Positions 1-64,000 of a stretch of 64,000 bases of DNA are shown one piece after another; the first letter of the stretch is position 1, and each line of letters opens with the position of its first letter. The stretch is from positions 1,586,501 through 1,650,500 of the forward strand of contig NZ_CP017940.1 in the NCBI RefSeq assembly GCF_002764115.1. The letters run 5' to 3'. Made by a program: the position numbers and the translations under genes. The stretch comes from Phyllobacterium zundukense. GTDB lineage: Bacteria > Pseudomonadota > Alphaproteobacteria > Rhizobiales > Rhizobiaceae. The notes beneath the pieces were generated by a model, which saw nothing but the letters and a program-made list of their open reading frames with translations, did not search any database and was not told where the DNA came from.

Positions 1-1325
1 TCAGCCGAATCTATGGAACGGCATTCACCAACGACGCAGATCTGCAGTCCTATCTGCACATGCTGGAGGAAGCGGAAAAGCGCGACCATCGCCGTCTTGG
101 CCGGGAAATGGACCTGTTCCACTTCCAGGAAGAGGGACCGGGCGTTGTTTTCTGGCATCCAAAAGGCTGGCGGATGTTCCAGAGTCTTGTCAGCTATATG
201 CGGCGCAGGCTGGACAGCCACGGCTATAGCGAAGTCAACGCACCGCAGGTGCTCGACAAGTCGCTATGGGAGACGTCGGGCCACTGGGGCTGGTACCGGG
301 ACAATATGTTCAAGGTTACGGTTGCCGGTGACGAAACCGATGATGAGCGCGTTTTCGCATTGAAGCCAATGAACTGCCCCGGCCATGTGCAGATCTTCAA
401 GCATGGGTTGAAGTCCTATCGCGATCTGCCGGTAAAGCTTGCGGAATTCGGCAATGTCCATCGCTACGAGCCATCGGGCGCGCTGCATGGCCTGATGCGC
501 GTGCGCGGCTTCACGCAGGATGATGCGCATATTTTCTGCACCGACGAGCAGATGGAAGCGGAATGTCTGCGCATCAATGATCTGATCCTGACGACCTATG
601 CCGATTTCGGTTTCCAAGGCATCACGGTGAAGCTATCGACGCGCCCGGACAAACGCGTTGGTTCGGACGAGTTGTGGGATCGCGCCGAAGAGGTCATGAG
701 CAAGGTGCTCAAGACCATCGAGGAGCAGTCAGGCGGCACAATCAAGACGGCGATCAATCCAGGCGAGGGTGCCTTCTATGGTCCCAAGTTCGAATATGTG
801 CTGCGCGATGCCATCGGTCGTGACTGGCAATGCGGTACGACGCAGGTCGATTTTAATCTGCCGGAGCGGTTTGGTGCCTTCTACATCGACTCGACCTCGG
901 AGAAGAAGCAGCCGGTGATGATCCATCGCGCCATCTGCGGTTCGATGGAACGCTTCCTCGGCATTCTTATCGAGAACTACGCCGGACACATGCCGCTGTG
1001 GTTTGCGCCGGTCCAGGTGGTCGTCGCCACGATCACGTCCGAGGCCGATGAATACGGCAAGCAAGTGGCCAAGGAGCTGAAAGCGGCCGGTCTTCAGGTT
1101 ATCACCGACTTCCGCAACGAGAAGATCAACTACAAGGTGCGTGAGCATTCGCTGCAGAAGGTGCCGGTCATTCTCGTTTGCGGCATGCGTGAGGCCGAGG
1201 AGCGTTCGGTCAACATGCGGCGCCTTGGTTCGCAGAACCAGACGTCGCTGAACCTGGATGATGCAATCCGTCAGCTTGCAGACGAAGCAACGCCGCCCGA
1301 TCTGCTGCGCGTCGCGGCGGAGTAA
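1..1325 (+). CDS. thrS: Threonine-tRNA ligase, 3' part (5' end outside window)
   Basis: This is the C-terminal two thirds of threonyl-tRNA synthetase, which charges tRNA-Thr with threonine in the cytoplasm. The open frame runs in from the window edge (reading ...[13 protein letters not shown] from base 3), so the editing domain and true start are missing. Visible are class II motif 1 around GWRMFQSL, the zinc-site Cys in MNCPGH, motif 2 ([10 protein letters not shown] then [11 protein letters not shown]) and motif 3 ([10 protein letters not shown]). The anticodon-binding domain follows from about [10 protein letters not shown] to the end. About 440 codons are present of a usual 640-660. The assignment is secure; nothing is abnormal apart from the truncation by the window. 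Confidence 0.98.
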
Positions 1326-1332
1326 TCCGGAA

Positions 1333-1368
1333 ATATGACAGCGTGGTGGCTTCATCACGCTGTCATAT
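1333..1368 (+). terminator. Perfect 13-bp hairpin after thrS
   Basis: The arms at 1333-1345 and 1356-1368 (ATATGACAGCGTG and its complement) are perfectly complementary around a 10-nt loop, starting 7 bases after the thrS stop. There is no T-run on the + strand, so this may be a Rho-assisted terminator or an mRNA 3'-end stabiliser rather than a classical intrinsic terminator. Confidence 0.5.
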
Positions 1369-1414
1369 GGATGCGAGAAAATCCAAGCCACTTTAATTTT
1401 AGCCGGGGTCCCGC

Positions 1415-2233
1415 GTGCAGTTTCCAGAGCTCTCCTATGCCAATGACACGCAGACACGTCTGACCCAATGGCTCATCCGCTCCATCGAAGGCCTGTCCGG
1501 TCGCAACTATTATGCTCAGCTATACAATACCTGGCGGAACGACATCGTCCCTGCGGGTATCGATGTGTTCTGCCGCATGATGGATCTGATCAACGTTCGT
1601 CTCGATATTGTGGATCAATGGCCGCCACGGGAATTGCCGGACACACCCTTGGTCATCATCGCCAACCACCCCTTTGGCATTGGCGACGGCATCGCGTCCC
1701 TGGCATTGGCCGAACAGCTCGGCCGTCCGTTCCGGGTGCTGATCAATAACGATCTCCTGAAAGTCCCGGAGATTCGCCCGTATGCGCTTCCCGTTTGTTT
1801 CGACGAGACGAAGGAAGCGATGGCGATGAACATGGCGACACGCCACGAGGCCGTACGGCTGCTTAAGGAGGGGGTGACCATCGTCGTCTTTCCGGCGGGC
1901 GGTGTAGCGACGGCGCCGAAGGGTTTTGGCCGTGCCGAGGATTTGCCATGGAAAATCTTTCCGGCAAAGCTTGTACAGCAGGCGAAAGCGTCGGTCATTC
2001 CGGTTTATTTTGGCGGCCAGAATGGCCGTTTCTTCCACCTTGCCAGCAAGGTGTCGATGACGCTGCGCATTTCGCTGTTGATTCGGGAATTCCGCCGGTT
2101 GTCCGGCAAATCAATCAATGTGCGCATCGGCCGCGTCATTGGATGGGAAGAACTGAAACCGTTTGAGGACCGCAAGCGTCTGCTGGAATATCTCTACGAC
2201 GCGGTTTTCTCACTCGAGCCAAAGACCCGCTAA
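1415..2233 (+). CDS. PlsC-like lysophospholipid acyltransferase family protein
   Basis: A 272-residue protein read from a GTG start. It carries the acyltransferase block NHPFGIGDG near residues 84-92, the catalytic His/Asp motif in the spaced form seen in OlsA/hemolysin-type members, followed by the FPAGG motif near residue 160 that contacts the glycerol phosphate. By family it should transfer an acyl group to a lysophospholipid or lyso-ornithine lipid at the inner face of the membrane. Which acceptor it uses cannot be read from the sequence. It is transcribed in the same direction as thrS, 89 bp downstream, and its 3' end overlaps the convergent next gene by 4 bp. Confidence 0.75.
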   Translation: MQFPELSYANDTQTRLTQWLIRSIEGLSGRNYYAQLYNTWRNDIVPAGIDVFCRMMDLINVRLDIVDQWPPRELPDTPLVIIANHPFGIGDGIASLALAEQLGRPFRVLINNDLLKVPEIRPYALPVCFDETKEAMAMNMATRHEAVRLLKEGVTIVVFPAGGVATAPKGFGRAEDLPWKIFPAKLVQQAKASVIPVYFGGQNGRFFHLASKVSMTLRISLLIREFRRLSGKSINVRIGRVIGWEELKPFEDRKRLLEYLYDAVFSLEPKTR

Positions 2234-3270
2234 TCCAGCGGTTCTTCGCCGTCGGCCGGCTGATTGGCGGTCGCCGCAGTGCTCGCGCCATCCTTTGCCA
2301 GAACTTCGACATCCTGATTCTGTCCGGCAACGACTTTGAAATCGCGCTGATAGATGCGGTCCTTGTTCTTGGCGATAATGACATATTCGCCCTCTGCCAA
2401 AACAATGGACGCGAATGCCCCGACGCTTTCCCGCACAATATCGCCCGACGTGGTCAACACAGACCAGGCTGTATCGGCCATCGCTTCGCCGCCCGTTTCA
2501 CGCACCAGCTTCAACGTCAGCTGGGCCGCCCGGTGCTCCACATTGGCTTCAGTGATCTTGCCTGCCTCAACGCGGATATCAGAGCGGATGACTGCATTTG
2601 CCGTGCCGTAATTGGAAACAATCTGGTAGGTGCCGGTATTGAGGCGTACCACGCTGTCCGGCTTGACGTCCGGAATAATCAGCGCCCGTTCCCCGTTCGA
2701 GTCCTCGTGATCCTCATAGATCGAGAATCGCAATTGGTCCGGCGGAATCCGTCCGCCACCCGAAAGGACGGCATTGAGCTTTACACCGCCCGCATCGAGA
2801 ATCATCGTCTCGCTACGCTTGGCGCGGGTCATCGTAATGCGCTTGGTCGCGCCGGCGCGCCCGAAAGCCACATGCACCAGGTAGCTGCCGGGCGCGAGAT
2901 TGAATGAGGTCGTGCCGCCCTTGGACGTCGCCAGCAATGCCAGCTTGCCGTCATCACTGGCCTCGGGGGAAAACACCCGCCAGACAAGCCCCCGTCCGAT
3001 TGGATCGCCTTCTTCGGAGAGTTTGGCTGACAGCACAAGCTCCGGTTCGTTGGCAATCGGGCTGTTCGCGGGCGCCTTTGGATTGGCATACTCGTTGAGA
3101 TTGGGAATACTGGGCAATTCGACGGTAGGTGTCGAGGGCAAATCCGGTGCGAGTGCCTGCGCCCATACGCCAGGGGGCGCTGCGAGCAAACCTGCAAAAG
3201 CCATCGCTGCAAGCAGCTGCCTGCATTTTCGGGGCTTGCTGCCCGCTGAATTAATCTGGAATGCACCCAT
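2230..3270 (-). CDS. Exported protein of unknown function, carboxypeptidase-regulatory-like repeats
   Basis: A 346-residue protein from the ATG at 3270. A TTG at 3318 would add 16 residues and has an AGG-type site upstream, so the start is uncertain. The N-terminus is a signal peptide: basic KPRKCR, then a hydrophobic stretch ending GVWAQA. The mature part is Pro/Thr-rich at first, then has three or four beta-rich segments with GSYLVHVAFGR, TGTYQIVSNYG and EGEYVIIAKN. These resemble the repeated beta-sandwich (CarboxypepD_reg-like) modules of envelope proteins. The C-terminus is acidic and probably disordered. I do not recognise a function; a periplasmic or surface structural role is a guess. 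It is convergent with the acyltransferase gene. Confidence 0.6.
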   Translation of the reverse strand: MGAFQINSAGSKPRKCRQLLAAMAFAGLLAAPPGVWAQALAPDLPSTPTVELPSIPNLNEYANPKAPANSPIANEPELVLSAKLSEEGDPIGRGLVWRVFSPEASDDGKLALLATSKGGTTSFNLAPGSYLVHVAFGRAGATKRITMTRAKRSETMILDAGGVKLNAVLSGGGRIPPDQLRFSIYEDHEDSNGERALIIPDVKPDSVVRLNTGTYQIVSNYGTANAVIRSDIRVEAGKITEANVEHRAAQLTLKLVRETGGEAMADTAWSVLTTSGDIVRESVGAFASIVLAEGEYVIIAKNKDRIYQRDFKVVAGQNQDVEVLAKDGASTAATANQPADGEEPLD

Positions 3271-3490
3271 GAAACGGTTTGATCCGAAGCCGATGGCAAT
3301 TTCAAGGCTTTTTCTCAATCCTGACCTTTACTTGATGCCGGAAACCACCACATTGTCCGCGCATCACTACTGAGCCGTGCGTCCCCCTTGGGCGCAGAAG
3401 ACTCGGTACCATTTTCAATGGCGCATGAACCTTTCCAAGATCGAAGCTGATTTTGGTATTATGTGCAAAACAGGACCGCTGCTTTATTCC

Positions 3491-4084
3491 ATGGATACGT
3501 CTGTTACCCCTTCCATCATTGAATTTCTGTCAACGCGCAGCTCAACGCCGATTTCAGCAATCGGGCTTCCTGCCCCATCTGACGATGAAATCGAAACGAT
3601 GGTTCGCATCGCCTCGCGCGTCCCTGACCACGGCCGTCTGACTCCATGGCGTTTCATTCTCTATCGGGGCGAAGCGCGCGAACGGGTTGGAAAATATCTC
3701 GCGGACCTTGCCGAGGAACGCGAAGGCCCGCTGACAGAGCAACGCCGGGAGCAGGAATTGAAACGCTTTGCCCGCGCGCCATTGGTCATCGGCGTGATTT
3801 TCGCACCGGTCGAACATCACATTCCTGAATGGGAACAGTTCCTCTCGTCCGGGGCAGCTGCCATGAAACTATGCCTCGCGGCGAACGCTCTCGGCTATGC
3901 CACCAACTGGATCAGCAACTGGTATTCTTCCGACGAAAAGGGCCGTACTTTGCTCGGATTGGCGCCGCATGAGCGCGTTACCGGGTTTGTTCACATCGGC
4001 AGCTGCCCGCAAAAAGTGCCGGAACGCCCTCGGCCTGAAGTCAAGGACATCCTTTCCGAATATTCCGGTCCGTGGGAAGGCTGA
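3491..4084 (+). CDS. Nitroreductase family protein (YdjA-like)
   Basis: A 197-residue flavoprotein of the nitroreductase fold, by family an FMN-dependent NAD(P)H oxidoreductase. Landmarks are EFLSTRSS near the N-terminus, ASRVPDHGRLTPWRF (FMN-contact segment) and ALGYATNWISNW. The C-terminal GFVHIG strand is like that of the YdjA/small nitroreductase group. The frame stays open upstream to 3377, but the first segment lacks family similarity, so I chose the ATG at 3491 (MDTSVTPSII). The next gene starts six bases after this stop, so the two are probably co-transcribed. The physiological substrate is unknown. Confidence 0.8.
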   Translation: MDTSVTPSIIEFLSTRSSTPISAIGLPAPSDDEIETMVRIASRVPDHGRLTPWRFILYRGEARERVGKYLADLAEEREGPLTEQRREQELKRFARAPLVIGVIFAPVEHHIPEWEQFLSSGAAAMKLCLAANALGYATNWISNWYSSDEKGRTLLGLAPHERVTGFVHIGSCPQKVPERPRPEVKDILSEYSGPWEG

Positions 4085-4089
4085 AGCGC

Positions 4090-4704
4090 ATGTTCTACAG
4101 GTATGAGGATGGCCACGGCCTGCCGCACGATCCATTGAAGGCGATTGTTTCTCCGCGCCCGATCGGTTGGATTTCCAGCAGATCGAAAGAGGGCAAGGTC
4201 AATCTCGCGCCTTACTCCTTCTTCAACATGATCAGCACCAAGCCTTGCATGCTCATGTTCTCATCGGAAGGTTACAAGGACAGTGTGGCGTTCATCGAGG
4301 AGACGGGCGAATTCGCCGCCAACCTCGTGAGTGCTAACCTTTCCGTGGCCATGAACGCGACATCCGTAAACGCTCCGCGCGGGGTCAGTGAATTCGAGTA
4401 TTCAGGATTGACCCCGACGGACTGCACGCTGATTGGCGCGCCGCGCGTTGCTGAAGCTTATGCAACACTTGAATGCGTCCTGACCGATGTCCAGAATCCG
4501 AAGGACCGCCATGGCAACCCGGTCAGTGCTTTCGTGGTCATTGGCGAGGTGGTCGGCGTTCACATCAACGAGGCAATCCTCACCAACGGCCTGGTGGACA
4601 TGACAAAGGCACAGCCGGTTTCCCGTCTCGGCTACATGGATTTTGCCTCGGTATCCGAGACGTTTCAGATGTTCCGGCCAAGATGGAATGAATCAGGTAG
4701 TTGA
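4090..4704 (+). CDS. Flavin reductase (DIM6/NTAB) family protein
   Basis: A 204-residue member of the flavin reductase-like FMN-binding split-barrel family. Seen directly: IVSPRPIGWISS near residue 20, NLAPYSFFNMIS, then GEFAANLVS and HINEAIL. Proteins of this type reduce free flavin or act as small FMN-dependent oxidoreductases. The upstream in-frame GTG at 4072 overlaps the previous gene; ATG 4090 (MFYRYEDG) fits the family start. With the nitroreductase immediately upstream it forms a two-gene flavoprotein unit. Its last 12 bases overlap the 3' end of the convergent CitE-like gene. Confidence 0.8.
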   Translation: MFYRYEDGHGLPHDPLKAIVSPRPIGWISSRSKEGKVNLAPYSFFNMISTKPCMLMFSSEGYKDSVAFIEETGEFAANLVSANLSVAMNATSVNAPRGVSEFEYSGLTPTDCTLIGAPRVAEAYATLECVLTDVQNPKDRHGNPVSAFVVIGEVVGVHINEAILTNGLVDMTKAQPVSRLGYMDFASVSETFQMFRPRWNESGS

Positions 4705-5565
4705 CTTGGTCCGGGCAACAAGCCGCTCGGCCCGGCGCAGATGCGGCCGGTCAAACATCTGGCCATCGATACCGATAACTCCGGCCGAGGGATCCGCTGA
4801 AAAGGCGTCGATGATCTTTCTTGCATGTTCAACAGCTTCAGCAGATGGCGTGAATGTCTCATTGATGATCGGCACCTGTGCCGGGTGAATGGCAAGCTTG
4901 CCGGTAAAGCCGTCGCGCTCGGCATCCATGCATTCACGTGCCAGACCCCCATCGTCGCGATAGTTGATGTAGACCGTATCGATCGCTGCGACTTCCGCCG
5001 CCGATGCACCGAGAATTGTCACCGCGCGCGCCAGCCGGAACACATCCGTATACCGGCCTGACTCGTCGCGGGCCTTACGCGCTCCTATGGCAGCGGACAG
5101 GTCTTCCGCGCCCCAGCTGAGGCCGATCAGACGCGTCGAAACATCGGGATAGCTCGCTGCTGAAAGCGTTCCAATTGCCGTTTCGGTGATGATGGCGAGG
5201 ATCTGCGTTGATCCTTCAGCAACGCCTGCTCGCGCCTCGTGAACGTTGAGCTTGGCCGCAAGACGCGTAACGTCCTTGCCGCTATTGGACTTCGGCAGGA
5301 GAATGCCGTGGGGCAGGGCCGGCATCACCGCCGTGAGATCGTCATTCGCCAGCCCGCTGGTCAGATCATTGATACGGACGAACAGGCGAGGCGAGAGGCG
5401 GTCACGATTGGCCGTCAAAAAGTCGGCGGCGATCCTTCTGGCGGTTTCCTTGCGTTCCGCGCTGACGGAATCCTCAAGATCGATCAGCAAAACATCGGCC
5501 CCGCTGGTCAGGCCTTTCTCCAGTTTCTTTTCTGAATCGCCCGGAACGAACAGCAGCGAGCGCAT
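4693..5565 (-). CDS. CitE-like CoA ester lyase (HpcH/HpaI aldolase family)
   Basis: A 290-residue protein with the CitE/malyl-CoA lyase signature: MRSLLFVPGDS at the N-terminus, LIDLEDSV (metal and substrate Asp/Glu), then RLIGLSWGAEDLSAAIG and GKLAIHPAQ in the second half. Family members cleave or hydrolyse 3-hydroxy-dicarboxyl-CoA esters such as malyl-CoA, beta-methylmalyl-CoA or citramalyl-CoA. It is translationally coupled to the MaoC-like gene upstream: start and stop share one base at 5565. That pairing suggests successive hydration and cleavage of a branched dicarboxyl-CoA. The exact substrate is not determinable here. Confidence 0.78.
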   Translation of the reverse strand: MRSLLFVPGDSEKKLEKGLTSGADVLLIDLEDSVSAERKETARRIAADFLTANRDRLSPRLFVRINDLTSGLANDDLTAVMPALPHGILLPKSNSGKDVTRLAAKLNVHEARAGVAEGSTQILAIITETAIGTLSAASYPDVSTRLIGLSWGAEDLSAAIGARKARDESGRYTDVFRLARAVTILGASAAEVAAIDTVYINYRDDGGLARECMDAERDGFTGKLAIHPAQVPIINETFTPSAEAVEHARKIIDAFSADPSAGVIGIDGQMFDRPHLRRAERLVARTKSTT

Positions 5566-6020
5566 CAGGCGGCACCCTTCGACTTCATCATGGCCTGCCG
5601 TGTGCACTGGGCGACAAGCACACCGAATTGATTGAAGGCCCGGTGTTCAAACTCGACGATGCCGCGATCCGGCTTCGATTTCGATCGCCTCGCTGAGATC
5701 ACCTGTGTCTCCACCCGCACGGTATCGCCATGAAACAGTGGCGCGGGGAACGTCACATCCGTCATGCCGAGATTGGCGATTGTTGTTCCAACTGTTGTGT
5801 CGTTGACCGAAATGCCGATCATCAGACCAAGTGTGAACAGGGAATTGACCAGTGGTTTGCCCCATTCGGTCTTGCTGGCGAAATCGAAATCGATATGCAG
5901 CGGCTGCGGGTTGAGCGTCATGACGGAAAACAGCATGTTGTCGCTTTCGGTCACGGTCTTGCGCAATGTGTGCTGAAATACATGCCCGATTTCAAAGTCT
6001 TCCAGATATAGCCCGGCCAT
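5565..6020 (-). CDS. MaoC family dehydratase
   Basis: A 151-residue hotdog-fold protein starting at ATG 6020 (MAGLYLEDFEIG). It has LNPQPLHIDFDFA, the MaoC/R-hydratase catalytic Asp/His region, then FTLGLMIGISV and the C-terminal strand IVEFEHRAFNQFG. By family it hydrates an enoyl-CoA. It lies directly upstream of the CitE-like lyase with overlapping stop/start, an arrangement seen for mesaconyl-CoA or itaconyl-CoA type handling in proteobacteria. Assigning one of those reactions would be inference. The upstream extension to 6092 has no family similarity. Confidence 0.78.
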   Translation of the reverse strand: MAGLYLEDFEIGHVFQHTLRKTVTESDNMLFSVMTLNPQPLHIDFDFASKTEWGKPLVNSLFTLGLMIGISVNDTTVGTTIANLGMTDVTFPAPLFHGDTVRVETQVISARRSKSKPDRGIVEFEHRAFNQFGVLVAQCTRQAMMKSKGAA

Positions 6021-6182
6021 GATGTCTCGCGTCTCCTCAATGCTTTTGCGGCAGACTAGGGCGGCTTTGACTGGATCGCAACATGCGAGCATCCCGCTTG
6101 AACATGGTTAATCGATATGGTGAACCGATCGTAAACCTTTTCGCACTAATCTTGAGACAAGCAGAGACTCGGGGGCGAAATA

Positions 6183-7334
6183 TTGATGTCGGTTCAGCAC
6201 TATCTGAAAATGATCGATAATGCTTCTGTGGCGCAACGTTGTCATGCCGCAGGCGCTCTGGCCCATATCTATCTCCAGTCTGAACTCGACTTTGAAGACC
6301 GGTGCGCTGCAGAGGCAATGTTGACGCTTCTCCTTGACGATCCTTCGCCAAAGGTCCGTCTGGCATTGGCTGATGTCTTTTCGACCAGCGCCCATGCACC
6401 AGCCCATATCGTTACCGGCCTTGCACGCGATCAGATCGAGATTGCCACCTATATGCTCGGGCGATCCATGCTCCTTAGCGATACGGATCTGGTTGATTGT
6501 GTTGCTGGCGGAAGCGGCGAGGCGCAAAAGGTTATCGCTGCAAGGCCGAAAGTGTCTTTCGCGGTCAGTGCCGCAATTATCGAGATCGGCGAGACCGTGG
6601 CCGTAATGGAGCTTCTGTCCAACACCCAGGCGCAGATCGCCGATATCAGCTTCCGCAGGCTGATCGAACGCCTTGGTCATGTGGCTGAAATCCGTGCCCT
6701 TCTGGTTGATGACGACCGCCTGCCAGCTGATTGTCGCCACGCCCTGGCGATCCGGATTGCAGAGGCCCTCTGCCAGATGGACATGGTCATGGCCCTGATG
6801 GGGGAGAGAAGGGCAAAGCGGGTGACACAGGAGGCCTGCGTCAAGGCATCCATCAGTCTCGTTGCAGCGACGCCGGCGGAGGAATATCCCGCTCTCATCG
6901 AACACTTGCAGTTGCGTGGTGACCTTACGACCGCCTTCGTCATCCGGATCGTCGCGGCCGGAAAGATTGATTTCTTCGGTGCCATTCTTGTGGCCCTCTC
7001 CGGTTACAGCCTTTCACGTGTACGCAGCCTGCTCATCGACGGCCGTGCTACGGCGCTCGGTGCATTGTTCAGCGCTGCCGGATTGCCTGACAGCACGTAT
7101 CGACCATTGGGAGTGGCTCTCCAGGCGTGGCGTGGCGTGGCCAGTGGAAAGCTCACCATCGGACCGCAGGAAGTTGTGCGCAGGATGATGGCGCATGTTG
7201 CGCCGGACAATCGTGGGGCCGGAACGGTTCCAGCCGCCGCCAATGACGATATGCTTTCGCTTCTCAAACGGATCTACCTTGAGGCGATTCGGGAAAATGC
7301 ACGCGAACACGCTCTGGCAATCGCTGCCGCTTGA
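6183..7334 (+). CDS. DUF2336 domain-containing protein
   Basis: A 383-residue, helix-rich cytoplasmic protein matching the DUF2336 family, which is confined largely to alphaproteobacteria. The N-terminal half has HEAT-like helical pairs (LLLDDPSPKVRLALADVFS, ARDQIEIATYMLGRSMLLSD). The C-terminal half contains GKIDFFGAILVALSGYSLSRV and SAAGLPDSTYRPL, typical of the family. No catalytic motif or membrane segment is visible and no function is established. It is divergent from the MaoC gene and followed by a 290-bp AT-rich gap, so it is probably monocistronic. Confidence 0.8.
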   Translation: MMSVQHYLKMIDNASVAQRCHAAGALAHIYLQSELDFEDRCAAEAMLTLLLDDPSPKVRLALADVFSTSAHAPAHIVTGLARDQIEIATYMLGRSMLLSDTDLVDCVAGGSGEAQKVIAARPKVSFAVSAAIIEIGETVAVMELLSNTQAQIADISFRRLIERLGHVAEIRALLVDDDRLPADCRHALAIRIAEALCQMDMVMALMGERRAKRVTQEACVKASISLVAATPAEEYPALIEHLQLRGDLTTAFVIRIVAAGKIDFFGAILVALSGYSLSRVRSLLIDGRATALGALFSAAGLPDSTYRPLGVALQAWRGVASGKLTIGPQEVVRRMMAHVAPDNRGAGTVPAAANDDMLSLLKRIYLEAIRENAREHALAIAAA

Positions 7335-8875
<1,541 letters not shown>

Positions 8876-8878
8876 TCA

Positions 8879-9892
8879 ATGCCGCGCAAAACGATGATCG
8901 AAGCCATCCGCGACGCGATGGATATCATGATGGAGCGCGACGACAATGTCGTCGTGTTCGGTGAAGATGTGGGCTTTTTTGGCGGTGTCTTCCGTTGCAC
9001 GCAGGGGCTGCAGGCGAAATATGGCAAGACACGCTGTTTCGATGCACCGATCAGCGAGGCGGGCATTGTCGGCGCGGCGATCGGCATGGCAGCCTACGGC
9101 CTGAAACCCTGCATCGAAATCCAGTTCGCGGATTATGTCTATCCGGCCTACGACCAGATCGTTTCGGAGGCCGCGCGCCTGCGCTACCGCTCCAATGGTG
9201 GGTTTACCTGCCCGATCGTGGTGCGCATGCCGGCAGGTGGCGGCATTTTCGGCGGGCAGACGCACAGCCAGAGCCCGGAAGCGCTGTTCACGCATGTTTC
9301 TGGCCTGAAGGTCGTCGTGCCATCCAACCCGCATGATGCGAAAGGTCTGCTGATCTCGGCCATCGAAGATCCGGACCCGGTGATCTTCCTTGAGCCCAAG
9401 CGTCTCTATAACGGTCCGTTTGACGGTCATCATGACCGGCCAGTGACGCCGTGGTCGAAGCACGAACTCGGCGATGTGCCCGACGGCCACTATACGGTGC
9501 CGCTCGGCAAGGCAATCAAGCGCCGCGAAGGCTCGCAGCTGACCGTTCTGGCCTACGGCACCATGGTCTATGTGGCGGAGGCGGCGGCAGAGGAACACGG
9601 CATTGACGCAGAAATCATCGATCTGCGCACGCTGTTGCCGCTCGATCTCGAAACAATCGTGGAATCCGTCTCGAAGACAGGACGCTGTGTCATCGTGCAC
9701 GAGGCGACTTTGACCTCCGGCTTTGGTGCCGAGCTTGCGGCACTGGTTCAAGAGCATTGCTTCTACAAGCTGGAAGCACCGGTTGCACGGGTGACAGGCT
9801 GGGATACGCCATATCCGCATGCGCAGGAGTGGGATTATTTCCCCGGGCCGACGCGTGTCGGACGTGCACTTGTCGAAACGCTGGAAGGTTAG
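8879..9892 (+). CDS. bkdA2: Branched-chain 2-oxoacid dehydrogenase E1 beta subunit
   Basis: A 337-residue transketolase-type subunit that pairs with E1 alpha to form the E1 active site. It begins three bases after the E1 alpha stop. The N-terminal half contains VVVFGEDVGFFGGVFRCTQG (ThDP pyrimidine-binding side). It continues with RVVVRMPAGG-type strand PIVVRMPAGGGIFGG and HSQSPEALFTHVSGLKVVVP. The C-terminal transketolase domain carries EIIDLRTLLPLDLETI and VTGWDTPYPH. Length and order of domains are normal. It acts in the cytoplasm as part of the large dehydrogenase complex. Confidence 0.94.
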   Translation: MPRKTMIEAIRDAMDIMMERDDNVVVFGEDVGFFGGVFRCTQGLQAKYGKTRCFDAPISEAGIVGAAIGMAAYGLKPCIEIQFADYVYPAYDQIVSEAARLRYRSNGGFTCPIVVRMPAGGGIFGGQTHSQSPEALFTHVSGLKVVVPSNPHDAKGLLISAIEDPDPVIFLEPKRLYNGPFDGHHDRPVTPWSKHELGDVPDGHYTVPLGKAIKRREGSQLTVLAYGTMVYVAEAAAEEHGIDAEIIDLRTLLPLDLETIVESVSKTGRCVIVHEATLTSGFGAELAALVQEHCFYKLEAPVARVTGWDTPYPHAQEWDYFPGPTRVGRALVETLEG

Positions 9893-9901
9893 GAGCAGAC
9901 G

Positions 9902-11200
9902 ATGGGCGAATATGTCATCAAGCTGCCGGATGTCGGTGAAGGCGTTGCGGAAGCCGAGCTTGTCGAGTGGAATGTCAAAATCGGTGATCTGGTACGCGAG
10001 GATACTGTCCTTGCCGCCGTCATGACCGACAAGGCAACGGTCGAGATTCCATCGCCCGTGGACGGCGAGATCATCTGGCTCGGCGGCGAGATCGGGCAGG
10101 TGCTCGCCATCGGCTCGCCGCTTGTTCGCCTGAAAATCGAGGGTGAGGGACACGCCGTCGAACCGGAGCCAGCCAAGCCGGCGAAGGCCGAGGCACCCGA
10201 ACCTCCGGTGAAAAAAAACGAAGCCACAAAACCGCAGGAAGAAAAGCCAAAACCCAAACCCATCGCGGCAACGGAAACGCCGTTGGTTGCACCGCGCCTC
10301 TTTGGCGGCAATGCACCGCGTGGTGAGGGCGAGAAGCCGCTGGCGTCGCCAGCCGTTCGCCTGCGTGCCCGTGAAGCCGGTGTCGACCTGCGCCAGGTCA
10401 GCGGCACCGGTCCGGCCGGGCGGATCACCCACGAAGATCTGGAAGCCTTCTTCGCGCGCGGATCGCAGAAGCCGGGTGTTGCGGCCCTCGCACCGGACAG
10501 TTCCGTCAAGGAAATCAAGGTCGTTGGTCTGCGCCGCAAGATTGCGGAAAAAATGGCGATCGCCAAATCGCACATTCCGCATATTACCTACGTCGAAGAG
10601 ATCGACGTTACTTCGCTGGAAGAGTTGCGCGCGATGCTCAACTCCAAGAAGCGCGCCGATCAGCCGAAACTGACCATCCTGCCGTTCCTCATGCGCGCGA
10701 TGGTGAAGGCAATCGCCGACCAGCCGCAGCTCAACGCGCTTTACGACGATGAAGCGAACATCATCCATCAGCATGGCGGTGTGCATATCGGCATCGCGGC
10801 GCAGACGCCGAACGGGCTCGTGGTCCCAGTCGTCAAGCATGCCGAGGCGCGTACGCTTTGGGATTGTGCCGCCGAAGTCAACCTTCTGGCCGATGCAGCG
10901 AAGACCGGTTCGGCCACCCGCGAACAGCTCAGCGGCTCGACGATCACCATCACGTCGCTTGGCAGCATGGGCGGCGTGGTGACAACGCCCGTCATCAATT
11001 ACCCGGAAGTGGCGATCATCGGCGTCAACAAGATCAGTGTAAGGCCGGTTTGGGATGGGACGAACTTTATCCCGCGCAAAATGATGAACCTGTCGTCGAG
11101 CTTCGATCACCGGGTCATCGATGGCTGGGATGCGGCCGTGTTCATCCAGCGCATCAGGACGCTGCTCGAAACACCGGCGTTGATTTTCGTGGAGGGCTGA
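9902..11200 (+). CDS. bkdB: Branched-chain 2-oxoacid dehydrogenase E2, dihydrolipoyl acyltransferase
   Basis: A 432-residue E2 core protein. Domains in order: one lipoyl domain (residues 1-76, lipoylation motif MTDKATVEI), a charged Pro/Lys/Glu-rich linker (about 80-130), a peripheral-subunit binding domain (SPAVRLRAREAGVDLRQVSGTGPAGRI, shown here only by position about 148-175), and the catalytic acyltransferase domain ending with SSSFDHRVIDGWDAA, which holds the catalytic His and Asp. It transfers branched acyl groups from lipoamide to CoA. Its gene lies 9 bp after E1 beta. A run of eight A bases encodes KKNE in the linker, a minor slippage-prone spot. Confidence 0.94.
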   Translation: MGEYVIKLPDVGEGVAEAELVEWNVKIGDLVREDTVLAAVMTDKATVEIPSPVDGEIIWLGGEIGQVLAIGSPLVRLKIEGEGHAVEPEPAKPAKAEAPEPPVKKNEATKPQEEKPKPKPIAATETPLVAPRLFGGNAPRGEGEKPLASPAVRLRAREAGVDLRQVSGTGPAGRITHEDLEAFFARGSQKPGVAALAPDSSVKEIKVVGLRRKIAEKMAIAKSHIPHITYVEEIDVTSLEELRAMLNSKKRADQPKLTILPFLMRAMVKAIADQPQLNALYDDEANIIHQHGGVHIGIAAQTPNGLVVPVVKHAEARTLWDCAAEVNLLADAAKTGSATREQLSGSTITITSLGSMGGVVTTPVINYPEVAIIGVNKISVRPVWDGTNFIPRKMMNLSSSFDHRVIDGWDAAVFIQRIRTLLETPALIFVEG

Positions 11201-11204
11201 GCCG

Positions 11205-12602
11205 ATGAAAGATATCTCCTGCAAACTGCTGGTCATCGGCGCGGGTCCCGGTGGCTATGTCTGCGCCATTCGCGCCGGTCAGCTGAATGTCGATACGGTC
11301 ATCGTCGAAGCCGCCAAGGTTGGCGGCACGTGTCTCTTGGTTGGCTGCATACCCTCCAAGGCGTTGATCCACGCGGCCGATGAGTTCGCAAAGGTGGCGC
11401 ATTTCGCCGCAAAGCAGACGCCACTTGGCATTTCGGTTGGCGAGCATTCCATCGACTTCTCCAAGACCATCGCCTGGAAGGACGGGATCGTCAGCCGCCT
11501 CAACAATGGCGTCGCCGGGCTCTTGAAGAAGGCAAACGTCAAGATCGTCACCGGCAAGGCCAAGTTCCGCGACGGCAAGACGGTCGAGGTGGAAACCTTG
11601 ACTGGCCAGCAGATCATCCGCGCCGAGAATGTGGTGATTGCCACGGGCTCCGCCCCGGTCGAAATCCCCTCACTGCCGTTTGGCGGCAATGTCATTTCTT
11701 CCTCGGAAGCGCTGGCGTTGCAGGAGATTCCGGAAAAGCTGGTCGTTGTCGGCGGCGGTTATATCGGTCTCGAGCTCGGCACTGCCTTCGCCAAACTCGG
11801 TTCGAAGGTGACGGTCGTCGAGGCACTGCCGAAAATCCTGCCGCAATATGATGCGGAACTGACGCGGCCCGTCTCGCGACATCTTTCAGAGCTTGGCGTG
11901 ATGGTGCTGACCGGCGTGAAGGCAAAGGGAATGAGCGCCAAGGGCGACGCATTGCTGATCGAGACGGCTGATGGCAAGGATGACAAGATCGCTGCCGACA
12001 AGGTCCTGGTGACCGTGGGGCGCAAACCCGTGACCACCGGCTGGGGACTTGAGGAAATCGATATCGACATGGATGGCCGGTTCGTCCGCATCGACGACAA
12101 GTGCCGCACCTCCATGCGCGGTGTCTATGCCATTGGCGACGTGACGGGCGAACCGATGCTGGCGCACCGCGCCATGGCGCAGGGTGAGATGGTGGCGGAA
12201 ATCATCGCCGGCGAAAATCGCAGCTGGGACAAACGCGCCATTGCCGCGGTGTGCTTCACCGACCCCGAAATCGTCTCCGTTGGGCTTTCCCCGGACGAGG
12301 CGAAAGAGGCGGGTCATGAGGTCAAGATTGGCCTCTTCCCGTTCGCTGCTAATGGCCGTGCCATGACGCAGGAAGGCGAGGAGGGGTTCGTGCGGGTGGT
12401 TGCCGCAGCGGGCAATCATCTGATCCTTGGCATACAGGCGGTCGGGAAGGGCGTGTCCGAACTCTCGGCGTCCTTCGCGCTAGCCTTGGAAATGGGTGCA
12501 CGTCTTGAGGATATTGCCGGGACGATCCACGCGCATCCGACGCAAAGCGAGGGCTTCCATGAGGCTTCGCTTAAGGCGCTCGGACACGCGCTGCATATTT
12601 GA
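11205..12602 (+). CDS. lpdV: Dihydrolipoyl dehydrogenase (E3)
   Basis: A 465-residue flavoprotein that reoxidises dihydrolipoyl E2 with NAD+. It shows the FAD-binding GAGPGGYVCAIRAGQ, the redox disulfide motif GGTCLLVGCIPSKAL (two Cys five apart), and the NAD-binding GGGYIGLELGTAFAKLG. The C-terminal interface motif HAHPTQSEGFHEA contains the catalytic His/Glu pair. It is the last gene of the bkd operon, 4 bp after E2, so this copy presumably serves the branched-chain complex. After its stop comes the long structured intergenic interval. Confidence 0.94.
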   Translation: MKDISCKLLVIGAGPGGYVCAIRAGQLNVDTVIVEAAKVGGTCLLVGCIPSKALIHAADEFAKVAHFAAKQTPLGISVGEHSIDFSKTIAWKDGIVSRLNNGVAGLLKKANVKIVTGKAKFRDGKTVEVETLTGQQIIRAENVVIATGSAPVEIPSLPFGGNVISSSEALALQEIPEKLVVVGGGYIGLELGTAFAKLGSKVTVVEALPKILPQYDAELTRPVSRHLSELGVMVLTGVKAKGMSAKGDALLIETADGKDDKIAADKVLVTVGRKPVTTGWGLEEIDIDMDGRFVRIDDKCRTSMRGVYAIGDVTGEPMLAHRAMAQGEMVAEIIAGENRSWDKRAIAAVCFTDPEIVSVGLSPDEAKEAGHEVKIGLFPFAANGRAMTQEGEEGFVRVVAAAGNHLILGIQAVGKGVSELSASFALALEMGARLEDIAGTIHAHPTQSEGFHEASLKALGHALHI

Positions 12603-12695
12603 TCGGTGATTGCGCCGTTCTGATTATCAAAGAACCGGGTGTAGCTACCCCTTGCCACGCCCTCATCTCGAGTCTGGCCATTGAATGGTTGGGAA

Positions 12696-12767
12696 GACGG
12701 GCGGTCGTCGAAGCGCGTCTTTTGGTAGTGATATGCGATCCGAAGACCGCCCGTCCGGCGTTTTTCT
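12696..12767 (+). terminator. Inverted repeat with T-run after the bkd operon
   Basis: Arms 12696-12710 (GACGGGCGGTCGTCG) and 12741-12755 pair with a single mismatch over 15 bp. The right arm is followed by CGGCGTTTTTC. The left arm can alternatively pair AAGACG with CGTCTT at about 12716-12721, so two mutually exclusive folds are possible. The best reading is an operon terminator; an attenuator is less likely because no gene follows on this strand. Confidence 0.5.
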
Positions 12768-12784
12768 ATCGCATCCGTTCCGCG

Positions 12785-12975
12785 TCGCGACGGCAGCGGC
12801 CGGGCTCGTAGCCCTTACCTGACCCACCGCCCCTCACAGTGCTCGTCCAGCACGCACCGGTCCTAGTACCGGCAGGGGAACCCTTGGACGCAACTTCCCC
12901 GGACAGCGGGTCCGTTACCCGCCATCGGAGGCGCCGATCCTCTCCCCACTTCGAACGGCTCCGGAAGCAGCTCCC
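12785..12975. other. GC-rich structured element, unidentified
   Basis: This stretch is a dense series of potential stem-loops, for example GTGCT-cgtcc-AGCAC, GCGGGT-ccgtt-ACCCGC and ATCGG-aggcg-CCGAT. GC content is well above the AT-richer flank. A 70-codon frame on the minus strand has no recognisable protein character. The clustering of hairpins suggests a structured RNA or a mosaic intergenic repeat of the RIME/BIME kind. I could not match it to a known RNA family by its landmarks, and the strand is unknown. Confidence 0.35.
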
Positions 12976-13052
12976 CATGGAAAGGACGGGAGAATAATAA
13001 ACGAGGTTTGCAGGGCGTGGATAAGTTTCAGTGGTTTATTCCGGCCAAACCG

Positions 13053-13214
13053 GCAGTGCGTGGTTCGACAAGCTCACCATGAGGGTGGTGAGTTGATGGA
13101 GCGAGCCAGGACTTGCGGCATTCTGAACCTGCAATGGAGGCAGCCGCTGCACAGGGGCGATTGGCTTGCAGCCCACTACTTCCCTCATGGTGAGCTTGTC
13201 GAACCACGCACTGC
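13053..13214. repeat. Perfect 33-bp inverted repeat, arms 96 bp apart
   Basis: Left arm 13053-13085 and right arm 13182-13214 are exact reverse complements over 33 bp (checked base by base). They carry the core TTCGACAAGCTCACCATGAG. Translated arms give VRQAHHEG and HGELVEP, strings familiar as spurious small proteins in alphaproteobacterial annotations. That is consistent with a dispersed palindromic intergenic repeat of REP/BIME type. It lies just beyond the 3' end of parE, where it could act in transcript ending. Confidence 0.8.
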
Positions 13215-13281
13215 ACCTTTGCGAGTAGGCACCTCAAAGCGATGCCGATTATTTCCCGATCAAGGGGAGCAACTAAAACGC

Positions 13282-15363
13282 CTAAATATCCAGTTCTTCG
13301 ACGAATGCTGCGCGATCCTGGATAAACCGGAAGCGGGCGTCAGGCCGGGTACCCATCAGATCATCCACGGCGAGCCTTGTCTCGTTGGCCCATTCCTCGT
13401 CGATCTGAACGCGCAACAAAGTCCGCTTCTTGCGGTCCATCGTCGTTTCCTTGAGCTGGTCGGCGCGCATTTCGCCGAGGCCCTTGAAACGGCCGATTTC
13501 GACCTTGCCCTTGCCAGTGAACATCGTCTTGAGAAGTTCATCCTTATGGGCGTCGTCACGGGCATAGGCGACCTTGCCGCCCTGCGCGAGGCGGTAGAGT
13601 GGCGGCACACCAAGGAACAGATGGCCGTTGCGAATGAGTTCGGGCATTTCCTGATAGAAGAACGTGATGAGCAGCGACGCGATATGCGCCCCGTCGACGT
13701 CCGCGTCGGTCATGATGATGACGCGGTCATAGCGCAGGTCCTCATCACGATATTTCGAGCGGGTGCCACAGCCGAGCGCCTGGATGAGATCGCCGATCTG
13801 CTGATTCGCTGTCATCTTCTCGCGTCCGGCGCTGACGACATTCAAGATCTTGCCGCGCAAGGGCAGAACGGCCTGTGTGGCGCGGTCGCGCGCCTGCTTG
13901 GCCGAGCCGCCAGCGCTGTCGCCTTCGACGATGAACAGTTCAGCGCCCAACGCGCCGGTCTGGCTGCAATCGGCCAGCTTGCCGGGCAGGCGCAGCTTCT
14001 TCACGGCGGATTTGCGATTGACCTCTTTTTCCTGGCGGCGTTTGACGCGTTCCTCGGCCCGGTCCACCACCCAGTCGAGCAGCTTCGATGCTTCCTGTGG
14101 CGAGGCAGCAAGCCAATGGTCGAACGGGTCACGAATGGCATTTTCAACAATGCGTTGTGCCTCGACGGTCGCAAGCTTGTCCTTGGTCTGGCCGACAAAT
14201 TCCGGCTCGCGAATGAAGACGGAAAGCATGGCAGCCGAAGAGATCATCACGTCATCGGTTGTGATGATCGAGGCGCGCTTGTTGCCGGTGAGGTCAGCAT
14301 AGGCCTTGAGACCGCGGGTGAGGGCGATGCGCAGGCCCGCTTCGTGGGTGCCACCCTCGCCGGTCGGAATGGTATTGCAGTAGGAATTGACGAAACCATC
14401 GCCGCCGAACCAGGCAACGGCCCATTCCAGTGCGCCGTGGCCACCGGTTTTTTCGGTCTTACCGGCGAACATTTCGCGCGTAACCTGAAAATCCTTGCCG
14501 AGCGTCGTACTCAAATAATCCTTCAAGCCGCCGGGGAAATGAAACACAGCCTTGTCCGGCGTTGGATCCTTAGGATCGAGTAGGGACGGCGCGCAATTCC
14601 AGCGAATTTCGACGCCGCCGAACAGATAGGCTTTCGAGCGCGCCATTTTGTAGAGCCGCGCCGGATCGAATTTCGCGCCCTGTCCGAAAATCTCGGCATC
14701 AGGATGGAACGTCACGCGCGTACCGCGCCGGTTTTGCACCTCACCGACCACTTCAATGGGGCCGAGCGCCTTGCCGCGGGAAAAGCGCTGGCGATACAGT
14801 TTGCGGTTGCGCGCGACCTCGACCTCGCAATGATCGGACAGCGCATTGACAACCGAAACACCCACGCCGTGCAGACCGCCGGAGGTTTCATAGACTTTTG
14901 AGTCGAACTTGCCGCCGGCATGCAGCATGGTCATGATCACTTCGAGCGCCGATTTGTCCTTGAATTTAGGGTGGGCATCGACCGGCATTCCGCGGCCGTT
15001 GTCGGTTACCGACAGATAGCCGTTTTCGTCGAGATCGATGTCGATGAAATCGGCATGGCCTGCTACGGCCTCATCCATGGAATTGTCGATAACTTCGGCA
15101 AACAGATGGTGCATTGCACGCTCATCCGTACCGCCAATATACATGCCCGGACGGCGGCGTACCGGCTCCAGCCCCTCCAGAACCTCGATATCAGCCGCAC
15201 TGTAGCTGCCGCTGCTTTCGGGTGTTGGGCGAGGCGGAGTCTTTGCTGCGGGAACAGGCCTGACGGGAGTCGCGACCGGTTCGGGCCGCGTCTGCTCGAC
15301 TGCCGCCTGGCGTTCACGGGCAGTTTTTACCACCGCTGAAAAGAGGTCGTTATTATCATCCAT
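13282..15363 (-). CDS. parE: DNA topoisomerase IV subunit B
   Basis: A 693-residue GHKL-type ATPase subunit of topoisomerase IV, which decatenates daughter chromosomes together with ParC. Residues 1-55 are a low-complexity Ala/Pro-rich extension usual in alphaproteobacteria. The ATPase domain follows: RRRPGMYIGGTDE, the Mg-binding Asn in EVIDNSMDEA (about residue 94), DNGRGMPVD and GGLHGVGVSVVNALS. The Toprim motif EGDSAGG lies near residue 480 and the metal Asp pair in MTDADVDGAHI after it. ParE is preferred over GyrB because of the length (no GyrB-size insert) and the C-terminal QFFQ-less ending. No parC is in the window. Confidence 0.93.
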   Translation of the reverse strand: MDDNNDLFSAVVKTARERQAAVEQTRPEPVATPVRPVPAAKTPPRPTPESSGSYSAADIEVLEGLEPVRRRPGMYIGGTDERAMHHLFAEVIDNSMDEAVAGHADFIDIDLDENGYLSVTDNGRGMPVDAHPKFKDKSALEVIMTMLHAGGKFDSKVYETSGGLHGVGVSVVNALSDHCEVEVARNRKLYRQRFSRGKALGPIEVVGEVQNRRGTRVTFHPDAEIFGQGAKFDPARLYKMARSKAYLFGGVEIRWNCAPSLLDPKDPTPDKAVFHFPGGLKDYLSTTLGKDFQVTREMFAGKTEKTGGHGALEWAVAWFGGDGFVNSYCNTIPTGEGGTHEAGLRIALTRGLKAYADLTGNKRASIITTDDVMISSAAMLSVFIREPEFVGQTKDKLATVEAQRIVENAIRDPFDHWLAASPQEASKLLDWVVDRAEERVKRRQEKEVNRKSAVKKLRLPGKLADCSQTGALGAELFIVEGDSAGGSAKQARDRATQAVLPLRGKILNVVSAGREKMTANQQIGDLIQALGCGTRSKYRDEDLRYDRVIIMTDADVDGAHIASLLITFFYQEMPELIRNGHLFLGVPPLYRLAQGGKVAYARDDAHKDELLKTMFTGKGKVEIGRFKGLGEMRADQLKETTMDRKKRTLLRVQIDEEWANETRLAVDDLMGTRPDARFRFIQDRAAFVEELDI

Positions 15364-15494
15364 AGTCTTATGCGGCCAATGCTACAGGAATTACGAATCA
15401 CCGATGATCTTTGCACGCTTCGGTATGAAACGCGATGGGAGTTCGTGATCTGTTCCGGGTTTCACCACAGAACTATGCGATGAGTCCCCACGTT

Positions 15495-15875
15495 TCAAGC
15501 GGCTTGCAGCCTCGCTAGCACGTTTTCCAGTTGCTCGATCCGATCGCCGAGCTGTTCGTGATGAACTTTGAGCATGTCGATCTCGGTTGTCAAAATCGAG
15601 GTATTCCCGCCTGTGTCATTTTCTTGTGGCGATTGTCCGACGCCGTGCATGAGCCAAGTCGGGCTGACCCCGAGAAATCCGGCCAGCATGACGAGCCTGT
15701 TGGCCCGGGGTTCCGATCGATCCGACTCCCAGGCCGTGATGGTTTGCGGCTTCACACCAATTTTCCCTGCTACCTGGCCCACACTCATTGACTTGGCTTC
15801 GCGAGCGCGCGAAAGCCGTCCGCCCATCGTGTCCATGTCGCGTGTCTCGGTCATGATATTGGTAAGAAATGCCAT
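15495..15875 (-). CDS. XRE-family helix-turn-helix regulator
   Basis: A 126-residue DNA-binding protein. ATG 15875 is supported by GGAG six bases upstream; an earlier in-frame start at 15929 lacks this. Residues about 15-70 form an HTH_3/XRE domain (LSRAREAKSMSVGQVAGKIG then KPQTITAWESDRSEPRANRL). The C-terminus, from TTEIDMLKVHHEQL to the end, is a short amphipathic helix likely to form a coiled-coil dimer. It is divergent from the DMT permease gene and upstream of parE in the same direction. Its target is unknown; the divergent permease is the natural candidate. Confidence 0.8.
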   Translation of the reverse strand: MAFLTNIMTETRDMDTMGGRLSRAREAKSMSVGQVAGKIGVKPQTITAWESDRSEPRANRLVMLAGFLGVSPTWLMHGVGQSPQENDTGGNTSILTTEIDMLKVHHEQLGDRIEQLENVLARLQAA

Positions 15876-16058
15876 TTCATTCTCCAATTTCTTGTTGTTT
15901 TTGAGTTTTGGAAGACCCCTTTGCACCATCCGAGGGCCAAAAAGTCAAATTTCCCAAAATAGGCCGTGGTTTTTATGCCTGCTTCAAGATTGCATTTTTT
16001 GACAGAGCCGATATGCCAGCAAGTTATGCCAGCCGGTTCATCCAGAAAGGTCATCGCC

Positions 16059-16985
16059 ATGGAAAACACAACCTCACAACAGTTGAGGGGCGTTTCGACA
16101 ATGGCCGTTGCCATGTTCTTTCTGCCGATGATGGACGCGATCGCCAAATGGCTTTCGACGGTCGACAGCCTACCGCCGGCAACGGTCACTCTCTCGCGTT
16201 TTGTGGTTCAGACGATACTGACGCTGCTGATCATTCTCGCCCTGACGGGCGTCAAGTCGCTGAGACCTGTCAAGCTGTGGGGCAATCTGTTTCGCGGCTT
16301 CCTGATGGGTATGGGTAGCCTGTGTTTCTTCGCAGCGATCAAATATATGCCGCTCGCAGACGCCATGGCGGTGTTTTTCGTCGAGCCGTTGATGTTGACG
16401 CTGCTTTCCGCGCTGATCCTGAAGGAGGTGGTGGGCTGGCGCAGACGAATAGCCGTTGTAGTAGGCTTCATAGGGACACTGATCGTCATCCAGCCAAGCT
16501 GGGAACTGTTCGGCTGGATTTCGCTCCTGCCGCTCGGCACGGCAGCACTCTTCGCCGTCTATCTGATGTTGAACCGCCGCTATGGGGATGCCGATACGCC
16601 ACTCATCATGCAGCTTTATGCTGGTGTCGGTGGCACCATCACGGTCGGTGTCGTGCTTTTTCTGGGCCAGGTGTTTGGCGTCAGTGATATGACGCTCGGG
16701 ATGCCTTCGGGCGATTTGTCGTGGCTTTTGCTCTTTACCATCGGTGCGATTGCCACGGGTGGGCACTTGCTGGTCGTTCAGGCGTCGCGGTTGGCGCCGG
16801 CGTCATTGCTCGCGCCGTTCCAGTACCTCGAAATCGTCATGGCGGTGATCGTCGGGCTCGTTGTGTTCCATGAATTCCCGACGGCGTCGAAATGGCTGGG
16901 GATTGCCATTATTGTCGCGTCGGGTGCCTATGTCGTATTGCGCGAAGGCAAGAAAAGCGATGAGCCTGAGCCAGCGTACAATTGA
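16059..16985 (+). CDS. EamA/DMT-superfamily permease
   Basis: A 308-residue inner-membrane protein with about ten hydrophobic helices in the two-repeat EamA layout. The first repeat holds MFFLPMMDAIAKWLS, FLMGMGSLCFFAAIKYMPLAD and AVVVGFIGTLIVIQP; the second holds LLFTIGAIATGGHLLVVQASRLAP and SKWLGIAIIVASGAYVV. Such proteins export or import small metabolites; the substrate is not predictable. The start at 16059 (MENTTSQQ) fits the helix-1 position; the frame upstream to 15966 is unlikely to be translated. An XRE regulator gene is divergent. Confidence 0.85.
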   Translation: MENTTSQQLRGVSTMAVAMFFLPMMDAIAKWLSTVDSLPPATVTLSRFVVQTILTLLIILALTGVKSLRPVKLWGNLFRGFLMGMGSLCFFAAIKYMPLADAMAVFFVEPLMLTLLSALILKEVVGWRRRIAVVVGFIGTLIVIQPSWELFGWISLLPLGTAALFAVYLMLNRRYGDADTPLIMQLYAGVGGTITVGVVLFLGQVFGVSDMTLGMPSGDLSWLLLFTIGAIATGGHLLVVQASRLAPASLLAPFQYLEIVMAVIVGLVVFHEFPTASKWLGIAIIVASGAYVVLREGKKSDEPEPAYN

Positions 16986-17055
16986 CAGGAAGCAGTTGAG
17001 CAAAGCGTCGATTGGCAATAGAAACAAAGGCATGTCTGGGGCGGGAGATCATCGA

Positions 17056-19068
17056 GTGTTCAAGAAAATCCTGATTGCCAATCGTGGCGAAATCGCCTGC
17101 CGCGTCATCAAGACTGCGCGCAAGATGGGGATTGCCACGGTTGCAGTCTATTCGGATGCCGATCGCGATGCGGTTCACGTGGAGATGGCGGACGAGGCGG
17201 TTCATATCGGTCCCGCTGCGGCTTCCGAAAGCTACCTTGTCGCCGACAAGATCATTGCAGCCTGCAAGCAAACCGGCGCGGAAGCCGTCCACCCCGGCTA
17301 CGGGTTCCTCTCCGAACGCGCCTCCTTCTGCGAAGCTCTGGAAAAGCAGGGGATCATCTTCATCGGGCCGAAGCCCAAGGCGATCGTCGCTATGGGCGAC
17401 AAGATCGAATCGAAGAAATTCGCCAATGAGGCGAGGGTCAATACCGTCCCAGGATTTCTCGATATCATCACCGATCCCACCCATGCGGAAAAGATTGCCG
17501 GCGAGATCGGTTATCCGGTGATGATCAAGGCTTCCGCCGGTGGCGGCGGCAAGGGCATGCGCATCGCCTGGAACAAGTCGGAAGTGCGCGACGGTTTCGA
17601 GCGCGCCACCTCGGAAGCGCGCAATTCCTTTGGTGATGACCGGGTCTTCATCGAAAAGTTCATCGTCGATCCGCGCCACATCGAAATCCAGGTGCTTGCG
17701 GACGCTTATCGCAACTGCATCTATCTCGGCGAGCGCGAATGTTCGGTGCAGCGCCGCAACCAGAAGGTGGTCGAAGAAGCGCCGTCGCCGTTCCTCGATG
17801 AGAAGACCCGCAAGGCCATGGGCGAGCAGGCGGTGGCGCTCGCCAAGGCGGTCGATTACCAGAGCGCGGGGACCGTTGAGTTCATCGTAGACAAGGACCG
17901 CAATTTCTACTTTCTCGAGATGAACACCCGCCTGCAGGTGGAGCATCCAGTAACCGAGCTGATAACGGGCATCGATCTCGTCGAACAGATGATTCGCATC
18001 GCCGCTGGAGAAAAGCTGGCAATCAAGCAGGCCGACGTGAGGCTCAATGGCTGGGCCGTCGAGAGCCGGCTTTACGCGGAGGATCCGTACCGCAACTTCC
18101 TGCCGTCCATCGGCCGCTTGACGCGCTACCGCCCGCCAGCTGAGGGACCTGTGGGCAAGGCCATCATCCGCAATGATACCGGCGTGACCGAAGGCTCGGA
18201 AATCTCGATGTTCTATGATCCTATGGTCGCCAAGCTTTGCACCTGGGCGCCAACGCGGCTTGAAGCAATCGATGCGATGGCGGATGCGCTCGATACATTC
18301 GTTGTCGACGGGATCGAGCACAATATCCCGTTCCTCGCCACGCTCATGCAGCATCCGCGCTGGCGGGAAGGCCGGCTGTCCACCGGTTTCATCGCCGAGG
18401 AGTTCCCGGAAGGGTTCAAGGCCATTTCGCCGACGCCGGACGACCGGGATATCCTCGCAGCGATTGCGCTCAGCGTCGAACTGGTTCGCAAGGAGCGGCT
18501 GGACCGCCTCAGTGACCGCCTGCGCCCGCATACAGGCAAGATTCGCGCCGAATGGGAGGTGCGGATCGGTGATGATTATGTGCCGGTTACCATTCGCAAG
18601 AGCACAGCGAAGCCACCGGTGAAGATCGATCTCTCACTGCATGGCGGCGAGGTCGTCACCATTCGCAGCGACTGGCAGCCCGGCGATGCCGTCTGGGATG
18701 GTTATGTGGACGAGCGCGCGATAAAGGCGCAGCTGCGCCCGGTGCTCAACGGCATGCGCATCGACTGGAAGGGCATGTCGGTCATCGGTCACGCCATGCA
18801 GAAGCATGTGGCGGCGCTGGAAAAGCTGATGCCGGTGAAACTGCCGCCCGACACTTCGAACATGCTGCTCTGCCCGATGCCGGGTTTGATCGTCTCGATC
18901 AATGTAACGGAAGGGCAGGAGGTCAAGGCGGGTGAGACCTTGGCGATCGTCGAGGCGATGAAAATGGAAAACGTACTGCGCGCGGACCGCGATCTGACGG
19001 TTTCCGCGATTAACGCCAAACAGGGCGACAGTCTCGCGGTCGACGCAGTGATCATGGAGTTTGTTTAG
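17056..19068 (+). CDS. pccA: Propionyl/acetyl-CoA carboxylase alpha chain, biotin carboxylase plus BCCP
   Basis: A 670-residue biotin-dependent carboxylase alpha chain, most like propionyl-CoA carboxylase, which makes methylmalonyl-CoA from propionyl-CoA produced by Val, Ile and odd-chain catabolism. Domains: biotin carboxylase ([16 protein letters not shown] at residue 1, the ATP-grasp loop [13 protein letters not shown], catalytic [11 protein letters not shown]), the BT linker, then the biotinyl domain with EAMKMEN near the C-terminus. GTG 17056 is chosen because [11 protein letters not shown] is the conserved beginning and GGGAG precedes it. No beta chain gene is in the window. The 3' end overlaps convergent lipB by 17 bp. 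Confidence 0.92.
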
Positions 19069-19783
19069 GTCTCTGAACCGCTCCGAACACGGTTTCGAAC
19101 GATTCATACAAAGCCCGGTCGAGATCGTGCATTTCCACCGGCAGTCCGAGATCGACGAGACTGGTGACGCCGTGGCCGCGCACGCCGCAGGGCACGATGC
19201 CGTCGAAATGCGTCAGCTCCGGTTCGACATTGATCGAGATGCCGTGGAAGCTGACCCATTTGCGCAGGCGGATGCCGATGGCGGCGATCTTGTCCTCCGC
19301 CGGGGACCCGTCGGGCAGGGCAGGCCGCTCCGGCCGCATTACCCACACGCCAACGCGGTCCTCGCGCCGTTCGCCTTTGACATTGAACGAAGCGAGCGTC
19401 GAAATGATCCACTGCTCCAGCGCGGTTACAAAGGCGCGAATATCCTCGCGCCGCCGCTTCAGATCGAGCATCACATAGGCGACGCGTTGTCCCGGACCGT
19501 GATAGGTATATTCGCCGCCGCGGCCCGTCGCATAGACCGGGAAGCGGTCGGAGACGAGAAGATCGGTCGCCTTGGCGCTGGTGCCGGCCGTATAGAGCGG
19601 CGGATGTTCGACCAGCCAGACCAGCTCCCGCGCCGTGCCTTCGCGAATCGCCGCGACCCGCTGCTCCATGAAGGCAAGCGCCGCGTCATAATCGGTGGGG
19701 CCCTCGGCAATCAGCCATTCCACCGGGGACGATTCGTCATGAGGCAAGAATGCGGGGACGAGATCGTCGCGGTTGGTTTTCAT
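19052..19783 (-). CDS. lipB: Lipoyl(octanoyl) transferase
   Basis: A 243-residue octanoyltransferase that moves octanoate from acyl carrier protein to apo-lipoyl domains, a step needed by the Bkd E2 encoded upstream. It shows [15 protein letters not shown], the [12 protein letters not shown] motif, the Lys-containing [17 protein letters not shown] segment and the catalytic Cys in [14 protein letters not shown]. These are all the family hallmarks, at normal length. It is convergent with pccA, whose coding end it overlaps. No lipA lies alongside. Confidence 0.95.
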
Positions 19784-20037
19784 GATGCAAATTCAGATCC
19801 GGTTGTCATTTGCCTGTCGTGAACCTCGCGAAATTGCCACCAAAACAGCGATTCAAGGGGTTCCCGATGGGTGCGCCGGATATGGACCTTTTCTGGGGAA
19901 ATTTCCAGTCTGGCGTTGTGTTCCGGCGTTTCTGACAGCTTTGTGAAAAACAATCACGATATATGAGGATAGGGCTTGTTTAGCTGAAACCTATTTGCTA
20001 CATGCCGCGAGCCGACACGTTCGGCTTCTACCACAGT

Positions 20038-20122
20038 GCGGTCGTGGCGGAATTGGTAGACGCGCAGCGTTGAGGTCGCTGTGTCGCAAGACGTGGAAGT
20101 TCGAGTCTTCTCGACCGCACCA
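20038..20122 (+). tRNA. tRNA-Leu (anticodon GAG)
   Basis: The 85-nt cloverleaf has the acceptor stem GCGGTCG/CGACCGC, D-arm GGCGGAATTGGTAGACGC, anticodon loop TTGAGGT in a CAGCG/CGCTG stem, a long class II variable arm, T-loop TTCGAGT and an encoded ACCA end. The variable arm and the anticodon make leucine certain. Its last 14 bases are repeated 1.3 kb downstream, marking it as an integration target. Confidence 0.96.
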
Positions 20123-20156
20123 CTACACTTTCGCTAAGCGATTGTATTTATTGCAT

Positions 20157-20183
20157 AATAAGGCGGCCTCGTGCCGCCTTATT
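20157..20183 (+). terminator. tRNA-Leu terminator
   Basis: An 11-bp perfect stem AATAAGGCGGC/GCCGCCTTATT closes a CTCGT loop, 34 bases after the tRNA. It is followed by GCTTGTT, and the AATAA/TTATT stem base supplies T-residues. It fits an intrinsic terminator for the tRNA gene. Confidence 0.75.
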
Positions 20184-20201
20184 GCTTGTTACACCATTTA
20201 T

Positions 20202-20221
20202 GTGCCACATATTGCGCCCCA
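20202..20221 (+). repeat. GCCACA-type motif, copy 1
   Basis: GTGCCACATATTGCGCCCCA at 20202-20221 resembles copies at 21210-21228 (GGGCCACATTTTTGCGCCA) and 21359-21377 (GGGCCACATAATACGCCAC). A further half-copy TGTGCCACAG starts at about 20227. The copies lie near both ends of the tRNA-Leu island, as integrase arm-type sites would. Confidence 0.4.
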
Positions 20222-20497
20222 ATATTGTGCCACAGACGCAATCGGGACGGGGCACTCGCTTGACCAGAAAACGCGCAAAAAACAGCTACGATCGCTTCCT
20301 ATTGCTCGGAATGCAAGTCGAAAGATATCGCATTGATCCTGTCTACACAGGAGACTGAGGGGATGTCGTTAAGTGGGTGAACCGACCGCCATTGGGCAGG
20401 CTATATATTATAAAGAGTAGTTTCAACTTTTGGCGGTTTTGCCGCTCGTTGATGCAAACGAAATTTTGAAACGTTTGTTGATTTAAAAGGGCAATCT

Positions 20498-20547
20498 ATC
20501 GGCCTGTCACACCGGAGGCCGCGGGTTCGAGTCCCGTCACTGGGTCC
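20498..20547 (+). pseudogene. tRNA-Asp(GTC) 3' fragment
   Basis: The bases reproduce the anticodon arm with loop CTGTCAC (anticodon GTC), the variable loop and an intact T-arm GCGGG-TTCGAGT-CCCGT, then CACTGGGT. The 5' half (acceptor and D-arm) is absent; the upstream sequence is unrelated AT-rich DNA. The anticodon stem has a C-A mismatch and no CCA follows in register. It is therefore a remnant, plausibly an attachment site copied from a tRNA-Asp gene elsewhere. Confidence 0.7.
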
Positions 20548-20583
20548 CCGCCATAGGGGCTCGCTGCTGAACGGTGACGGGCG

Positions 20584-21015
20584 TTATCCACAAGCGAAGA
20601 AAGTCGCGTAAGCCCCGACTACAGAAACTCCTGCGTATCGCATGTTAGGTCGAAGCAAGTTCGTGTTATGGCCTGCGGAATTCCTCCATCCAGAAAAAAG
20701 ATGCTGTGCATTTTTATATCTAACGCCGACGTTTTCTGTACATATTCCACTGAGTCCAGCAGCCTTAGCTTGGGCTGATCTCTGGCGGAAGCCATCGTGG
20801 TTGATGGTGTTCCGGGCTGCTTGGTACCGATTATGTTGCCGCGCCAAGGCTTTCAACGTGCCATGAGAGGCCAGGGCAGAAAGGCCACGGCTCGCCCTAT
20901 AGGAATTGATGAGGGTTAGCGTTTGGGGACCAAAATCTGCTGTCGCAGCTAACGGCTGAGTCGTAGCCGCACCTGAAACCAAAACCGCAATTGCGATTGT
21001 CTGTAGGATTTTCAT
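20584..21015 (-). CDS. Secreted CAP-domain (SCP/PR-1-like) protein
   Basis: A 143-residue protein from ATG 21015, with a GGGGAAA ribosome site just upstream. Residues 1-25 are a signal peptide (MKILQTIAIAVLVSGAATT, cleavage near LAATA). The mature domain has TLINSYRASRGL, ARQHNRYQAARNTINHDGF, AGLSGICTENVGV and FSGWRNSAGHNTNLL. These are the CAP/SCP core motifs, including the two His and the Glu that can bind metal. It is short but complete for bacterial CAP proteins. Function in bacteria is poorly known. Its location inside the tRNA-Leu island suggests it arrived as cargo. Confidence 0.82.
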   Translation of the reverse strand: MKILQTIAIAVLVSGAATTQPLAATADFGPQTLTLINSYRASRGLSALASHGTLKALARQHNRYQAARNTINHDGFRQRSAQAKAAGLSGICTENVGVRYKNAQHLFSGWRNSAGHNTNLLRPNMRYAGVSVVGAYATFFACG

Positions 21016-21209
21016 TGTCGGATTTCCCCAGCTTACCACCCGCCACGGTTCGCCCCTTGGAAGGCTTTTTTCTAGCACAAAGCCCGAAGGCTTTCAGTTG
21101 AGGGACTACCTTAAACTCGATAAATCCGGCGACAGGGAGGCAAAAAAGACAATTCTTCACCGGCGTAAATTTTAACATCCCGTGTTGACATGATAACGGT
21201 CAGCACATT

Positions 21210-21228
21210 GGGCCACATTTTTGCGCCA
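21210..21228 (+). repeat. GCCACA-type motif, copy 2
   Basis: GGGCCACATTTTTGCGCCA, a variant of the motif at 20202 and 21359. Shared pattern: GGCCACAT, about five variable bases, then GCGCC or CGCCA. Confidence 0.4.
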
Positions 21229-21358
21229 TACGGTCCTCGATAATTGCTATAAAATGCAGCAAAAACAAATAAATCGCACTGCCCTCGGAAGCCACCCGAC
21301 AGTACCATCACAAAATCCGTCCTCGCCTCGTTTGGAAGTTTCATTATCACCGCACTTT

Positions 21359-21377
21359 GGGCCACATAATACGCCAC
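21359..21377 (+). repeat. GCCACA-type motif, copy 3
   Basis: GGGCCACATAATACGCCAC, 64 bases before the attR-like repeat. It has the same orientation and spacing pattern as the other two copies. Confidence 0.4.
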
Positions 21378-21611
21378 AAGAATGGTGCGCTAAACGGAAA
21401 CCTTCAATCTTATCAATGGTGCGGTAAAACGGGTGGTGCGTCTCGACCGCACCATTCTCCCCTCTATATGTCGTTGCATCTATCGCACCTTGGTCATGGA
21501 CCAGGTCGCAATATATCACACGACGACTCCGTGTCAGAATAGGTCGCGGGGAAGAAACTCAATGCAGGGCACCCGGGCTAAGATCACCCGAAATAAAGGG
21601 AACCTGGTTCA

Positions 21612-23657
21612 TTGGCCTCACATGACGATCCGCTTCTGCAGCCCTATCAGCTCAAACATCTGCGGCTCAAGAACCGCATCATGTCGACCAGCCACGAGCC
21701 TGCCTATTCCGAAGACGGCATGCCGAAGGAGCGCTACCGGCTCTATCACGCCGAAAAGGCCAAGGGCGGTATGGCGTTGACCATGACTGCGGGTTCCGCG
21801 GTGGTTTCGCGCGAGTCGCCGCCCGCTTTCGGCAATCTTCATGCCTATAAGGACGAGATCGTGCCATGGCTGCGCGAACTCACGGATGATTGCCACGAGC
21901 ATGGTGCCGCCGTCATGATCCAGCTAACGCATCTTGGCCGCCGCACCAGCTGGAACAAGGCGGACTGGCTGCCGGTCGTTTCGGCTTCGCCCGTGCGGGA
22001 GCCGGCACATCGCGCCTTCCCGAAGGAAGCGGAAGAGTGGGATCTTGAGCGGATCATCGCTGACTATGCCTCGGCTGCCCAGCGCATGCAGGCGGCGGGG
22101 CTCGATGGTATCGAAATCGAAGCCTACGGCCATCTGATGGACGGTTTCTGGTCGCCTGCGACCAACCGGCGCGAAGACGAATATGGCGGGTCGCTCGATA
22201 ATCGCCTGCGCTTCACCTGGGCGGTGATCGATGCTGTGCGCAAATTGGTCGGTCCGGAGTTTATCGTCGGCATTCGCATGGTGGCGGATGAGGATTGGGA
22301 GCAGGGGCTCTCAAAGGAAGAGGGCGTCGAGATCGCCCGGCGCATTGCGGCTTCCGGCAAGTTCGACTTTCTGAATATCATTCGCGGCCATATCGATACG
22401 GACGCGGCGCTCAATGAGGTCATTCCCATCCAGGGCATGCGCTCAGCGCCGCATCTCGATTTCGCCGGTGAAATTCGCCAACAAACCAAATTCCCGACAT
22501 TTCATGCCGCGCGCATCGCCGATGTTGCGACCGCGCGTCATGCGGTTGCGGAAGGGAAACTCGACATGGTGGGCATGACCCGCGCACATCTTGCCGATCC
22601 GCATATCGTGCGCAAGATCATGGCGGGCGAGGAGCATCGTATCAGGCCGTGCGTCGGCGCCACCTATTGCCTCGACCGCATCTATGAAGGCGGTGAGGCG
22701 CTGTGCATTCACAATGCCGCGACGGGGCGCGAAGGCTCGATGCCACATGTGATTTCGAAGGCGAAGGCTGCACGCAATATCGTTGTGGTCGGTGCCGGTC
22801 CGGCAGGACTTGAAGCAGCGCGCGCTGCAGCGGAGGCCGGGCACAAGGTGTCCGTACTGGAAGCCTCGGACCAGGCGGGCGGCCAGGTGCGGCTCGCTGC
22901 CCAAAATCCGCGCCGCAAGGAGATGATTGGGATCGTCGACTGGCGTCTTGACGAGCTGGAACGGCTCGGCGTCTCAATGCGCTACAATGTCTGGGCGGAG
23001 GCGGCTGACGTGCTGTCGCTCGAACCCGATGTCGTGGTTATAGCCACAGGTGGTTTGCCGCAGAATCCGCCGCTGACGGCAGGTGACGATCTCGTGACTT
23101 CGAGCTGGGATATTCTTGCCGGCGCCATCAAGCCCGGCGAAAATGTGCTGCTCTATGATGACAATGGCGGGCACCAGGGCATGAGCGCTGCTGAAATGAT
23201 CGCGCAGGCGGGTTCAAAGCTGGAGCTCGTCAGCCCGGAGCGCTTCTTTGCGCCGGAGATGGGCGGTATGAACCATGTGCCCTACATGCGTGCCTTTCAG
23301 CAGAAGGGCGTCCGCGTGACGATCAACACGCGGCTGGTCAGCGTTGCGCGTAACGGCAACCAGCTTGTTGCGACGCTTGGCTCCGACTTTGCGCCGGAAT
23401 ATCGCGAGGAGCGTCGGGTCGATCAGGTGGTGGTCGAGCACGGTACCTTGCCCATCGACGATCTTTACCGCGAGTTGAAACCTCTATCGCGCAATGGCGG
23501 TGCTGTCGATTATGACCATCTGGTCAATGGTGGCGCGATCTTTCCGCTGCGTTCGCAGGAGGGCCAGTTCGATCTATTGCGGATCGGCGATGCGGTCCAT
23601 GCGCGCAATATCCACGCTGCAATCTATGACGGGCTGCGCTACGCCATCAGATTCTAG
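21612..23657 (+). CDS. NADH:flavin oxidoreductase, N-methylproline/dimethylglycine demethylase type
   Basis: A 681-residue two-part flavoenzyme. Residues about 1-370 form an old-yellow-enzyme FMN barrel (NRIMSTSHEPAYSEDGMP, IQLTHLGRR, YGHLMDGFWSPATNRR). A 4Fe-4S-like Cys cluster region follows (RPCVGATYCLDR... CIHN). Residues about 390-680 form an FAD/NAD domain (VVVGAGPAGLEAARAAAEAG). This is the trimethylamine-dehydrogenase/2,4-dienoyl-CoA-reductase architecture; the GFWSP segment recalls StcD, HpbA and DgcA, which demethylate methylated amino acids. The start is TTG after GGGAA. The convergent neighbour encodes a betaine-type binding protein, supporting a methylated-amine substrate, although the exact one is unproven. 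Confidence 0.72.
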   Translation: MASHDDPLLQPYQLKHLRLKNRIMSTSHEPAYSEDGMPKERYRLYHAEKAKGGMALTMTAGSAVVSRESPPAFGNLHAYKDEIVPWLRELTDDCHEHGAAVMIQLTHLGRRTSWNKADWLPVVSASPVREPAHRAFPKEAEEWDLERIIADYASAAQRMQAAGLDGIEIEAYGHLMDGFWSPATNRREDEYGGSLDNRLRFTWAVIDAVRKLVGPEFIVGIRMVADEDWEQGLSKEEGVEIARRIAASGKFDFLNIIRGHIDTDAALNEVIPIQGMRSAPHLDFAGEIRQQTKFPTFHAARIADVATARHAVAEGKLDMVGMTRAHLADPHIVRKIMAGEEHRIRPCVGATYCLDRIYEGGEALCIHNAATGREGSMPHVISKAKAARNIVVVGAGPAGLEAARAAAEAGHKVSVLEASDQAGGQVRLAAQNPRRKEMIGIVDWRLDELERLGVSMRYNVWAEAADVLSLEPDVVVIATGGLPQNPPLTAGDDLVTSSWDILAGAIKPGENVLLYDDNGGHQGMSAAEMIAQAGSKLELVSPERFFAPEMGGMNHVPYMRAFQQKGVRVTINTRLVSVARNGNQLVATLGSDFAPEYREERRVDQVVVEHGTLPIDDLYRELKPLSRNGGAVDYDHLVNGGAIFPLRSQEGQFDLLRIGDAVHARNIHAAIYDGLRYAIRF

Positions 23658-23737
23658 CGCGAAGTTGTGATGAGATCGAAATCCCCTCACTTGCGATTTC
23701 TAGCACTCAGCAAGAGCTAAGATGCTGAAATCGCTTT

Positions 23738-23787
23738 CTCTCCCACAAGGGGAGAGATAAAAAGGGCAGCGATAATGCGCTGCCCTT
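23738..23787. terminator. Bidirectional terminator between convergent genes
   Basis: The main hairpin is AAGGGCAGCG (23762-23771), a 6-nt loop, then its perfect complement (23778-23787). On the minus strand it is followed by a T-run, serving the binding-protein gene. A second small hairpin, CTCTCCC/GGGAGAG at 23738-23756, precedes it. Confidence 0.7.
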
Positions 23788-23807
23788 CCTCTTTGGTAAG
23801 CTACTGC

Positions 23808-24809
23808 TTAGTTGACAGCAGCCTTGACCTTTTCGGCAACGTCGGCGCTTACCCACTTGGTCCAAATATCCTCATGGTTCTTGAGGAAGTATTTGGCGCC
23901 GTCCTCACCCGTTGCCTGATTGTCCGTCATCCAGGCGAGCAGCGTGTTGACGGTCTTGTTGTCCCATGAACGGGCCTTCAGATAGTCCATGGCTGGGCCC
24001 GCCGCGTCGCTGAACTTCTTGGTGACAACGGTATCGACTTCGGCGATTTCCCAATCGTTCTTCTTGGGGTCCGGGCAATCGGCAACGGTGTTGCAGCGCT
24101 TCCATTCGGCCGCATCGAATTTCGCACCATGGTCGAGCTTTACCATCGGGTATTTGCCGAGAATGGCAGTCGGTTCCCAATAGTAGCCAACCCAGCCTTC
24201 CTTGCGCTCGTAGGCTTTCGCCAGCGCGCCATCAAGACCGGCAGCAGAGCCTGTATCGACGAGGGTAAAGCCTTTTTTCTCGGCATCATAGGCCTTGAAG
24301 AACTGTGCGGTTGCAACCGTGCCGCCCCAGCCAGCAGGTCCGTTGAACACGGCGCCCTTGGACGAATCTTCGGGAGCCGGGAAGAGTTCCGGATGCTTCA
24401 GCGCATCATCGATCGTCTTGATGTCCGGATGGGCATCGGCAAGATATTTCGGGATCCACCAGCCCTGTACGCCGCCATCTGAGAGCGACTTGGAGGCATA
24501 GACGAGCTTGCCGTCGGCAACCGCCTTGTCCATGATATCGCGCATGAAATCGACCCAGCCTTCGGGGGCGATGTCAGGCTGGCCCTTTTCGGTCATAGAA
24601 GTGAGGGTCGGGATCGTATCACCCTGAATGATCTCAGCCTGACAACCATAGCCCGACTCAAGAATAATCTTGTCGAGATTGGCGAGAACTTCCGCCGACT
24701 GCCAGTTCATGCTGGCAATGGTAACGTTGCCGCATTCCGCGGCCGATGCTGCGCCGGCTGCGCCAAGCAACGCAAACGCCATGACGCCGCTCATCAATAA
24801 TGCTTTCAT
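23808..24809 (-). CDS. Glycine-betaine/quaternary-amine ABC transporter substrate-binding protein (OpuAC/ProX family)
   Basis: A 333-residue periplasmic binding protein. ATG 24809 gives a clear signal peptide (MKALLMSGVMAFALLGAAGA, cleavage near ASA-AE). The mature domain has ASMNWQSAEV, GDTIPTLTSM, APEGWVDFM, GGVQGWWIPKYL and GYYWEPT. Trp residues at these positions usually form the aromatic cage that holds a trimethylammonium or dimethylammonium group. No matching permease or ATPase of the Opu/Pro type lies alongside; the neighbours upstream are Pot-type. It may be an orphan binding protein feeding a transporter elsewhere. Its convergent neighbour is the demethylase-type flavoprotein. Confidence 0.8.
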   Translation of the reverse strand: MKALLMSGVMAFALLGAAGAASAAECGNVTIASMNWQSAEVLANLDKIILESGYGCQAEIIQGDTIPTLTSMTEKGQPDIAPEGWVDFMRDIMDKAVADGKLVYASKSLSDGGVQGWWIPKYLADAHPDIKTIDDALKHPELFPAPEDSSKGAVFNGPAGWGGTVATAQFFKAYDAEKKGFTLVDTGSAAGLDGALAKAYERKEGWVGYYWEPTAILGKYPMVKLDHGAKFDAAEWKRCNTVADCPDPKKNDWEIAEVDTVVTKKFSDAAGPAMDYLKARSWDNKTVNTLLAWMTDNQATGEDGAKYFLKNHEDIWTKWVSADVAEKVKAAVN

Positions 24810-25005
24810 AGGAGAACCCCTTTTGTTGATTTTGTGTGATTTGTGGTGCCAAAGGTCATGACTGCTGCGCCCGCACCGAACGCTTCTGCGCCCGGCCCGT
24901 CGAAGAATGGCAAGGATAGTATTGGACCATAGGTGCAACGATAGCCCTGCATCAGGCGGGCAAGAAGCCCGGATACGCCAAAGATTTTGTTCTCTGCGAC
25001 ACGCG

Positions 25006-26388
25006 TCATTCAATTATCTTGCCCGGATTCATGATGCCGTTCGGATCGATTGTTTTCTTGATCGACCGCATGAGACCGAGCTTGACCGGATCGATCAGCG
25101 CGTGCAGTTCCGGCTTCTTTTCGAGGCCAATTCCGTGCTCGGCCGAGAAGGAACCACCCATCTCCCGGAGATTGGCGTAGATCATTGCCTTTACCGCATC
25201 CTTGTCGGGATTGGTCGTTTCGCCTGCAACGCTGACATGCAGATTTCCATCGCCGAGATGGCCGAATGTGAAACCTCTTACACCAGGTCCGAGCGCGGCA
25301 ATGCCACGGTTGAACTGCGTCAGCCAGGTTTCGAGCCCCTGCAGCGGAACCGAAATATCGAACCAGTAGCCATGCGGATAGGCACGCGTGACCACGCTGC
25401 TGTCCTCGCGAATGTTCCAGATTTCGTTCCGCTCCTTCTCGCTTTGGGCGAGAACCGCATCGACGACCAGACCTGCTTCGATCGCCTCGGCCAGCGCCTC
25501 TTCAAGTGTCGATTGCGCAATTTGCTGGTCGGCGGCATCGGTTTCAAGGATGATATAGGCGGGCGCGTCGGTGAAGGCAGCCAATGCGGCGGGGCCGAGG
25601 TCGGTCGAAGCCAGCGCAAAATAGTCCCGCGCCATGAACTCGGCGCGCAGGAGATTGAGGCTGCGGTTGCGCTGCAGATTTTGAAACAGGGCAACCGCAT
25701 CCGTTGCGCAAGAGCAGGCAACAAGCGCGGTGGCGGTGAATTCGTCGATAGGTGCCAGCCTGATCACGGCGCGTGTGACGACGCCGAGCGTGCCTTCCGC
25801 GCCGATAAACAATTGCTTGAGGTCGTAGCCTTCGTTGGACTTGGTGACCTGCGCCATGTCGCTCATGACGGAACCATCGGGCAGTACGACTTCGAGGCCG
25901 AGAACGCGTTGACGCATGACGCCGTGGCGAAAAGCTTCCATGCCGCCAGCATTGGTCGAGATCATGCCGCCAATCGTGGCGCTGCCGCGCGAGGCAATAT
26001 CGATGCCGGTGGAAAGATTCACCAGCGCTGCCGCCTCTTGCAGCGCCTGCAGCGTGACACCGCTTTCGACGATGGCGGTGCCGGCGGAAGCGGAGAGGGA
26101 TTCGATCCTGTTCAAGGCGGCGAGCGACAGGATGATTTCTCCGATCGTCGATACACCGCCTCCTGCTAGTCCCGTACGCCCGCCATGCGGCACGACGGCA
26201 ATCCGGCGTTCGTTGCAAAGGCAAAGGACGGAGGCGACCTGCGCGGTATTTTTCGGGATTACCATGACACCGGCGTCGAGATTGTGCTCGTCGGCGCCGG
26301 GATGAAGAACACTTAGCGCATCGCCGGTTTTCAGGCCGCTCGCCCCCACGATTGCACGGAGATCAGCTAGCATGTCTTCTGCAATCAT
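25006..26388 (-). CDS. FAD-binding oxidase, GlcD/D-2-hydroxyacid dehydrogenase type
   Basis: A 460-residue protein of the vanillyl-alcohol-oxidase FAD fold. Residues about 35-215 form the FAD_binding_4 domain (VVPHGGRTGLAGGGVS, IDIASRGSATIGGMISTNAGG, IGAEGTLGVVTRAV). The C-terminal FAD-oxidase domain has FTFGHLGDGNLHVSV and FSAEHGIGLEKK, with metal and substrate His residues, and ends PNGIMNPGKI. Family members oxidise D-lactate, glycolate, D-2-hydroxyglutarate or similar. Its start overlaps the stop of the upstream permease by 3 bases. It is thus the last gene of the Pot-type transporter operon, and the 2-hydroxyacid it oxidises is presumably made from the imported solute. Confidence 0.83.
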   Translation of the reverse strand: MIAEDMLADLRAIVGASGLKTGDALSVLHPGADEHNLDAGVMVIPKNTAQVASVLCLCNERRIAVVPHGGRTGLAGGGVSTIGEIILSLAALNRIESLSASAGTAIVESGVTLQALQEAAALVNLSTGIDIASRGSATIGGMISTNAGGMEAFRHGVMRQRVLGLEVVLPDGSVMSDMAQVTKSNEGYDLKQLFIGAEGTLGVVTRAVIRLAPIDEFTATALVACSCATDAVALFQNLQRNRSLNLLRAEFMARDYFALASTDLGPAALAAFTDAPAYIILETDAADQQIAQSTLEEALAEAIEAGLVVDAVLAQSEKERNEIWNIREDSSVVTRAYPHGYWFDISVPLQGLETWLTQFNRGIAALGPGVRGFTFGHLGDGNLHVSVAGETTNPDKDAVKAMIYANLREMGGSFSAEHGIGLEKKPELHALIDPVKLGLMRSIKKTIDPNGIMNPGKIIE

Positions 26389-27197
26389 TGGGGTTCTGAC
26401 GCTCCGCGCCTTTCGAAGAAGATTCGAAGGCCAAGTATGACCGCCGTGACGATGATCAGCAAGACTGAGATCGCGGCGATGGCCGGATCGATATTGTCGC
26501 GTAGTCCCATCCACATAAGGCGGGGCAGGGTGATGGCATTGACGCTGGTGATGAACAGGGTGACGCCGATTTCTTCCCAGGAAAGCACAAAGGAGAGAAG
26601 CGCCGCCGTCGCAATACCGAACTTGATGTTCGGGATGATGATCCTGAAGGCTCGCGTTGCCAGATTGGCACCGAGGCCGCGCGCCGCAAGGTCGATGCGC
26701 CGGTCGACCTGATAAAGGGCAACCAGAATGAGGACCACCGCAAATGGCGTGATCATCACGGCATGCGCCAGCGCAACGCCGAGCCAGGTGTCATAGCCGA
26801 TCCAGTTATTGAAGGCCGAAAGCGTGGTCATCAGGAAATACAGTGTCATCGCCGAAACAACGGGCGGCACCACCAGTGGCAGGAGCACAAAGCCGATCAG
26901 CACTGCGGCAAAGCGCGGCTGGAACATCCAGATGCCGAGCCCAAACATGGTGGCCAGCGCTGTTGCGATGGCACTCGACAGAATGCCGATGCGCAGGCTC
27001 AGCAGGATGCTCTGGCCCCAGGCCGGGTTGTCGATCAACGCCTGATAGTGCCGCAGGGACAGGGTGCCGGATGGCATTGAGAGAAAGCGTGCCGGTGTGA
27101 ACGATACTGGCACGACGGCAATCAGCGGCATCAGCAGGAATAGTGCGACGGCTGTGGCGACGATGAGCAGCACGGGGCCGGGTTTGGATGACTGCAT
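26385..27197 (-). CDS. ABC transporter permease, PotC-like
   Basis: A 270-residue inner-membrane permease with six predicted helices, beginning MQSSKPGPVLLIVATAVALFLLMPLIAVVPVSFTP (positions 1-35). The coupling-loop motif near GLGANLATRAFRIIIPNIKFG carries the EAA-type segment that docks on the ATPase. It corresponds to the second permease of spermidine/putrescine-type importers, though related transporters carry many other solutes. It follows the PotB-like gene by 10 bp and overlaps the FAD-oxidase gene. Confidence 0.85.
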   Translation of the reverse strand: MQSSKPGPVLLIVATAVALFLLMPLIAVVPVSFTPARFLSMPSGTLSLRHYQALIDNPAWGQSILLSLRIGILSSAIATALATMFGLGIWMFQPRFAAVLIGFVLLPLVVPPVVSAMTLYFLMTTLSAFNNWIGYDTWLGVALAHAVMITPFAVVLILVALYQVDRRIDLAARGLGANLATRAFRIIIPNIKFGIATAALLSFVLSWEEIGVTLFITSVNAITLPRLMWMGLRDNIDPAIAAISVLLIIVTAVILGLRIFFERRGASEPQ

Positions 27198-27207
27198 GCC
27201 AGACCCC

Positions 27208-28041
27208 TTATCCCACCAGGTGCGCAGGTTTGATGAAGCGCCGCATCAGGGCGAGGAGAATGCCGATGAACAGCACCAGCACGACGCTGATGGCTGCACC
27301 GAGACCCCAGTCCGGGCTCTGGAAGATGCGCAGATAAACCAGTTCCGCCACCATGACGCTGCGGCCACCGCCGAGGATGGCCGGGGTAACGAAGAAGCCG
27401 AGCGCGAACACGAAGACTATAAGCGCCGCGCCGATCAATCCTCCATAGGTCAGCGGTACAAAGACGGTCCAGAAGATGCGGGTTCGCGATGCACCCATGC
27501 CGCGTGCTGCCAGCAGGACACGTTCGTCGATGCTGCGCATTGCCGATGCAATCGGAAAGACCGCGAAGGGAATGAGGAAATGCGTCATGCCGATGATGAC
27601 GCCGAGTTCGTTGCGTGCCAGCGCCAGAGGTTCACCGATGATGCCCGCCGATTGCAGCCATGTGTTGATGAGGCCGCGGTTCGAAAGCATGGCGAGCCAG
27701 CCGAAGGCACGCGTCAGCACCGAGATCCAGAATGGGACGAGGATGCAGAACTCCGCCAGCATGCGTTGCACAGAACTGCCGCGCACCCAGACATAGGCGA
27801 TGGCATAGGCCATGACGAGCGATGCGGCTGTCACAACCAGGCAGATGCGGAGGGTGCGGATAAAGACGGACTGGACGAGGGGGTCGGTGAAGAGCGAGCG
27901 GTACTGGCCCACCCCTGGCTCCGGCAGGGTGAAGCTCCAGCGCACGACACCGAGGAAGGGAACCACATAGGCAAGCCCGAGGAACAGCAGCAGCGGTGCC
28001 AACAGCAGGATTTTTCTGGAGGTGGCTGACTTCCCGATCAT
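27208..28041 (-). CDS. ABC transporter permease, PotB-like
   Basis: A 277-residue membrane protein with six helices: first ILLLAPLLLFLGLAYVVPFLGVV, later LVVTAASLVMAYAIAYVWV and LIGAALIVFVFALGFFVTPAIL. The EAA-type loop is in ARGMGASRTRIFWTVFVPL. Family position: first permease of a Pot-type importer. It lies 67 bp after the binding-protein gene in the same operon and 10 bp before the PotC-like gene. Confidence 0.85.
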   Translation of the reverse strand: MIGKSATSRKILLLAPLLLFLGLAYVVPFLGVVRWSFTLPEPGVGQYRSLFTDPLVQSVFIRTLRICLVVTAASLVMAYAIAYVWVRGSSVQRMLAEFCILVPFWISVLTRAFGWLAMLSNRGLINTWLQSAGIIGEPLALARNELGVIIGMTHFLIPFAVFPIASAMRSIDERVLLAARGMGASRTRIFWTVFVPLTYGGLIGAALIVFVFALGFFVTPAILGGGRSVMVAELVYLRIFQSPDWGLGAAISVVLVLFIGILLALMRRFIKPAHLVG

Positions 28042-28108
28042 TCAGCGTCCTTCGTGTGGTGAAAATCAACGAAGCGGCGCGAGAGGTTCACTCTCACGCC
28101 GCGGCGCC

Positions 28109-29224
28109 TCAAGCCGAGATGACTTTTGTATATTCGTCGAACGCCTTGCCGTAATTTTCGGCATACCATTCCATGTTGAGTGGGATCTGCTTCGTCATAT
28201 TGGCTGGATCGACGCAGTTCACCCGCTTCCTGTCGGCAGGGATCAGCGCGTCGGTGGCCGGGTTGGCTGGACCCTGACCGAGCAGGTTGAACATTTCCAG
28301 CTGGCGTTCCGGCGTCTGGGCGCTGGCGATGAATTTCATCGCATTCTCCTTGCCACCTGGATTACCCTTCATTACGCCAAGCGCGCCGGGCGAAATCAGG
28401 CCCTGATCCCAGATAAATTTGATGTTGCCGCCGGAATCCTGCTCAAGCAGTTGTGCGCGAGTGGACCAGATGATCGCCATCGATGCTTCGCCATCCATCA
28501 GCACCGACTGGCTCTCCGCACCACCTCCCCAATAGGCCACGACATTTTCCTTGAACGCCGCGATCTTGTCATGTGCGCGCTTGAGATCCAGCGGATAGAG
28601 TTTTTCGGGTGCTACACCATCGGCGAGGAGAGCAGCTTCCCACATCGCCGAGCCCCATTTGTAGAGCGATCGTTTGCCGGGGAATTTCTTGACGTCAAAG
28701 AAGTCGGCCATGCCGGTCGGCGCCTGGTCGCCGAATTTCGAAGAATCATAGGCGATGATATATGAGAAGAAGTAGGTCGAAGCGGCATGATCCCAGCCAA
28801 AACCCGGCCGCATCTTGTTCTTGTCGACGACTTTGTAATCGATCTCCTCAAGCATTCCCTGCTTGCCGAGCGAGATTCCGGAGAATGGGTCGATGTCCAG
28901 AAGGTCCCAGCTGGGCTTGCCGCTCTTGAACTGGGCGGTGATGGCGCCTTCCGTCGGACCAGAGCCATCCATCTTGACGGTTACACCGGTCTCCTTGGTG
29001 AAGGGCTGACCATAGGCCTTGTCATAGGCCGTCATGGCATCCCCACCCCAATTGACCAGAACAAGTTCCTTGGCCTGGGCGTAGGAACCGGTTGAGCGCA
29101 GGAGTGCGGGCGCTCCGGCGAGCAGCATCGCTGCCATCTGCGTGAAGCGCCGGCGGCTGATTTCACCGTTCTCGACCTTGCTGGCGAGGATTTCGAGGCA
29201 GTCTTTTTGAAATGCGTTATCCAT
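28109..29224 (-). CDS. ABC transporter substrate-binding protein, spermidine/putrescine (PotD)-like
   Basis: A 371-residue periplasmic protein. ATG 29224 follows GAGGGAAAT. The N-terminus carries a twin-arginine signal, SRRRFTQMAAMLLAGAPALL, at about residues 22-42, so it is exported folded. The mature part has LVLVNWGGDAMTAYDKAYG and YFFSYIIAYDSSKFG, typical of SBP_bac_8/PotD-like proteins. The solute cannot be told; polyamines, opines and amino-acid derivatives are all carried by this family. The operon order is ATPase, binding protein, PotB, PotC, FAD oxidase. Confidence 0.83.
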   Translation of the reverse strand: MDNAFQKDCLEILASKVENGEISRRRFTQMAAMLLAGAPALLRSTGSYAQAKELVLVNWGGDAMTAYDKAYGQPFTKETGVTVKMDGSGPTEGAITAQFKSGKPSWDLLDIDPFSGISLGKQGMLEEIDYKVVDKNKMRPGFGWDHAASTYFFSYIIAYDSSKFGDQAPTGMADFFDVKKFPGKRSLYKWGSAMWEAALLADGVAPEKLYPLDLKRAHDKIAAFKENVVAYWGGGAESQSVLMDGEASMAIIWSTRAQLLEQDSGGNIKFIWDQGLISPGALGVMKGNPGGKENAMKFIASAQTPERQLEMFNLLGQGPANPATDALIPADRKRVNCVDPANMTKQIPLNMEWYAENYGKAFDEYTKVISA

Positions 29225-29270
29225 TTTATTTCCCTCTGGATTGTTATTGTCACATTCCTGATGCTGCCGC

Positions 29271-30377
29271 TTAACCTCCGGCAGGCAGCAAAAAGCCCTG
29301 ATGCACCGGCCAGGACACCCACACATCCGTTCGCGGTGCGATGGGCGACGTCGCGGCAGTTGGCATCGAAACTGCCAGGCTGGTGCCGTTACGTGTCTTC
29401 AAATGGTATTTGGTCGAGGCGCCGAAATAGGTCGCACCTTCGACCCGGCAAGTGATGGCGTTGCGGTCGCCATTTTGTGGCCCCGTGCAAATGACCATGT
29501 GTTCGGGACGTATGGCCGCCACCGCATTTGGCCCGGTCATGGCCATGGTCCTGTTCAGAACGATCGTCCGCTCCTCGAATTGCCCCGCGGCGCGATCGCC
29601 TTCAAGACGCAGAGCATCCAACGGCAAGAGATTGATTTCGCCAAGAAATTCGGCAACGAAATGGCTTGCGGGCCGCTCGTAGACGTCCTGCGGTTTGCCC
29701 ACCTGCAAAAGCTCGCCATGATTGAAAATGGCGACGCGCGAGGAGAGGGCAAGCGCTTCGGACTGGTCATGCGTCACAAAGACAAAGGTCGTTCCCGTCT
29801 CCTCATGCAGCCGCTTGACCTCCTGCTGCATCATTTCGCGCAGGTTCTTATCCAGCGCAGAGAAAGGCTCGTCGAGCAGGAGCACCGAGGGTTCAAAGAC
29901 AAGGGCGCGTGCGAGGGCCACGCGCTGTTGCTGGCCACCGGAAAGCTTGGCTGGAAGCTTCTTCTCATGGCCGGTGAGGCCGACGCGCTCCACCATCTCT
30001 CCGACCTTACGCTTGATATCGGAGGAAGAGCGGCCACGAACTTTCAACGGAAAGGCAATGTTCTGTTCGACCGTCAGATGCGGAAAGAGCGCATAGCCCT
30101 GAAACACCATGCCATAGGAGCGATCTTCGGCCGGTACGTCGGTAATGTCCTTGCCGTCCATCATCAGCCGACCTGTGGTCGGCGCGGTGAAGCCGGCGAG
30201 GATCATCAGGAAGGTCGTCTTGCCCGATCCGGATGGTCCGAGGAGAGTCAAAAATTCGCCGCGACCAATGTCGAGCGAGAGATTTTTCAGCGCATGAAAC
30301 GCGCCAAATGTCTTGCCAATCGATACAGCCTTGATCTCGGCGGCTTTCGCGTCGCCCAGTTGAATGCTTTGAGGCAT
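29271..30377 (-). CDS. ABC transporter ATP-binding protein, PotA-like
   Basis: A 368-residue ATPase. It has Walker A GPSGSGKTT (about residue 53), Q-loop MVFQGYALFPHLTV, signature LSGGQQQRVALARAL, Walker B LLLDEPFSAL and the switch His in FVTHDQSEAL. It ends with a TOBE regulatory domain (IRPEHMVIC onward). The TOBE domain and sequence style place it with Pot/Fbp-type importers. It is the first gene of the five-gene operon; the promoter region 30378-30506 contains a near-perfect palindrome at 30459-30475. Confidence 0.87.
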   Translation of the reverse strand: MPQSIQLGDAKAAEIKAVSIGKTFGAFHALKNLSLDIGRGEFLTLLGPSGSGKTTFLMILAGFTAPTTGRLMMDGKDITDVPAEDRSYGMVFQGYALFPHLTVEQNIAFPLKVRGRSSSDIKRKVGEMVERVGLTGHEKKLPAKLSGGQQQRVALARALVFEPSVLLLDEPFSALDKNLREMMQQEVKRLHEETGTTFVFVTHDQSEALALSSRVAIFNHGELLQVGKPQDVYERPASHFVAEFLGEINLLPLDALRLEGDRAAGQFEERTIVLNRTMAMTGPNAVAAIRPEHMVICTGPQNGDRNAITCRVEGATYFGASTKYHLKTRNGTSLAVSMPTAATSPIAPRTDVWVSWPVHQGFLLPAGG

Positions 30378-30458
30378 TGATTGACCTCTTTCCCCTTATT
30401 TTGTCAGGAGCCTAGGCACAATCTGTGGTTACGACAATTGAATTATATTACCGCGATA

Positions 30459-30475
30459 CGTGAATGAAATTCACG
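30459..30475. promoter_or_regulatory. 17-bp palindrome, candidate LysR operator
   Basis: CGTGAAT-GAA-ATTCACG is a perfect 7-3-7 palindrome lying 82 bp upstream of the PotA-like start and 32 bp past the LysR stop. On the minus strand a TATAAT-like box follows it about 20 bases later, which would place the palindrome over the -35 region. The core TGAAT-N3-ATTCA recurs at 60244. Confidence 0.55.
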
Positions 30476-30506
30476 CCAACCTTGTTGATGGCTCATGGCC
30501 CGGACT

Positions 30507-31397
30507 TCAGGCATTGCGGGTCTGTGACAGGCGCGATTTCAGCCATTCCGTGAAGGCAAGCTGGGCCGGATGGTCGATCCTGGCATAATCCGTCACCAGA
30601 AAATAGGATTTCGGCGACTTGATGCTGAGGTCGAACGGCCGGATGAGTTGACCTGCTCTCATGGCTTTGCGGCAGGTGAGTTCGTCCCCCATGGCGATAC
30701 CCTGGGCGGTGATTGCGGCTGAATAGACGAGGTTCATATCGGAGAAGACGATTCCCCGTTCCGAATCCGGATTGTCGACATTGGCGAGGGCCAACCAACG
30801 GGTCCAATCCTCGAAATCTCCAAGATGCAACAATGGCGCGCGCAAGATATCCTTCGGCTCGGCGATACCGCCCAGATTGTTGAGGAGCACCGGGCTGCAG
30901 AGCGGTGTGAATTCCACTTCGCACAGAAGTTCGACCGAGCGGTTCGGCCAATTGCCATCACCAAAGGCGATAAAGAGATCGACGCTGGCATCCGTGACAT
31001 CATCGAGCTTGCGCGGCGTTATGATGCGCAATGCCACATCGGGATATTTCTCCTGAAACTCGGCGATATGGGTGCACAACCAGAGGGATGCGAACCCCGC
31101 GGTGCAACTTACGCACAATGATCCACCAGTACCTGCGGGGCTTTGCCGGCCGCCCGCATCGTCGATAACGATCAGTGCCTTGCGTACATCATTGGCATAT
31201 TTGCGCCCGCGCGGCGTCAGCGTGACACCCTTGCCGTCCCGCTGCAGAAGTTCAAAGCCGAGATCCCTCTCAAGTAAGCGCAACTGATGGCTGACTGCGC
31301 TGCGTGTCAGATGCAGTTCCTCGGCCGCCCGCCAGACGCTGCCATGTCTCGCGAAACTTTCGAGAGCACGCAGCGCCTGAGTCGATGGTATGCGCAT
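30507..31397 (-). CDS. LysR-family regulator (GcvA-like)
   Basis: A 296-residue transcriptional regulator. The N-terminal winged HTH reads RALESFARHGSVWRAAEELHLTRSAVSHQL; the remainder is the LysR effector-binding domain. GDFEDWTRWLA and the C-terminal SYFLVTDY are typical of the GcvA-like branch. It is divergent from the M20 hydrolase operon and upstream of the Pot-type operon on the same strand, so either could be its target. The gap to the M20 gene (31398-31509) carries an imperfect copy of the TGAAT-N3-ATTCA motif. Its effector is unknown. Confidence 0.85.
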   Translation of the reverse strand: MRIPSTQALRALESFARHGSVWRAAEELHLTRSAVSHQLRLLERDLGFELLQRDGKGVTLTPRGRKYANDVRKALIVIDDAGGRQSPAGTGGSLCVSCTAGFASLWLCTHIAEFQEKYPDVALRIITPRKLDDVTDASVDLFIAFGDGNWPNRSVELLCEVEFTPLCSPVLLNNLGGIAEPKDILRAPLLHLGDFEDWTRWLALANVDNPDSERGIVFSDMNLVYSAAITAQGIAMGDELTCRKAMRAGQLIRPFDLSIKSPKSYFLVTDYARIDHPAQLAFTEWLKSRLSQTRNA

Positions 31398-31423
31398 AAA
31401 TCATGTCCTTGGTGGTGAAGAGG

Positions 31424-31436
31424 TGAATAGAATTTG
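31424..31436. promoter_or_regulatory. Imperfect TGAAT-N3-ATTCA motif in the LysR/M20 divergent promoter
   Basis: TGAAT-AGA-ATTTG, differing at two positions of the right half-site from the palindromes at 30461 and 60244. It sits in the 112-bp gap between the divergent LysR and M20 hydrolase genes, where LysR autoregulatory sites are usual. Confidence 0.35.
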
Positions 31437-31509
31437 CACGTTTTGAAAAAACATATCACTTTTTGTCCCTCCTTCCAGATGATTATCTCCCGGCAGCGGG
31501 AGACGGAAT

Positions 31510-33099
31510 GTGGTCACGGCAGCAGCAACATCGGCACTGAAATTTGTTGACGAGCACAAGGCTGATCTATCGGCGTGGACCCGAACGATTTTCGGTTTCG
31601 GCGAAACCGCATGGCGCGAATATCAGTCGGCGGATTGGTATGTGACCCGGCTGCGGCAGGAGGGGTTTGACGTTGAGGTTGCCTCCGGTGGCATGCCGAC
31701 GGCCTTCTGTGCGCACTGGACCAACAAAGCCGGCACGAATGGCAAGGCACCGGTGATCGGGATGTATGCCGAATATGATGCAGTGCCGGGCAACTGTCAG
31801 GACGCATCCACGGTCAAGCGGCCACGATCCGGCTTGAACGAACATGCGGGCGGCCACACGGATCCGCATTCCGGTCTCGGCATTTCCAGTCTCGGCGGTT
31901 TGCTGGCGACGAAAGCGGCCATGGAAAAGCATGGCATCGCCGGAACGCTGAGATTTACCGGCGAGCCGGCGGAAAAGGTCCGTGGCTCGAAGCCGATCCA
32001 TGCCGCCAAAGGTTATTATGACGGGCTGGATGGCATGATCTCCTTCCACCCGTTCTATATGCTTCCGCTATGCAACACGGTGCGCTGGGATACGCATTGC
32101 GGCGTGGCCTATTCGATGATCTACCGCTTCGCCTGCGACCAGCCGGAGCGCTGGGGCCTGAGCGATGGCGCTCCGATCCCGCAATCACATTCAGCGGTGC
32201 GGGCACCCGGTGCCAATGACGCGCTGATGATGATGTATATGGCCTCTAAGGCGCTGCGCGATTCCATGCTGCCGCATCAGGGCGGCTGGTCGATCAGCGA
32301 AGCGATCCTGACAGCAGGGCAGGCGACGGCCGACAATCTTCCGGCAGGTCTGGCTGAAATCCAGTACATGATGCGCGTACCGACCATTGCCATGGCCGAG
32401 CAGATCACCGCCGTGCTTGATCGTAATGCGGATCATGCGGCCGCGATGACTGGCTGCAGGGTGGAGCGGCATTGGGTCTGCAAGTCCCGGCCCGGTCTTG
32501 CCAATCATGCGATGGCCGGAATCGCCTGGGATGCGCTCAATATTGTCGGTGCGCCACATTGGAACGAGGCGGCAAGGGCCATTGCTCGCGAGATTCAGGT
32601 GAATGCCGGGGTGGAAGCGATGGACGAGCCTTTCATCGACGAATGTGAGAGGCTGATTTCGCCACAGGAAGCCGAAACGATCCTGCGTCGCGACCTGCCG
32701 CCGTCGCAGATCAACTCCACATCCGACGATTACACGGATATGACCTGGCATGCGCCGACGGTCCGCTTCTATGTTGCGCGCCCGGCATTGAAGGCGCCCA
32801 AGGGCTTTGCTTATCCCGGCTGGGTGATGAATGCGCTTGGCGGGATTCCGGAAACCATCGATCCAATGGTGATTTGCGCGTCGAAGACAGTGGCGCTGAC
32901 CGCTCTGCGCCTGCTTGAGGATGAAGGCGCGCGGAGACGAGCAAACGACGAATTTATCGAGCGGACCGGTGGTGGCGTCGGCGGTTCAAAATGGATCGCA
33001 CCACTTTGCGATTATGAGCCGCCGATCCATTTCCGCTGGCCGGAATATGTAACAACCGCGCGCGGGCGCGAGTGGTGGATACCCACTGGCGCGCAATAA
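31510..33099 (+). CDS. M20-family amidohydrolase (AbgB-like)
   Basis: A 529-residue metallohydrolase resembling aminobenzoyl-glutamate utilisation protein B and related M20D amidases. Visible blocks are VIGMYAEYDAVPGN (metal Asp), LRFTGEPAEKVRGSKP (catalytic Glu) and, in the C-terminal part, INSTSDDYTDMTW. The usual HACGH metal motif appears as EHAGGHTDPHSGLG, with the Cys absent and extra residues, so substrate or metal geometry may differ. The start is GTG 31510. It is the first gene of a + strand operon with a GME hydrolase and an aldehyde dehydrogenase; it may deacylate a conjugated substrate before those act. No signal peptide. Confidence 0.75.
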   Translation: MVTAAATSALKFVDEHKADLSAWTRTIFGFGETAWREYQSADWYVTRLRQEGFDVEVASGGMPTAFCAHWTNKAGTNGKAPVIGMYAEYDAVPGNCQDASTVKRPRSGLNEHAGGHTDPHSGLGISSLGGLLATKAAMEKHGIAGTLRFTGEPAEKVRGSKPIHAAKGYYDGLDGMISFHPFYMLPLCNTVRWDTHCGVAYSMIYRFACDQPERWGLSDGAPIPQSHSAVRAPGANDALMMMYMASKALRDSMLPHQGGWSISEAILTAGQATADNLPAGLAEIQYMMRVPTIAMAEQITAVLDRNADHAAAMTGCRVERHWVCKSRPGLANHAMAGIAWDALNIVGAPHWNEAARAIAREIQVNAGVEAMDEPFIDECERLISPQEAETILRRDLPPSQINSTSDDYTDMTWHAPTVRFYVARPALKAPKGFAYPGWVMNALGGIPETIDPMVICASKTVALTALRLLEDEGARRRANDEFIERTGGGVGGSKWIAPLCDYEPPIHFRWPEYVTTARGREWWIPTGAQ

Positions 33100-33111
33100 G
33101 GAGATAGTTCC

Positions 33112-34047
33112 ATGACACGTCACGAACAGGGCTTCGCGGCCGATGCGTTCACACTGAAACGGCGCAATCCGAATGGAGGCACCGAGCCGCTAAATGGCTG
33201 GGGCTTCCGCAATGAAACGGACCCGCTGACCGATGTTCTTCTCGGCTCGCCAGCCTTCCTCAGGCATTTGGCCACCAGCTCCCTGTCGCGCAAACACCTG
33301 CGCGAGGCGCCGTGCAACATTCAGGCTGCACAGGCCCAGCACAAGGAGCTTGTTGCTGCCTATGAGCATTTCGGCGTCAAGATCCATTGGCACGAGCCAG
33401 AACCCGAATTGCCGATGCAGGTCTATTCGCGCGATTCCAGTGTGATGACGCCGTATGGCGCTATCATCACAGCTATGGCCAACTGGTGGCGGCGCGGTGA
33501 GAACTATGCCGCCATCCGTACTTACGAACGGCTAGGCATCCCGATTTACGACATGGTCACCGCCGGAACATTCGAGGGTGGCGATTTCAACGTCATCGAG
33601 GAGGGCTGCGTGCTGATCGGCTGCGGCGGTGCACGCACGCAGGAAGAGGGCGCGCGTCAGGTCGAGGAATGGTTTCGCAAGGAAGGCTGGGAAACGAGAC
33701 TTGCCTTCATCGACGAATACTATGTCCATATCGATCTGATGGTCGTGCCGATTGCGCCGAAACTGACCGCAGTTTGTCTCGCCTGCACGGAACCAGGTAT
33801 TGTCGATTGGCTGAAATCCAAGGGGCATGAAATCATCGACGTACCCTTCCAGGATACAATGAATCTCGGCTGCAATTTCATGTCCCTCGGCAAGGACCGC
33901 ATCATCGCGCCCTCATCGAGCAAGACCCTGATCGAGAAACTCAAGGCACGTGGCTTTGAGGTCGCGGCGGTGGATATGAGCGAGATCTCCAAAACCGGCG
34001 GCGGTATCCATTGCATGGCGCAGGCGCTCTTGCGTTCACCCGACTGA
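33112..34047 (+). CDS. Guanidino-group-modifying enzyme (arginine deiminase/amidinotransferase superfamily)
   Basis: A 311-residue protein of the pentein (GME) fold. The likely catalytic set is visible: QVYSRDSS (Asp about 108), TFEGGDFN (Glu/Asp about 155-158), YYVHIDLM (His about 206) and the nucleophilic Cys 301 in GGGIHCMAQAL. The GGGIHC ending resembles arginine and agmatine deiminases, yet the protein is shorter than ADI (about 410) and matches no subfamily I can name. It begins 12 bp after the M20 gene. Together with the nearby AruH/AruI pair this suggests hydrolysis or deimination of an arginine derivative. Substrate unknown. Confidence 0.72.
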   Translation: MTRHEQGFAADAFTLKRRNPNGGTEPLNGWGFRNETDPLTDVLLGSPAFLRHLATSSLSRKHLREAPCNIQAAQAQHKELVAAYEHFGVKIHWHEPEPELPMQVYSRDSSVMTPYGAIITAMANWWRRGENYAAIRTYERLGIPIYDMVTAGTFEGGDFNVIEEGCVLIGCGGARTQEEGARQVEEWFRKEGWETRLAFIDEYYVHIDLMVVPIAPKLTAVCLACTEPGIVDWLKSKGHEIIDVPFQDTMNLGCNFMSLGKDRIIAPSSSKTLIEKLKARGFEVAAVDMSEISKTGGGIHCMAQALLRSPD

Positions 34048-34090
34048 TGGTCAAAATGGCTGGATAATCAGGATTCTGGAGGAAATTTTC

Positions 34091-35515
34091 ATGCTCGACA
34101 AACGCGACTTCTACATCAATGGCGAGTGGGTGCCTCCTCATCAAGCAAATGATCTGGAAGTGATCAATCCGGCGACGGAAAGGCCCATCGCGGTAATCTC
34201 CATGGGGACCGCTGCGGATATCGACCGCGCGGTCGCGGCGGCCAAGAAGGCCTATCAGACTTATAGCCAGACGTCCGTCGAGGAGCGGCTGGTGCTGCTG
34301 GAGAAGTTGCTGGCGATCTACAAGCGCCGCTACGATGAAGTGGCGCGAACGATCACGCTCGAACTTGGCGCGCCGATCACCATGAGCACGCAGCAGCAGG
34401 CGGATGTCGGCGTCGGCCATCTGCAGGGCTTCATCGATGCGCTGAAGAACGTGCACATGCGCGAGGAGTTGCCCAATGGCGACCTCCTAGTGCGCGAGCC
34501 GATCGGGGTATGTGGCCTGATCACGCCATGGAACTGGCCGATCAACCAGATCGCGCTCAAGGTCATTCCGGCACTGGCGACGGGAAGCACCTGCGTGTTG
34601 AAGCCGAGCGAGTTCACGCCGCTGAATGCGATGCTCTATGCGGAAATGGTCGACGAAGCGGGCTTTCCGGCGGGAACGTTTAATCTCGTCAATGGCGATG
34701 GCATGACTGTCGGCGCGGCGCTGTCGAAGCACAAGGATGTCGACATGATGTCCTTTACCGGTTCGACCCGCGCGGGTATCGCGGTCAGCAAGGATGCAGC
34801 TGACACGGTCAAGCGTGTGACGCTGGAACTTGGCGGCAAATCACCGAACATCGTCTTCGAGGATGCCGATCTCGAAGACCGCGTTGCGGGCAGTGTGCTC
34901 GAATGTTTCAACAATAGCGGCCAGTCCTGCGACGCGCCGACGCGCATGCTGGTCCAGCGCTCAGTCTATGACAAGGCAGTCAGGATTGCCGAGGCGACCG
35001 GGCGAGAGGCGCGCGTGGGCAATCCGGAGGAGGAGGGCGATCATATCGGCCCGCTCGTCAGCCATGTTCAATATGGCCGGGTGCAGAATCTGATCGAAGC
35101 AGGGATTGCCGAGGGTGTGCGGGTTCTTGTTGGTGGTGCCGGCAAGCCGGAAGGTTACGAGACGGGTTACTTCGTACAGCCGACGATCTTCGCCGATGTG
35201 AGGAACGACATGCGCATCGCCAAGGAAGAGGTGTTTGGCCCGGTTTTGGCGCTCATTCCGTTCGACACTGAGGAAGAGGCAATCGCCATCGCCAACGATA
35301 CGCCTTATGGCCTTGCCGCCTATGTGCAGACGGGGGATGCCAAGCGCGCCGAACGTGTCGCATCAAGGCTGAAGGCCGGCATGGTCCATATCAATGGCGG
35401 ACCGCACCGCTACGGCAGCCCGTTCGGTGGCTACAAGCAGTCGGGCAATGGCCGCGAAGGTGGAAAATTCGGGCTCGAGGATTTCCTTGAGGTCAAGACC
35501 ATCCACAGGCCGTAA
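34091..35515 (+). CDS. NAD(P)-dependent aldehyde dehydrogenase
   Basis: A 474-residue aldehyde dehydrogenase with GGAGG-type ribosome site upstream. Key residues: NWPINQIALKVIPALATG (cofactor loop), FTGSTRAGIAV, the catalytic Glu in LELGGKSPN and the nucleophilic Cys about 280 in NNSGQSCDAPTR. Near the C-terminus are EVFGPVLALIPF and GGYKQSGNGREGG. By context it is the natural enzyme for 4-guanidinobutyraldehyde, the product of the convergent AruI-type decarboxylase, but the family is broad and other aldehydes are possible. It is the third gene of the M20-GME-ALDH operon. Confidence 0.85.
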   Translation: MLDKRDFYINGEWVPPHQANDLEVINPATERPIAVISMGTAADIDRAVAAAKKAYQTYSQTSVEERLVLLEKLLAIYKRRYDEVARTITLELGAPITMSTQQQADVGVGHLQGFIDALKNVHMREELPNGDLLVREPIGVCGLITPWNWPINQIALKVIPALATGSTCVLKPSEFTPLNAMLYAEMVDEAGFPAGTFNLVNGDGMTVGAALSKHKDVDMMSFTGSTRAGIAVSKDAADTVKRVTLELGGKSPNIVFEDADLEDRVAGSVLECFNNSGQSCDAPTRMLVQRSVYDKAVRIAEATGREARVGNPEEEGDHIGPLVSHVQYGRVQNLIEAGIAEGVRVLVGGAGKPEGYETGYFVQPTIFADVRNDMRIAKEEVFGPVLALIPFDTEEEAIAIANDTPYGLAAYVQTGDAKRAERVASRLKAGMVHINGGPHRYGSPFGGYKQSGNGREGGKFGLEDFLEVKTIHRP

Positions 35516-35526
35516 ACGACCAAAAC

Positions 35527-35551
35527 GGTTGATGGCGTCAAGCCATCAACC
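35527..35551. terminator. Bidirectional hairpin between convergent ALDH and aruI
   Basis: GGTTGATGGC (35527-35536), loop GTCAA, and its perfect complement (35542-35551). The right arm contains the aruI stop. On the minus strand GTTTTGG follows. Confidence 0.65.
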
Positions 35552-37132
35552 AACCAGTTTCTCATCGATTTCAATCAGATATGGTGTTCTGCTCGCCTTG
35601 GCTTTTAACAAGGCTTCCGGCAGTTCGTCGATGTTGGCAAGCCGCTTCGACGGGACGCCATAGGCTTCGGCGATCTTCAGGTAGTCAGGGGCGGATGGGC
35701 GCACGCCAACGGGATTGATATTGACCTCAACCATGGCGCGTTCGATTTCCTGATAGCCCTGATTGTTCCAGACCACGAAGATCACCGGCACATCCTCATC
35801 GACCGCAGCGCCGAGTTCGCCGAGGACAAACTGAAATCCGCCGTCGCCCACGATGCAAATGGTTGAAGTTTCAGGCTTGCCGAGTGCAGCACCGATGGCC
35901 GCTGGTGGGCCAAAGCCCAAGGCACCGAAACCGGTCGCCGCATTGAACCAGCCGCCGACACGATCATGATCGTAGTACAAGTTGCCGGAATAGATGGTCT
36001 GGGTGGAATCGCCGACGATGAGCGAATTCGGCAAGGTGTCGCGCAACGTATTGAGGAAACGCACCTGACCCTGCGTGCGGGCCCCAACTTCGGCCCAGGC
36101 TGCGTCGCGTGTTTTCCTGGCGCGTTCTTCGCCTGATCGCGAATTGCGGCGCTCCGGCAGTGCTGCTGCAAGCTTTTCGGTGGTCTCCTTTGCCGAAGCT
36201 TCGATCGGCATGAAAGCGGGCCAGCGATCGAGCTGTCCGGCGTCGATATCGATCCGCACAAACCGCTTCAAGTCCGGGAAGCCGCCATCGCCATACATGT
36301 CATAATCGGTGGGTCCCATCTCGGTACCGATCGCGATCACGAGATCGCTGCCGGCAAGCAGTTGCCGCACGGACTTGAGGCTGGGGCTTGCCGGAACGAG
36401 AAGCGGATGGGCATGCAAGATGCCACGTCCGTTTGTCGTCGAAACCACCGGGGCATCGAGCCTTTCAGCGAGGGCCTTCAAAGCGTCCGCCGCCTCTTTG
36501 GCGCCGCCGCCGATCAGGATGACCGGTCGCTCGGCGGCGAGGCACTGGCGCGTCAGTTCGGCCATCGTCTCGGCCGACGCATAGGGGATCGGCGCATCGG
36601 ACGGCAGGCGTTCCGCTCTATCCAGAGGCAATGCCATCACGTCCAGCGGGATCTCGACATGAACCGGACCGGGGCGCCGCGACGCGAAGAGGGCAAAAGC
36701 CCGCGCCAGGACAATCGGCAATTCGTCGGCCTTTTCGATCCGGTGCGAGAACATTGCCACGGTCTGAAGCATGGCGCGCTGGTTCGGCAGCTCATGCAGA
36801 AATCCTATGCCTTTGCCCAGCGATTCACGCTGGTTGACGCCGGAGATGACCAGCATCGGTACGGAATCAGCACGTGCCTGTCCCATCGCGGTGATTGTAT
36901 TGGTAATGCCGGGGCCAGTGATTACGAAGGCGACACCCGGCTTGCCTGTGGCTCTTGCATAACCATCGGCCATGAAGCCAGCGCCCTGTTCATGACGCGG
37001 CGTGATATGCCGGATCTTAGAGGCGGCAAGGCCGCGATAAAGCTCGATCGTATGAACGCCTGGAATGCCGAAAACAGTATCGACATCATAGGATTCGAGC
37101 AAATGGACGAGGGCTTCACCAACCGTGGTCAT
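35546..37132 (-). CDS. aruI: 5-guanidino-2-oxopentanoate (2-ketoarginine) decarboxylase-like ThDP enzyme
   Basis: A 528-residue thiamine-diphosphate enzyme of the acetolactate synthase/decarboxylase superfamily. PYR domain: FGIPGVHTIELYRGL and the catalytic Glu in TPRHEQGAGFMADGYAR. ThDP-binding PP domain: VGDGGFQFVLGELGAAV closing with VVWNNQGYQ. The FAD-site residues of acetolactate synthases are not obvious. Named AruI because it is fused by overlapping stop/start (37129-37132) to an AruH-like aminotransferase, as in the Pseudomonas arginine transaminase pathway, in which AruI turns 2-ketoarginine into 4-guanidinobutyraldehyde and CO2. Other 2-oxoacids are not excluded. Confidence 0.72.
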   Translation of the reverse strand: MTTVGEALVHLLESYDVDTVFGIPGVHTIELYRGLAASKIRHITPRHEQGAGFMADGYARATGKPGVAFVITGPGITNTITAMGQARADSVPMLVISGVNQRESLGKGIGFLHELPNQRAMLQTVAMFSHRIEKADELPIVLARAFALFASRRPGPVHVEIPLDVMALPLDRAERLPSDAPIPYASAETMAELTRQCLAAERPVILIGGGAKEAADALKALAERLDAPVVSTTNGRGILHAHPLLVPASPSLKSVRQLLAGSDLVIAIGTEMGPTDYDMYGDGGFPDLKRFVRIDIDAGQLDRWPAFMPIEASAKETTEKLAAALPERRNSRSGEERARKTRDAAWAEVGARTQGQVRFLNTLRDTLPNSLIVGDSTQTIYSGNLYYDHDRVGGWFNAATGFGALGFGPPAAIGAALGKPETSTICIVGDGGFQFVLGELGAAVDEDVPVIFVVWNNQGYQEIERAMVEVNINPVGVRPSAPDYLKIAEAYGVPSKRLANIDELPEALLKAKASRTPYLIEIDEKLVG

Positions 37133-38319
37133 GCGGATTTCCGTTGCTGCAGGCGGGACGCAAGGCGAACAATGCCGGCACACGCCGCATCGATCTTGTC
37201 ATCGGCAACACTCAGGCTCAAGCGAAGATAACCGGAAAGATTCTTGCCGAAGGATTCGCCAGGCATCACCGCGACGAATTCTTCTTCAAGCAGGCGCATG
37301 GCGAAGTCATCGCCGGAAAGGCCGGTCGCGCGGATGTCGGCAAGGATGAACATGCCGGCCTGCGGCACCTTGGAGATAATCCCGGCAATGCCGTCGAGCC
37401 GTTCCGAGATCAGCTGTGCCCGGCGCAGATAGCTTTTGCGCATAGTTGCCGCGGCCGCCGAAGGCTGGCCCAGGGCGTAAGCGGTCATATCCGCGATGAA
37501 GGGCTGTACGCCGAAAAGCATGGATTCCGACAGGGGCAGCAACCGCTTGGTGAATTCCTTCGGCCCAACACACCAGCCGCTGCGGAACCCGGGTGCCGCG
37601 TGCGACTTGGAAATGGACGCAACCGCGATGGTGCGCTCGGCCAGTTCCGGACGATCCAGCGGCGAGGCGAACTTACCGTCGAAAATCAGCAACTCATAGA
37701 CTTCGTCGGAAACGATCCAGAGATTATGCTTGCGGCAAACTTCGCCGATCTCCGCTACTTCCTGCTCGCTCAGGACAGCGCCGGTTGGATTGTGAGGCGT
37801 GTTGAGCAGGAGGACCTTGGCCTTAGGCGTAATGACCTTCTCCAGGTCCGCCGCCTGCATGCGAAAGCCCTTTTCGGGACGAAGCGGTACGGAAACGCGT
37901 GTCGCACCAGTCGCACGAACGACCCCGTCATAGGTCGCATAGAGCGGATCGCCAGTGATGATTTCGTCACCTTCTTCGGCAAGGCCGAGCATGACCAGCG
38001 ACAGTGCCGTCTGCGTGCCGGGAAAGCACATGATGTTGTCCGCTTCGATCTGACGGCCAGTGCGGGCCGTATATTTGGCAGAAAGGGCGGCCAGAACGGC
38101 CGGCTCGCCGCGGCCGTTCGAATAGCCTGTCCGGCCAGAACGCATGGCGCGTTCGGCGACATCGATCATGTCAGTTGGTGTCGGGATGTCCGGTTCACCA
38201 ATCGTCAGTTCGATAATTTCGTGACCGGCACGTTTCATTTCGCGCGCACGGATATGGACAGCCCATTTATCGGAGCCCAATCCGGCCAGACGATCGGTAA
38301 CAGACGCAAAGCGCATCAT
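37129..38319 (-). CDS. aruH: Arginine:pyruvate aminotransferase-like class I/II aminotransferase
   Basis: A 396-residue PLP enzyme of fold type I. It shows ELTIGEPDIPTPTDM at the N-terminus, NTPHNPTGAVLS, the VSDEVYELLIF Asp/Tyr pair, the Schiff-base Lys in SISKSHAAPGFRSGW (about residue 238) and the carboxylate-binding Arg in YLRLSLSV. The arrangement aminotransferase then ThDP decarboxylase matches AruH-AruI, where the amino group of L-arginine goes to pyruvate. It is translationally coupled on both sides: overlap with the TetR gene stop upstream and with the aruI start downstream. Substrate specificity is inferred from context only. Confidence 0.7.
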   Translation of the reverse strand: MMRFASVTDRLAGLGSDKWAVHIRAREMKRAGHEIIELTIGEPDIPTPTDMIDVAERAMRSGRTGYSNGRGEPAVLAALSAKYTARTGRQIEADNIMCFPGTQTALSLVMLGLAEEGDEIITGDPLYATYDGVVRATGATRVSVPLRPEKGFRMQAADLEKVITPKAKVLLLNTPHNPTGAVLSEQEVAEIGEVCRKHNLWIVSDEVYELLIFDGKFASPLDRPELAERTIAVASISKSHAAPGFRSGWCVGPKEFTKRLLPLSESMLFGVQPFIADMTAYALGQPSAAAATMRKSYLRRAQLISERLDGIAGIISKVPQAGMFILADIRATGLSGDDFAMRLLEEEFVAVMPGESFGKNLSGYLRLSLSVADDKIDAACAGIVRLASRLQQRKSA

Positions 38320-38972
38320 TGAGCGCCTCCTTCAGCTTTAAGTGAAATTCCAAGCACGGCTTCGATAGCGGTAATGCCCGTGTCAGCCAACTCCCCATCG
38401 GCGAAAATATCGCCCGCCAGACAGCCTTCCAACCATAGACCGTCGATGATCGCATTGATGGCGATAGCGTGACGACGGGTATGGTTTGTTTCCGCTGGTT
38501 TGCCGACAGCCAGCAAGGCATCCCGGATCAGAGCCTCGAGTTCATCGCGAAATCCAAGATATCCTTCGCGATGTGCCACTGCCATTGCCGGATCGGCGTG
38601 AACCAGTCCGATGAATCCCGCCCAGAGGGAAAGATTGTTGGGGTCCATGATCGGTTGACCCAGATTGGCAGTCACGAATGCATAGAGACGGGCCCGCGGA
38701 TCGTCGGGCGCATTTTGCAATGCGTCGCTCGCCTGAACCGTCATGCGATTCATTACTGCACGATAGGCGGCACCGATCAGGTCGTCCTTCGTCGGGAAAT
38801 AATAACGGATAAGCCCTGCGGTCACGTCCGCGCGCAATGCGATTTCGCGTACGGTCGCCCCGGCAAGACCGCGCTCCGCCACACATTCCAGGGTCGCCGC
38901 GATCAGGTCCTCACGGCGTTTGTCTTCGCCTTCGCGGCGAAAGCTCTTGCGTGTGACGGTCTGGGTTTTCAT
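38316..38972 (-). CDS. TetR-family regulator
   Basis: A 218-residue repressor-type protein. The N-terminal HTH reads RREDLIAATLECVAERG then ATVREIALRADVTAGLIRYYF, close in style to BetI-like TetR proteins; the C-terminal part is the helical ligand domain. It sits inside the operon: its ATG overlaps the stop of the GME gene upstream, and its stop overlaps the aruH start. Autoregulation of the operon from the promoter at 39878-39905 is the obvious hypothesis. Ligand unknown; an arginine-derived guanidino compound would fit. Confidence 0.85.
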   Translation of the reverse strand: MKTQTVTRKSFRREGEDKRREDLIAATLECVAERGLAGATVREIALRADVTAGLIRYYFPTKDDLIGAAYRAVMNRMTVQASDALQNAPDDPRARLYAFVTANLGQPIMDPNNLSLWAGFIGLVHADPAMAVAHREGYLGFRDELEALIRDALLAVGKPAETNHTRRHAIAINAIIDGLWLEGCLAGDIFADGELADTGITAIEAVLGISLKAEGGAQ

Positions 38973-39841
38973 TGGCGCCAGACAGGTCGTGTCAGGCAAG
39001 TGGGGCCACCCTCGCAGGCGATGCACAGAGCATCGGCCTCGAAGGTCGTCACGGTGCAGCCAGCAGCTTCCATCGCGGCCTTTGTCTTTTCAAAGCCGGC
39101 AACTGCGATCACCTCGTAAGGAGCCGTCGGCAGGACATTGAGATTGAGCCCATTGCTGGCGGCGAACTCTTCCTCGGGAGCCGCGACGAGCCGGATGCCA
39201 CGCTCCTTCAATAGCTGGTAGAAAGCTGCCGGCAAGAGGGGGAGGTGGACCAGCGCCAGGTCCTCGGCGAGTGGAGAAATGATCGACATCAGGTGCAGGC
39301 AGGCTTCTTCCCCATGCCAGAGCGGCAGATCGAAACCCAGAACGGTAATGCCGAGGGGCTTGAGAATGTCGGACAGCTGTTCGATTCCCGCCTGGTTGGT
39401 ACGGACACCGCGTCCGACAGCCAGTGTCTTGCTGTCGACCCAGACGCAGTCGCCGCCTTCGACAGTACCTGGCGATTCGATCCGGCCGAGAACAGGCACG
39501 TCCATCTGGCGATAGGTTTCGTGATGCAAATCCGGCTCATCCAGACGCAGGCTCTTGCCCATGCGAAGCAGAACTGCGCCTTTATCGGTGACGAGTGACG
39601 GATCATGGGTGAAGATCGAATCCGACAAGCCGTCATTTCCATCTCTGATCCATGTAATGTCAGCACCCGACTGGGCGACAAGGCCGGCGAAGACGCGATG
39701 CTGTTCGGAGGCCTTGCGAGCATCGAACTGCGGTCCATAGTGCCAGACATCGCGTTCGGCTCCCGCCATCACGCGATCCGGCATGCGCATGATGACGCGT
39801 TTCAGGGGAAGGGCCATGGACTGGGAACCGAATGCGCTCAT
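38969..39841 (-). CDS. Dimethylarginine dimethylaminohydrolase/GME family hydrolase
   Basis: A 290-residue pentein-fold protein. It has VIMRMPDRVMAGAERD near the start, the FTHDPSLVTD segment, TVEGGDCVWVD (Glu/Asp), HLMSIISPLA (catalytic His) and Cys 282 in CEGGPTCLTRPVW. The GGPTCLTRP ending is of the dimethylarginine-dimethylaminohydrolase type, which releases dimethylamine and citrulline from methylated arginine; ornithine-forming relatives also exist. ATG 39841 is preferred over 39892 because the latter overlaps a good promoter. It is the first gene of the GME-TetR-aruH-aruI operon. It is only distantly related to the GME protein at 33112. Confidence 0.75.
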   Translation of the reverse strand: MSAFGSQSMALPLKRVIMRMPDRVMAGAERDVWHYGPQFDARKASEQHRVFAGLVAQSGADITWIRDGNDGLSDSIFTHDPSLVTDKGAVLLRMGKSLRLDEPDLHHETYRQMDVPVLGRIESPGTVEGGDCVWVDSKTLAVGRGVRTNQAGIEQLSDILKPLGITVLGFDLPLWHGEEACLHLMSIISPLAEDLALVHLPLLPAAFYQLLKERGIRLVAAPEEEFAASNGLNLNVLPTAPYEVIAVAGFEKTKAAMEAAGCTVTTFEADALCIACEGGPTCLTRPVWRQ

Positions 39842-39877
39842 GCTGGGCGTGCTTTCAAAAAATTGCGACTGCGAGTA

Positions 39878-39906
39878 TTTATACGCTTGCATAATTAGAG
39901 CGCAAG
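39878..39906 (-). promoter_or_regulatory. Promoter and overlapping palindrome of the GME-TetR-aruHI operon
   Basis: On the minus strand TTGCGC (39905-39900) and TATAAA (39883-39878) are 16 bases apart, a good sigma-70-type spacing. The inverted repeat CTTGC/GCAAG (39886-39890, 39902-39906) covers the spacer and the -35, where a TetR repressor would block RNA polymerase. Confidence 0.5.
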
Positions 39907-40013
39907 TGGTGTGATGCGGTTAATTCGGGCGGTTTAGACCTGTGGTGACAAAAGAGGCGGATCAAAGGTGTCATGACCAAACGTGCACGACAACCACGGA
40001 ATGGAATCCAGGA

Positions 40014-40835
40014 ATGATGGCGACGGAAGTGGCCGCCGTTTCAACGGATCCTCTTCAACCGGCAGCCGAACAGGCTGAGGCCATACACATCCGGGATCTG
40101 CACAAGCGCTTCGGTGCGCTTGAGGTTCTCAAGGGTGTTTCCCTGACAGCAAGGGATGGCGATGTGGTTGCGCTCATTGGCGGCAGCGGCTCCGGCAAAT
40201 CGACCTTTCTTCGGTGTATCAACTTCCTTGAAAATCCCACCAGCGGCGTCATTCGCATCAATGGCGAAAATGTTCAGATGGTCAGCGACGGCCAAGGCGG
40301 TCAGTATCCTGCGAACCGCCGCCAGATCGAGCGGATTCGCAGCCGTCTCGGCATGGTGTTCCAGAATTTCAATCTCTGGCAGCACATGACGCTCATCCAG
40401 AACGTCATCGAGGTTCCGATCCACGTTCTCGGCGTGAAGCGCGACGAGGCAATGGTCATTGGCGAACAGCTCCTGGAGCGCGTCGGGCTATCAGCGAAAC
40501 GCGACGTCTATCCCGCTTATCTTTCCGGCGGCCAGCAGCAGCGCGCCGCCATTGCCCGCGCGCTCGCCATCCAGCCGCGCGTCATGCTGTTCGACGAGCC
40601 GACTTCCGCGCTCGATCCGGAGCTTGTCGGAGAGGTGCTGAAGGTCATCGGCGACCTCGCGAAAGAGGGCCGCACCATGCTTCTGGTCACGCATGAGATG
40701 AAATTCGCCCGCGAAGTGGCGAGCCATGTCATGTACCTGCACAACGGCATTGTCGAAGAAGAGGGGCCGCCGGAAAAATTGTTTGGATCGCCAAAATCCG
40801 AACGTTTGAAGCAGTTTATCCGAACTGTCTCATAA
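40014..40835 (+). CDS. Polar amino-acid ABC transporter ATP-binding protein (HisP/ArtP-like)
   Basis: A 273-residue ATPase. Walker A GGSGSGKST, Q-loop MVFQNFNLWQHMTL, signature LSGGQQQRAAIARAL, Walker B MLFDEPTSALDPEL and switch His in LLVTHEMKFARE are all present. The FNLW/HMT wording and size are of the His/Arg/Lys/ornithine or opine uptake type. Two adjacent ATGs (40014, 40017) are possible starts. It is divergent from the GME-TetR-aruHI operon and first in a four-gene transporter operon. This context fits arginine or an arginine derivative as the solute. Confidence 0.85.
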   Translation: MMATEVAAVSTDPLQPAAEQAEAIHIRDLHKRFGALEVLKGVSLTARDGDVVALIGGSGSGKSTFLRCINFLENPTSGVIRINGENVQMVSDGQGGQYPANRRQIERIRSRLGMVFQNFNLWQHMTLIQNVIEVPIHVLGVKRDEAMVIGEQLLERVGLSAKRDVYPAYLSGGQQQRAAIARALAIQPRVMLFDEPTSALDPELVGEVLKVIGDLAKEGRTMLLVTHEMKFAREVASHVMYLHNGIVEEEGPPEKLFGSPKSERLKQFIRTVS

Positions 40836-40892
40836 ATTAAGCGAAATAATCAGCGAATAATCCTGGGGAACAACGAGCGAATGGAGATGAGT

Positions 40893-41675
40893 ATGAAGTC
40901 TTTTCTGAAAACGACGGTTGCAGCCGTTGTTCTGGTGATCGCCGGAATGGGTGCGGCCACTGCCGAACAAATCAAGGTCGGTATTGCCGCCGAACCCTAT
41001 CCGCCATTCGCCTCGCCCGACGCTTCGGGCAAATGGCAGGGCTGGGAAGTGGATATTGCCATGGCGATGTGCGAGCAGGCCAAGCTCGATTGCGTAATCA
41101 CGCCTGTTTCGTGGGACGGCATCATTCCGGCCCTGACAACGAAGAAGATCGATATGATCGCCGCGTCGATGTCGATCACCGCCGAGCGTGAGAAGACAAT
41201 CGATTTTTCCGATAAATATTACAACACGCCAACAGTCATTCTTGGTTCCAAGGACGTCAAAATGCAACCGACGCCCGAGGGGCTGAAGGGCAAGATTCTG
41301 GGTGTTCAGGTTTCGACAGTACACCAGGTTTACGCGAAAAAGCATTTCGCGGACACAGCTGCGGAAATCAAGGAATACCAGACACAGGACGAGGCTAATC
41401 AGGATCTGGCTGCCGGACGTATCGATGCGACGCAGGCGGATTCACTGGCGCTCGAAACCTTTGCCCAGACAGATGCCGGCAAGGCCTGCTGCGAGATCAA
41501 GGGCAAGGTTGCCGATGATCTCGAAGTTCTTGGACCGGGCGTCGGTGTCGGTTTGCGTAAGGGTGATACCGAACTCAAGGAAAAGATCAACGCCGCCATC
41601 AAGGGCATACGCGACAGCGGCAAATATGAAGAAATCTCGAAGAAATATTTCAACTTCGATATTTACGGCGGCTAA
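40893..41675 (+). CDS. Polar amino-acid ABC transporter substrate-binding protein
   Basis: A 260-residue periplasmic protein; ATG 40893 has GGAG seven bases upstream. Signal peptide MKSFLKTTVAAVVLVIAGMG, cleavage near ATA-EQ. The SBP_bac_3 fold shows GIAAEPYPPFASPDASGKWQG, ISWDGIIPAL-type VSWDGIIPALTTKKIDMI and DFSDKYYNTP. Basic amino-acid binding proteins of the HisJ/ArgT group share this layout; the Asp in AASMSITAERE contacts differ between ligands, so specificity is not certain. An intercistronic hairpin follows it, which commonly keeps binding-protein mRNA more abundant than permease mRNA. Confidence 0.83.
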   Translation: MKSFLKTTVAAVVLVIAGMGAATAEQIKVGIAAEPYPPFASPDASGKWQGWEVDIAMAMCEQAKLDCVITPVSWDGIIPALTTKKIDMIAASMSITAEREKTIDFSDKYYNTPTVILGSKDVKMQPTPEGLKGKILGVQVSTVHQVYAKKHFADTAAEIKEYQTQDEANQDLAAGRIDATQADSLALETFAQTDAGKACCEIKGKVADDLEVLGPGVGVGLRKGDTELKEKINAAIKGIRDSGKYEEISKKYFNFDIYGG

Positions 41676-41681
41676 GGTGTC

Positions 41682-41711
41682 GGCTGGGGCAGGGGTCATC
41701 CTGCTCCGGCT
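41682..41711 (+). promoter_or_regulatory. Intercistronic hairpin after the binding-protein gene
   Basis: Arms 41682-41693 and 41700-41711 pair over 12 bp with three G-U pairs around the loop GGTCAT. There is no T-run. It is probably a 3'-end stabiliser or partial attenuator between the binding protein and its permeases. Confidence 0.5.
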
Positions 41712-41755
41712 CATTTGATGTGAAACCCTGTTACTAACGCTGAATCGAGGACGGC

Positions 41756-42508
41756 TTGGCCGATGCATCGATTATTCCTGCCGCGATCTCCGGCATGTTC
41801 GAGCTTCTCTCGCCATATCCGCCAGGTTGGGGCGGCAATCTTCTGCGCGGGCTTCTGCATTCCCTGCAGATTGCTTTCGGGGCATTCGGCATGGGCCTGG
41901 TTATCGGAACACTTGGCGCCTACGGCAAGCTCTACGGCGGTGCGATTGTGCGCGATCTGACAGAAATCTATACCACGCTGGTCCGTGCGATTCCGGAGCT
42001 GGTGCTGATCCTGCTGCTCTACTATGCCGGCACAGACCTGATCAATCGCGTGCTCGAGGGGATGGGGTATCAAAGGGTCGATATTAATGGGCTCGTTGCT
42101 GGTATTGTAGTACTCGGCTTTGTTCAAGGCGCCTACGCGACCGAAGTCTTGCGTGGCGCAATCAAATCAATCCCGCAAGGGGAAGTCGAGGCGGCGAGAG
42201 CCTATGGCATGTCGCCAACACTGATGATGCGCCGGATCACGCTTCCGGCGATGCTGCCACATGCCTTACCGGGGCTCGCCAATCTCTGGCTCATCTCGAC
42301 CAAGGATACGGCGCTGCTGGCAGTCGTCGGTTTCAGCGAGCTGACCCTGGAGACACGCCAGGCAGCAGGGGCCACAAAGGCGTACATGCTCTTCTACGTA
42401 GCGGCCGGTGCGCTCTATCTGTTCATCACGCTGTTCTCCAACGTCATTCTGGCGAGGGTCGAACAATGGGCGCGGCGCGGCATGCCTTCGGTCAAGGAGG
42501 CGCGATAA
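41756..42508 (+). CDS. Polar amino-acid ABC transporter permease (HisQ-like)
   Basis: A 250-residue membrane permease read from TTG 41756. It shows the GGNLLRGLLHSLQIAFGAFGMGLVIGTLGA opening (residues about 26-55), VRAIPELVLILLLYYAG, and the EAA-type loop EVEAARAYGMSPTLMMRRITLP. These are the standard features of the HisQ/HisM family. Its TAA stop overlaps the ATG of the next permease. It presumably pairs with that protein to form the heterodimeric channel energised by the ATPase at 40014. Confidence 0.85.
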   Translation: MADASIIPAAISGMFELLSPYPPGWGGNLLRGLLHSLQIAFGAFGMGLVIGTLGAYGKLYGGAIVRDLTEIYTTLVRAIPELVLILLLYYAGTDLINRVLEGMGYQRVDINGLVAGIVVLGFVQGAYATEVLRGAIKSIPQGEVEAARAYGMSPTLMMRRITLPAMLPHALPGLANLWLISTKDTALLAVVGFSELTLETRQAAGATKAYMLFYVAAGALYLFITLFSNVILARVEQWARRGMPSVKEAR

Positions 42509-43347
42509 TGACCGGACCGCCCATAGAAGTGCCGATCGAAACCTTCCCGATCCACAAGGAGGCGGATGCGAGCCGCCAGACGCGCAGACTGCCGCCGCAT
42601 CGTATCGTCCTTATTCTCATTGGACTGGCGCTGCTGGCATCGGCCATCTTTTTCCTGCGCTGGGATTGGCTGCCCAACTACGGCGATTTGATTTTGCAAG
42701 GCCTGTGGCGGACGATCTGGATTCTGTGCGTGACAGTTTTTCTCGGCTTCCTCCTGGCGGTTCCGCTGGGGCTGGCGCAAGCAGCAGGCCCCGCCATTCT
42801 GGCCATTCCGGCGCGGGCATTTTGTACGGTCATTCGCGGCACTCCGCTCCTCGTTCAACTTTGGCTGCTCTATTACGGTCTCGGTTCGCTATTCCCTCAA
42901 TATCCGTGGATTCGTGGGTCGGAGCTTTGGCCATATCTGCGACAGGCCTGGCCCTATGCTGTACTAGCACTGACCCTTTCCTATGCGGGTTATGAAGGCG
43001 AAGTCATGCGCGGCGCATTCGTGAGCGTTCCCAAGGGACAGCTGGAAGCGGCACGTGCGTTTGGCATGCGGCGGTTTACGATCTTCCGCCGCATCTGGTT
43101 GCCGCAGGCTATACACCGCGCCTTACCTACGCTTGCGGGCGAGGCAGTCCTGCAGCTCAAATCAACGCCATTGGTTGCGACGATCACGGTCGTCGATCTT
43201 TATTCGGTCGCTTCGCGGGTGCGGCAGGATACCTTTCTTACCTATGAACCACTGTTGCTGCTTGCAGCGGGCTATGTGGTCATCACGGCTATCATCGTGT
43301 ACCTGTTCCGGCGCCTGGAAACACTTATCCCGTCGAAACTTGGATAA
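42508..43347 (+). CDS. Polar amino-acid ABC transporter permease (HisM-like)
   Basis: A 279-residue permease beginning with a hydrophilic N-terminus (PIEVPIETFPIHKEAD), then helices such as IVLILIGLALLASAIFFL and FLAVPLGLAQAAG-like VFLGFLLAVPLGLAQ. It has VIRGTPLLVQLWLLYYGLG and the EAA-type loop AARAFGMRRFTIFRRIWLPQA. ATG 42508 overlaps the stop of the HisQ-like gene (TAATG). It is the last gene of the transporter operon; a 194-bp gap follows before the CocE-type hydrolase gene. Confidence 0.85.
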   Translation: MTGPPIEVPIETFPIHKEADASRQTRRLPPHRIVLILIGLALLASAIFFLRWDWLPNYGDLILQGLWRTIWILCVTVFLGFLLAVPLGLAQAAGPAILAIPARAFCTVIRGTPLLVQLWLLYYGLGSLFPQYPWIRGSELWPYLRQAWPYAVLALTLSYAGYEGEVMRGAFVSVPKGQLEAARAFGMRRFTIFRRIWLPQAIHRALPTLAGEAVLQLKSTPLVATITVVDLYSVASRVRQDTFLTYEPLLLLAAGYVVITAIIVYLFRRLETLIPSKLG

Positions 43348-43541
43348 AGGATTTGTGCTGTGGCGCAAATTGTTCGACTTATGTCGCAAGTGTTTGATGC
43401 GTGCCGTTGAGCAGATGCGCATAGTGTGGGCAAAAGGAACGCCTCGCAAAGACGAGAAAATGGGATTCATGCTTTCGCCTGGCGTGCGCTGCCGGCGGGC
43501 ATTATCTATTTTCAACTCCGTTGTGAGGACGAAAGGTGATA

Positions 43542-45545
43542 ATGCGGACAGTCGAAACTTTTCAGCATAAGGTCACAGAGCAAGCCGACATGGGCATAAT
43601 CTTGTCCGACGGCTGCCGCCTTTCGGCGCGGGTCTGGATGCCCGAAGATGCCGAAGAAAATCCGGTTCCTGCCATTCTTGAGTTCCTTCCCTATCGCAAG
43701 CGCGATGGTACAACTGCCCGGGACAATCTCACTCATCCTTACTTTGCCGGCCACGGCTATGCCTGCCTGCGTGTCGACATGCGCGGCAACGGCGATTCCG
43801 AAGGCCTGATGGAGGATGAATATTCAGAGCAGGAACTGGCGGATGCCTGCGAAGTGATCGAGTGGATTGCAAAACAGCCGTGGTCAACCGGCAAGGTTGG
43901 CATGATGGGCATATCCTGGGGCGGCTTCAATTCACTGCAGGTCTCAGCACTCCAGCCCGAAGCGTTGAAGGCAATCATCACCCTCTGCTCCACCGACGAC
44001 CGCTATGCCGACGACATCCACTACAAGGGCGGGTTGCTGCTCAATGAGAATCTCGGCTGGGGCGCGACCATGCTGGCCTATTCGTCGCGACCACCGGATC
44101 CCGCCCACGTTGGCGAAAAGTGGCGAAAAATGTGGCTTGACCGGCTCGCGAATGAACCATTTCTGCCGGCCGTCTGGCTAAAGCATCAGACGCGCGACGG
44201 GTATTGGCAGCGCGGTTCGGTTTGCGAGGATTTTTCCGCGATCAAGGCTGCCACTCTTGCGGTTGGCGGGTGGGGCGATGCCTACAAGAACGCCGTACCG
44301 CGGCTGATGCAGGGCATCACCGCGCCGGTAAAGGGTATCATCGGCCCGTGGATGCATAAATATCCGCATTTCGCGGTACCCGAGCCACGCATTGGTTTCC
44401 TGCAGGAGGCCCTGCGCTGGTGGGATCGCTGGCTCAAGGATATCGATACGGGCGTCGAGAACGATCCGGCCTATCGCGGTTATTTGATGGATTCGGTTCG
44501 TCCAAAGAGCTGGTACACGGAACGTCCTGGCTACTGGATCACGGAAGAACAATGGCCGTCAAAGAATATCGCCACCGAAGTGTTGCATCTTCAGGCTGAC
44601 AAGTTGCTCTCATCGGAAGCGTCCAGCAATTTTTCCCACCTTGTTGCGTCACCCCAGGATTGCGGCATGATGAGCGGCGAATATTGCGCGATCTGGCTCG
44701 GACCGGAAATGCCGGGCGATCAGCGCCGCGACGATGCGCTTTCCGTTTGTTACGATACGGTCCTCGAAAAGCCGATCGATATCGTTGGCGCGCCCGAAAT
44801 TTCCCTTACGTTGACAAGTAACAGGCCGGTGGCGATGGTCGCGGTACGCCTGTGCGATGTGCACCCGGATGGTGCATCGACACGCATCACCTATGGCGTC
44901 CTCAACCTCTGTCACAGGGATGGCCATGATAATGCCCAGCCACTGGTCCCGGGTGAGGCAGTCACGGTTCGGTTCAAGCTCGATGATATTGCCTACAGGA
45001 TGCCTGCGGGCCACACGCTACGTGTCGCTGTATCGTCATCCTACTGGCCTATGGTCTGGCCATCGCCAGCGCATGTCAGCCTTACAATCCAGTCCGGGCA
45101 GATCAGCATTCCCTCGCGCGAAATTGCGGCTGGTGACGAATGGAGTTTTCCGGAGCCGGAAGCCGCGTCGCCATGGGAGATCGAAACCCTGCGGGCGGGG
45201 AGCAGTAGCCGTTCCATCGAGCATGACCAGGTCAGTGGCAAGATCGCTCTGCTGATCGAAGACGATTTTGGCGAGGCACGCGACAAGGATCATGGGCTGA
45301 TCCATGGCGGCGTGGCGCGCGAGCGCTGGGAAATCCATGCAGATGATCCGCTGTCCGCCTATGGCGAAACCCATTGGACCGAGATTTCCGGACGCGACAA
45401 CTGGCGGATACGTACGGAAACTTTCACGACCATGCGGTCCGACACAGACAATTTCTATCTCACCGGCCGGATCGAGGCCTACGAGAACGACAATGTAGTG
45501 TTCGAACGGGACTTTGCCGAAACAATCGCACGCCAATGCATATGA
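43542..45545 (+). CDS. CocE/NonD family hydrolase
   Basis: A 667-residue serine hydrolase of the CocE/NonD (X-Pro dipeptidyl-peptidase S15-like) family. Residues about 25-310 form the alpha/beta-hydrolase part: FLPYRKRDGT, LRVDMRGNGDSEG, the nucleophile elbow GISWGGFNS (Ser about 125), catalytic Asp in VGGWGDAYKNAV and His in GPWMHKYPH. A C-terminal beta-jelly-roll domain (ISLTLTSNRPVAMVAVRL onward) completes it. ATG 43542 follows AAAGGTG. No signal peptide. Esters or acyl-amino bonds are cleaved in the family. It lies between an amino-acid and a peptide transporter, so a role in hydrolysing an imported conjugate is plausible. Confidence 0.8.
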   Translation: MRTVETFQHKVTEQADMGIILSDGCRLSARVWMPEDAEENPVPAILEFLPYRKRDGTTARDNLTHPYFAGHGYACLRVDMRGNGDSEGLMEDEYSEQELADACEVIEWIAKQPWSTGKVGMMGISWGGFNSLQVSALQPEALKAIITLCSTDDRYADDIHYKGGLLLNENLGWGATMLAYSSRPPDPAHVGEKWRKMWLDRLANEPFLPAVWLKHQTRDGYWQRGSVCEDFSAIKAATLAVGGWGDAYKNAVPRLMQGITAPVKGIIGPWMHKYPHFAVPEPRIGFLQEALRWWDRWLKDIDTGVENDPAYRGYLMDSVRPKSWYTERPGYWITEEQWPSKNIATEVLHLQADKLLSSEASSNFSHLVASPQDCGMMSGEYCAIWLGPEMPGDQRRDDALSVCYDTVLEKPIDIVGAPEISLTLTSNRPVAMVAVRLCDVHPDGASTRITYGVLNLCHRDGHDNAQPLVPGEAVTVRFKLDDIAYRMPAGHTLRVAVSSSYWPMVWPSPAHVSLTIQSGQISIPSREIAAGDEWSFPEPEAASPWEIETLRAGSSSRSIEHDQVSGKIALLIEDDFGEARDKDHGLIHGGVARERWEIHADDPLSAYGETHWTEISGRDNWRIRTETFTTMRSDTDNFYLTGRIEAYENDNVVFERDFAETIARQCI

Positions 45546-45673
45546 ATTCAGCACCCTGCTGAGGAGGGATATTTTACTAGATCAACGGGTTGCACTTCAC
45601 GGGTATCAAGTCGCATTATCACAAAAACCAGATTTGGACGCGAGGCGTCCAAGGATCAAAAAGGGGAATGGGT

Positions 45674-47263
45674 ATGTCAAAAGAACTCGATTATCTAAGC
45701 CGCAAGGTCGCACTTGGACATTTGTCCCGCCGCGATTTTCTTGGCCGTGCCGCTGCTCTGGGCGTCACCACGGTCTTCGCCAATTCCCTATTGTCCAGTG
45801 CTGCACTCGCGGAAGGTCCGGTCAAGGGCGGTACGCTGAAAGCCGGTATGACTGGCGGTGCTTCCACGGATAGCCTTGATCCGGCAAGCTGGCAAAGCCA
45901 GGTTCCTTACAAGTTCGGCCGGCAATGGGGTGAACAACTGGTTGAAATCCAGCCCGATGGCAAGCTTGAGCCGAAGCTCGCCGAAGAGTGGGGTTCGTCG
46001 GACGATGCCAAAATCTGGACGTTCAAGATCCGCAAGGGTGTTCAGTTCCATGACGGCAAGGAGATGACGCCGGACGATGTCGTCGCCACGATGGAACGCC
46101 ATTCCGATGCGAATTCGAAATCCGGTGCTCTCGGTATCATGGGCGGTATCGCCAATGTGAAGAAGGATGGCGATACCGTTGTCTTCACATTGAAAGAAGC
46201 CAATGCCGATCTGCCCTTCCTCATGGATGACTACCATTTGATGATCCAGCCGAATGGCGGCAAGGACAAACCGGCGGCAGGTATCGGTACGGGCCCGTAC
46301 AAGGTTGTGACCGAAGAGCCGGGCGTGCGCCATATCGGTGAAAAGTTCGCCAATTACTGGAATGGCGACAAGCGTGGCCATGCCGACCAGATCGAAATCA
46401 TTGTCATCAATGACTCCACCGCCCGTACCGCCGCGCTGCAGTCCGGTCAGGTACACATGATCAATCGCGTTGAGCCGAAGATTGTCGATCTCGTCAAACG
46501 CGTTCCGGGAGTTACGATTCAGAACGTTGCGGGCAAAGGCCACTACGTGTTCATTGCTCATTGCAACACCGCACCGTTCGACAACAATGACCTGCGTCTT
46601 GCATTGAAATACGCCATGAACCGGGAAGAAATGGTCAAGACGATCCTGCGCGGCTACGGCTCTATCGGTAATGATTTCCCGATCAACAAAGCGTATCCGC
46701 TGTTCTCGGACGACGTCGAACAGCGCACCTATGATCCTGACAAGGCTGCCTTCCACTTCAAGAAATCCGGCCACGATGGTCCAGTCCTGCTGCGCACATC
46801 AGACGTTGCATTCCCGGGTGCTGTTGACGCCGCACAGCTTTATCAGCAGAGCGCTGCAAAGGCCGGCATTCAGATTGAGGTAAAGCGCGAGCCGGGTGAT
46901 GGCTATTTCACGGAGGTATGGAACAAGCAGCCGTTCTCCACATCCTATTGGGGAGGACGACCGACCCAGGATCAAATGTACTCGACCGCATATCTCTCGA
47001 CTGCAGACTGGAATGATACGAAATTCTTCAACGAGAAATTCGACAAGATGCTGATCACGGCACGCGGCGAACTCGATGAAGCCAAGCGCAAGCAGATGTA
47101 TCGCGACATGGCAATGATCGTCCGCGACGAAGGCGGCGTCATTGTTCCGATGTTCAATGACTTCATCGATGCGACCAGCGCCAAAGTTGGCGGTTGGGTA
47201 CCGGACGGCAATCAGGAGATGAGCGGCGGCTATGCGCTGTCGCGCTGCTGGTTGAACGCGTAA
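45674..47263 (+). CDS. Dipeptide/oligopeptide-type ABC transporter substrate-binding protein
   Basis: A 529-residue binding protein with a twin-arginine signal, LSRRDFLGRAAALGVTT (about residues 18-35). ATG 45674 follows AAAGGGGAATGG. The SBP_bac_5 domain has GGTLKAGMTGG, WTFKIRKGVQFHDGKEMTPDDV and LRLALKYAMNREEMV. Solutes of this family include peptides, opines, glutathione and nickel complexes. It is the first gene of a four-gene operon with DppB, DppC and a fused ATPase. The hydrolase gene 128 bp upstream may be part of the same system. Confidence 0.85.
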   Translation: MSKELDYLSRKVALGHLSRRDFLGRAAALGVTTVFANSLLSSAALAEGPVKGGTLKAGMTGGASTDSLDPASWQSQVPYKFGRQWGEQLVEIQPDGKLEPKLAEEWGSSDDAKIWTFKIRKGVQFHDGKEMTPDDVVATMERHSDANSKSGALGIMGGIANVKKDGDTVVFTLKEANADLPFLMDDYHLMIQPNGGKDKPAAGIGTGPYKVVTEEPGVRHIGEKFANYWNGDKRGHADQIEIIVINDSTARTAALQSGQVHMINRVEPKIVDLVKRVPGVTIQNVAGKGHYVFIAHCNTAPFDNNDLRLALKYAMNREEMVKTILRGYGSIGNDFPINKAYPLFSDDVEQRTYDPDKAAFHFKKSGHDGPVLLRTSDVAFPGAVDAAQLYQQSAAKAGIQIEVKREPGDGYFTEVWNKQPFSTSYWGGRPTQDQMYSTAYLSTADWNDTKFFNEKFDKMLITARGELDEAKRKQMYRDMAMIVRDEGGVIVPMFNDFIDATSAKVGGWVPDGNQEMSGGYALSRCWLNA

Positions 47264-47276
47264 GCGGTCCGGGCGG

Positions 47277-48236
47277 ATGAGTGCACCTGTCCTGAAACTG
47301 GTGGCCCAGCGCATTGCGATGGGCCTCCTTCTCCTCCTTGCGGTCTCTGTGCTGATATTTGTTGGCACGCAGATTTTGCCCGGAGACGTTGCGCAATCCA
47401 TTCTCGGGCAGTCCGCCACGCCGCAGGCGCTTGAAAACCTGCGGCGTGATCTGGGACTGAACGATCCGGCCTATATCCGCTATCTGCGTTGGCTTGGCGG
47501 CATCTTGACCGGAGACCTGGGGACGGCTCTGTCCAGCGGTCAAGATATTGCCACTTCGCTGAAGGGACGGCTGTGGAACACGCTGTTTCTTGCCTCTGCG
47601 GCAGCGCTGGTTTCCATACCGCTGGCGATCGGTTTAGGATTGCTGGCGGTGCGCTATCGCAACGGTTTCGTGGACAAGCTCATTTCCGGCCTTGGTCTCG
47701 CTTCAACATCCTTGCCGGAGTTTTTCACGGGCTATCTGCTGATCTACTTCGTCGCTGTGCGGCTGCAATGGTTCCCGAGTGTCTCTACGGTTTATGACGA
47801 CATGCCGCTCGGTGAAAGGCTGAGCGCCATCGCCCTGCCGGTGACGGTACTAACCCTGGTCGTTCTGGCACATATGATGCGTATGACAAGGGCGGCAATC
47901 CTCAATGTGATGCAGTCGGCCTACATCGAAACGGCGGAGCTGAAAGGGCTTTCGCCTCTGCAAATCATCACTCGCCACGCATTCCCCAATGCGATCGCTC
48001 CGATCGTCAATGTGGTCATGCTCAATCTCGCCTTTCTGGTCGTTGGCGTCGTCGTGGTGGAAGTTATCTTTGTCTACCCCGGCATGGGCCAATATCTGGT
48101 CGATCACGTGGCCAAGCGCGACGTTCCCGTCGTACAGGCTTGCGGGCTGGTTTTCGCGGCTGTCTATATCAGCCTCAATATTGTTGCTGACATCGTGGCG
48201 ATTGTTTCCAATCCCCGCCTCAGACATCCGAAGTGA
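47277..48236 (+). CDS. Peptide-type ABC transporter permease (DppB-like)
   Basis: A 319-residue permease starting MSAPVLKLVAQRIAMGLLLL. It has LPGDVAQSILG near residue 35, RDLGLNDPAYIRYLRWL, then about six helices including FLASAAALVSIPLAIGLGLL. The EAA-type loop is around YIETAELKGLSPLQIITRHAFP. The extracytoplasmic segment between the first two helices is typical of DppB/OppB. It begins 13 bp after the binding-protein gene. Confidence 0.9.
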   Translation: MSAPVLKLVAQRIAMGLLLLLAVSVLIFVGTQILPGDVAQSILGQSATPQALENLRRDLGLNDPAYIRYLRWLGGILTGDLGTALSSGQDIATSLKGRLWNTLFLASAAALVSIPLAIGLGLLAVRYRNGFVDKLISGLGLASTSLPEFFTGYLLIYFVAVRLQWFPSVSTVYDDMPLGERLSAIALPVTVLTLVVLAHMMRMTRAAILNVMQSAYIETAELKGLSPLQIITRHAFPNAIAPIVNVVMLNLAFLVVGVVVVEVIFVYPGMGQYLVDHVAKRDVPVVQACGLVFAAVYISLNIVADIVAIVSNPRLRHPK

Positions 48237-48245
48237 GGCCGCGCC

Positions 48246-49070
48246 ATGCTGAATGTTAAGAATATTCCCATCAGTGCGTGGATCGGTCTGATTATTACAG
48301 CGGTCTTTCTATTCGCGGCGATTTTTGCTCCCTGGGTCGCACCATACTCTGTGGGTGAAACGGTTGGTGACGTCTGGGAACCCATGTCGGCAAAATACTT
48401 GCTCGGTACGGATAATCTCGGGCGTGACCTGCTCTCCAGAATGATTTATGGGGCGCGGATCACGATTTTCATTGCGGCGATGGCCACGGCACTCTCCTTC
48501 ATTCTGGGCTCCGTGCTTGGCTTTGCCGCAGCGGTGATCGGTGGCTGGCTCGATCAGCTGATGTCGCGCTTTGTAGATTTGATCATGGCCATTCCGACGC
48601 TGATCTTTGCGCTGGTGGTTCTTTCGGTGCTTCCGGCCAATGTCATCACACTGATACTGGTCATGGGCTTGCTGGATGCTACCCGCGTCTACCGCCTGGC
48701 ACGGGCGGTCGCCGTCGATATCAACGTTATGGATTTCGTCGAGGCGGCAAAGCTGCGCGGCGAGGGCAAGATTTGGATCATTTTCCGCGAGATCCTTCCC
48801 AACGCACTGACTCCGCTGATCGCCGAACTCGGCCTGAGGTTCATCTTCGCCGTGCTTTTCCTTTCGGCACTCTCGTTTCTCGGTCTTGGTGTGCAGCCGC
48901 CGGACGCGGACTGGGGTGGCATGGTCAAGGAAAACAAGGAAGGCATCGTCTTTGGCATCCCGGCAGCGCTCATTCCCGCTGCGGCAATTGCCGTCCTCGC
49001 GATTTCCGTCAATCTGGTCGCTGACTGGATACTGAACCGTACCACCAGCCTAAAGGGAGGGCGCGGCTAA
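48246..49070 (+). CDS. Peptide-type ABC transporter permease (DppC-like)
   Basis: A 274-residue permease with six helices; it contains LLGTDNLGRDLLSRMIYGARI, the hallmark of DppC/OppC proteins, and the EAA-type loop VDFVEAAKLRGEGKIWIIFREIL-like segment (about residues 160-182). The C-terminal GLGVQPPDADWGGMVKE is equally diagnostic. It lies 9 bp after DppB, and its stop overlaps the start of the fused ATPase gene. Confidence 0.9.
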   Translation: MLNVKNIPISAWIGLIITAVFLFAAIFAPWVAPYSVGETVGDVWEPMSAKYLLGTDNLGRDLLSRMIYGARITIFIAAMATALSFILGSVLGFAAAVIGGWLDQLMSRFVDLIMAIPTLIFALVVLSVLPANVITLILVMGLLDATRVYRLARAVAVDINVMDFVEAAKLRGEGKIWIIFREILPNALTPLIAELGLRFIFAVLFLSALSFLGLGVQPPDADWGGMVKENKEGIVFGIPAALIPAAAIAVLAISVNLVADWILNRTTSLKGGRG

Positions 49071-50728
49071 TGGCCAAACGTCCAGTAGACAGATCCGGCC
49101 TTCTGCTCGACATTCGCAATTTGCGCATCGAGGCAACCAGCTATCCGCCGGGGGAACCGCCGCGCAACGTTGTCATCGTGGATAATGTGTCGGTCAAGCT
49201 CGAACGCGGCAAGGTTCTCGGTCTGATCGGCGAATCCGGCGCAGGCAAATCGACTATCGGTCTTTCGAGCATGTGTTACGGGCGCGGCGGCGTGCGTATC
49301 ACCGGCGGCGAAGTCGTGCTCAATGGGCGCGATCTCCTCAAAGGCGGCCCTGGCCTTCTGCGTCAGGTTCGTGGACGGGAAGTGTGCTATGTCGCTCAAT
49401 CCGCGGCGGCAGCGTTCAACCCGGCGCGCAAGCTCATGGACCAGGTGATCGAAGCAGCGCTGCTGCACAAGATCTGTACAAAGGCGCAAGCGGAGAAACG
49501 CGCGGTTGGCCTGTTCAAGAAACTGGGTTTGCCTAACCCGGATACGTTCGGTGAGCGCTATCCGCACCAGGTGTCGGGCGGGCAGTTGCAGCGCGCCATG
49601 ACGGCCATGGCGCTATGTTCCGAACCGGACTTGATCGTGTTTGACGAGCCAACGACGGCGCTGGACGTGACGACGCAAATTGACGTGCTCGCCTCGATCA
49701 AGGATGCAATTCGCGATACCAATGTTGCAGCGCTCTATATTACCCACGACCTCGCGGTCGTTGCACAGGTGGCGGACGACATTATCGTGCTGCGACACGG
49801 CAAGCAGGTCGAATATGGTCACACGCACCAGATCATCAAGGCGCCACGGCAGGAATACACCAACCAACTCGTCTCGGTGCATCATATTCCGCATGTGGAG
49901 AACAACCCGGCTGATGCGCCGATCCTTTCCGTGAAGAATGTCACGGCGGCGTATGGCGGTGGCCTGGTTAGGGTGCTGAAGAATGTCTCGGTGGATATTC
50001 ACCTCGGCCAGACGCTGGCTGTCGTTGGAGAGTCCGGTTCGGGCAAATCTACGTTGGCCCGCGCGATTACCGGGCTGCTGCCGCCGATGGAGGGGGCGAT
50101 CACGTTTGACGGGCGGACATTGTCGCCGCGCCTTGCCAACCGTACGCGCAATGATCTGCGCGAATTGCAGATGATCTACCAGATGGCCGACACGGCGATG
50201 AACCCGCGCCAGACGATCGGCACCATCATTGGCCGGCCGCTGGAGTTCTATTTTGGCATGAGGGGAAAGCAGCGCGACGCCCGCATCGCCGAACTTCTTG
50301 AGAAGATCGAAATGGGTAAGGGGTTTGCCGACCGTTACCCCGCCGAACTTTCGGGTGGGCAGAAGCAGCGTGTCTGCATCGCGCGCGCTTTGGCCGCGAA
50401 GCCCAAACTCATCATTTGCGACGAGGTAACCAGTGCGCTCGATCCGCTCGTGGCGGACGGCATTCTCAAACTGCTTCTGGATTTGCAGAAGGATGAGAAT
50501 GTGGCGTACCTCTTTATCACCCATGATCTCGCTACTGTAAAATCAATCGCAGACTCCATTGCGGTCATGTATCGCGGTGAAGTGGTGCGCTACGGCCCGA
50601 AGTCGGAAGTACTGAAGCCGCCATTCGACGATTACACGGACTTGCTACTGTCGTCCGTGCCGGAAATGGAACTTGGCTGGCTGGAGGAAACCATGAAGAA
50701 CCGGCGCATGGCCAGCGCCGGGAACTAG
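49070..50728 (+). CDS. Fused dual-ATPase of a peptide-type ABC transporter (DppD-DppF-like)
   Basis: A 552-residue protein with two complete ABC ATPase domains. First domain: Walker A GESGAGKST (about residue 55), signature VSGGQLQRA, Walker B LIVFDEPTTALD. Second domain: Walker A GESGSGKST (about residue 325), signature LSGGQKQRV, Walker B LIICDEVTSALD. Note the DEV in the second Walker B where DEP is commoner. Fusions of this type (as in GsiA and YejF) energise Dpp/Opp-like importers. Start shares one base with the DppC stop. Its stop overlaps the convergent hydrolase gene stop at the CTAG palindrome. Confidence 0.9.
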   Translation: MAKRPVDRSGLLLDIRNLRIEATSYPPGEPPRNVVIVDNVSVKLERGKVLGLIGESGAGKSTIGLSSMCYGRGGVRITGGEVVLNGRDLLKGGPGLLRQVRGREVCYVAQSAAAAFNPARKLMDQVIEAALLHKICTKAQAEKRAVGLFKKLGLPNPDTFGERYPHQVSGGQLQRAMTAMALCSEPDLIVFDEPTTALDVTTQIDVLASIKDAIRDTNVAALYITHDLAVVAQVADDIIVLRHGKQVEYGHTHQIIKAPRQEYTNQLVSVHHIPHVENNPADAPILSVKNVTAAYGGGLVRVLKNVSVDIHLGQTLAVVGESGSGKSTLARAITGLLPPMEGAITFDGRTLSPRLANRTRNDLRELQMIYQMADTAMNPRQTIGTIIGRPLEFYFGMRGKQRDARIAELLEKIEMGKGFADRYPAELSGGQKQRVCIARALAAKPKLIICDEVTSALDPLVADGILKLLLDLQKDENVAYLFITHDLATVKSIADSIAVMYRGEVVRYGPKSEVLKPPFDDYTDLLLSSVPEMELGWLEETMKNRRMASAGN

Positions 50729-51675
50729 AGCTGGCCCGGCCAGCGGCCCTGGCCGAGCAGATGCACCGCCGCCGTGATGCGCCGGAAGCTTGCACGGGCG
50801 CGCTCGACGCTATGACGAGCGCGCAGATAGGCATGTACGAGACCCGGCTCGTTGTTCCAGATCGCCTTGCCGCCCGCTGCCAGAATCTTGTCCCGATAGT
50901 GCCGGCCATCGTCCGACAATGGATCGCATTCGGCGGAGATGATGATGGTGTCCGGCAATCCGCTGAAATCCGTGGCATTTAGGGGGGCAAAACGCGGGTC
51001 GGTCGACCAATTGAATCCGCCACCCCTGAGGTTGGCGTAGTAGAGCGTATCACGCGTCGTCAGCATCGGCGCTTCCGCATGGGTCAGGTAAGAACCCTGA
51101 TCGGCTGCTCCGCCGAGGCCGGGATAAATGAGAACCTGACCAATTGGGGCACGATCGTGAAGGCGCACATGATGCGAAACGGCAGCTGCGAGATTACCCC
51201 CGGCGCTATCGCCACAGAGAACAAGGGGCAGATCAGAGGTTGATGCCACATATTCGAAAGCTGCAAGACAATCCCTGAAGGCGGCCGGATGCAAATGTTC
51301 GGGCGCGAGCCTGTAATCTACCGAGATGATCCGAAACCCGGTCGCCTCGCAGAACTCTGCGCAAACGTCGTCATGGCTATCGAGCCCACCGACGACGAAT
51401 CCTCCGCCGTGGAAATAAAGGCAGACAGCTTCCGGATCGCTGTCGCGCTTTTCGTAGATACGGATCGGTATCTTACGGTCACGTGCATCGATAAAACGAT
51501 CAGCCGACGACACCGATTCCGGATAGCCGGCGAAGAATGCCCGGCACATGGTGTTGTAAACGTCGCGCTGCTGCTCCACCGAAAGATTGACCGCATCGGG
51601 CGGATAGAAACTGTTGGTACGTTCTATGAACGCCCAAGTTTCCTCGTCGATTAGAACCGAATAGTCTGTCGTCAT
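50725..51675 (-). CDS. HSL-type alpha/beta hydrolase, candidate acylcarnitine esterase (HocS-like role)
   Basis: A 316-residue esterase of the hormone-sensitive-lipase group. Oxyanion motif YFHGGGFVVGG (about residue 90), nucleophile GDSAGG (Ser about 160), acid in SAECDPLSDDG and His in PGLVHAYL complete the triad. It is the last gene of the carnitine operon, overlapping the caiD stop. In Pseudomonas a hydrolase in the carnitine operon (HocS) releases carnitine from short-chain O-acylcarnitines; position and family make the same role likely here. That is inference, as HSL-type enzymes accept many esters. Confidence 0.72.
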   Translation of the reverse strand: MTTDYSVLIDEETWAFIERTNSFYPPDAVNLSVEQQRDVYNTMCRAFFAGYPESVSSADRFIDARDRKIPIRIYEKRDSDPEAVCLYFHGGGFVVGGLDSHDDVCAEFCEATGFRIISVDYRLAPEHLHPAAFRDCLAAFEYVASTSDLPLVLCGDSAGGNLAAAVSHHVRLHDRAPIGQVLIYPGLGGAADQGSYLTHAEAPMLTTRDTLYYANLRGGGFNWSTDPRFAPLNATDFSGLPDTIIISAECDPLSDDGRHYRDKILAAGGKAIWNNEPGLVHAYLRARHSVERARASFRRITAAVHLLGQGRWPGQL

Positions 51676-52454
51676 TTTCCCTTCCACACCGGGTCACGCT
51701 TTTCCGCGAAGGCTCTGAAGCCTTCCTGCCCATCTTCAGAGGCGTAGAGCGTATCCACAGTACGGAATTTGCGCTTGGTAATCCAGTTCATGGCGTCCTG
51801 GAAACCCATGCTTTCGGCCTCGCGGGCCACTTCCTTGATAGCGGCGAAAACCAATGGCGGGCCACTTTCCAGCATGCGCGCGATCTCCCAGACCCGCTCC
51901 ATCAGCTTGTCTTTTGGAAGCACCTCGTTGACCAGGCCCCAGCGGTGCGCCTCGGCAACGTCCATCCAGCGCCCGGTCAGGAGCAAGTCCATGGCGACAT
52001 GATAAGGGATGCGCTTGGGCAGCTTTACCGTTGCCGCATCGGCGAGGGTTCCGGCGCGGATTTCCGGCAGGGCGAAGCTCGAATGATCGGAGGCATAGAT
52101 GAGATCGCAGGAGAGGGCGAGTTCGAATCCGCCGCCGACCGCCATGCCATTGACCGCAGCAATTACCGGCTTGTTGAGATCCCGCAGTTCCTGCAAGCCG
52201 CCAAAGCCGCCGACGCCGTAGTCGCCGTCGACCGCGTCGCCACCTGCGGCCGCCTTGAGGTCCCAGCCGGCGCAGAAGAACTTGTCGCCTTCGGTCTGGA
52301 CGATGGCGACACGCAACTCGGGATCGTCGCGGAATTTCCTGAATGTCTCTCCCATCAGCCGGCTTGTCATCAGGTCGATGGCATTGGCCTTCGGCCGATC
52401 CAGCGTGACTTCGAGAATACCGCCTTCGCGCCGCGTCCTGATAACCTCAGTCAT
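51672..52454 (-). CDS. caiD: Crotonobetainyl-CoA hydratase (carnitinyl-CoA dehydratase)
   Basis: A 260-residue enoyl-CoA hydratase/isomerase-family protein closely resembling E. coli CaiD in motifs recalled from memory: EVTLDRPKANAID, FFCAGWDLKAAA, DLNKPVIAAVNGMAVGGGFELAL and the C-terminal AEKRDPVWKGK. The oxyanion-hole Gly and second active-site region are intact. It hydrates crotonobetainyl-CoA to carnitinyl-CoA. Start overlaps the stop of the acyl-CoA synthetase gene (52451-52454). E. coli cai genes run an anaerobic reduction; here the neighbours imply the oxidative direction toward carnitine. Confidence 0.85.
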   Translation of the reverse strand: MTEVIRTRREGGILEVTLDRPKANAIDLMTSRLMGETFRKFRDDPELRVAIVQTEGDKFFCAGWDLKAAAGGDAVDGDYGVGGFGGLQELRDLNKPVIAAVNGMAVGGGFELALSCDLIYASDHSSFALPEIRAGTLADAATVKLPKRIPYHVAMDLLLTGRWMDVAEAHRWGLVNEVLPKDKLMERVWEIARMLESGPPLVFAAIKEVAREAESMGFQDAMNWITKRKFRTVDTLYASEDGQEGFRAFAEKRDPVWKGK

Positions 52455-54529
52455 TTCAGCTCTCCCTTTGTCACCAGCAGCGCATCGGCAATCCAAGCGC
52501 CTTGTCCCACGCCACAGACCAGCAGCGGGTTGATATCGAGTTCGGCAATCCTGCCGGTATTGGCCACAGCGAATGCGGCGATGCCCATGATCGCGTCCAG
52601 CGCAGCATCAAGATCGGCCTTCTGCTTGCCACGGTAGCCGTCGAGAAGCGGGAACATACGCAGCGCGCGCAGCGCGGCCTCGGTGTCCTCACGGCTCGAA
52701 GGCAGGAGCATCGTCGCGGTATCCTGCAACAATTCCACGAGAACGCCGCCTGTGCCAAGTGTCATGACCGGGCCAAACTGCGGGTCGTCGACAATGCCGA
52801 CGATGAGTTCGGCAATCGCACCTGTTACCATCCGCTCTACATACAAACCGGAACCAAGACCGACTAGATCATCAGCAGCGGATTTGATGGCGGTAGCATC
52901 TTTCAGGTTGAGGCGTACTGCGTTGTGCTCGGATTTGTGTGCAATACCCAGCGCCTTGAGCGCGACCGGATAGCCAAGGTGTTCGGCAATCGCGACTGCC
53001 TCATCGGAAGTTGTGCAGCGGCGCCCATCGGGAACGGGCAGACCAGCCTTTTTGAGAATGGCCTTGGCTTTCGCTTCGTCGGGTGTATTTGCATCGGCGG
53101 TTGGAGCCTGTTCGGCTGCCGCGACCGCAGAACCTAATGGCTTCCTCCATGCCTTGCCAATGACGGCCGCTGCTTCTGCTGCATCGAAAGCTTCGGTAAT
53201 ACCGCAGAGCGGCGCAATGCCTTTTTCCATTAGGCCGGCCATGTATTCTTCCGGGATATTCTCCGGTATCGACGCGACAATGGCCCCTTTGGCCTTGTTG
53301 GTTTTCAACGCACTTTCAAAGCCACGAACAGTTGACCACCAATCGACATCCGAGCAACGGTCCTTGCGTGGGAAATCCAGAACAAGATAGCTGAGCGCGA
53401 AGCCGCCCGACACCATGGCAGTGAAAGTCTCGGTCAGCGCCGGCTCGTTGTTCCAGATGAAGGTGTGGTAATCCAGCGGGTTGGCGACGGCGACCAGCGG
53501 TCCGAGCGTAGACTTCACGCGGGCGCGGTGTTCAGGTGTCAGGGCTGGGAAGGTAACGTCTCGGCCCTCGGCGCTGTCGGCCATAACCGAAGCTTCGCCA
53601 CCGGAACAGCTCATCGAACACAGCGTGTTTCCGTCGAGCGGCCCGTGCACATGCAAAAGCTTCAACGTCTCGAGAAAAGAGGCGATTGAGTTGACGCGCG
53701 CAATGCCGAGGCGTCTCAGGAACGCGTCGGATGCAGCATCCGATCCCGCTAGCGACGCCGTATGCGAAACGGTCGCCGCCCGGGCCTGTGCCGAACGCCC
53801 GACCTTCATGGCAACGACAGGCTTGCCGAGTTCGCGGGCGCGTTTCGCCAAAGCCTCGAACTTCGCGGCTGATTGAAAGGCCTCGATGTGAAGCCCCAAT
53901 GCGGTCACACGCTCGTCCTCGAGCAGCGCGATGGCCATGTCCGGCAGGCCGGTTTGCGCCTGATTGCCGGCGGTCATCACATGGGCAATGGGCAAACCAC
54001 GCGTCTGCATCGTCATGTTGATGGCAATGTTGGAAGATTGCGTGATGATGGCGACGCCGCGCTCATCTGGGCCAAGGCGACGTCCGCCATGCTGGTCGGG
54101 CCAGAGGAGGGCGCCATCGCAATAGTTGATCAGGCCGTAGCAGTTCGGTCCGATGATAGGCATGTCGCCAGCGGCTTCCACAAGCTCTTCCTGCAGGCGC
54201 GCGCCATCCGCGTCATCGGCATCGGCCTCCAGAAAGCCGGAGGCGTAGCATACGGCAACACCAGCGCCAGCTTCACGCAGTTCCCGAACAATGCCGAGCG
54301 TCAGAAAGCGATTGACGCCGACAAAGGCCGCATCGGGACTGCCGGGCAGATCGGCGACGGAGCGGTAAACCTTCAGGCCCAGTATTTCGTCATGTTTGGG
54401 ATGCACCGGCCAGATTTCGCCGGCAAAACCCATTTTCTGGGATTGCTTGATGACTTCGGTGGCCTGAAGACCACCGAAGACAGCTATGGTTTTCGGTCGT
54501 AGCAGACGATCGAGTTTATGCGATGCCAT
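52451..54529 (-). CDS. ADP-forming acyl-CoA synthetase (acetate-CoA ligase-like)
   Basis: A 692-residue NDP-forming acyl-CoA synthetase with the two halves fused: CoA-binding domain (RPKTIAVFGGLQATEV), succinyl-CoA-ligase-like domains (IIGPNCYGLINY; the His-containing ATVSHTASLAGSD loop) and a C-terminal ATP-grasp domain (GYPVALKALGIAHKSEHNAVRLN; GPVMTLGTGGVLVELL). ATG 54529 follows GGAG; the GTG at 54544 is less likely. In a cluster with CaiD and an acyl-CoA dehydrogenase, it is the only enzyme able to make the CoA thioester of gamma-butyrobetaine, crotonobetaine or carnitine. No CaiB or CaiC is present. Confidence 0.82.
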   Translation of the reverse strand: MASHKLDRLLRPKTIAVFGGLQATEVIKQSQKMGFAGEIWPVHPKHDEILGLKVYRSVADLPGSPDAAFVGVNRFLTLGIVRELREAGAGVAVCYASGFLEADADDADGARLQEELVEAAGDMPIIGPNCYGLINYCDGALLWPDQHGGRRLGPDERGVAIITQSSNIAINMTMQTRGLPIAHVMTAGNQAQTGLPDMAIALLEDERVTALGLHIEAFQSAAKFEALAKRARELGKPVVAMKVGRSAQARAATVSHTASLAGSDAASDAFLRRLGIARVNSIASFLETLKLLHVHGPLDGNTLCSMSCSGGEASVMADSAEGRDVTFPALTPEHRARVKSTLGPLVAVANPLDYHTFIWNNEPALTETFTAMVSGGFALSYLVLDFPRKDRCSDVDWWSTVRGFESALKTNKAKGAIVASIPENIPEEYMAGLMEKGIAPLCGITEAFDAAEAAAVIGKAWRKPLGSAVAAAEQAPTADANTPDEAKAKAILKKAGLPVPDGRRCTTSDEAVAIAEHLGYPVALKALGIAHKSEHNAVRLNLKDATAIKSAADDLVGLGSGLYVERMVTGAIAELIVGIVDDPQFGPVMTLGTGGVLVELLQDTATMLLPSSREDTEAALRALRMFPLLDGYRGKQKADLDAALDAIMGIAAFAVANTGRIAELDINPLLVCGVGQGAWIADALLVTKGELK

Positions 54530-54540
54530 CGAATGCTCCG

Positions 54541-55704
54541 TCACGCGCCGTGCGGGCGGAGCAGGGCGCGGGAAATAATGTGCCGCTGGATTTCGGATGT
54601 GCCTTCCCAGATGCGCTCGACACGGGCGTCGCGCCAGATGCGCTCGAGCGGCAGATCGTCCATCAGCCCCATGCCGCCGTGAATCTGGATCGCCTCGTCG
54701 GCGACGAAGGCCAGCATCTCGGTCGCCTTGAGCTTGGCCATCGCCATGTCCTGATCAGTCACCGTGCCCTGGTCGAATTTCCAGCCCGCCTCGAAGGTAA
54801 GCAGATCCGCGGCTTTCAATTCCGTCGCCATATCCGCCAGTTTGAAGGATACGCCCTGGAATTTGCCGATCTGCTGGCCGAACTGCTGGCGGTGGGCCGC
54901 ATATTCGATGGCGTGGCCAAGCGCCCGCTCGGCGCGGCCAAGGCATGTCGCTGCCACCTGCAGGCGTGTTGCGCCGAGCCAGGTGTTGGCGACTTCGAAA
55001 CCCTTGTGCACTTCGCCAAGGATCGCATCCTGCGGCAGACGGCAATCGTCGAACTCGATGATGGCATTGGTATAGCCGCGATGCGAGACGTTGCGATAAC
55101 CTTCGCGAATGGTCATGCCGGGATGGCCTTTATCGACGAAGAAGGCAGTGATCTTCTTTTTCTTGCCGCGCGGCGTGTCCTCTTCGCCGGAGGCGACGAA
55201 GAGGATGACGAAATCCGCTTCAAGCGCGTGGCTGATGAAGTGCTTCGTACCGTTGACGACCCAGTCGCCACCCTTTTCGACGGCTGTCGCCTTCATGCCG
55301 CGCAGGTCGGAACCGGCACCCGGTTCCGTCATGGCCAGGCAATCGGACTTTTCACCGCGGATGCACGGAAAAAGGTACTTTTCCTTCTGCGCATCGGTAC
55401 CCGCAAGCAAGATGTTCGACGGACGACCGACACAGGTCCAGTGCAGCGCATAATTGGCGCGGCCCAGCTCCTTTTCATAGAGCAGCCATGTCACCGTATC
55501 GAGACCTGCTCCGCCTACGGATTCCGGCATGTTTGCTGCATAAAGCCCAGCCTCCATAGCCTTCTGCTTCAGTTCCTCGGCAAGTTCCTTGCGCAAGATA
55601 CCCGTGCGCTCAACTTCCGCTTCGTGCGGGTAGAGTTCGTTCTCGACAAAGGCACGGGTCGTATCGACGATCAGCCTTTGCTCCTCCGAAAGACCGAATT
55701 CCAT
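54541..55704 (-). CDS. Acyl-CoA dehydrogenase, probable gamma-butyrobetainyl-CoA dehydrogenase
   Basis: A 387-residue flavoprotein of the acyl-CoA dehydrogenase family. It has EFGLSEEQRLIVDTTRAF, ALTEPGAGSD-type LAMTEPGAGSDLRG, VVNGTKHFISHALEADFVI, and FGQQIGKFQGVSFKLADM. The C-terminal QIHGGMGLMDDLPLERIWRD region holds the active-site and FAD contacts. By place in the operon it should oxidise gamma-butyrobetainyl-CoA to crotonobetainyl-CoA, feeding CaiD. ATG 55704 is 4 bp after the carnitine dehydrogenase stop. Upstream in-frame sequence is the shadow of that gene. Confidence 0.83.
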   Translation of the reverse strand: MEFGLSEEQRLIVDTTRAFVENELYPHEAEVERTGILRKELAEELKQKAMEAGLYAANMPESVGGAGLDTVTWLLYEKELGRANYALHWTCVGRPSNILLAGTDAQKEKYLFPCIRGEKSDCLAMTEPGAGSDLRGMKATAVEKGGDWVVNGTKHFISHALEADFVILFVASGEEDTPRGKKKKITAFFVDKGHPGMTIREGYRNVSHRGYTNAIIEFDDCRLPQDAILGEVHKGFEVANTWLGATRLQVAATCLGRAERALGHAIEYAAHRQQFGQQIGKFQGVSFKLADMATELKAADLLTFEAGWKFDQGTVTDQDMAMAKLKATEMLAFVADEAIQIHGGMGLMDDLPLERIWRDARVERIWEGTSEIQRHIISRALLRPHGA

Positions 55705-55708
55705 GGCG

Positions 55709-56773
55709 TTAGCCTTTCTTTTTCTTGGGCTTGCTGGTTTTTGCCTTCTCAGCAGCTTTGGATATGGCTGGCTTCTGTGCCAGCTTCGACAGGCGCTTGG
55801 TGTAGTCCTTGTAGAGCGCGCCAGCGCCCCAGCCCTTGCCCTTGTTCTGGCGGGAGAGGGCTTCCATAATGGCAACCAGATTGTCATCGCGGATGCGCTC
55901 GAGTTCACGAATGGACAGGCCATGCGCCTGTTCGTCGGACTGGTTGGCGATCTTGTCGACCAATTCTTCGGTTAGTTCCGGCACGTCCATCAGCTTGGTC
56001 CAGGGCCAAGACAGGCACGGGCCGAACTGGGCAATGAAGTGACGCATGCCTGCTTCGCCACCGGCGACGCGATAGACCTGGAACATGCCCATTTGCGCCC
56101 AGCGAATGCCGAACGAATAGCGCATGATGTCGTCGAGTTCTTCGACGGTGGTGATGTCGTCCTTGATCAGCCAAAGCGCCTCGCGCCAGACCGCTTCAAG
56201 CAGACGGTCACCGACAAAGGCTTCGATTTCCTTGCGGATCACCACTGGCTTCATGCCGATTGAGGCATAGAGTTCGCGGGCTTTTTCAAGAGCTTCCGGC
56301 GATGTCAGTTTGCCACCGACGATTTCGACCAGCGGCAACAGATAGACAGGGTTATAAGGATGGCCGACGACCAGCCGCTCCGGATGTTTCATGGCTGTCT
56401 GCATGTCGGAGGGCAGGATGCCGGATGTCGATGAACCGATGATCGCGTCGACCGCGGCGTGCCTGTCGATTTCCGCCAGAACCTTGTGCTTCAGGTCGAG
56501 CCGTTCCGGCACGCTTTCCTGGATGAAGTCGGCGCCGGCAACGGCCTCTTGAATAGACTTGGCGAAGGTCAGCTTGCCTTCCTTAGGCAATCCATCCGGC
56601 AGCATGGTCTTATAGGCGCGGCGAGAATTCTTCATCACCTCGCTGACTTTGCGCTCTGCTTCCGGATCAGGATCGAAGATCGAGACATCTACGCCGTTGA
56701 GAAGAAGGCGCGCTACCCAACCCGCACCGATAACACCGCCGCCGACAGCTGCGGCCTTGCGAATACCTGCCAT
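55709..56773 (-). CDS. cdhA: L-carnitine dehydrogenase
   Basis: A 354-residue NAD-dependent 3-hydroxyacyl-CoA-dehydrogenase-family protein. It starts with the Rossmann motif AAVGGGVIGAGWVARLLLNG and has IFDPDPEAE (NAD-specific acidic residue), IIGSSTSGILPSDMQ, HPYNPVYLLPLVEIV and the helical C-terminal dimerisation domain. Rhizobial L-carnitine dehydrogenases have this wording. It oxidises carnitine to 3-dehydrocarnitine. The C-terminus is a Lys-rich tail (KKKKG). In several species a thioesterase domain is fused to this enzyme; here the tail stops and the thioesterase is a separate gene at 58830. Four base pairs after cdhC. Confidence 0.88.
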   Translation of the reverse strand: MAGIRKAAAVGGGVIGAGWVARLLLNGVDVSIFDPDPEAERKVSEVMKNSRRAYKTMLPDGLPKEGKLTFAKSIQEAVAGADFIQESVPERLDLKHKVLAEIDRHAAVDAIIGSSTSGILPSDMQTAMKHPERLVVGHPYNPVYLLPLVEIVGGKLTSPEALEKARELYASIGMKPVVIRKEIEAFVGDRLLEAVWREALWLIKDDITTVEELDDIMRYSFGIRWAQMGMFQVYRVAGGEAGMRHFIAQFGPCLSWPWTKLMDVPELTEELVDKIANQSDEQAHGLSIRELERIRDDNLVAIMEALSRQNKGKGWGAGALYKDYTKRLSKLAQKPAISKAAEKAKTSKPKKKKG

Positions 56774-56777
56774 AATC

Positions 56778-57683
56778 TCACCAGCCCTTTGTCAATTTCA
56801 TGCGCTCGCGGACTTCTTGGGGCCCGAGAATTTTTGCACCCATGCCTTCGGCGACTTTCACCGCCCGCTCAACCAATGGGCCGTTTGTGGCGAGAACGCC
56901 CTTGTCGAGCCAGATATTGTCTTCGAGACCGACACGGATATTGCCGCCCGCCAGCATTGCCATGGCTGCATAGGGCATCTGGTTGCGGCCGATCGAGAAA
57001 GCCGAGAACGTCCAGTTGGATGGCAGGTTGTTGGTTAGCGCCAGCAGTGTGCCGATATCGTCTGGCGCACCCCAGGGAATACCCATGCAGAGTTGCACCA
57101 TGACCGGATCGTCCAGCAGTTTCTGGTCGTAGAGCCACTTGGCAAGAAGCAGATGGCCTGTGTCGAAGATTTCGACTTCCGGACGCACGCCCAGCGCCTG
57201 GATCTGAGCCGCCATTGCTTTCAGCATCGCCGGCGTGTTGGTCATGACATAGTCACCTTCGCCGAAGTTCATCGTGCCGCAGTCGAGCGTGCAGATTTCC
57301 GGGCGAAGTTTTGCAACATGCTCCAGACGTTCGGTGGCGCCGGCCATATCCGTGCCATTGGGCGAGGGCGGCATTGGCTGTTCAACGCTGCCGAGGGTAA
57401 GGTCGCCGCCCATGCCGGCGGTGAGGTTCAGGACCATGTCAACGCCGGACGCCTTGATGTGCTCGACGACTTCCGTATAGAGCGCGATATCGCGCGAACC
57501 CTTGCCGGTTTTTGGATCGCGGACGTGAATATGCGCGATGGCGGCGCCGGCATTTGCGGCAGCGATACATTCATCGGCGATCTGGCGTGGAGTGACCGGA
57601 ACCTTGTCCGAACGGCTCGTCGTGTCGCCCGCGCCTGTCACTGCGCAGGTGATGAATACTTCGCGATTTGGGGTAAGTCCCAT
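56778..57683 (-). CDS. cdhC: 3-dehydrocarnitine:acetyl-CoA trimethylamine-acetyl transferase-type BKACE enzyme
   Basis: A 301-residue beta-keto acid cleavage enzyme (DUF849). Visible: [37 protein letters not shown] (metal-binding His-X-His), [30 protein letters not shown] and [11 protein letters not shown]. In the Pseudomonas carnitine operon CdhC reacts 3-dehydrocarnitine with acetyl-CoA to give betainyl-CoA and acetoacetate. ATG 57683 is preceded by GGGAG. It is the first gene of a six-gene minus-strand operon and divergent from the regulator gene, 80 bp apart. Confidence 0.87.
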
Positions 57684-57763
57684 AGCTGTGCTCCCATTAT
57701 TTTGGTTGTCGTGATCATGCCCCGATTGCCAAGAGATGCTTTGCAATATACGAATTGAAATTG
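57684..57763. promoter_or_regulatory. Divergent promoter region cdhC/cdhR
   Basis: An 80-bp gap separates the two divergent genes and must hold both promoters and the CdhR site. I see an AT-rich run TGCAATATACGAATTGAAATTG at about 57740-57761, but no clear repeat that could be called the operator. Confidence 0.5.
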
Positions 57764-58744
57764 ATGAATAGCGAAACATCGCCACTCTTTTTGCCGAACA
57801 CCAAGACGCTGGACGTGACCGTTCTCGTCTTCAGTGGCGCTTCGCTTATGTGTGTGGCCTCGACAATCGACCCGATGCGCGCCGCGAATCGCGTTTCGGG
57901 TAGCAATCTCTTCAAATGGCGGATCGTCTCCCTCGATGGAGAATCGACAATGACCACTTGTGGCTTGCCGATCGCGGTTTCCGGCTCATTCAATACATCA
58001 GAAAAGGGCGATATGCTTTTGGTTATCGGTGGTTTTGGTACGTCCGATATTGCGCGTACTACCTTCACTGCCAATCTCCGCCGGGCCGTTCACAATTACC
58101 AGATGATTGGCGGTATCGAGGCCGGTTCCTGGCTGCTTGGCCGGGCCGGGTTGCTATCGGGGCGCAAGGCGACCACCCACTGGGAAGACATGGAGGAGTT
58201 CACGGCCGAGTTCCCGGATGCGGATATCCGGCCGGATCGCTACGTCATCGACGGCCCGGTGTTCACCAGCGGCGGGGCTTCGCCGACCTTCGATCTGATG
58301 CTCCATCTGATCCGTTCGCGCTATGGCATGTCGGTGGCGCTCGATGTGGCAAGCGTATTCATCTATGACGAGGCGCATGCGTCAAATGATGCGCAACCAC
58401 TGGTTTCGCTCGGACGGCTGGACGATGTGCACCCGAAACTGGCGGGGGCCATCCGGTTGATGGAAAGCCATATAGAGTCGCCGCTAACCATCGGTGCAAT
58501 TGCGAAGCGGTGCGGTCTGAGCGCCCGAAGTCTGGAAAAGATATTCTCAAAAGCTGTCGGCGAGGGGCCGGGGCGCTATTATCTGCGCCTGCGGCTGAAG
58601 ATGGCGCGGCGGCTGATCACCGATACGAAATCGCCGCTTGCTGATATCGCCGCGCGAACCGGGTTTTCATCCGCAGCGGCCTTCACCCGGACCTTCCGGA
58701 GCTTCGAGGGCAAGCCGCCCAGTGCTTTCCGCCCTGTTCATTGA
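57764..58744 (+). CDS. cdhR: GATase1-like AraC-family regulator of carnitine catabolism
   Basis: A 326-residue regulator with an N-terminal DJ-1/PfpI-like domain (about residues 20-190) and a C-terminal AraC HTH ([21 protein letters not shown], then [20 protein letters not shown]). At the nucleophile elbow [16 protein letters not shown] a Glu stands where peptidase-type members have Cys, as expected for ligand-sensing relatives such as CdhR and GbdR. ATG 57764 is chosen; a TTG nine bases earlier is possible. It lies between the two parts of the carnitine pathway (cdhCA... on one side, cdhB on the other), so control of both is likely. Confidence 0.85.
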
Positions 58745-58829
58745 GAGTCGCTTTTGACAAAGCAGCACTATGCTCCTTCATGTTTCAACCCGCGATCAAA
58801 TAACCGCGCCGCCCAGCTAGGAGCCCAGA

Positions 58830-59321
58830 ATGTCAGCCGAAAATTTACAAGGTCAACTGCACCGATCCGCGCCGATTGCCATGGAAAAGGAGTGGATCGA
58901 CTATAATGGTCATCTCAACATGGCCTATTACAACGTTGTGTTCGATCGGGGTGGTGACGAGTTCCTTGCAGAACTCGGCTTTGGGCCGAAATATGCCGCC
59001 GCGCGCAAACTGACAATCTACACCGCTGAGGTGCATATCTGTTACGTGCAGGAAATTCATCTCGACCATATCGTTACTGTCACCAGTCAGTTGATCGATT
59101 TCGATGCCAAACGCCTGCATACCTATAACGAGATCGTGCACAAGGATGGCTGGATCGCTGCCACGGCGGAGGTCCTGTCACTCCACGTTGACATGAGCGG
59201 ACCCAAGGTCGTGCCGTTTCCCGGTGATATTCTGCCAACGCTTGAGTTCTACAAGCAAGCCCATTCCAGGCTTCCCATGCCTGCACGTGTTGGCCGGTCA
59301 ATAGGTATCAAGAAGAAGTAG
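58830..59321 (+). CDS. cdhB: Betainyl-CoA thioesterase (hotdog fold)
   Basis: A 163-residue 4HBT-type thioesterase: EWIDYNGHLNMAYYNVVFDRG contains the catalytic Asp region and hotdog helix, and VHICYVQEIHLDHIVTVTSQ the beta strands. Size and motif match CdhB, which hydrolyses betainyl-CoA to glycine betaine and CoA. It follows cdhR by 85 bp on the same strand. Its last 14 bases overlap the convergent LysR gene. Other acyl-CoA substrates are possible; the assignment rests mainly on context. Confidence 0.78.
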   Translation: MSAENLQGQLHRSAPIAMEKEWIDYNGHLNMAYYNVVFDRGGDEFLAELGFGPKYAAARKLTIYTAEVHICYVQEIHLDHIVTVTSQLIDFDAKRLHTYNEIVHKDGWIAATAEVLSLHVDMSGPKVVPFPGDILPTLEFYKQAHSRLPMPARVGRSIGIKKK

Positions 59322-60216
59322 TTGCGCCGAACTGTTCGACGAGCCAGCGTTCGAATTGCCGGATTCGGGCTTCGCCCACGCGTTCCTTCCGGCAGATCAT
59401 GTACCATGCGCCGGGCTGGGGGACTTTGAGCGGGAAGGGTGCAACGAGCCGCCCCGCTTTCAGATCGTCGGCCACCAGGAAGTCGGGAGCGACGGCCAGT
59501 CCCTGGCCATCGAGGGCTGATTGCAGGGCAGCAAGATAAGTATCGAACTTTAGCGTTACCGCCTGGCCTGTATCGGCCAATCCCGCAGCCTCCAGCCATG
59601 TGCCCCAATCTTCCGGCGCCGTGTATAGCGCGAGGCGCGGGACCTTGTTCAGGGCTTTTACCCCGGAACCACCATCCATACGCGCAGCCACCTGCGGGCT
59701 GCAAACGGGACACATCTCTGCCTTGACCAGCAGCCGGTAATGCAGGTTCATCCGCTCCGGTCGCGTTGTGTGGATGATGCCGATGTCTGAACTGTCGATA
59801 TTGAGTTCCCAATCGAGCTGGCTGGTGCCGATGCGAATGGCGAGATTGGGATTGAACTTGCGAAAATCGGTCAGGCGCGGAATGAGCCAGCGAATGGCGA
59901 AGGTTGCATAGGTTTCAAGCGCCAAATCGTCCGTCGTGCCGATCCGATTGATCAATGCCGTACCGCGCGCGATCTTTTCGAAGGCATCGCGCATATAGGG
60001 GTAGTAGAGAGTGCCCGCATCTGTCAGCGATACGCCGCGCGGCAGACGCTCGAACAGTTTGACGCCCAGGATCGTTTCAAGCTCGGCAATGCGATGGCTG
60101 ATGGCGGATTGCGTCACGCCGAGTTCGTCGCCAGCGAGCCGGAAACTCAACAGCCGCGCCGATGCCTCGAATGCCCGCAACGAGCCGAGCGGCGGTATTC
60201 GAGGCTTTGACATCAT
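59308..60216 (-). CDS. LysR-family regulator (GcvA-like)
   Basis: A 302-residue regulator. HTH: SLRAFEASARLLSFRLAGDELGVTQ then SAISHRIAELE (residues about 12-47). Effector domain features: NLAIRIGTSQLDWELN, LALYTAPEDWGTWL and AWYMICRKE. It is divergent from the Rieske oxygenase gene; the shared 150-bp gap contains the palindrome TGAAT-ATA-ATTCA. It is related in style to the LysR at 30507. The likely target is the oxygenase/dehydrogenase operon. Confidence 0.83.
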   Translation of the reverse strand: MMSKPRIPPLGSLRAFEASARLLSFRLAGDELGVTQSAISHRIAELETILGVKLFERLPRGVSLTDAGTLYYPYMRDAFEKIARGTALINRIGTTDDLALETYATFAIRWLIPRLTDFRKFNPNLAIRIGTSQLDWELNIDSSDIGIIHTTRPERMNLHYRLLVKAEMCPVCSPQVAARMDGGSGVKALNKVPRLALYTAPEDWGTWLEAAGLADTGQAVTLKFDTYLAALQSALDGQGLAVAPDFLVADDLKAGRLVAPFPLKVPQPGAWYMICRKERVGEARIRQFERWLVEQFGATTSS

Positions 60217-60243
60217 GGCTTCAGAACCTCGAAAAAGGATGCG

Positions 60244-60256
60244 TGAATATAATTCA
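60244..60256. promoter_or_regulatory. Palindrome TGAAT-N3-ATTCA, candidate LysR site
   Basis: A perfect 5-3-5 palindrome TGAATATAATTCA, of the T-N11-A LysR type, 28 bp from the LysR start and 112 bp before the Rieske gene. A TATAAT on the + strand lies inside it, so binding would affect initiation directly. The same half-sites with N3 occur at 30461-30473. Confidence 0.55.
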
Positions 60257-60367
60257 TGTCTTTATGAGTAACGATCGCTTGAACGGCGCGCAATGCGGAA
60301 TCATTCTAATCTGCGACGCGTCTTAGAAACAATAAGCGTCCGGGAACAATCTTTTTCGGAGAATGAC

Positions 60368-61600
60368 ATGGGTGCAGAACAGGCATTTGCAGAAATTGCA
60401 CCGGCTCTGGACACGATCGATCAATTAATTGCGGAGCATCGGCCAGGGCATGGGCTGGTCCGTGCCTTCTACATGGATCCGGATGTTTATGCCCGCGATA
60501 TGGAGCGGGTGTTCCGCCGGCATTGGCACTGCATCGGTCATGCGAGCATCATTCCCGATGCCGGGGATTTCGAACTGTTCAAGATCGACTCCGAAGCGGT
60601 TATCGTTTCGCGCAACGAGGACGGGTCGATCCATGCTTTCCTCAATGTCTGCCGCCATCGCGGCGCAGAAGTCTGCACCAAGCCGAAAGGCAATGCGCGC
60701 TTCTTCGTCTGCCCCTATCATGCCTGGACCTATGCCAATGATGGCAGCCTGCGTGCAGCGCGGTTGATGCCCAAGGATTTCGACCGCAGTGCGCATGGCC
60801 TGAAGAAACTGCATGTGCGCGTGGCGGAAGGGCTGATCTTCATCTGCTTTGCCGACGAACCGCTGGATTTCTCGATCATCGAGCAGTCGCTTCGCACCAC
60901 CTGCGGTCAATATGGCTGGGCGGACGCCAAGGTTGCGCACCGCGAAACCTATCCCGTCGACGCCAACTGGAAGCTTGCCGTCGAAAACTACGTGGAATGC
61001 TATCATTGCGGCCCGGCCCATCCGGAATATTCCCAGACACATGCGCTGGAACAGCCCGCCGAAAAGATCGTCGAACTCAATGCGCGCATGGAGCAGCGCA
61101 CCTGCGCTCTTGGTATTGATATCGCCACGGGCGACAATTGGCAGAATTCCGCGCATGGCCAGGAGGCGATCCACACCTTCCGCTATGCACTCTATGACGG
61201 CGTATCGAGCGGCAGCGAGGATGGCTCGCCGGTCGGCCCGTTGATGGGAAGGTTTTCGGAGTTCGATGGCGGCGTTACTTCCATTCACCTGGGCGGTACG
61301 AGTTTCCTCGTCTGCTACCCGGACCACGGCATGATCTACCGCTTCATTCCAAAAACCGTCGATACCTGCGAGATGGAACTGATCTGGCTGGTGCGCGGCG
61401 ATGCGGAAGAGGGCAAGGATTATGACCTCAAAAAGCTGACCTGGCTGTGGAAGGTGACAACTGCGGAAGACAAGACGATCATCGAACACACGGCGCGCGG
61501 TGTTCGCTCGCACTACTTTGTGCCGGGACCGATTGCGCCGATGGAATATAACGAATTGCGGTACATCCAGTGGTACCTCGATGAAATCGGACGGGCCTGA
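60368..61600 (+). CDS. Rieske non-heme iron oxygenase alpha subunit, glycine-betaine-monooxygenase (GbcA)-like
   Basis: A 410-residue oxygenase. ATG 60368 follows GGAG; the frame extends upstream without support. The Rieske 2Fe-2S site is CRHRGAEVC...CPYHAW (C-X-H, 17 residues, C-X2-H, about residues 95-118). The mononuclear iron site is in ENYVECYHCGPAHPEY. GbcA-type proteins hydroxylate a methyl of glycine betaine, releasing formaldehyde and leaving dimethylglycine. The downstream dimethylglycine-dehydrogenase-like gene and upstream carnitine genes support that substrate; stachydrine or carnitine itself are alternatives. The reductase partner (GbcB) is not seen in the window. Confidence 0.78.
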   Translation: MGAEQAFAEIAPALDTIDQLIAEHRPGHGLVRAFYMDPDVYARDMERVFRRHWHCIGHASIIPDAGDFELFKIDSEAVIVSRNEDGSIHAFLNVCRHRGAEVCTKPKGNARFFVCPYHAWTYANDGSLRAARLMPKDFDRSAHGLKKLHVRVAEGLIFICFADEPLDFSIIEQSLRTTCGQYGWADAKVAHRETYPVDANWKLAVENYVECYHCGPAHPEYSQTHALEQPAEKIVELNARMEQRTCALGIDIATGDNWQNSAHGQEAIHTFRYALYDGVSSGSEDGSPVGPLMGRFSEFDGGVTSIHLGGTSFLVCYPDHGMIYRFIPKTVDTCEMELIWLVRGDAEEGKDYDLKKLTWLWKVTTAEDKTIIEHTARGVRSHYFVPGPIAPMEYNELRYIQWYLDEIGRA

Positions 61601-61644
61601 TCCTGCCAGTCCTCACTGCAGCATGAGACCACGGGAGACCTTGT

Positions 61645-64000
61645 ATGTCTGATTTTCCAACGTCGGCGCGCGTCGTCATTATCGGTGGCGGAGCGGTCGG
61701 CGTCTCCTCGCTTTATCACCTCGCCAAGGCAGGCTGGACCGATTGCGTATTGCTTGAAAAGAACGAGCTGACGTCGGGCTCGACATGGCATGCGGCGGGC
61801 AATGTGCCAACCTTTTCGGCCTCGTGGTCAGTGATGAACATGCAGCGCTACTCGGCCGAGCTCTATCGTGGTCTGGCTGCCGAGGTTGACTACCCGATGA
61901 ATTATCATGTCACCGGCTCGCTGCGGCTCGCGCATACGAAGGAGCGCATGCGCGAGTTCCAGCGGGTCAAGAGCATGGGCCGCTATCAGGGCATGGATAT
62001 TGATGTGCTGGGCGTTGATGAAATCAATGGCCGCTATCCGTTCATTGCGACGCACGAGCTTGAAGGCGCCCTCTACGATCCTAACGATGGCGATATAGAT
62101 CCGGCGCAATTGACGCAGGCCCTCGCCAAGGGCGCGCGCGACATGGGCGCGAAGATCATACGCTTCTGTCCGGTCACCGGCGCACGCCGCGAGAACGATG
62201 AGTGGGTGATCTCCACTCCACAGGGCGACATACGTTGCGAATATGTGGTCAATGCAGCCGGTTACCGGGCACAGGAGATCGGCAAGCTGTTCGGTCGCGA
62301 TGTGCCGATGATGGTTATGAGCCATCAATATCTGCTGTTCGACGAAATTCCCGAAATTGCCGGCTGGTCTCGCGAAAACGGCCACAAACTGCCGCTGCTA
62401 CGCGACGTGGATTCCTCCTATTACCTGCGGCAGGAAAAGAACGGCATGAATCTAGGGCCATATGAGAGCAATTGCCGCGCGCATTGGGCGACCGCCGATG
62501 ATCCAATGCCGGATGATTTCTCCTTCCAGCTTTTCCCGGACGATCTAGAGCGGCTGGAGTGGTATCTGAACGACGCCATTGCGCGGGTTCCCATTCTCGG
62601 GACCGCAGGCTTGTCGAAGATCATCAACGGTCCAATTCCCTATGCCCCGGACGGCAATCCACTGATCGGTCCGATGCCGGGTGTGCCCAATGCATTCGAA
62701 GCCTGTGTCTTCACGTTCGGCATTGCGCAGGCGGGCGGTGCAGGCAAGGTTCTGGCCGAATGGGTGACAGAAGGCGCGACAGAGTGGGACATGTGGTCGT
62801 GCGATCCGCGCCGTTTCACCGCTTTTGCCGATCCTGAATATTGCGTTGCCAAGGGGCTCGAAGTCTACGGGCACGAATATGCCATCCACTTCCCGCGCCA
62901 TACGTGGCCGGCGGGCCGCAACAAGAAGCTCTCACCGGTCCATGATCGCATTTCCAAGTTGGGTGCGCAGTTCGGCGCCTACAATGGCTGGGAGCGGGCA
63001 AACTGGTACGCGCAGCCGGGCGACGATGTTTCGGAGGAATCAACGCAAACCTTCCTGCGTGATGGACCGTGGCAGCAGCGTATCCGCGAAGAGTGCCATG
63101 CCGTGCGCGACGCCGTCGGCATTCTCGACTTGCCGGGTTTCTCGCGCTTCAAGGTCAGCGGCGAGGGCGCCCGCGAATGGCTGTCGACGCTGATCACCGG
63201 TATCGTGCCGAAGCCGGGACGGATCGGCCTTGGTTATTTCTCCGATGACAAGGGCCGGGTAGTCACCGAAATGTCTATCATGGCGATCGACGAGAATGTG
63301 TTCTTCCTGATCACCGCGGGCGTTGCCGAATGGCATGATCGCGATTGGCTGCTGAACCATCTGCCGAAGGGCAGCGCAATCAGCATCGGCAACGTCACGG
63401 AAGATTTCTCCTGCCAGATCGTCACCGGGCCGAAGGCCCGCGATCTGTTCCGGGATATCTGCGATGCGGACCTGGAGAAATCCTGGCTCTCGCACCAGAC
63501 GACGCGGATCGCCGGGCGCTATTGCCAGTTGGTGCGCGTATCCTTTGCCGGTGAGCTTGGCTGGGAGGTGCATACCAAGATCGCCGACACCGCCGCGATT
63601 TTCGATACGGTCTGGGAGGCGGGACAGAAATATGGGATCAAGCCCTTCGGCATGTTCGCATTGGATTCCCTGCGCCTTGAAAAGGGCTACCGCGCCTGGA
63701 AGGGTGATCTTTCGACCGACTACACACCGCTACAGAGTGGCCTCGAGCGCTTCATCAAGTGGGAAAAGCCGGAATTCATCGGCAAGGCCGCGCTGGAAAG
63801 CGAAAAGCAGCAAGGCGTGAAGAAACGTTTCGTCACGCTGACTGTCGATGCCGGGGATTGTGACGCGCCCTATATGTCGACGCTCTGGCATCAAGGCGAT
63901 ATCGTCGGTGAAACCACATCCGGGGGCTGGGGCCACCGCATCGACAAATCGATCGCACTTGGCATGTTGAAAACAGAACTCACCGAGCCGGGGACTGAAG
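61645..64000 (+). CDS. Dimethylglycine/sarcosine dehydrogenase-like FAD protein with GcvT domain (3' end outside window)
   Basis: 785 codons are present with no stop before the window edge, as read from the nucleotide sequence. The N-terminal DAO-type FAD domain starts VVIIGGGAVGVSSLYHLAKAG and has SGSTWHAAGN, where the His is the covalent FAD anchor in dimethylglycine dehydrogenases. The C-terminal half is a folate-binding GcvT/aminomethyltransferase domain (RDAVGILDLPGFSRFKVSG; SFAGELGWEVHT; FGMFALDSLRLEKGYRAW). It should oxidatively demethylate dimethylglycine or sarcosine, passing formaldehyde to tetrahydrofolate. It begins 44 bp after the Rieske gene, with GGGAG upstream. Confidence 0.86.
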   Translation, partial: MSDFPTSARVVIIGGGAVGVSSLYHLAKAGWTDCVLLEKNELTSGSTWHAAGNVPTFSASWSVMNMQRYSAELYRGLAAEVDYPMNYHVTGSLRLAHTKERMREFQRVKSMGRYQGMDIDVLGVDEINGRYPFIATHELEGALYDPNDGDIDPAQLTQALAKGARDMGAKIIRFCPVTGARRENDEWVISTPQGDIRCEYVVNAAGYRAQEIGKLFGRDVPMMVMSHQYLLFDEIPEIAGWSRENGHKLPLLRDVDSSYYLRQEKNGMNLGPYESNCRAHWATADDPMPDDFSFQLFPDDLERLEWYLNDAIARVPILGTAGLSKIINGPIPYAPDGNPLIGPMPGVPNAFEACVFTFGIAQAGGAGKVLAEWVTEGATEWDMWSCDPRRFTAFADPEYCVAKGLEVYGHEYAIHFPRHTWPAGRNKKLSPVHDRISKLGAQFGAYNGWERANWYAQPGDDVSEESTQTFLRDGPWQQRIREECHAVRDAVGILDLPGFSRFKVSGEGAREWLSTLITGIVPKPGRIGLGYFSDDKGRVVTEMSIMAIDENVFFLITAGVAEWHDRDWLLNHLPKGSAISIGNVTEDFSCQIVTGPKARDLFRDICDADLEKSWLSHQTTRIAGRYCQLVRVSFAGELGWEVHTKIADTAAIFDTVWEAGQKYGIKPFGMFALDSLRLEKGYRAWKGDLSTDYTPLQSGLERFIKWEKPEFIGKAALESEKQQGVKKRFVTLTVDAGDCDAPYMSTLWHQGDIVGETTSGGWGHRIDKSIALGMLKTELTEPGTE

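Follow-up and report, generated by a model that had tools for sequence, protein, structure and literature searches.

A Phyllobacterium gene cluster that probably corresponds to the gamma-butyrobetaine/carnitine pathway of S. meliloti

In the cai operon of E. coli (caiTABCDE), CoA activation is carried out by CaiB/CaiC and the system is anaerobic and reductive. For P. aeruginosa, the passages of PMC5806209 on this locus describe a caiX-cdhCAB-hocS operon with a divergent cdhR. This operon takes carnitine or short-chain acylcarnitines as its starting compounds and depends on CaiX with CbcWV for uptake, and those passages list no ligase, acyl-CoA dehydrogenase or CaiD for it. A gamma-butyrobetaine/carnitine pathway has been described in S. 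meliloti (Bazire et al. 2019, J Bacteriol 201:e00772-18, as cited in PMC12482172). According to the relevant part of PMC8364193, its gamma-butyrobetaine:CoA ligase, BcoAB, is used with ATP and CoA to make gamma-butyrobetainyl-CoA, and the relevant part of PMC12482172, citing Bazire et al. 2019, states that SM2011_c01638 both oxidises carnitine and converts betainyl-CoA to glycine betaine.

We analysed a stretch of Phyllobacterium DNA of 64,000 nucleotides (the window) whose first-pass annotation had placed a ligase, an acyl-CoA dehydrogenase, CaiD, carnitine dehydrogenase, BKACE, a thioesterase, a Rieske oxygenase and a dimethylglycine-dehydrogenase-like protein in one locus. Profile scans of the window frames found an intact frame for each of these enzymes (Table 1), that of the last continuing beyond position 64,000. 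From BKACE to the alpha/beta-hydrolase, six minus-strand genes run head to tail with gaps of at most 11 bases, and the CaiD start overlaps the ligase stop, as the hydrolase start does the CaiD stop, by 4 bases, which suggests that they form one transcript. The AraC/GATase regulator and thioesterase genes are divergent from this operon, with the Rieske and dimethylglycine-dehydrogenase-like genes further on. Neither a CaiB CoA-transferase nor a CaiC ligase was found among the operon frames by frame list and profile scans. We also observed that, in the gap between BKACE and the regulator, a block adjoining the regulator start is conserved in an alignment of 12 rows from the genus, representing 11 distinct genomes (L097 and L155 are the same).

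Table 1. Features of the locus, with window positions
Feature	Position	Strand	Basis
ABC transporter, dipeptide/opine type, candidate substrate importer	45674..50728	+	Pfam and relatives
ABC transporter substrate-binding protein	45674..47263	+	SBP_bac_5
ABC transporter first permease	47277..48236	+	BPD_transp_1
ABC transporter second permease	48246..49070	+	matched to relatives
ABC transporter double ATPase	49070..50728	+	ABC_tran
Alpha/beta-hydrolase, hormone-sensitive-lipase kind, last operon gene	50725..51675	-	Abhydrolase_3, 9.4e-54
CaiD-type crotonobetainyl-CoA hydratase	51672..52454	-	best NCBIfam model, identity to S. meliloti
One-chain ADP-forming acyl-CoA ligase, orthologue of the S. 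meliloti ligase at the equivalent place	52451..54529	-	Pfam, identity, tree
Acyl-CoA dehydrogenase, proposed gamma-butyrobetainyl-CoA dehydrogenase	54541..55704	-	N-terminal, middle and C-terminal acyl-CoA dehydrogenase domains
Carnitine 3-dehydrogenase (CdhA), without fused thioesterase	55709..56773	-	NF005716
BKACE/CdhC, proposed 3-dehydrocarnitine cleavage enzyme, first operon gene	56778..57683	-	PF05853, 3.7e-96
CdhR/GbdR-type AraC regulator with GATase-like domain, divergent from operon	about 57764..58744	+	HTH_18, DJ-1_PfpI
4HBT_2 thioesterase (CdhB-like), proposed betainyl-CoA thioesterase, separate gene	58830..59321	+	carnitine 3-dehydrogenase fusion model
LysR-type regulator, divergent from Rieske gene	59308..60216	-	LysR_substrate, HTH_1
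Rieske oxygenase, GbcA superfamily	60293..61600	+	GbcA model
Dimethylglycine-dehydrogenase-like flavoprotein with folate domain	61645..64000, continuing past window end	+	4pab match

The locus very probably represents the Phyllobacterium version of the S. meliloti pathway. In S. meliloti Ak57 the order is GlxA-type regulator, BKACE, a 496-residue carnitine 3-dehydrogenase (CdhAB), acyl-CoA dehydrogenase, ligase, CaiD and an ABC transporter, and the window shares the order of the five core enzymes, the divergent GATase/AraC regulator, the adjacent transporter of the same kind and an orthologous ligase. Identities to the window proteins are 68% for BKACE, 67% for carnitine dehydrogenase, 66% for acyl-CoA dehydrogenase, 61% and 48% for the alpha and beta parts of the ligase (533 and 155 bits, blastp) and 75% for CaiD. 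The window ligase had no second match in the 3.7 Mb of Ak57 at E 0.001, and given this uniqueness, along with name and function, we infer that BcoAB is the S. meliloti ligase at the equivalent place. The first-pass annotation had proposed that an ADP-forming ligase replaces CaiB/CaiC and that CaiD works in the hydrating, oxidative direction. Orthology and the S. meliloti order support this biochemistry, but the implied novelty falls away: a gamma-butyrobetaine:CoA ligase from S. meliloti has already been published (PMC8364193), as has the dual-function carnitine dehydrogenase (PMC12482172). The reading from gamma-butyrobetaine through carnitine to glycine betaine is thus probably right, yet already known from S. 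meliloti.

The ligase carries the CoA_binding_2, Succ_CoA_lig and ATP-grasp_5 domains (Pfam) of the ADP-forming acyl-CoA synthetase superfamily, and in alignment its His256 and His531 fall in histidine motifs common to solved relatives, which we take to be the phosphorylated His and the beta-domain His of the superfamily. In our tree a branch supported at 97/86 sets the cluster ligases, including that of S. meliloti, apart from the rest; the stated support level is reached by just 18 of the 36 inner branches of this tree, and several of its distant rows are long. The best solved relative is the ATP-dependent DMSP lyase 7cm9 (presumably DddX), which shares superfamily and domain order with the window ligase but, at 215 bits, is far more distant than the S. 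meliloti ligase, and we therefore rejected membership in the DMSP lyase group. In Ak57 the ligase occupies two overlapping frames, whereas it is a single frame of 714 residues in the related K101 (94.9% DNA identity) and of 686 residues in Shinella. A naturally two-chain state of the S. meliloti ligase, with the window form as a fusion, was accordingly not upheld; since the Ak57 record also has a permease broken into two frames, a sequencing error or a strain-specific change may account for the split. The Ak57 record is deposited under the name pSymB, though it is 3.7 Mb long.

Among the other core enzymes, CdhA scores 602.6 bits against NF005716, above the curated cut-off of 592, and covers model positions 2-337 of 495, while the separate thioesterase aligns to positions 351-494 of this fused model (1.5e-30) and shares 35% identity with the C-terminal portion of S. 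meliloti CdhAB, where the thioesterase is fused to the dehydrogenase. This fusion occurs in 20 of the 80 named loci: wherever a thioesterase follows the dehydrogenase (20 of 20), the two give a single alignment of 495-496 residues. As cdhA and cdhB, the thioesterase gene, are separate in Pseudomonas, we regard the fusion as a variable, non-defining trait. The acyl-CoA dehydrogenase has the WEGTSEIQ motif but, as a point against the pathway reading, scores higher against the acryloyl-CoA reductase model (292.1) than against the crotonobetainyl-CoA dehydrogenase (CaiA) model (191.7). Also counting against this reading, CaiD (best NCBIfam model crotonobetainyl-CoA hydratase, 316.9 bits, cut-off 500) and the regulator (GbdR, 214.2 bits, cut-off 480) stay below curated cut-offs, and no equivalog model exceeded its cut-off for the ligase in the NCBIfam scan. 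As in E. coli, a CaiD-type hydratase and an acyl-CoA dehydrogenase would act on the same CoA esters, but here an ADP-forming ligase stands beside oxidative carnitine genes. The window resembles P. aeruginosa, as the passages on that operon describe it, in its separate cdhA, cdhB and cdhC, its divergent AraC/GATase-type regulator and its final hydrolase (HocS there).

Judging from gene families and order, we hypothesize that the one-chain ligase, acting with ATP and CoA via a phosphohistidine, activates gamma-butyrobetaine and probably also crotonobetaine. The acyl-CoA dehydrogenase would then form crotonobetainyl-CoA, which CaiD would hydrate to L-carnitinyl-CoA, and L-carnitine would be freed, most simply by the ligase in reverse with recovery of ATP. 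Carnitine dehydrogenase would yield 3-dehydrocarnitine, BKACE would convert this with acetyl-CoA to betainyl-CoA and acetoacetate, and the thioesterase would release glycine betaine. The CdhR-type regulator may activate the operon in response to carnitine or a related compound. The locus is very likely a compact, complete gene set for this route with a few local rearrangements.

Conservation of the gene order in Rhizobiales, proposed as a check in the first-pass annotation, was borne out: all five core enzymes are present in 73 of the 80 named loci picked by ligase. At the identity thresholds used, L190, L196, L197, L204, L207, L208 and L214 lack at least one, and in L196, L197, L204, L207 and L214 the ligase lies at most 2.5 kb from the start of the fetched stretch. 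Among 31 fetched loci with a ligase of at least 43% identity, the acyl-CoA dehydrogenase was found within 9 kb in all 31 and CaiD, carnitine dehydrogenase and BKACE in 30 each; carnitine dehydrogenase had served to place 15 of these, so the fair figure for that gene and its neighbours comes from the ligase-placed loci, where carnitine dehydrogenase and BKACE are kept in 15 of 16. This retention of partners shows that the arrangement is not due to chance. BKACE was not found within 9 kb of the ligase in 15 loci with distant ligase paralogues (at most 34%); absence in L121, L129 and L101 weighs less because their stretches are shorter (13.8, 12.2 and 17.2 kb), and L124 has a 26% dehydrogenase match near its distant ligase. 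In this 59-locus comparison, nine loci placed by carnitine dehydrogenase have no ligase, and L122 and L123 share one ligase gene, counted once. The S. meliloti way of using gamma-butyrobetaine is thus a gene block that is standard in Phyllobacterium, Mesorhizobium, Rhizobium, Shinella and their relatives, with small variations (a separate thioesterase, an added hydrolase, an HD-oxygenase-like protein) and no new kind of system.

Three loci with 38-40% ligases are mixed: L094, a 7-kb contig, has no BKACE, L115 lacks carnitine dehydrogenase and BKACE, and L114 has all four ligase partners in diverged form, as a second set alongside the standard cluster of the same genome. Such a second set, the pairing in L108 of a 67% ligase and a 79% CaiD with quite different dehydrogenases, and a ligase that is below named cut-offs and has a DMSP lyase as its best solved relative would fit a locus that does have a true carnitine-to-betaine half but whose ligase, acyl-CoA dehydrogenase and CaiD serve D-carnitine salvage, a valerobetaine-like longer betaine or another onium or short acid. 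We consider this highly improbable given the orthology and order close to the S. meliloti locus, the shared, well-supported tree group of the ligase and the strong identity of CaiD. A further point against the main pathway reading is that the cluster halves can separate. In L086 the regulator, acyl-CoA dehydrogenase, ligase and CaiD are kept, but carnitine dehydrogenase and BKACE are missing, and L084 lacks CaiD. G047 groups BKACE, a fused carnitine dehydrogenase, the acyl-CoA dehydrogenase and CaiD but has no adjacent ligase; its closest one is a 29% paralogue at a distance of about 14 kb. The L086 arrangement, and the carnitine anabolic genes that Bazire and colleagues reportedly placed adjacent to catabolic ones in S. 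meliloti, would suit a mainly biosynthetic ligase half whose L-carnitine serves as an osmoprotectant or metabolite and not as catabolic feed. This too seems improbable for the window, where the two halves are joined in a single tight operon next to one CdhR-type regulator, and we therefore favour flow through to glycine betaine.

The first-pass annotation had also counted the Rieske and dimethylglycine-dehydrogenase-like genes as part of the locus. They adjoin the cluster in all five named Phyllobacterium loci and in 8 of 8 fetched unnamed loci of the genus (3 from the same genomes as named ones), and related Rieske and FAD proteins stand beside it in Rhizobium sp. CC-CFT758 and L068. The dimethylglycine-dehydrogenase-like protein resembles dimethylglycine dehydrogenase 4pab over its full length (573.9 bits) and has a GSTWHAAG motif whose His presumably carries FAD, as in relatives, and a second such gene lies just beyond the window end. 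However, the Rieske protein scores only about 286.7 bits against the GbcA model (cut-off 670) and ranks only third among the GbcA matches of its genome, where a better pair occurs elsewhere (G000:C1:673427, 520.3 bits, with a GbcB-like neighbour at 380.7 bits, cut-off 500). Further, this Rieske type occurs in only 5 of the 80 named loci, it is accompanied by a LysR gene of its own, and no reductase-like gene was seen beside it by eye among frames of at least 180 residues in the 16-kb stretch L113, which begins inside the window and extends about 15 kb beyond its end, or among the listed upstream genes. Adjacency and family likeness therefore point weakly to a glycine-betaine demethylation arm, and it is possible, as a tentative addition compatible with the main reading, that these enzymes carry the pathway from gamma-butyrobetaine down to sarcosine. 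More doubtful is an extended salvage island in which the hydrolase frees carnitine or gamma-butyrobetaine from esters, the core leads to glycine betaine, and the Rieske and two dimethylglycine-dehydrogenase-like enzymes demethylate another quaternary amine from the same mix of nutrients; if true, the block would consume betaines broadly, beyond the range of the published pathway.

The hydrolase at the operon end and the Rieske/dimethylglycine-dehydrogenase-like pair next door are additions relative to S. meliloti. The hydrolase has the HGGG and GDSAGG motifs with D and H, comes directly after CaiD, in the same orientation, in 44 of the 80 named loci, and is a candidate O-acylcarnitine or other ester hydrolase that probably supplies carnitine from such compounds. 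All four transporter genes are near the ligase in 37 of the 80, so that transporter and hydrolase often belong to the gene block; the window transporter, of dipeptide/opine type, is of a different kind from CaiX-CbcWV. The CdhR-type regulator class was found in 74 of the 80 loci, and many Mesorhizobium loci contain an HD-oxygenase-like protein.

The first-pass annotation had placed at one locus a set of enzymes for converting gamma-butyrobetaine to glycine betaine, and we find every gene it named there as an intact frame. In the part of the window studied, from 45 kb rightwards, the minus strand carries BKACE, carnitine 3-dehydrogenase (CdhA), acyl-CoA dehydrogenase, a one-chain ADP-forming acyl-CoA ligase, a CaiD-type hydratase and an alpha/beta-hydrolase, with intergenic gaps of 4, 4 and 11 bases and 4-base overlaps at ligase/CaiD and CaiD/hydrolase. 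The ligase has both histidines that ADP-forming ligases are expected to carry (His256 and His531). Divergent from this block, the plus strand carries a CdhR/GbdR-type regulator and a separate 4HBT_2 thioesterase, beyond which lie a LysR gene (minus strand) and then the Rieske and dimethylglycine dehydrogenase (DMGDH)-like genes. The host genome comprises 6.2 Mb in 6 contigs. The DMGDH-like gene is followed directly by another of its kind just beyond the window end (35% identity between the two), and after that, on the opposite strand, come ornithine-aminotransferase-like and arginase-like genes, both named by eye.

Positions of the features discussed (G, genomes searched, G000 being the window's own; L, fetched stretches)
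Feature	Position	Strand	Remark
BKACE to hydrolase	window 57683 to 50725	minus	
ABC transporter, dipeptide kind	window 45674-50728		end abuts hydrolase gene
Second DMGDH-like gene	L113:1087-3534		
GbcA candidate	G000:C1:673427		
S. meliloti Ak57 ligase	L112:13395-15457		
S. meliloti Ak57 DMGDH-like relative	L106:7980-14500		
Carnitine set of G047	G047:C5:82000-109999		L122, L235
Second, diverged set	L114, about 7932-15700		G052:C1
Activation half	L086		G034:C1:1093000-1112999
HD-domain protein	L076:8652-9281		

The S. meliloti Ak57 record shows the same order as the window: a GlxA-type regulator, BKACE, carnitine 3-dehydrogenase (496 aa, with a C-terminal thioesterase), acyl-CoA dehydrogenase, ligase, CaiD and an ABC transporter. 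Identities between the two loci are 68% for BKACE, 67% for the dehydrogenase, 66% for the acyl-CoA dehydrogenase, 75% for CaiD, 65% for the binding protein, 35% for the thioesterase part and 38% for the regulator, while the window ligase is 61% and 48% identical to the two S. meliloti ligase parts; no second ligase match was found anywhere in the 3.7 Mb record. Bazire et al. 2019 are said to have described five enzymes that convert gamma-butyrobetaine into glycine betaine in seven steps. In PMC8364193, S. meliloti BcoAB is named the gamma-bb:CoA ligase and makes gamma-bb-CoA with ATP, CoA and gamma-butyrobetaine, and PMC12482172, citing Bazire et al. 2019, has SM2011_c01638 of S. meliloti oxidising carnitine and turning betainyl-CoA into glycine betaine. 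Because of the gene order, the identities and these published activities, we read the window locus as a cluster orthologous to that of S. meliloti, and the pathway proposed at first pass is highly probable. Its claimed novelty falls away, since BcoAB is already in print (PMC8364193). Among the openly licensed papers listed that mention Phyllobacterium together with carnitine, none deals with such a locus, judged by titles and abstract starts, and other literature searches likewise showed none. The cluster may be new only in being undescribed in this genus.

The S. meliloti Ak57 ligase lies in two overlapping frames, whereas near relatives of the strain have a single one; a neighbouring permease is in two frames as well. 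Some 23 kb beyond the cluster transporter, the same record holds a gene closely related to the window DMGDH-like gene (77% DNA identity), fairly near a trimethylamine-methyltransferase-family gene.

The ligase query matched in 50 of 59 genomes (own included), among them all 19 others of the genus, although contig ends interrupt the gene in G017. Neighbourhoods were fetched for part of the ligase and dehydrogenase matches, giving 59 loci (downstream stretch L113 left out), of which 24 (L066-L085, L102-L105) were placed by carnitine dehydrogenase, L122 spans both genes and the rest were placed by ligase. Counting neighbours within 9 kb, the 31 loci with a ligase of at least 43% identity all have an acyl-CoA dehydrogenase (at least 61%), and 30 have CaiD (L084 lacks it); carnitine dehydrogenase and BKACE are each found in 30 (L086 lacks them), and together in 15 of the 16 that were ligase-placed. 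In 15 distinct loci with a ligase of at most 34%, BKACE was never found within 9 kb, and a single locus has a dehydrogenase match (26%); three loci with ligases of 38-40% have mixed partners. The ligase is missing from nine of the dehydrogenase-placed loci; carnitine breakdown that lacks the ligase half is therefore common.

Conservation of the block in relatives, a check proposed at first pass, was confirmed by the order in S. meliloti Ak57 and by the named genomes, where all five core enzymes occur in 73 of 80 loci (the best 80 of 588 confirmed matches, a sample therefore skewed to near relatives). Complete loci among these best 80 include Phyllobacterium, Mesorhizobium, Aminobacter, Nitratireductor, Rhizobium, Shinella and two gammaproteobacterial metagenome bins; three same-genus stretches are identical to named Phyllobacterium loci. 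In a tree of 39 ligases, a branch supported at 97/86 separates the 21 cluster ligases, including that of S. meliloti, from the others; the groups were preset by identity and neighbourhood, so the tree agrees with the neighbourhood counts and is not independent of them.

Several loci depart from this arrangement. G047, one of the 15 loci with a ligase of at most 34%, has BKACE, a fused carnitine dehydrogenase/thioesterase, acyl-CoA dehydrogenase (60%) and CaiD (51%), and the gene after CaiD looks by eye like a DnaE-type polymerase; no ligase stands beside this set, the nearest (29%) being about 14 kb away, and some other enzyme may perform CoA activation there. L114 holds a second, diverged set (ligase 40%, acyl-CoA dehydrogenase 52%, BKACE 55%, CdhA 38%, CaiD 49%) in a genome that also carries the standard cluster (L083), and this set may serve another betaine. 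L086 has the activation half alone (regulator, acyl-CoA dehydrogenase, ligase, CaiD) without carnitine dehydrogenase or BKACE, and with a 36% Rieske piece nearby. On a Sinorhizobium numidicum plasmid typed as conjugative (L108), a ligase (67%) and CaiD (79%) lie beside two quite different acyl-CoA dehydrogenases (26%, 24%), with no carnitine dehydrogenase within the stretch.

In the window a separate gene, placed after the regulator, encodes the thioesterase, whereas that of S. meliloti is the C-terminal part of the dehydrogenase. Among the best 80 of 588, such a one-chain arrangement occurs in 20 loci (Rhizobium, Shinella and the like), the only other loci with a thioesterase recognised at the thresholds used are five of Phyllobacterium and L190, and none was recognised in the remaining 54. 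In the same best 80, the hydrolase follows CaiD on the same strand in 44 and lies nearby on the opposite strand in 12 more. HocS is an acylcarnitine hydrolase. The P. aeruginosa operon caiX-cdhCAB-hocS serves carnitine and short-chain acylcarnitines (PMC5806209), and by analogy a job similar to that of HocS would be a fair guess for the window hydrolase.

The Rieske and DMGDH-like genes adjoin the cluster in all five named Phyllobacterium loci, and at identity thresholds of 50% and 40% they are absent from the other 75 (best 80 of 588); related pairs adjoin it in L068 and Rhizobium sp. CC-CFT758. The window Rieske protein scores 286.8 bits against the GbcA model vs 520.3 for a candidate elsewhere in the genome (both below the cut-off of 670), which has a GbcB-like neighbour (380.7 bits; cut-off 500). 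Given this better candidate, demethylation of glycine betaine by the window Rieske protein is doubtful.

Finally, an HD-domain protein of about 209 aa lies between BKACE and carnitine dehydrogenase in 30 of the best 80 of 588 named loci, mostly Mesorhizobium. Its weak solved-structure matches are to the HD-type oxygenases PhnZ (5.9e-5) and TmpB (0.02), and an enzyme of this type would be a partner new to carnitine metabolism.
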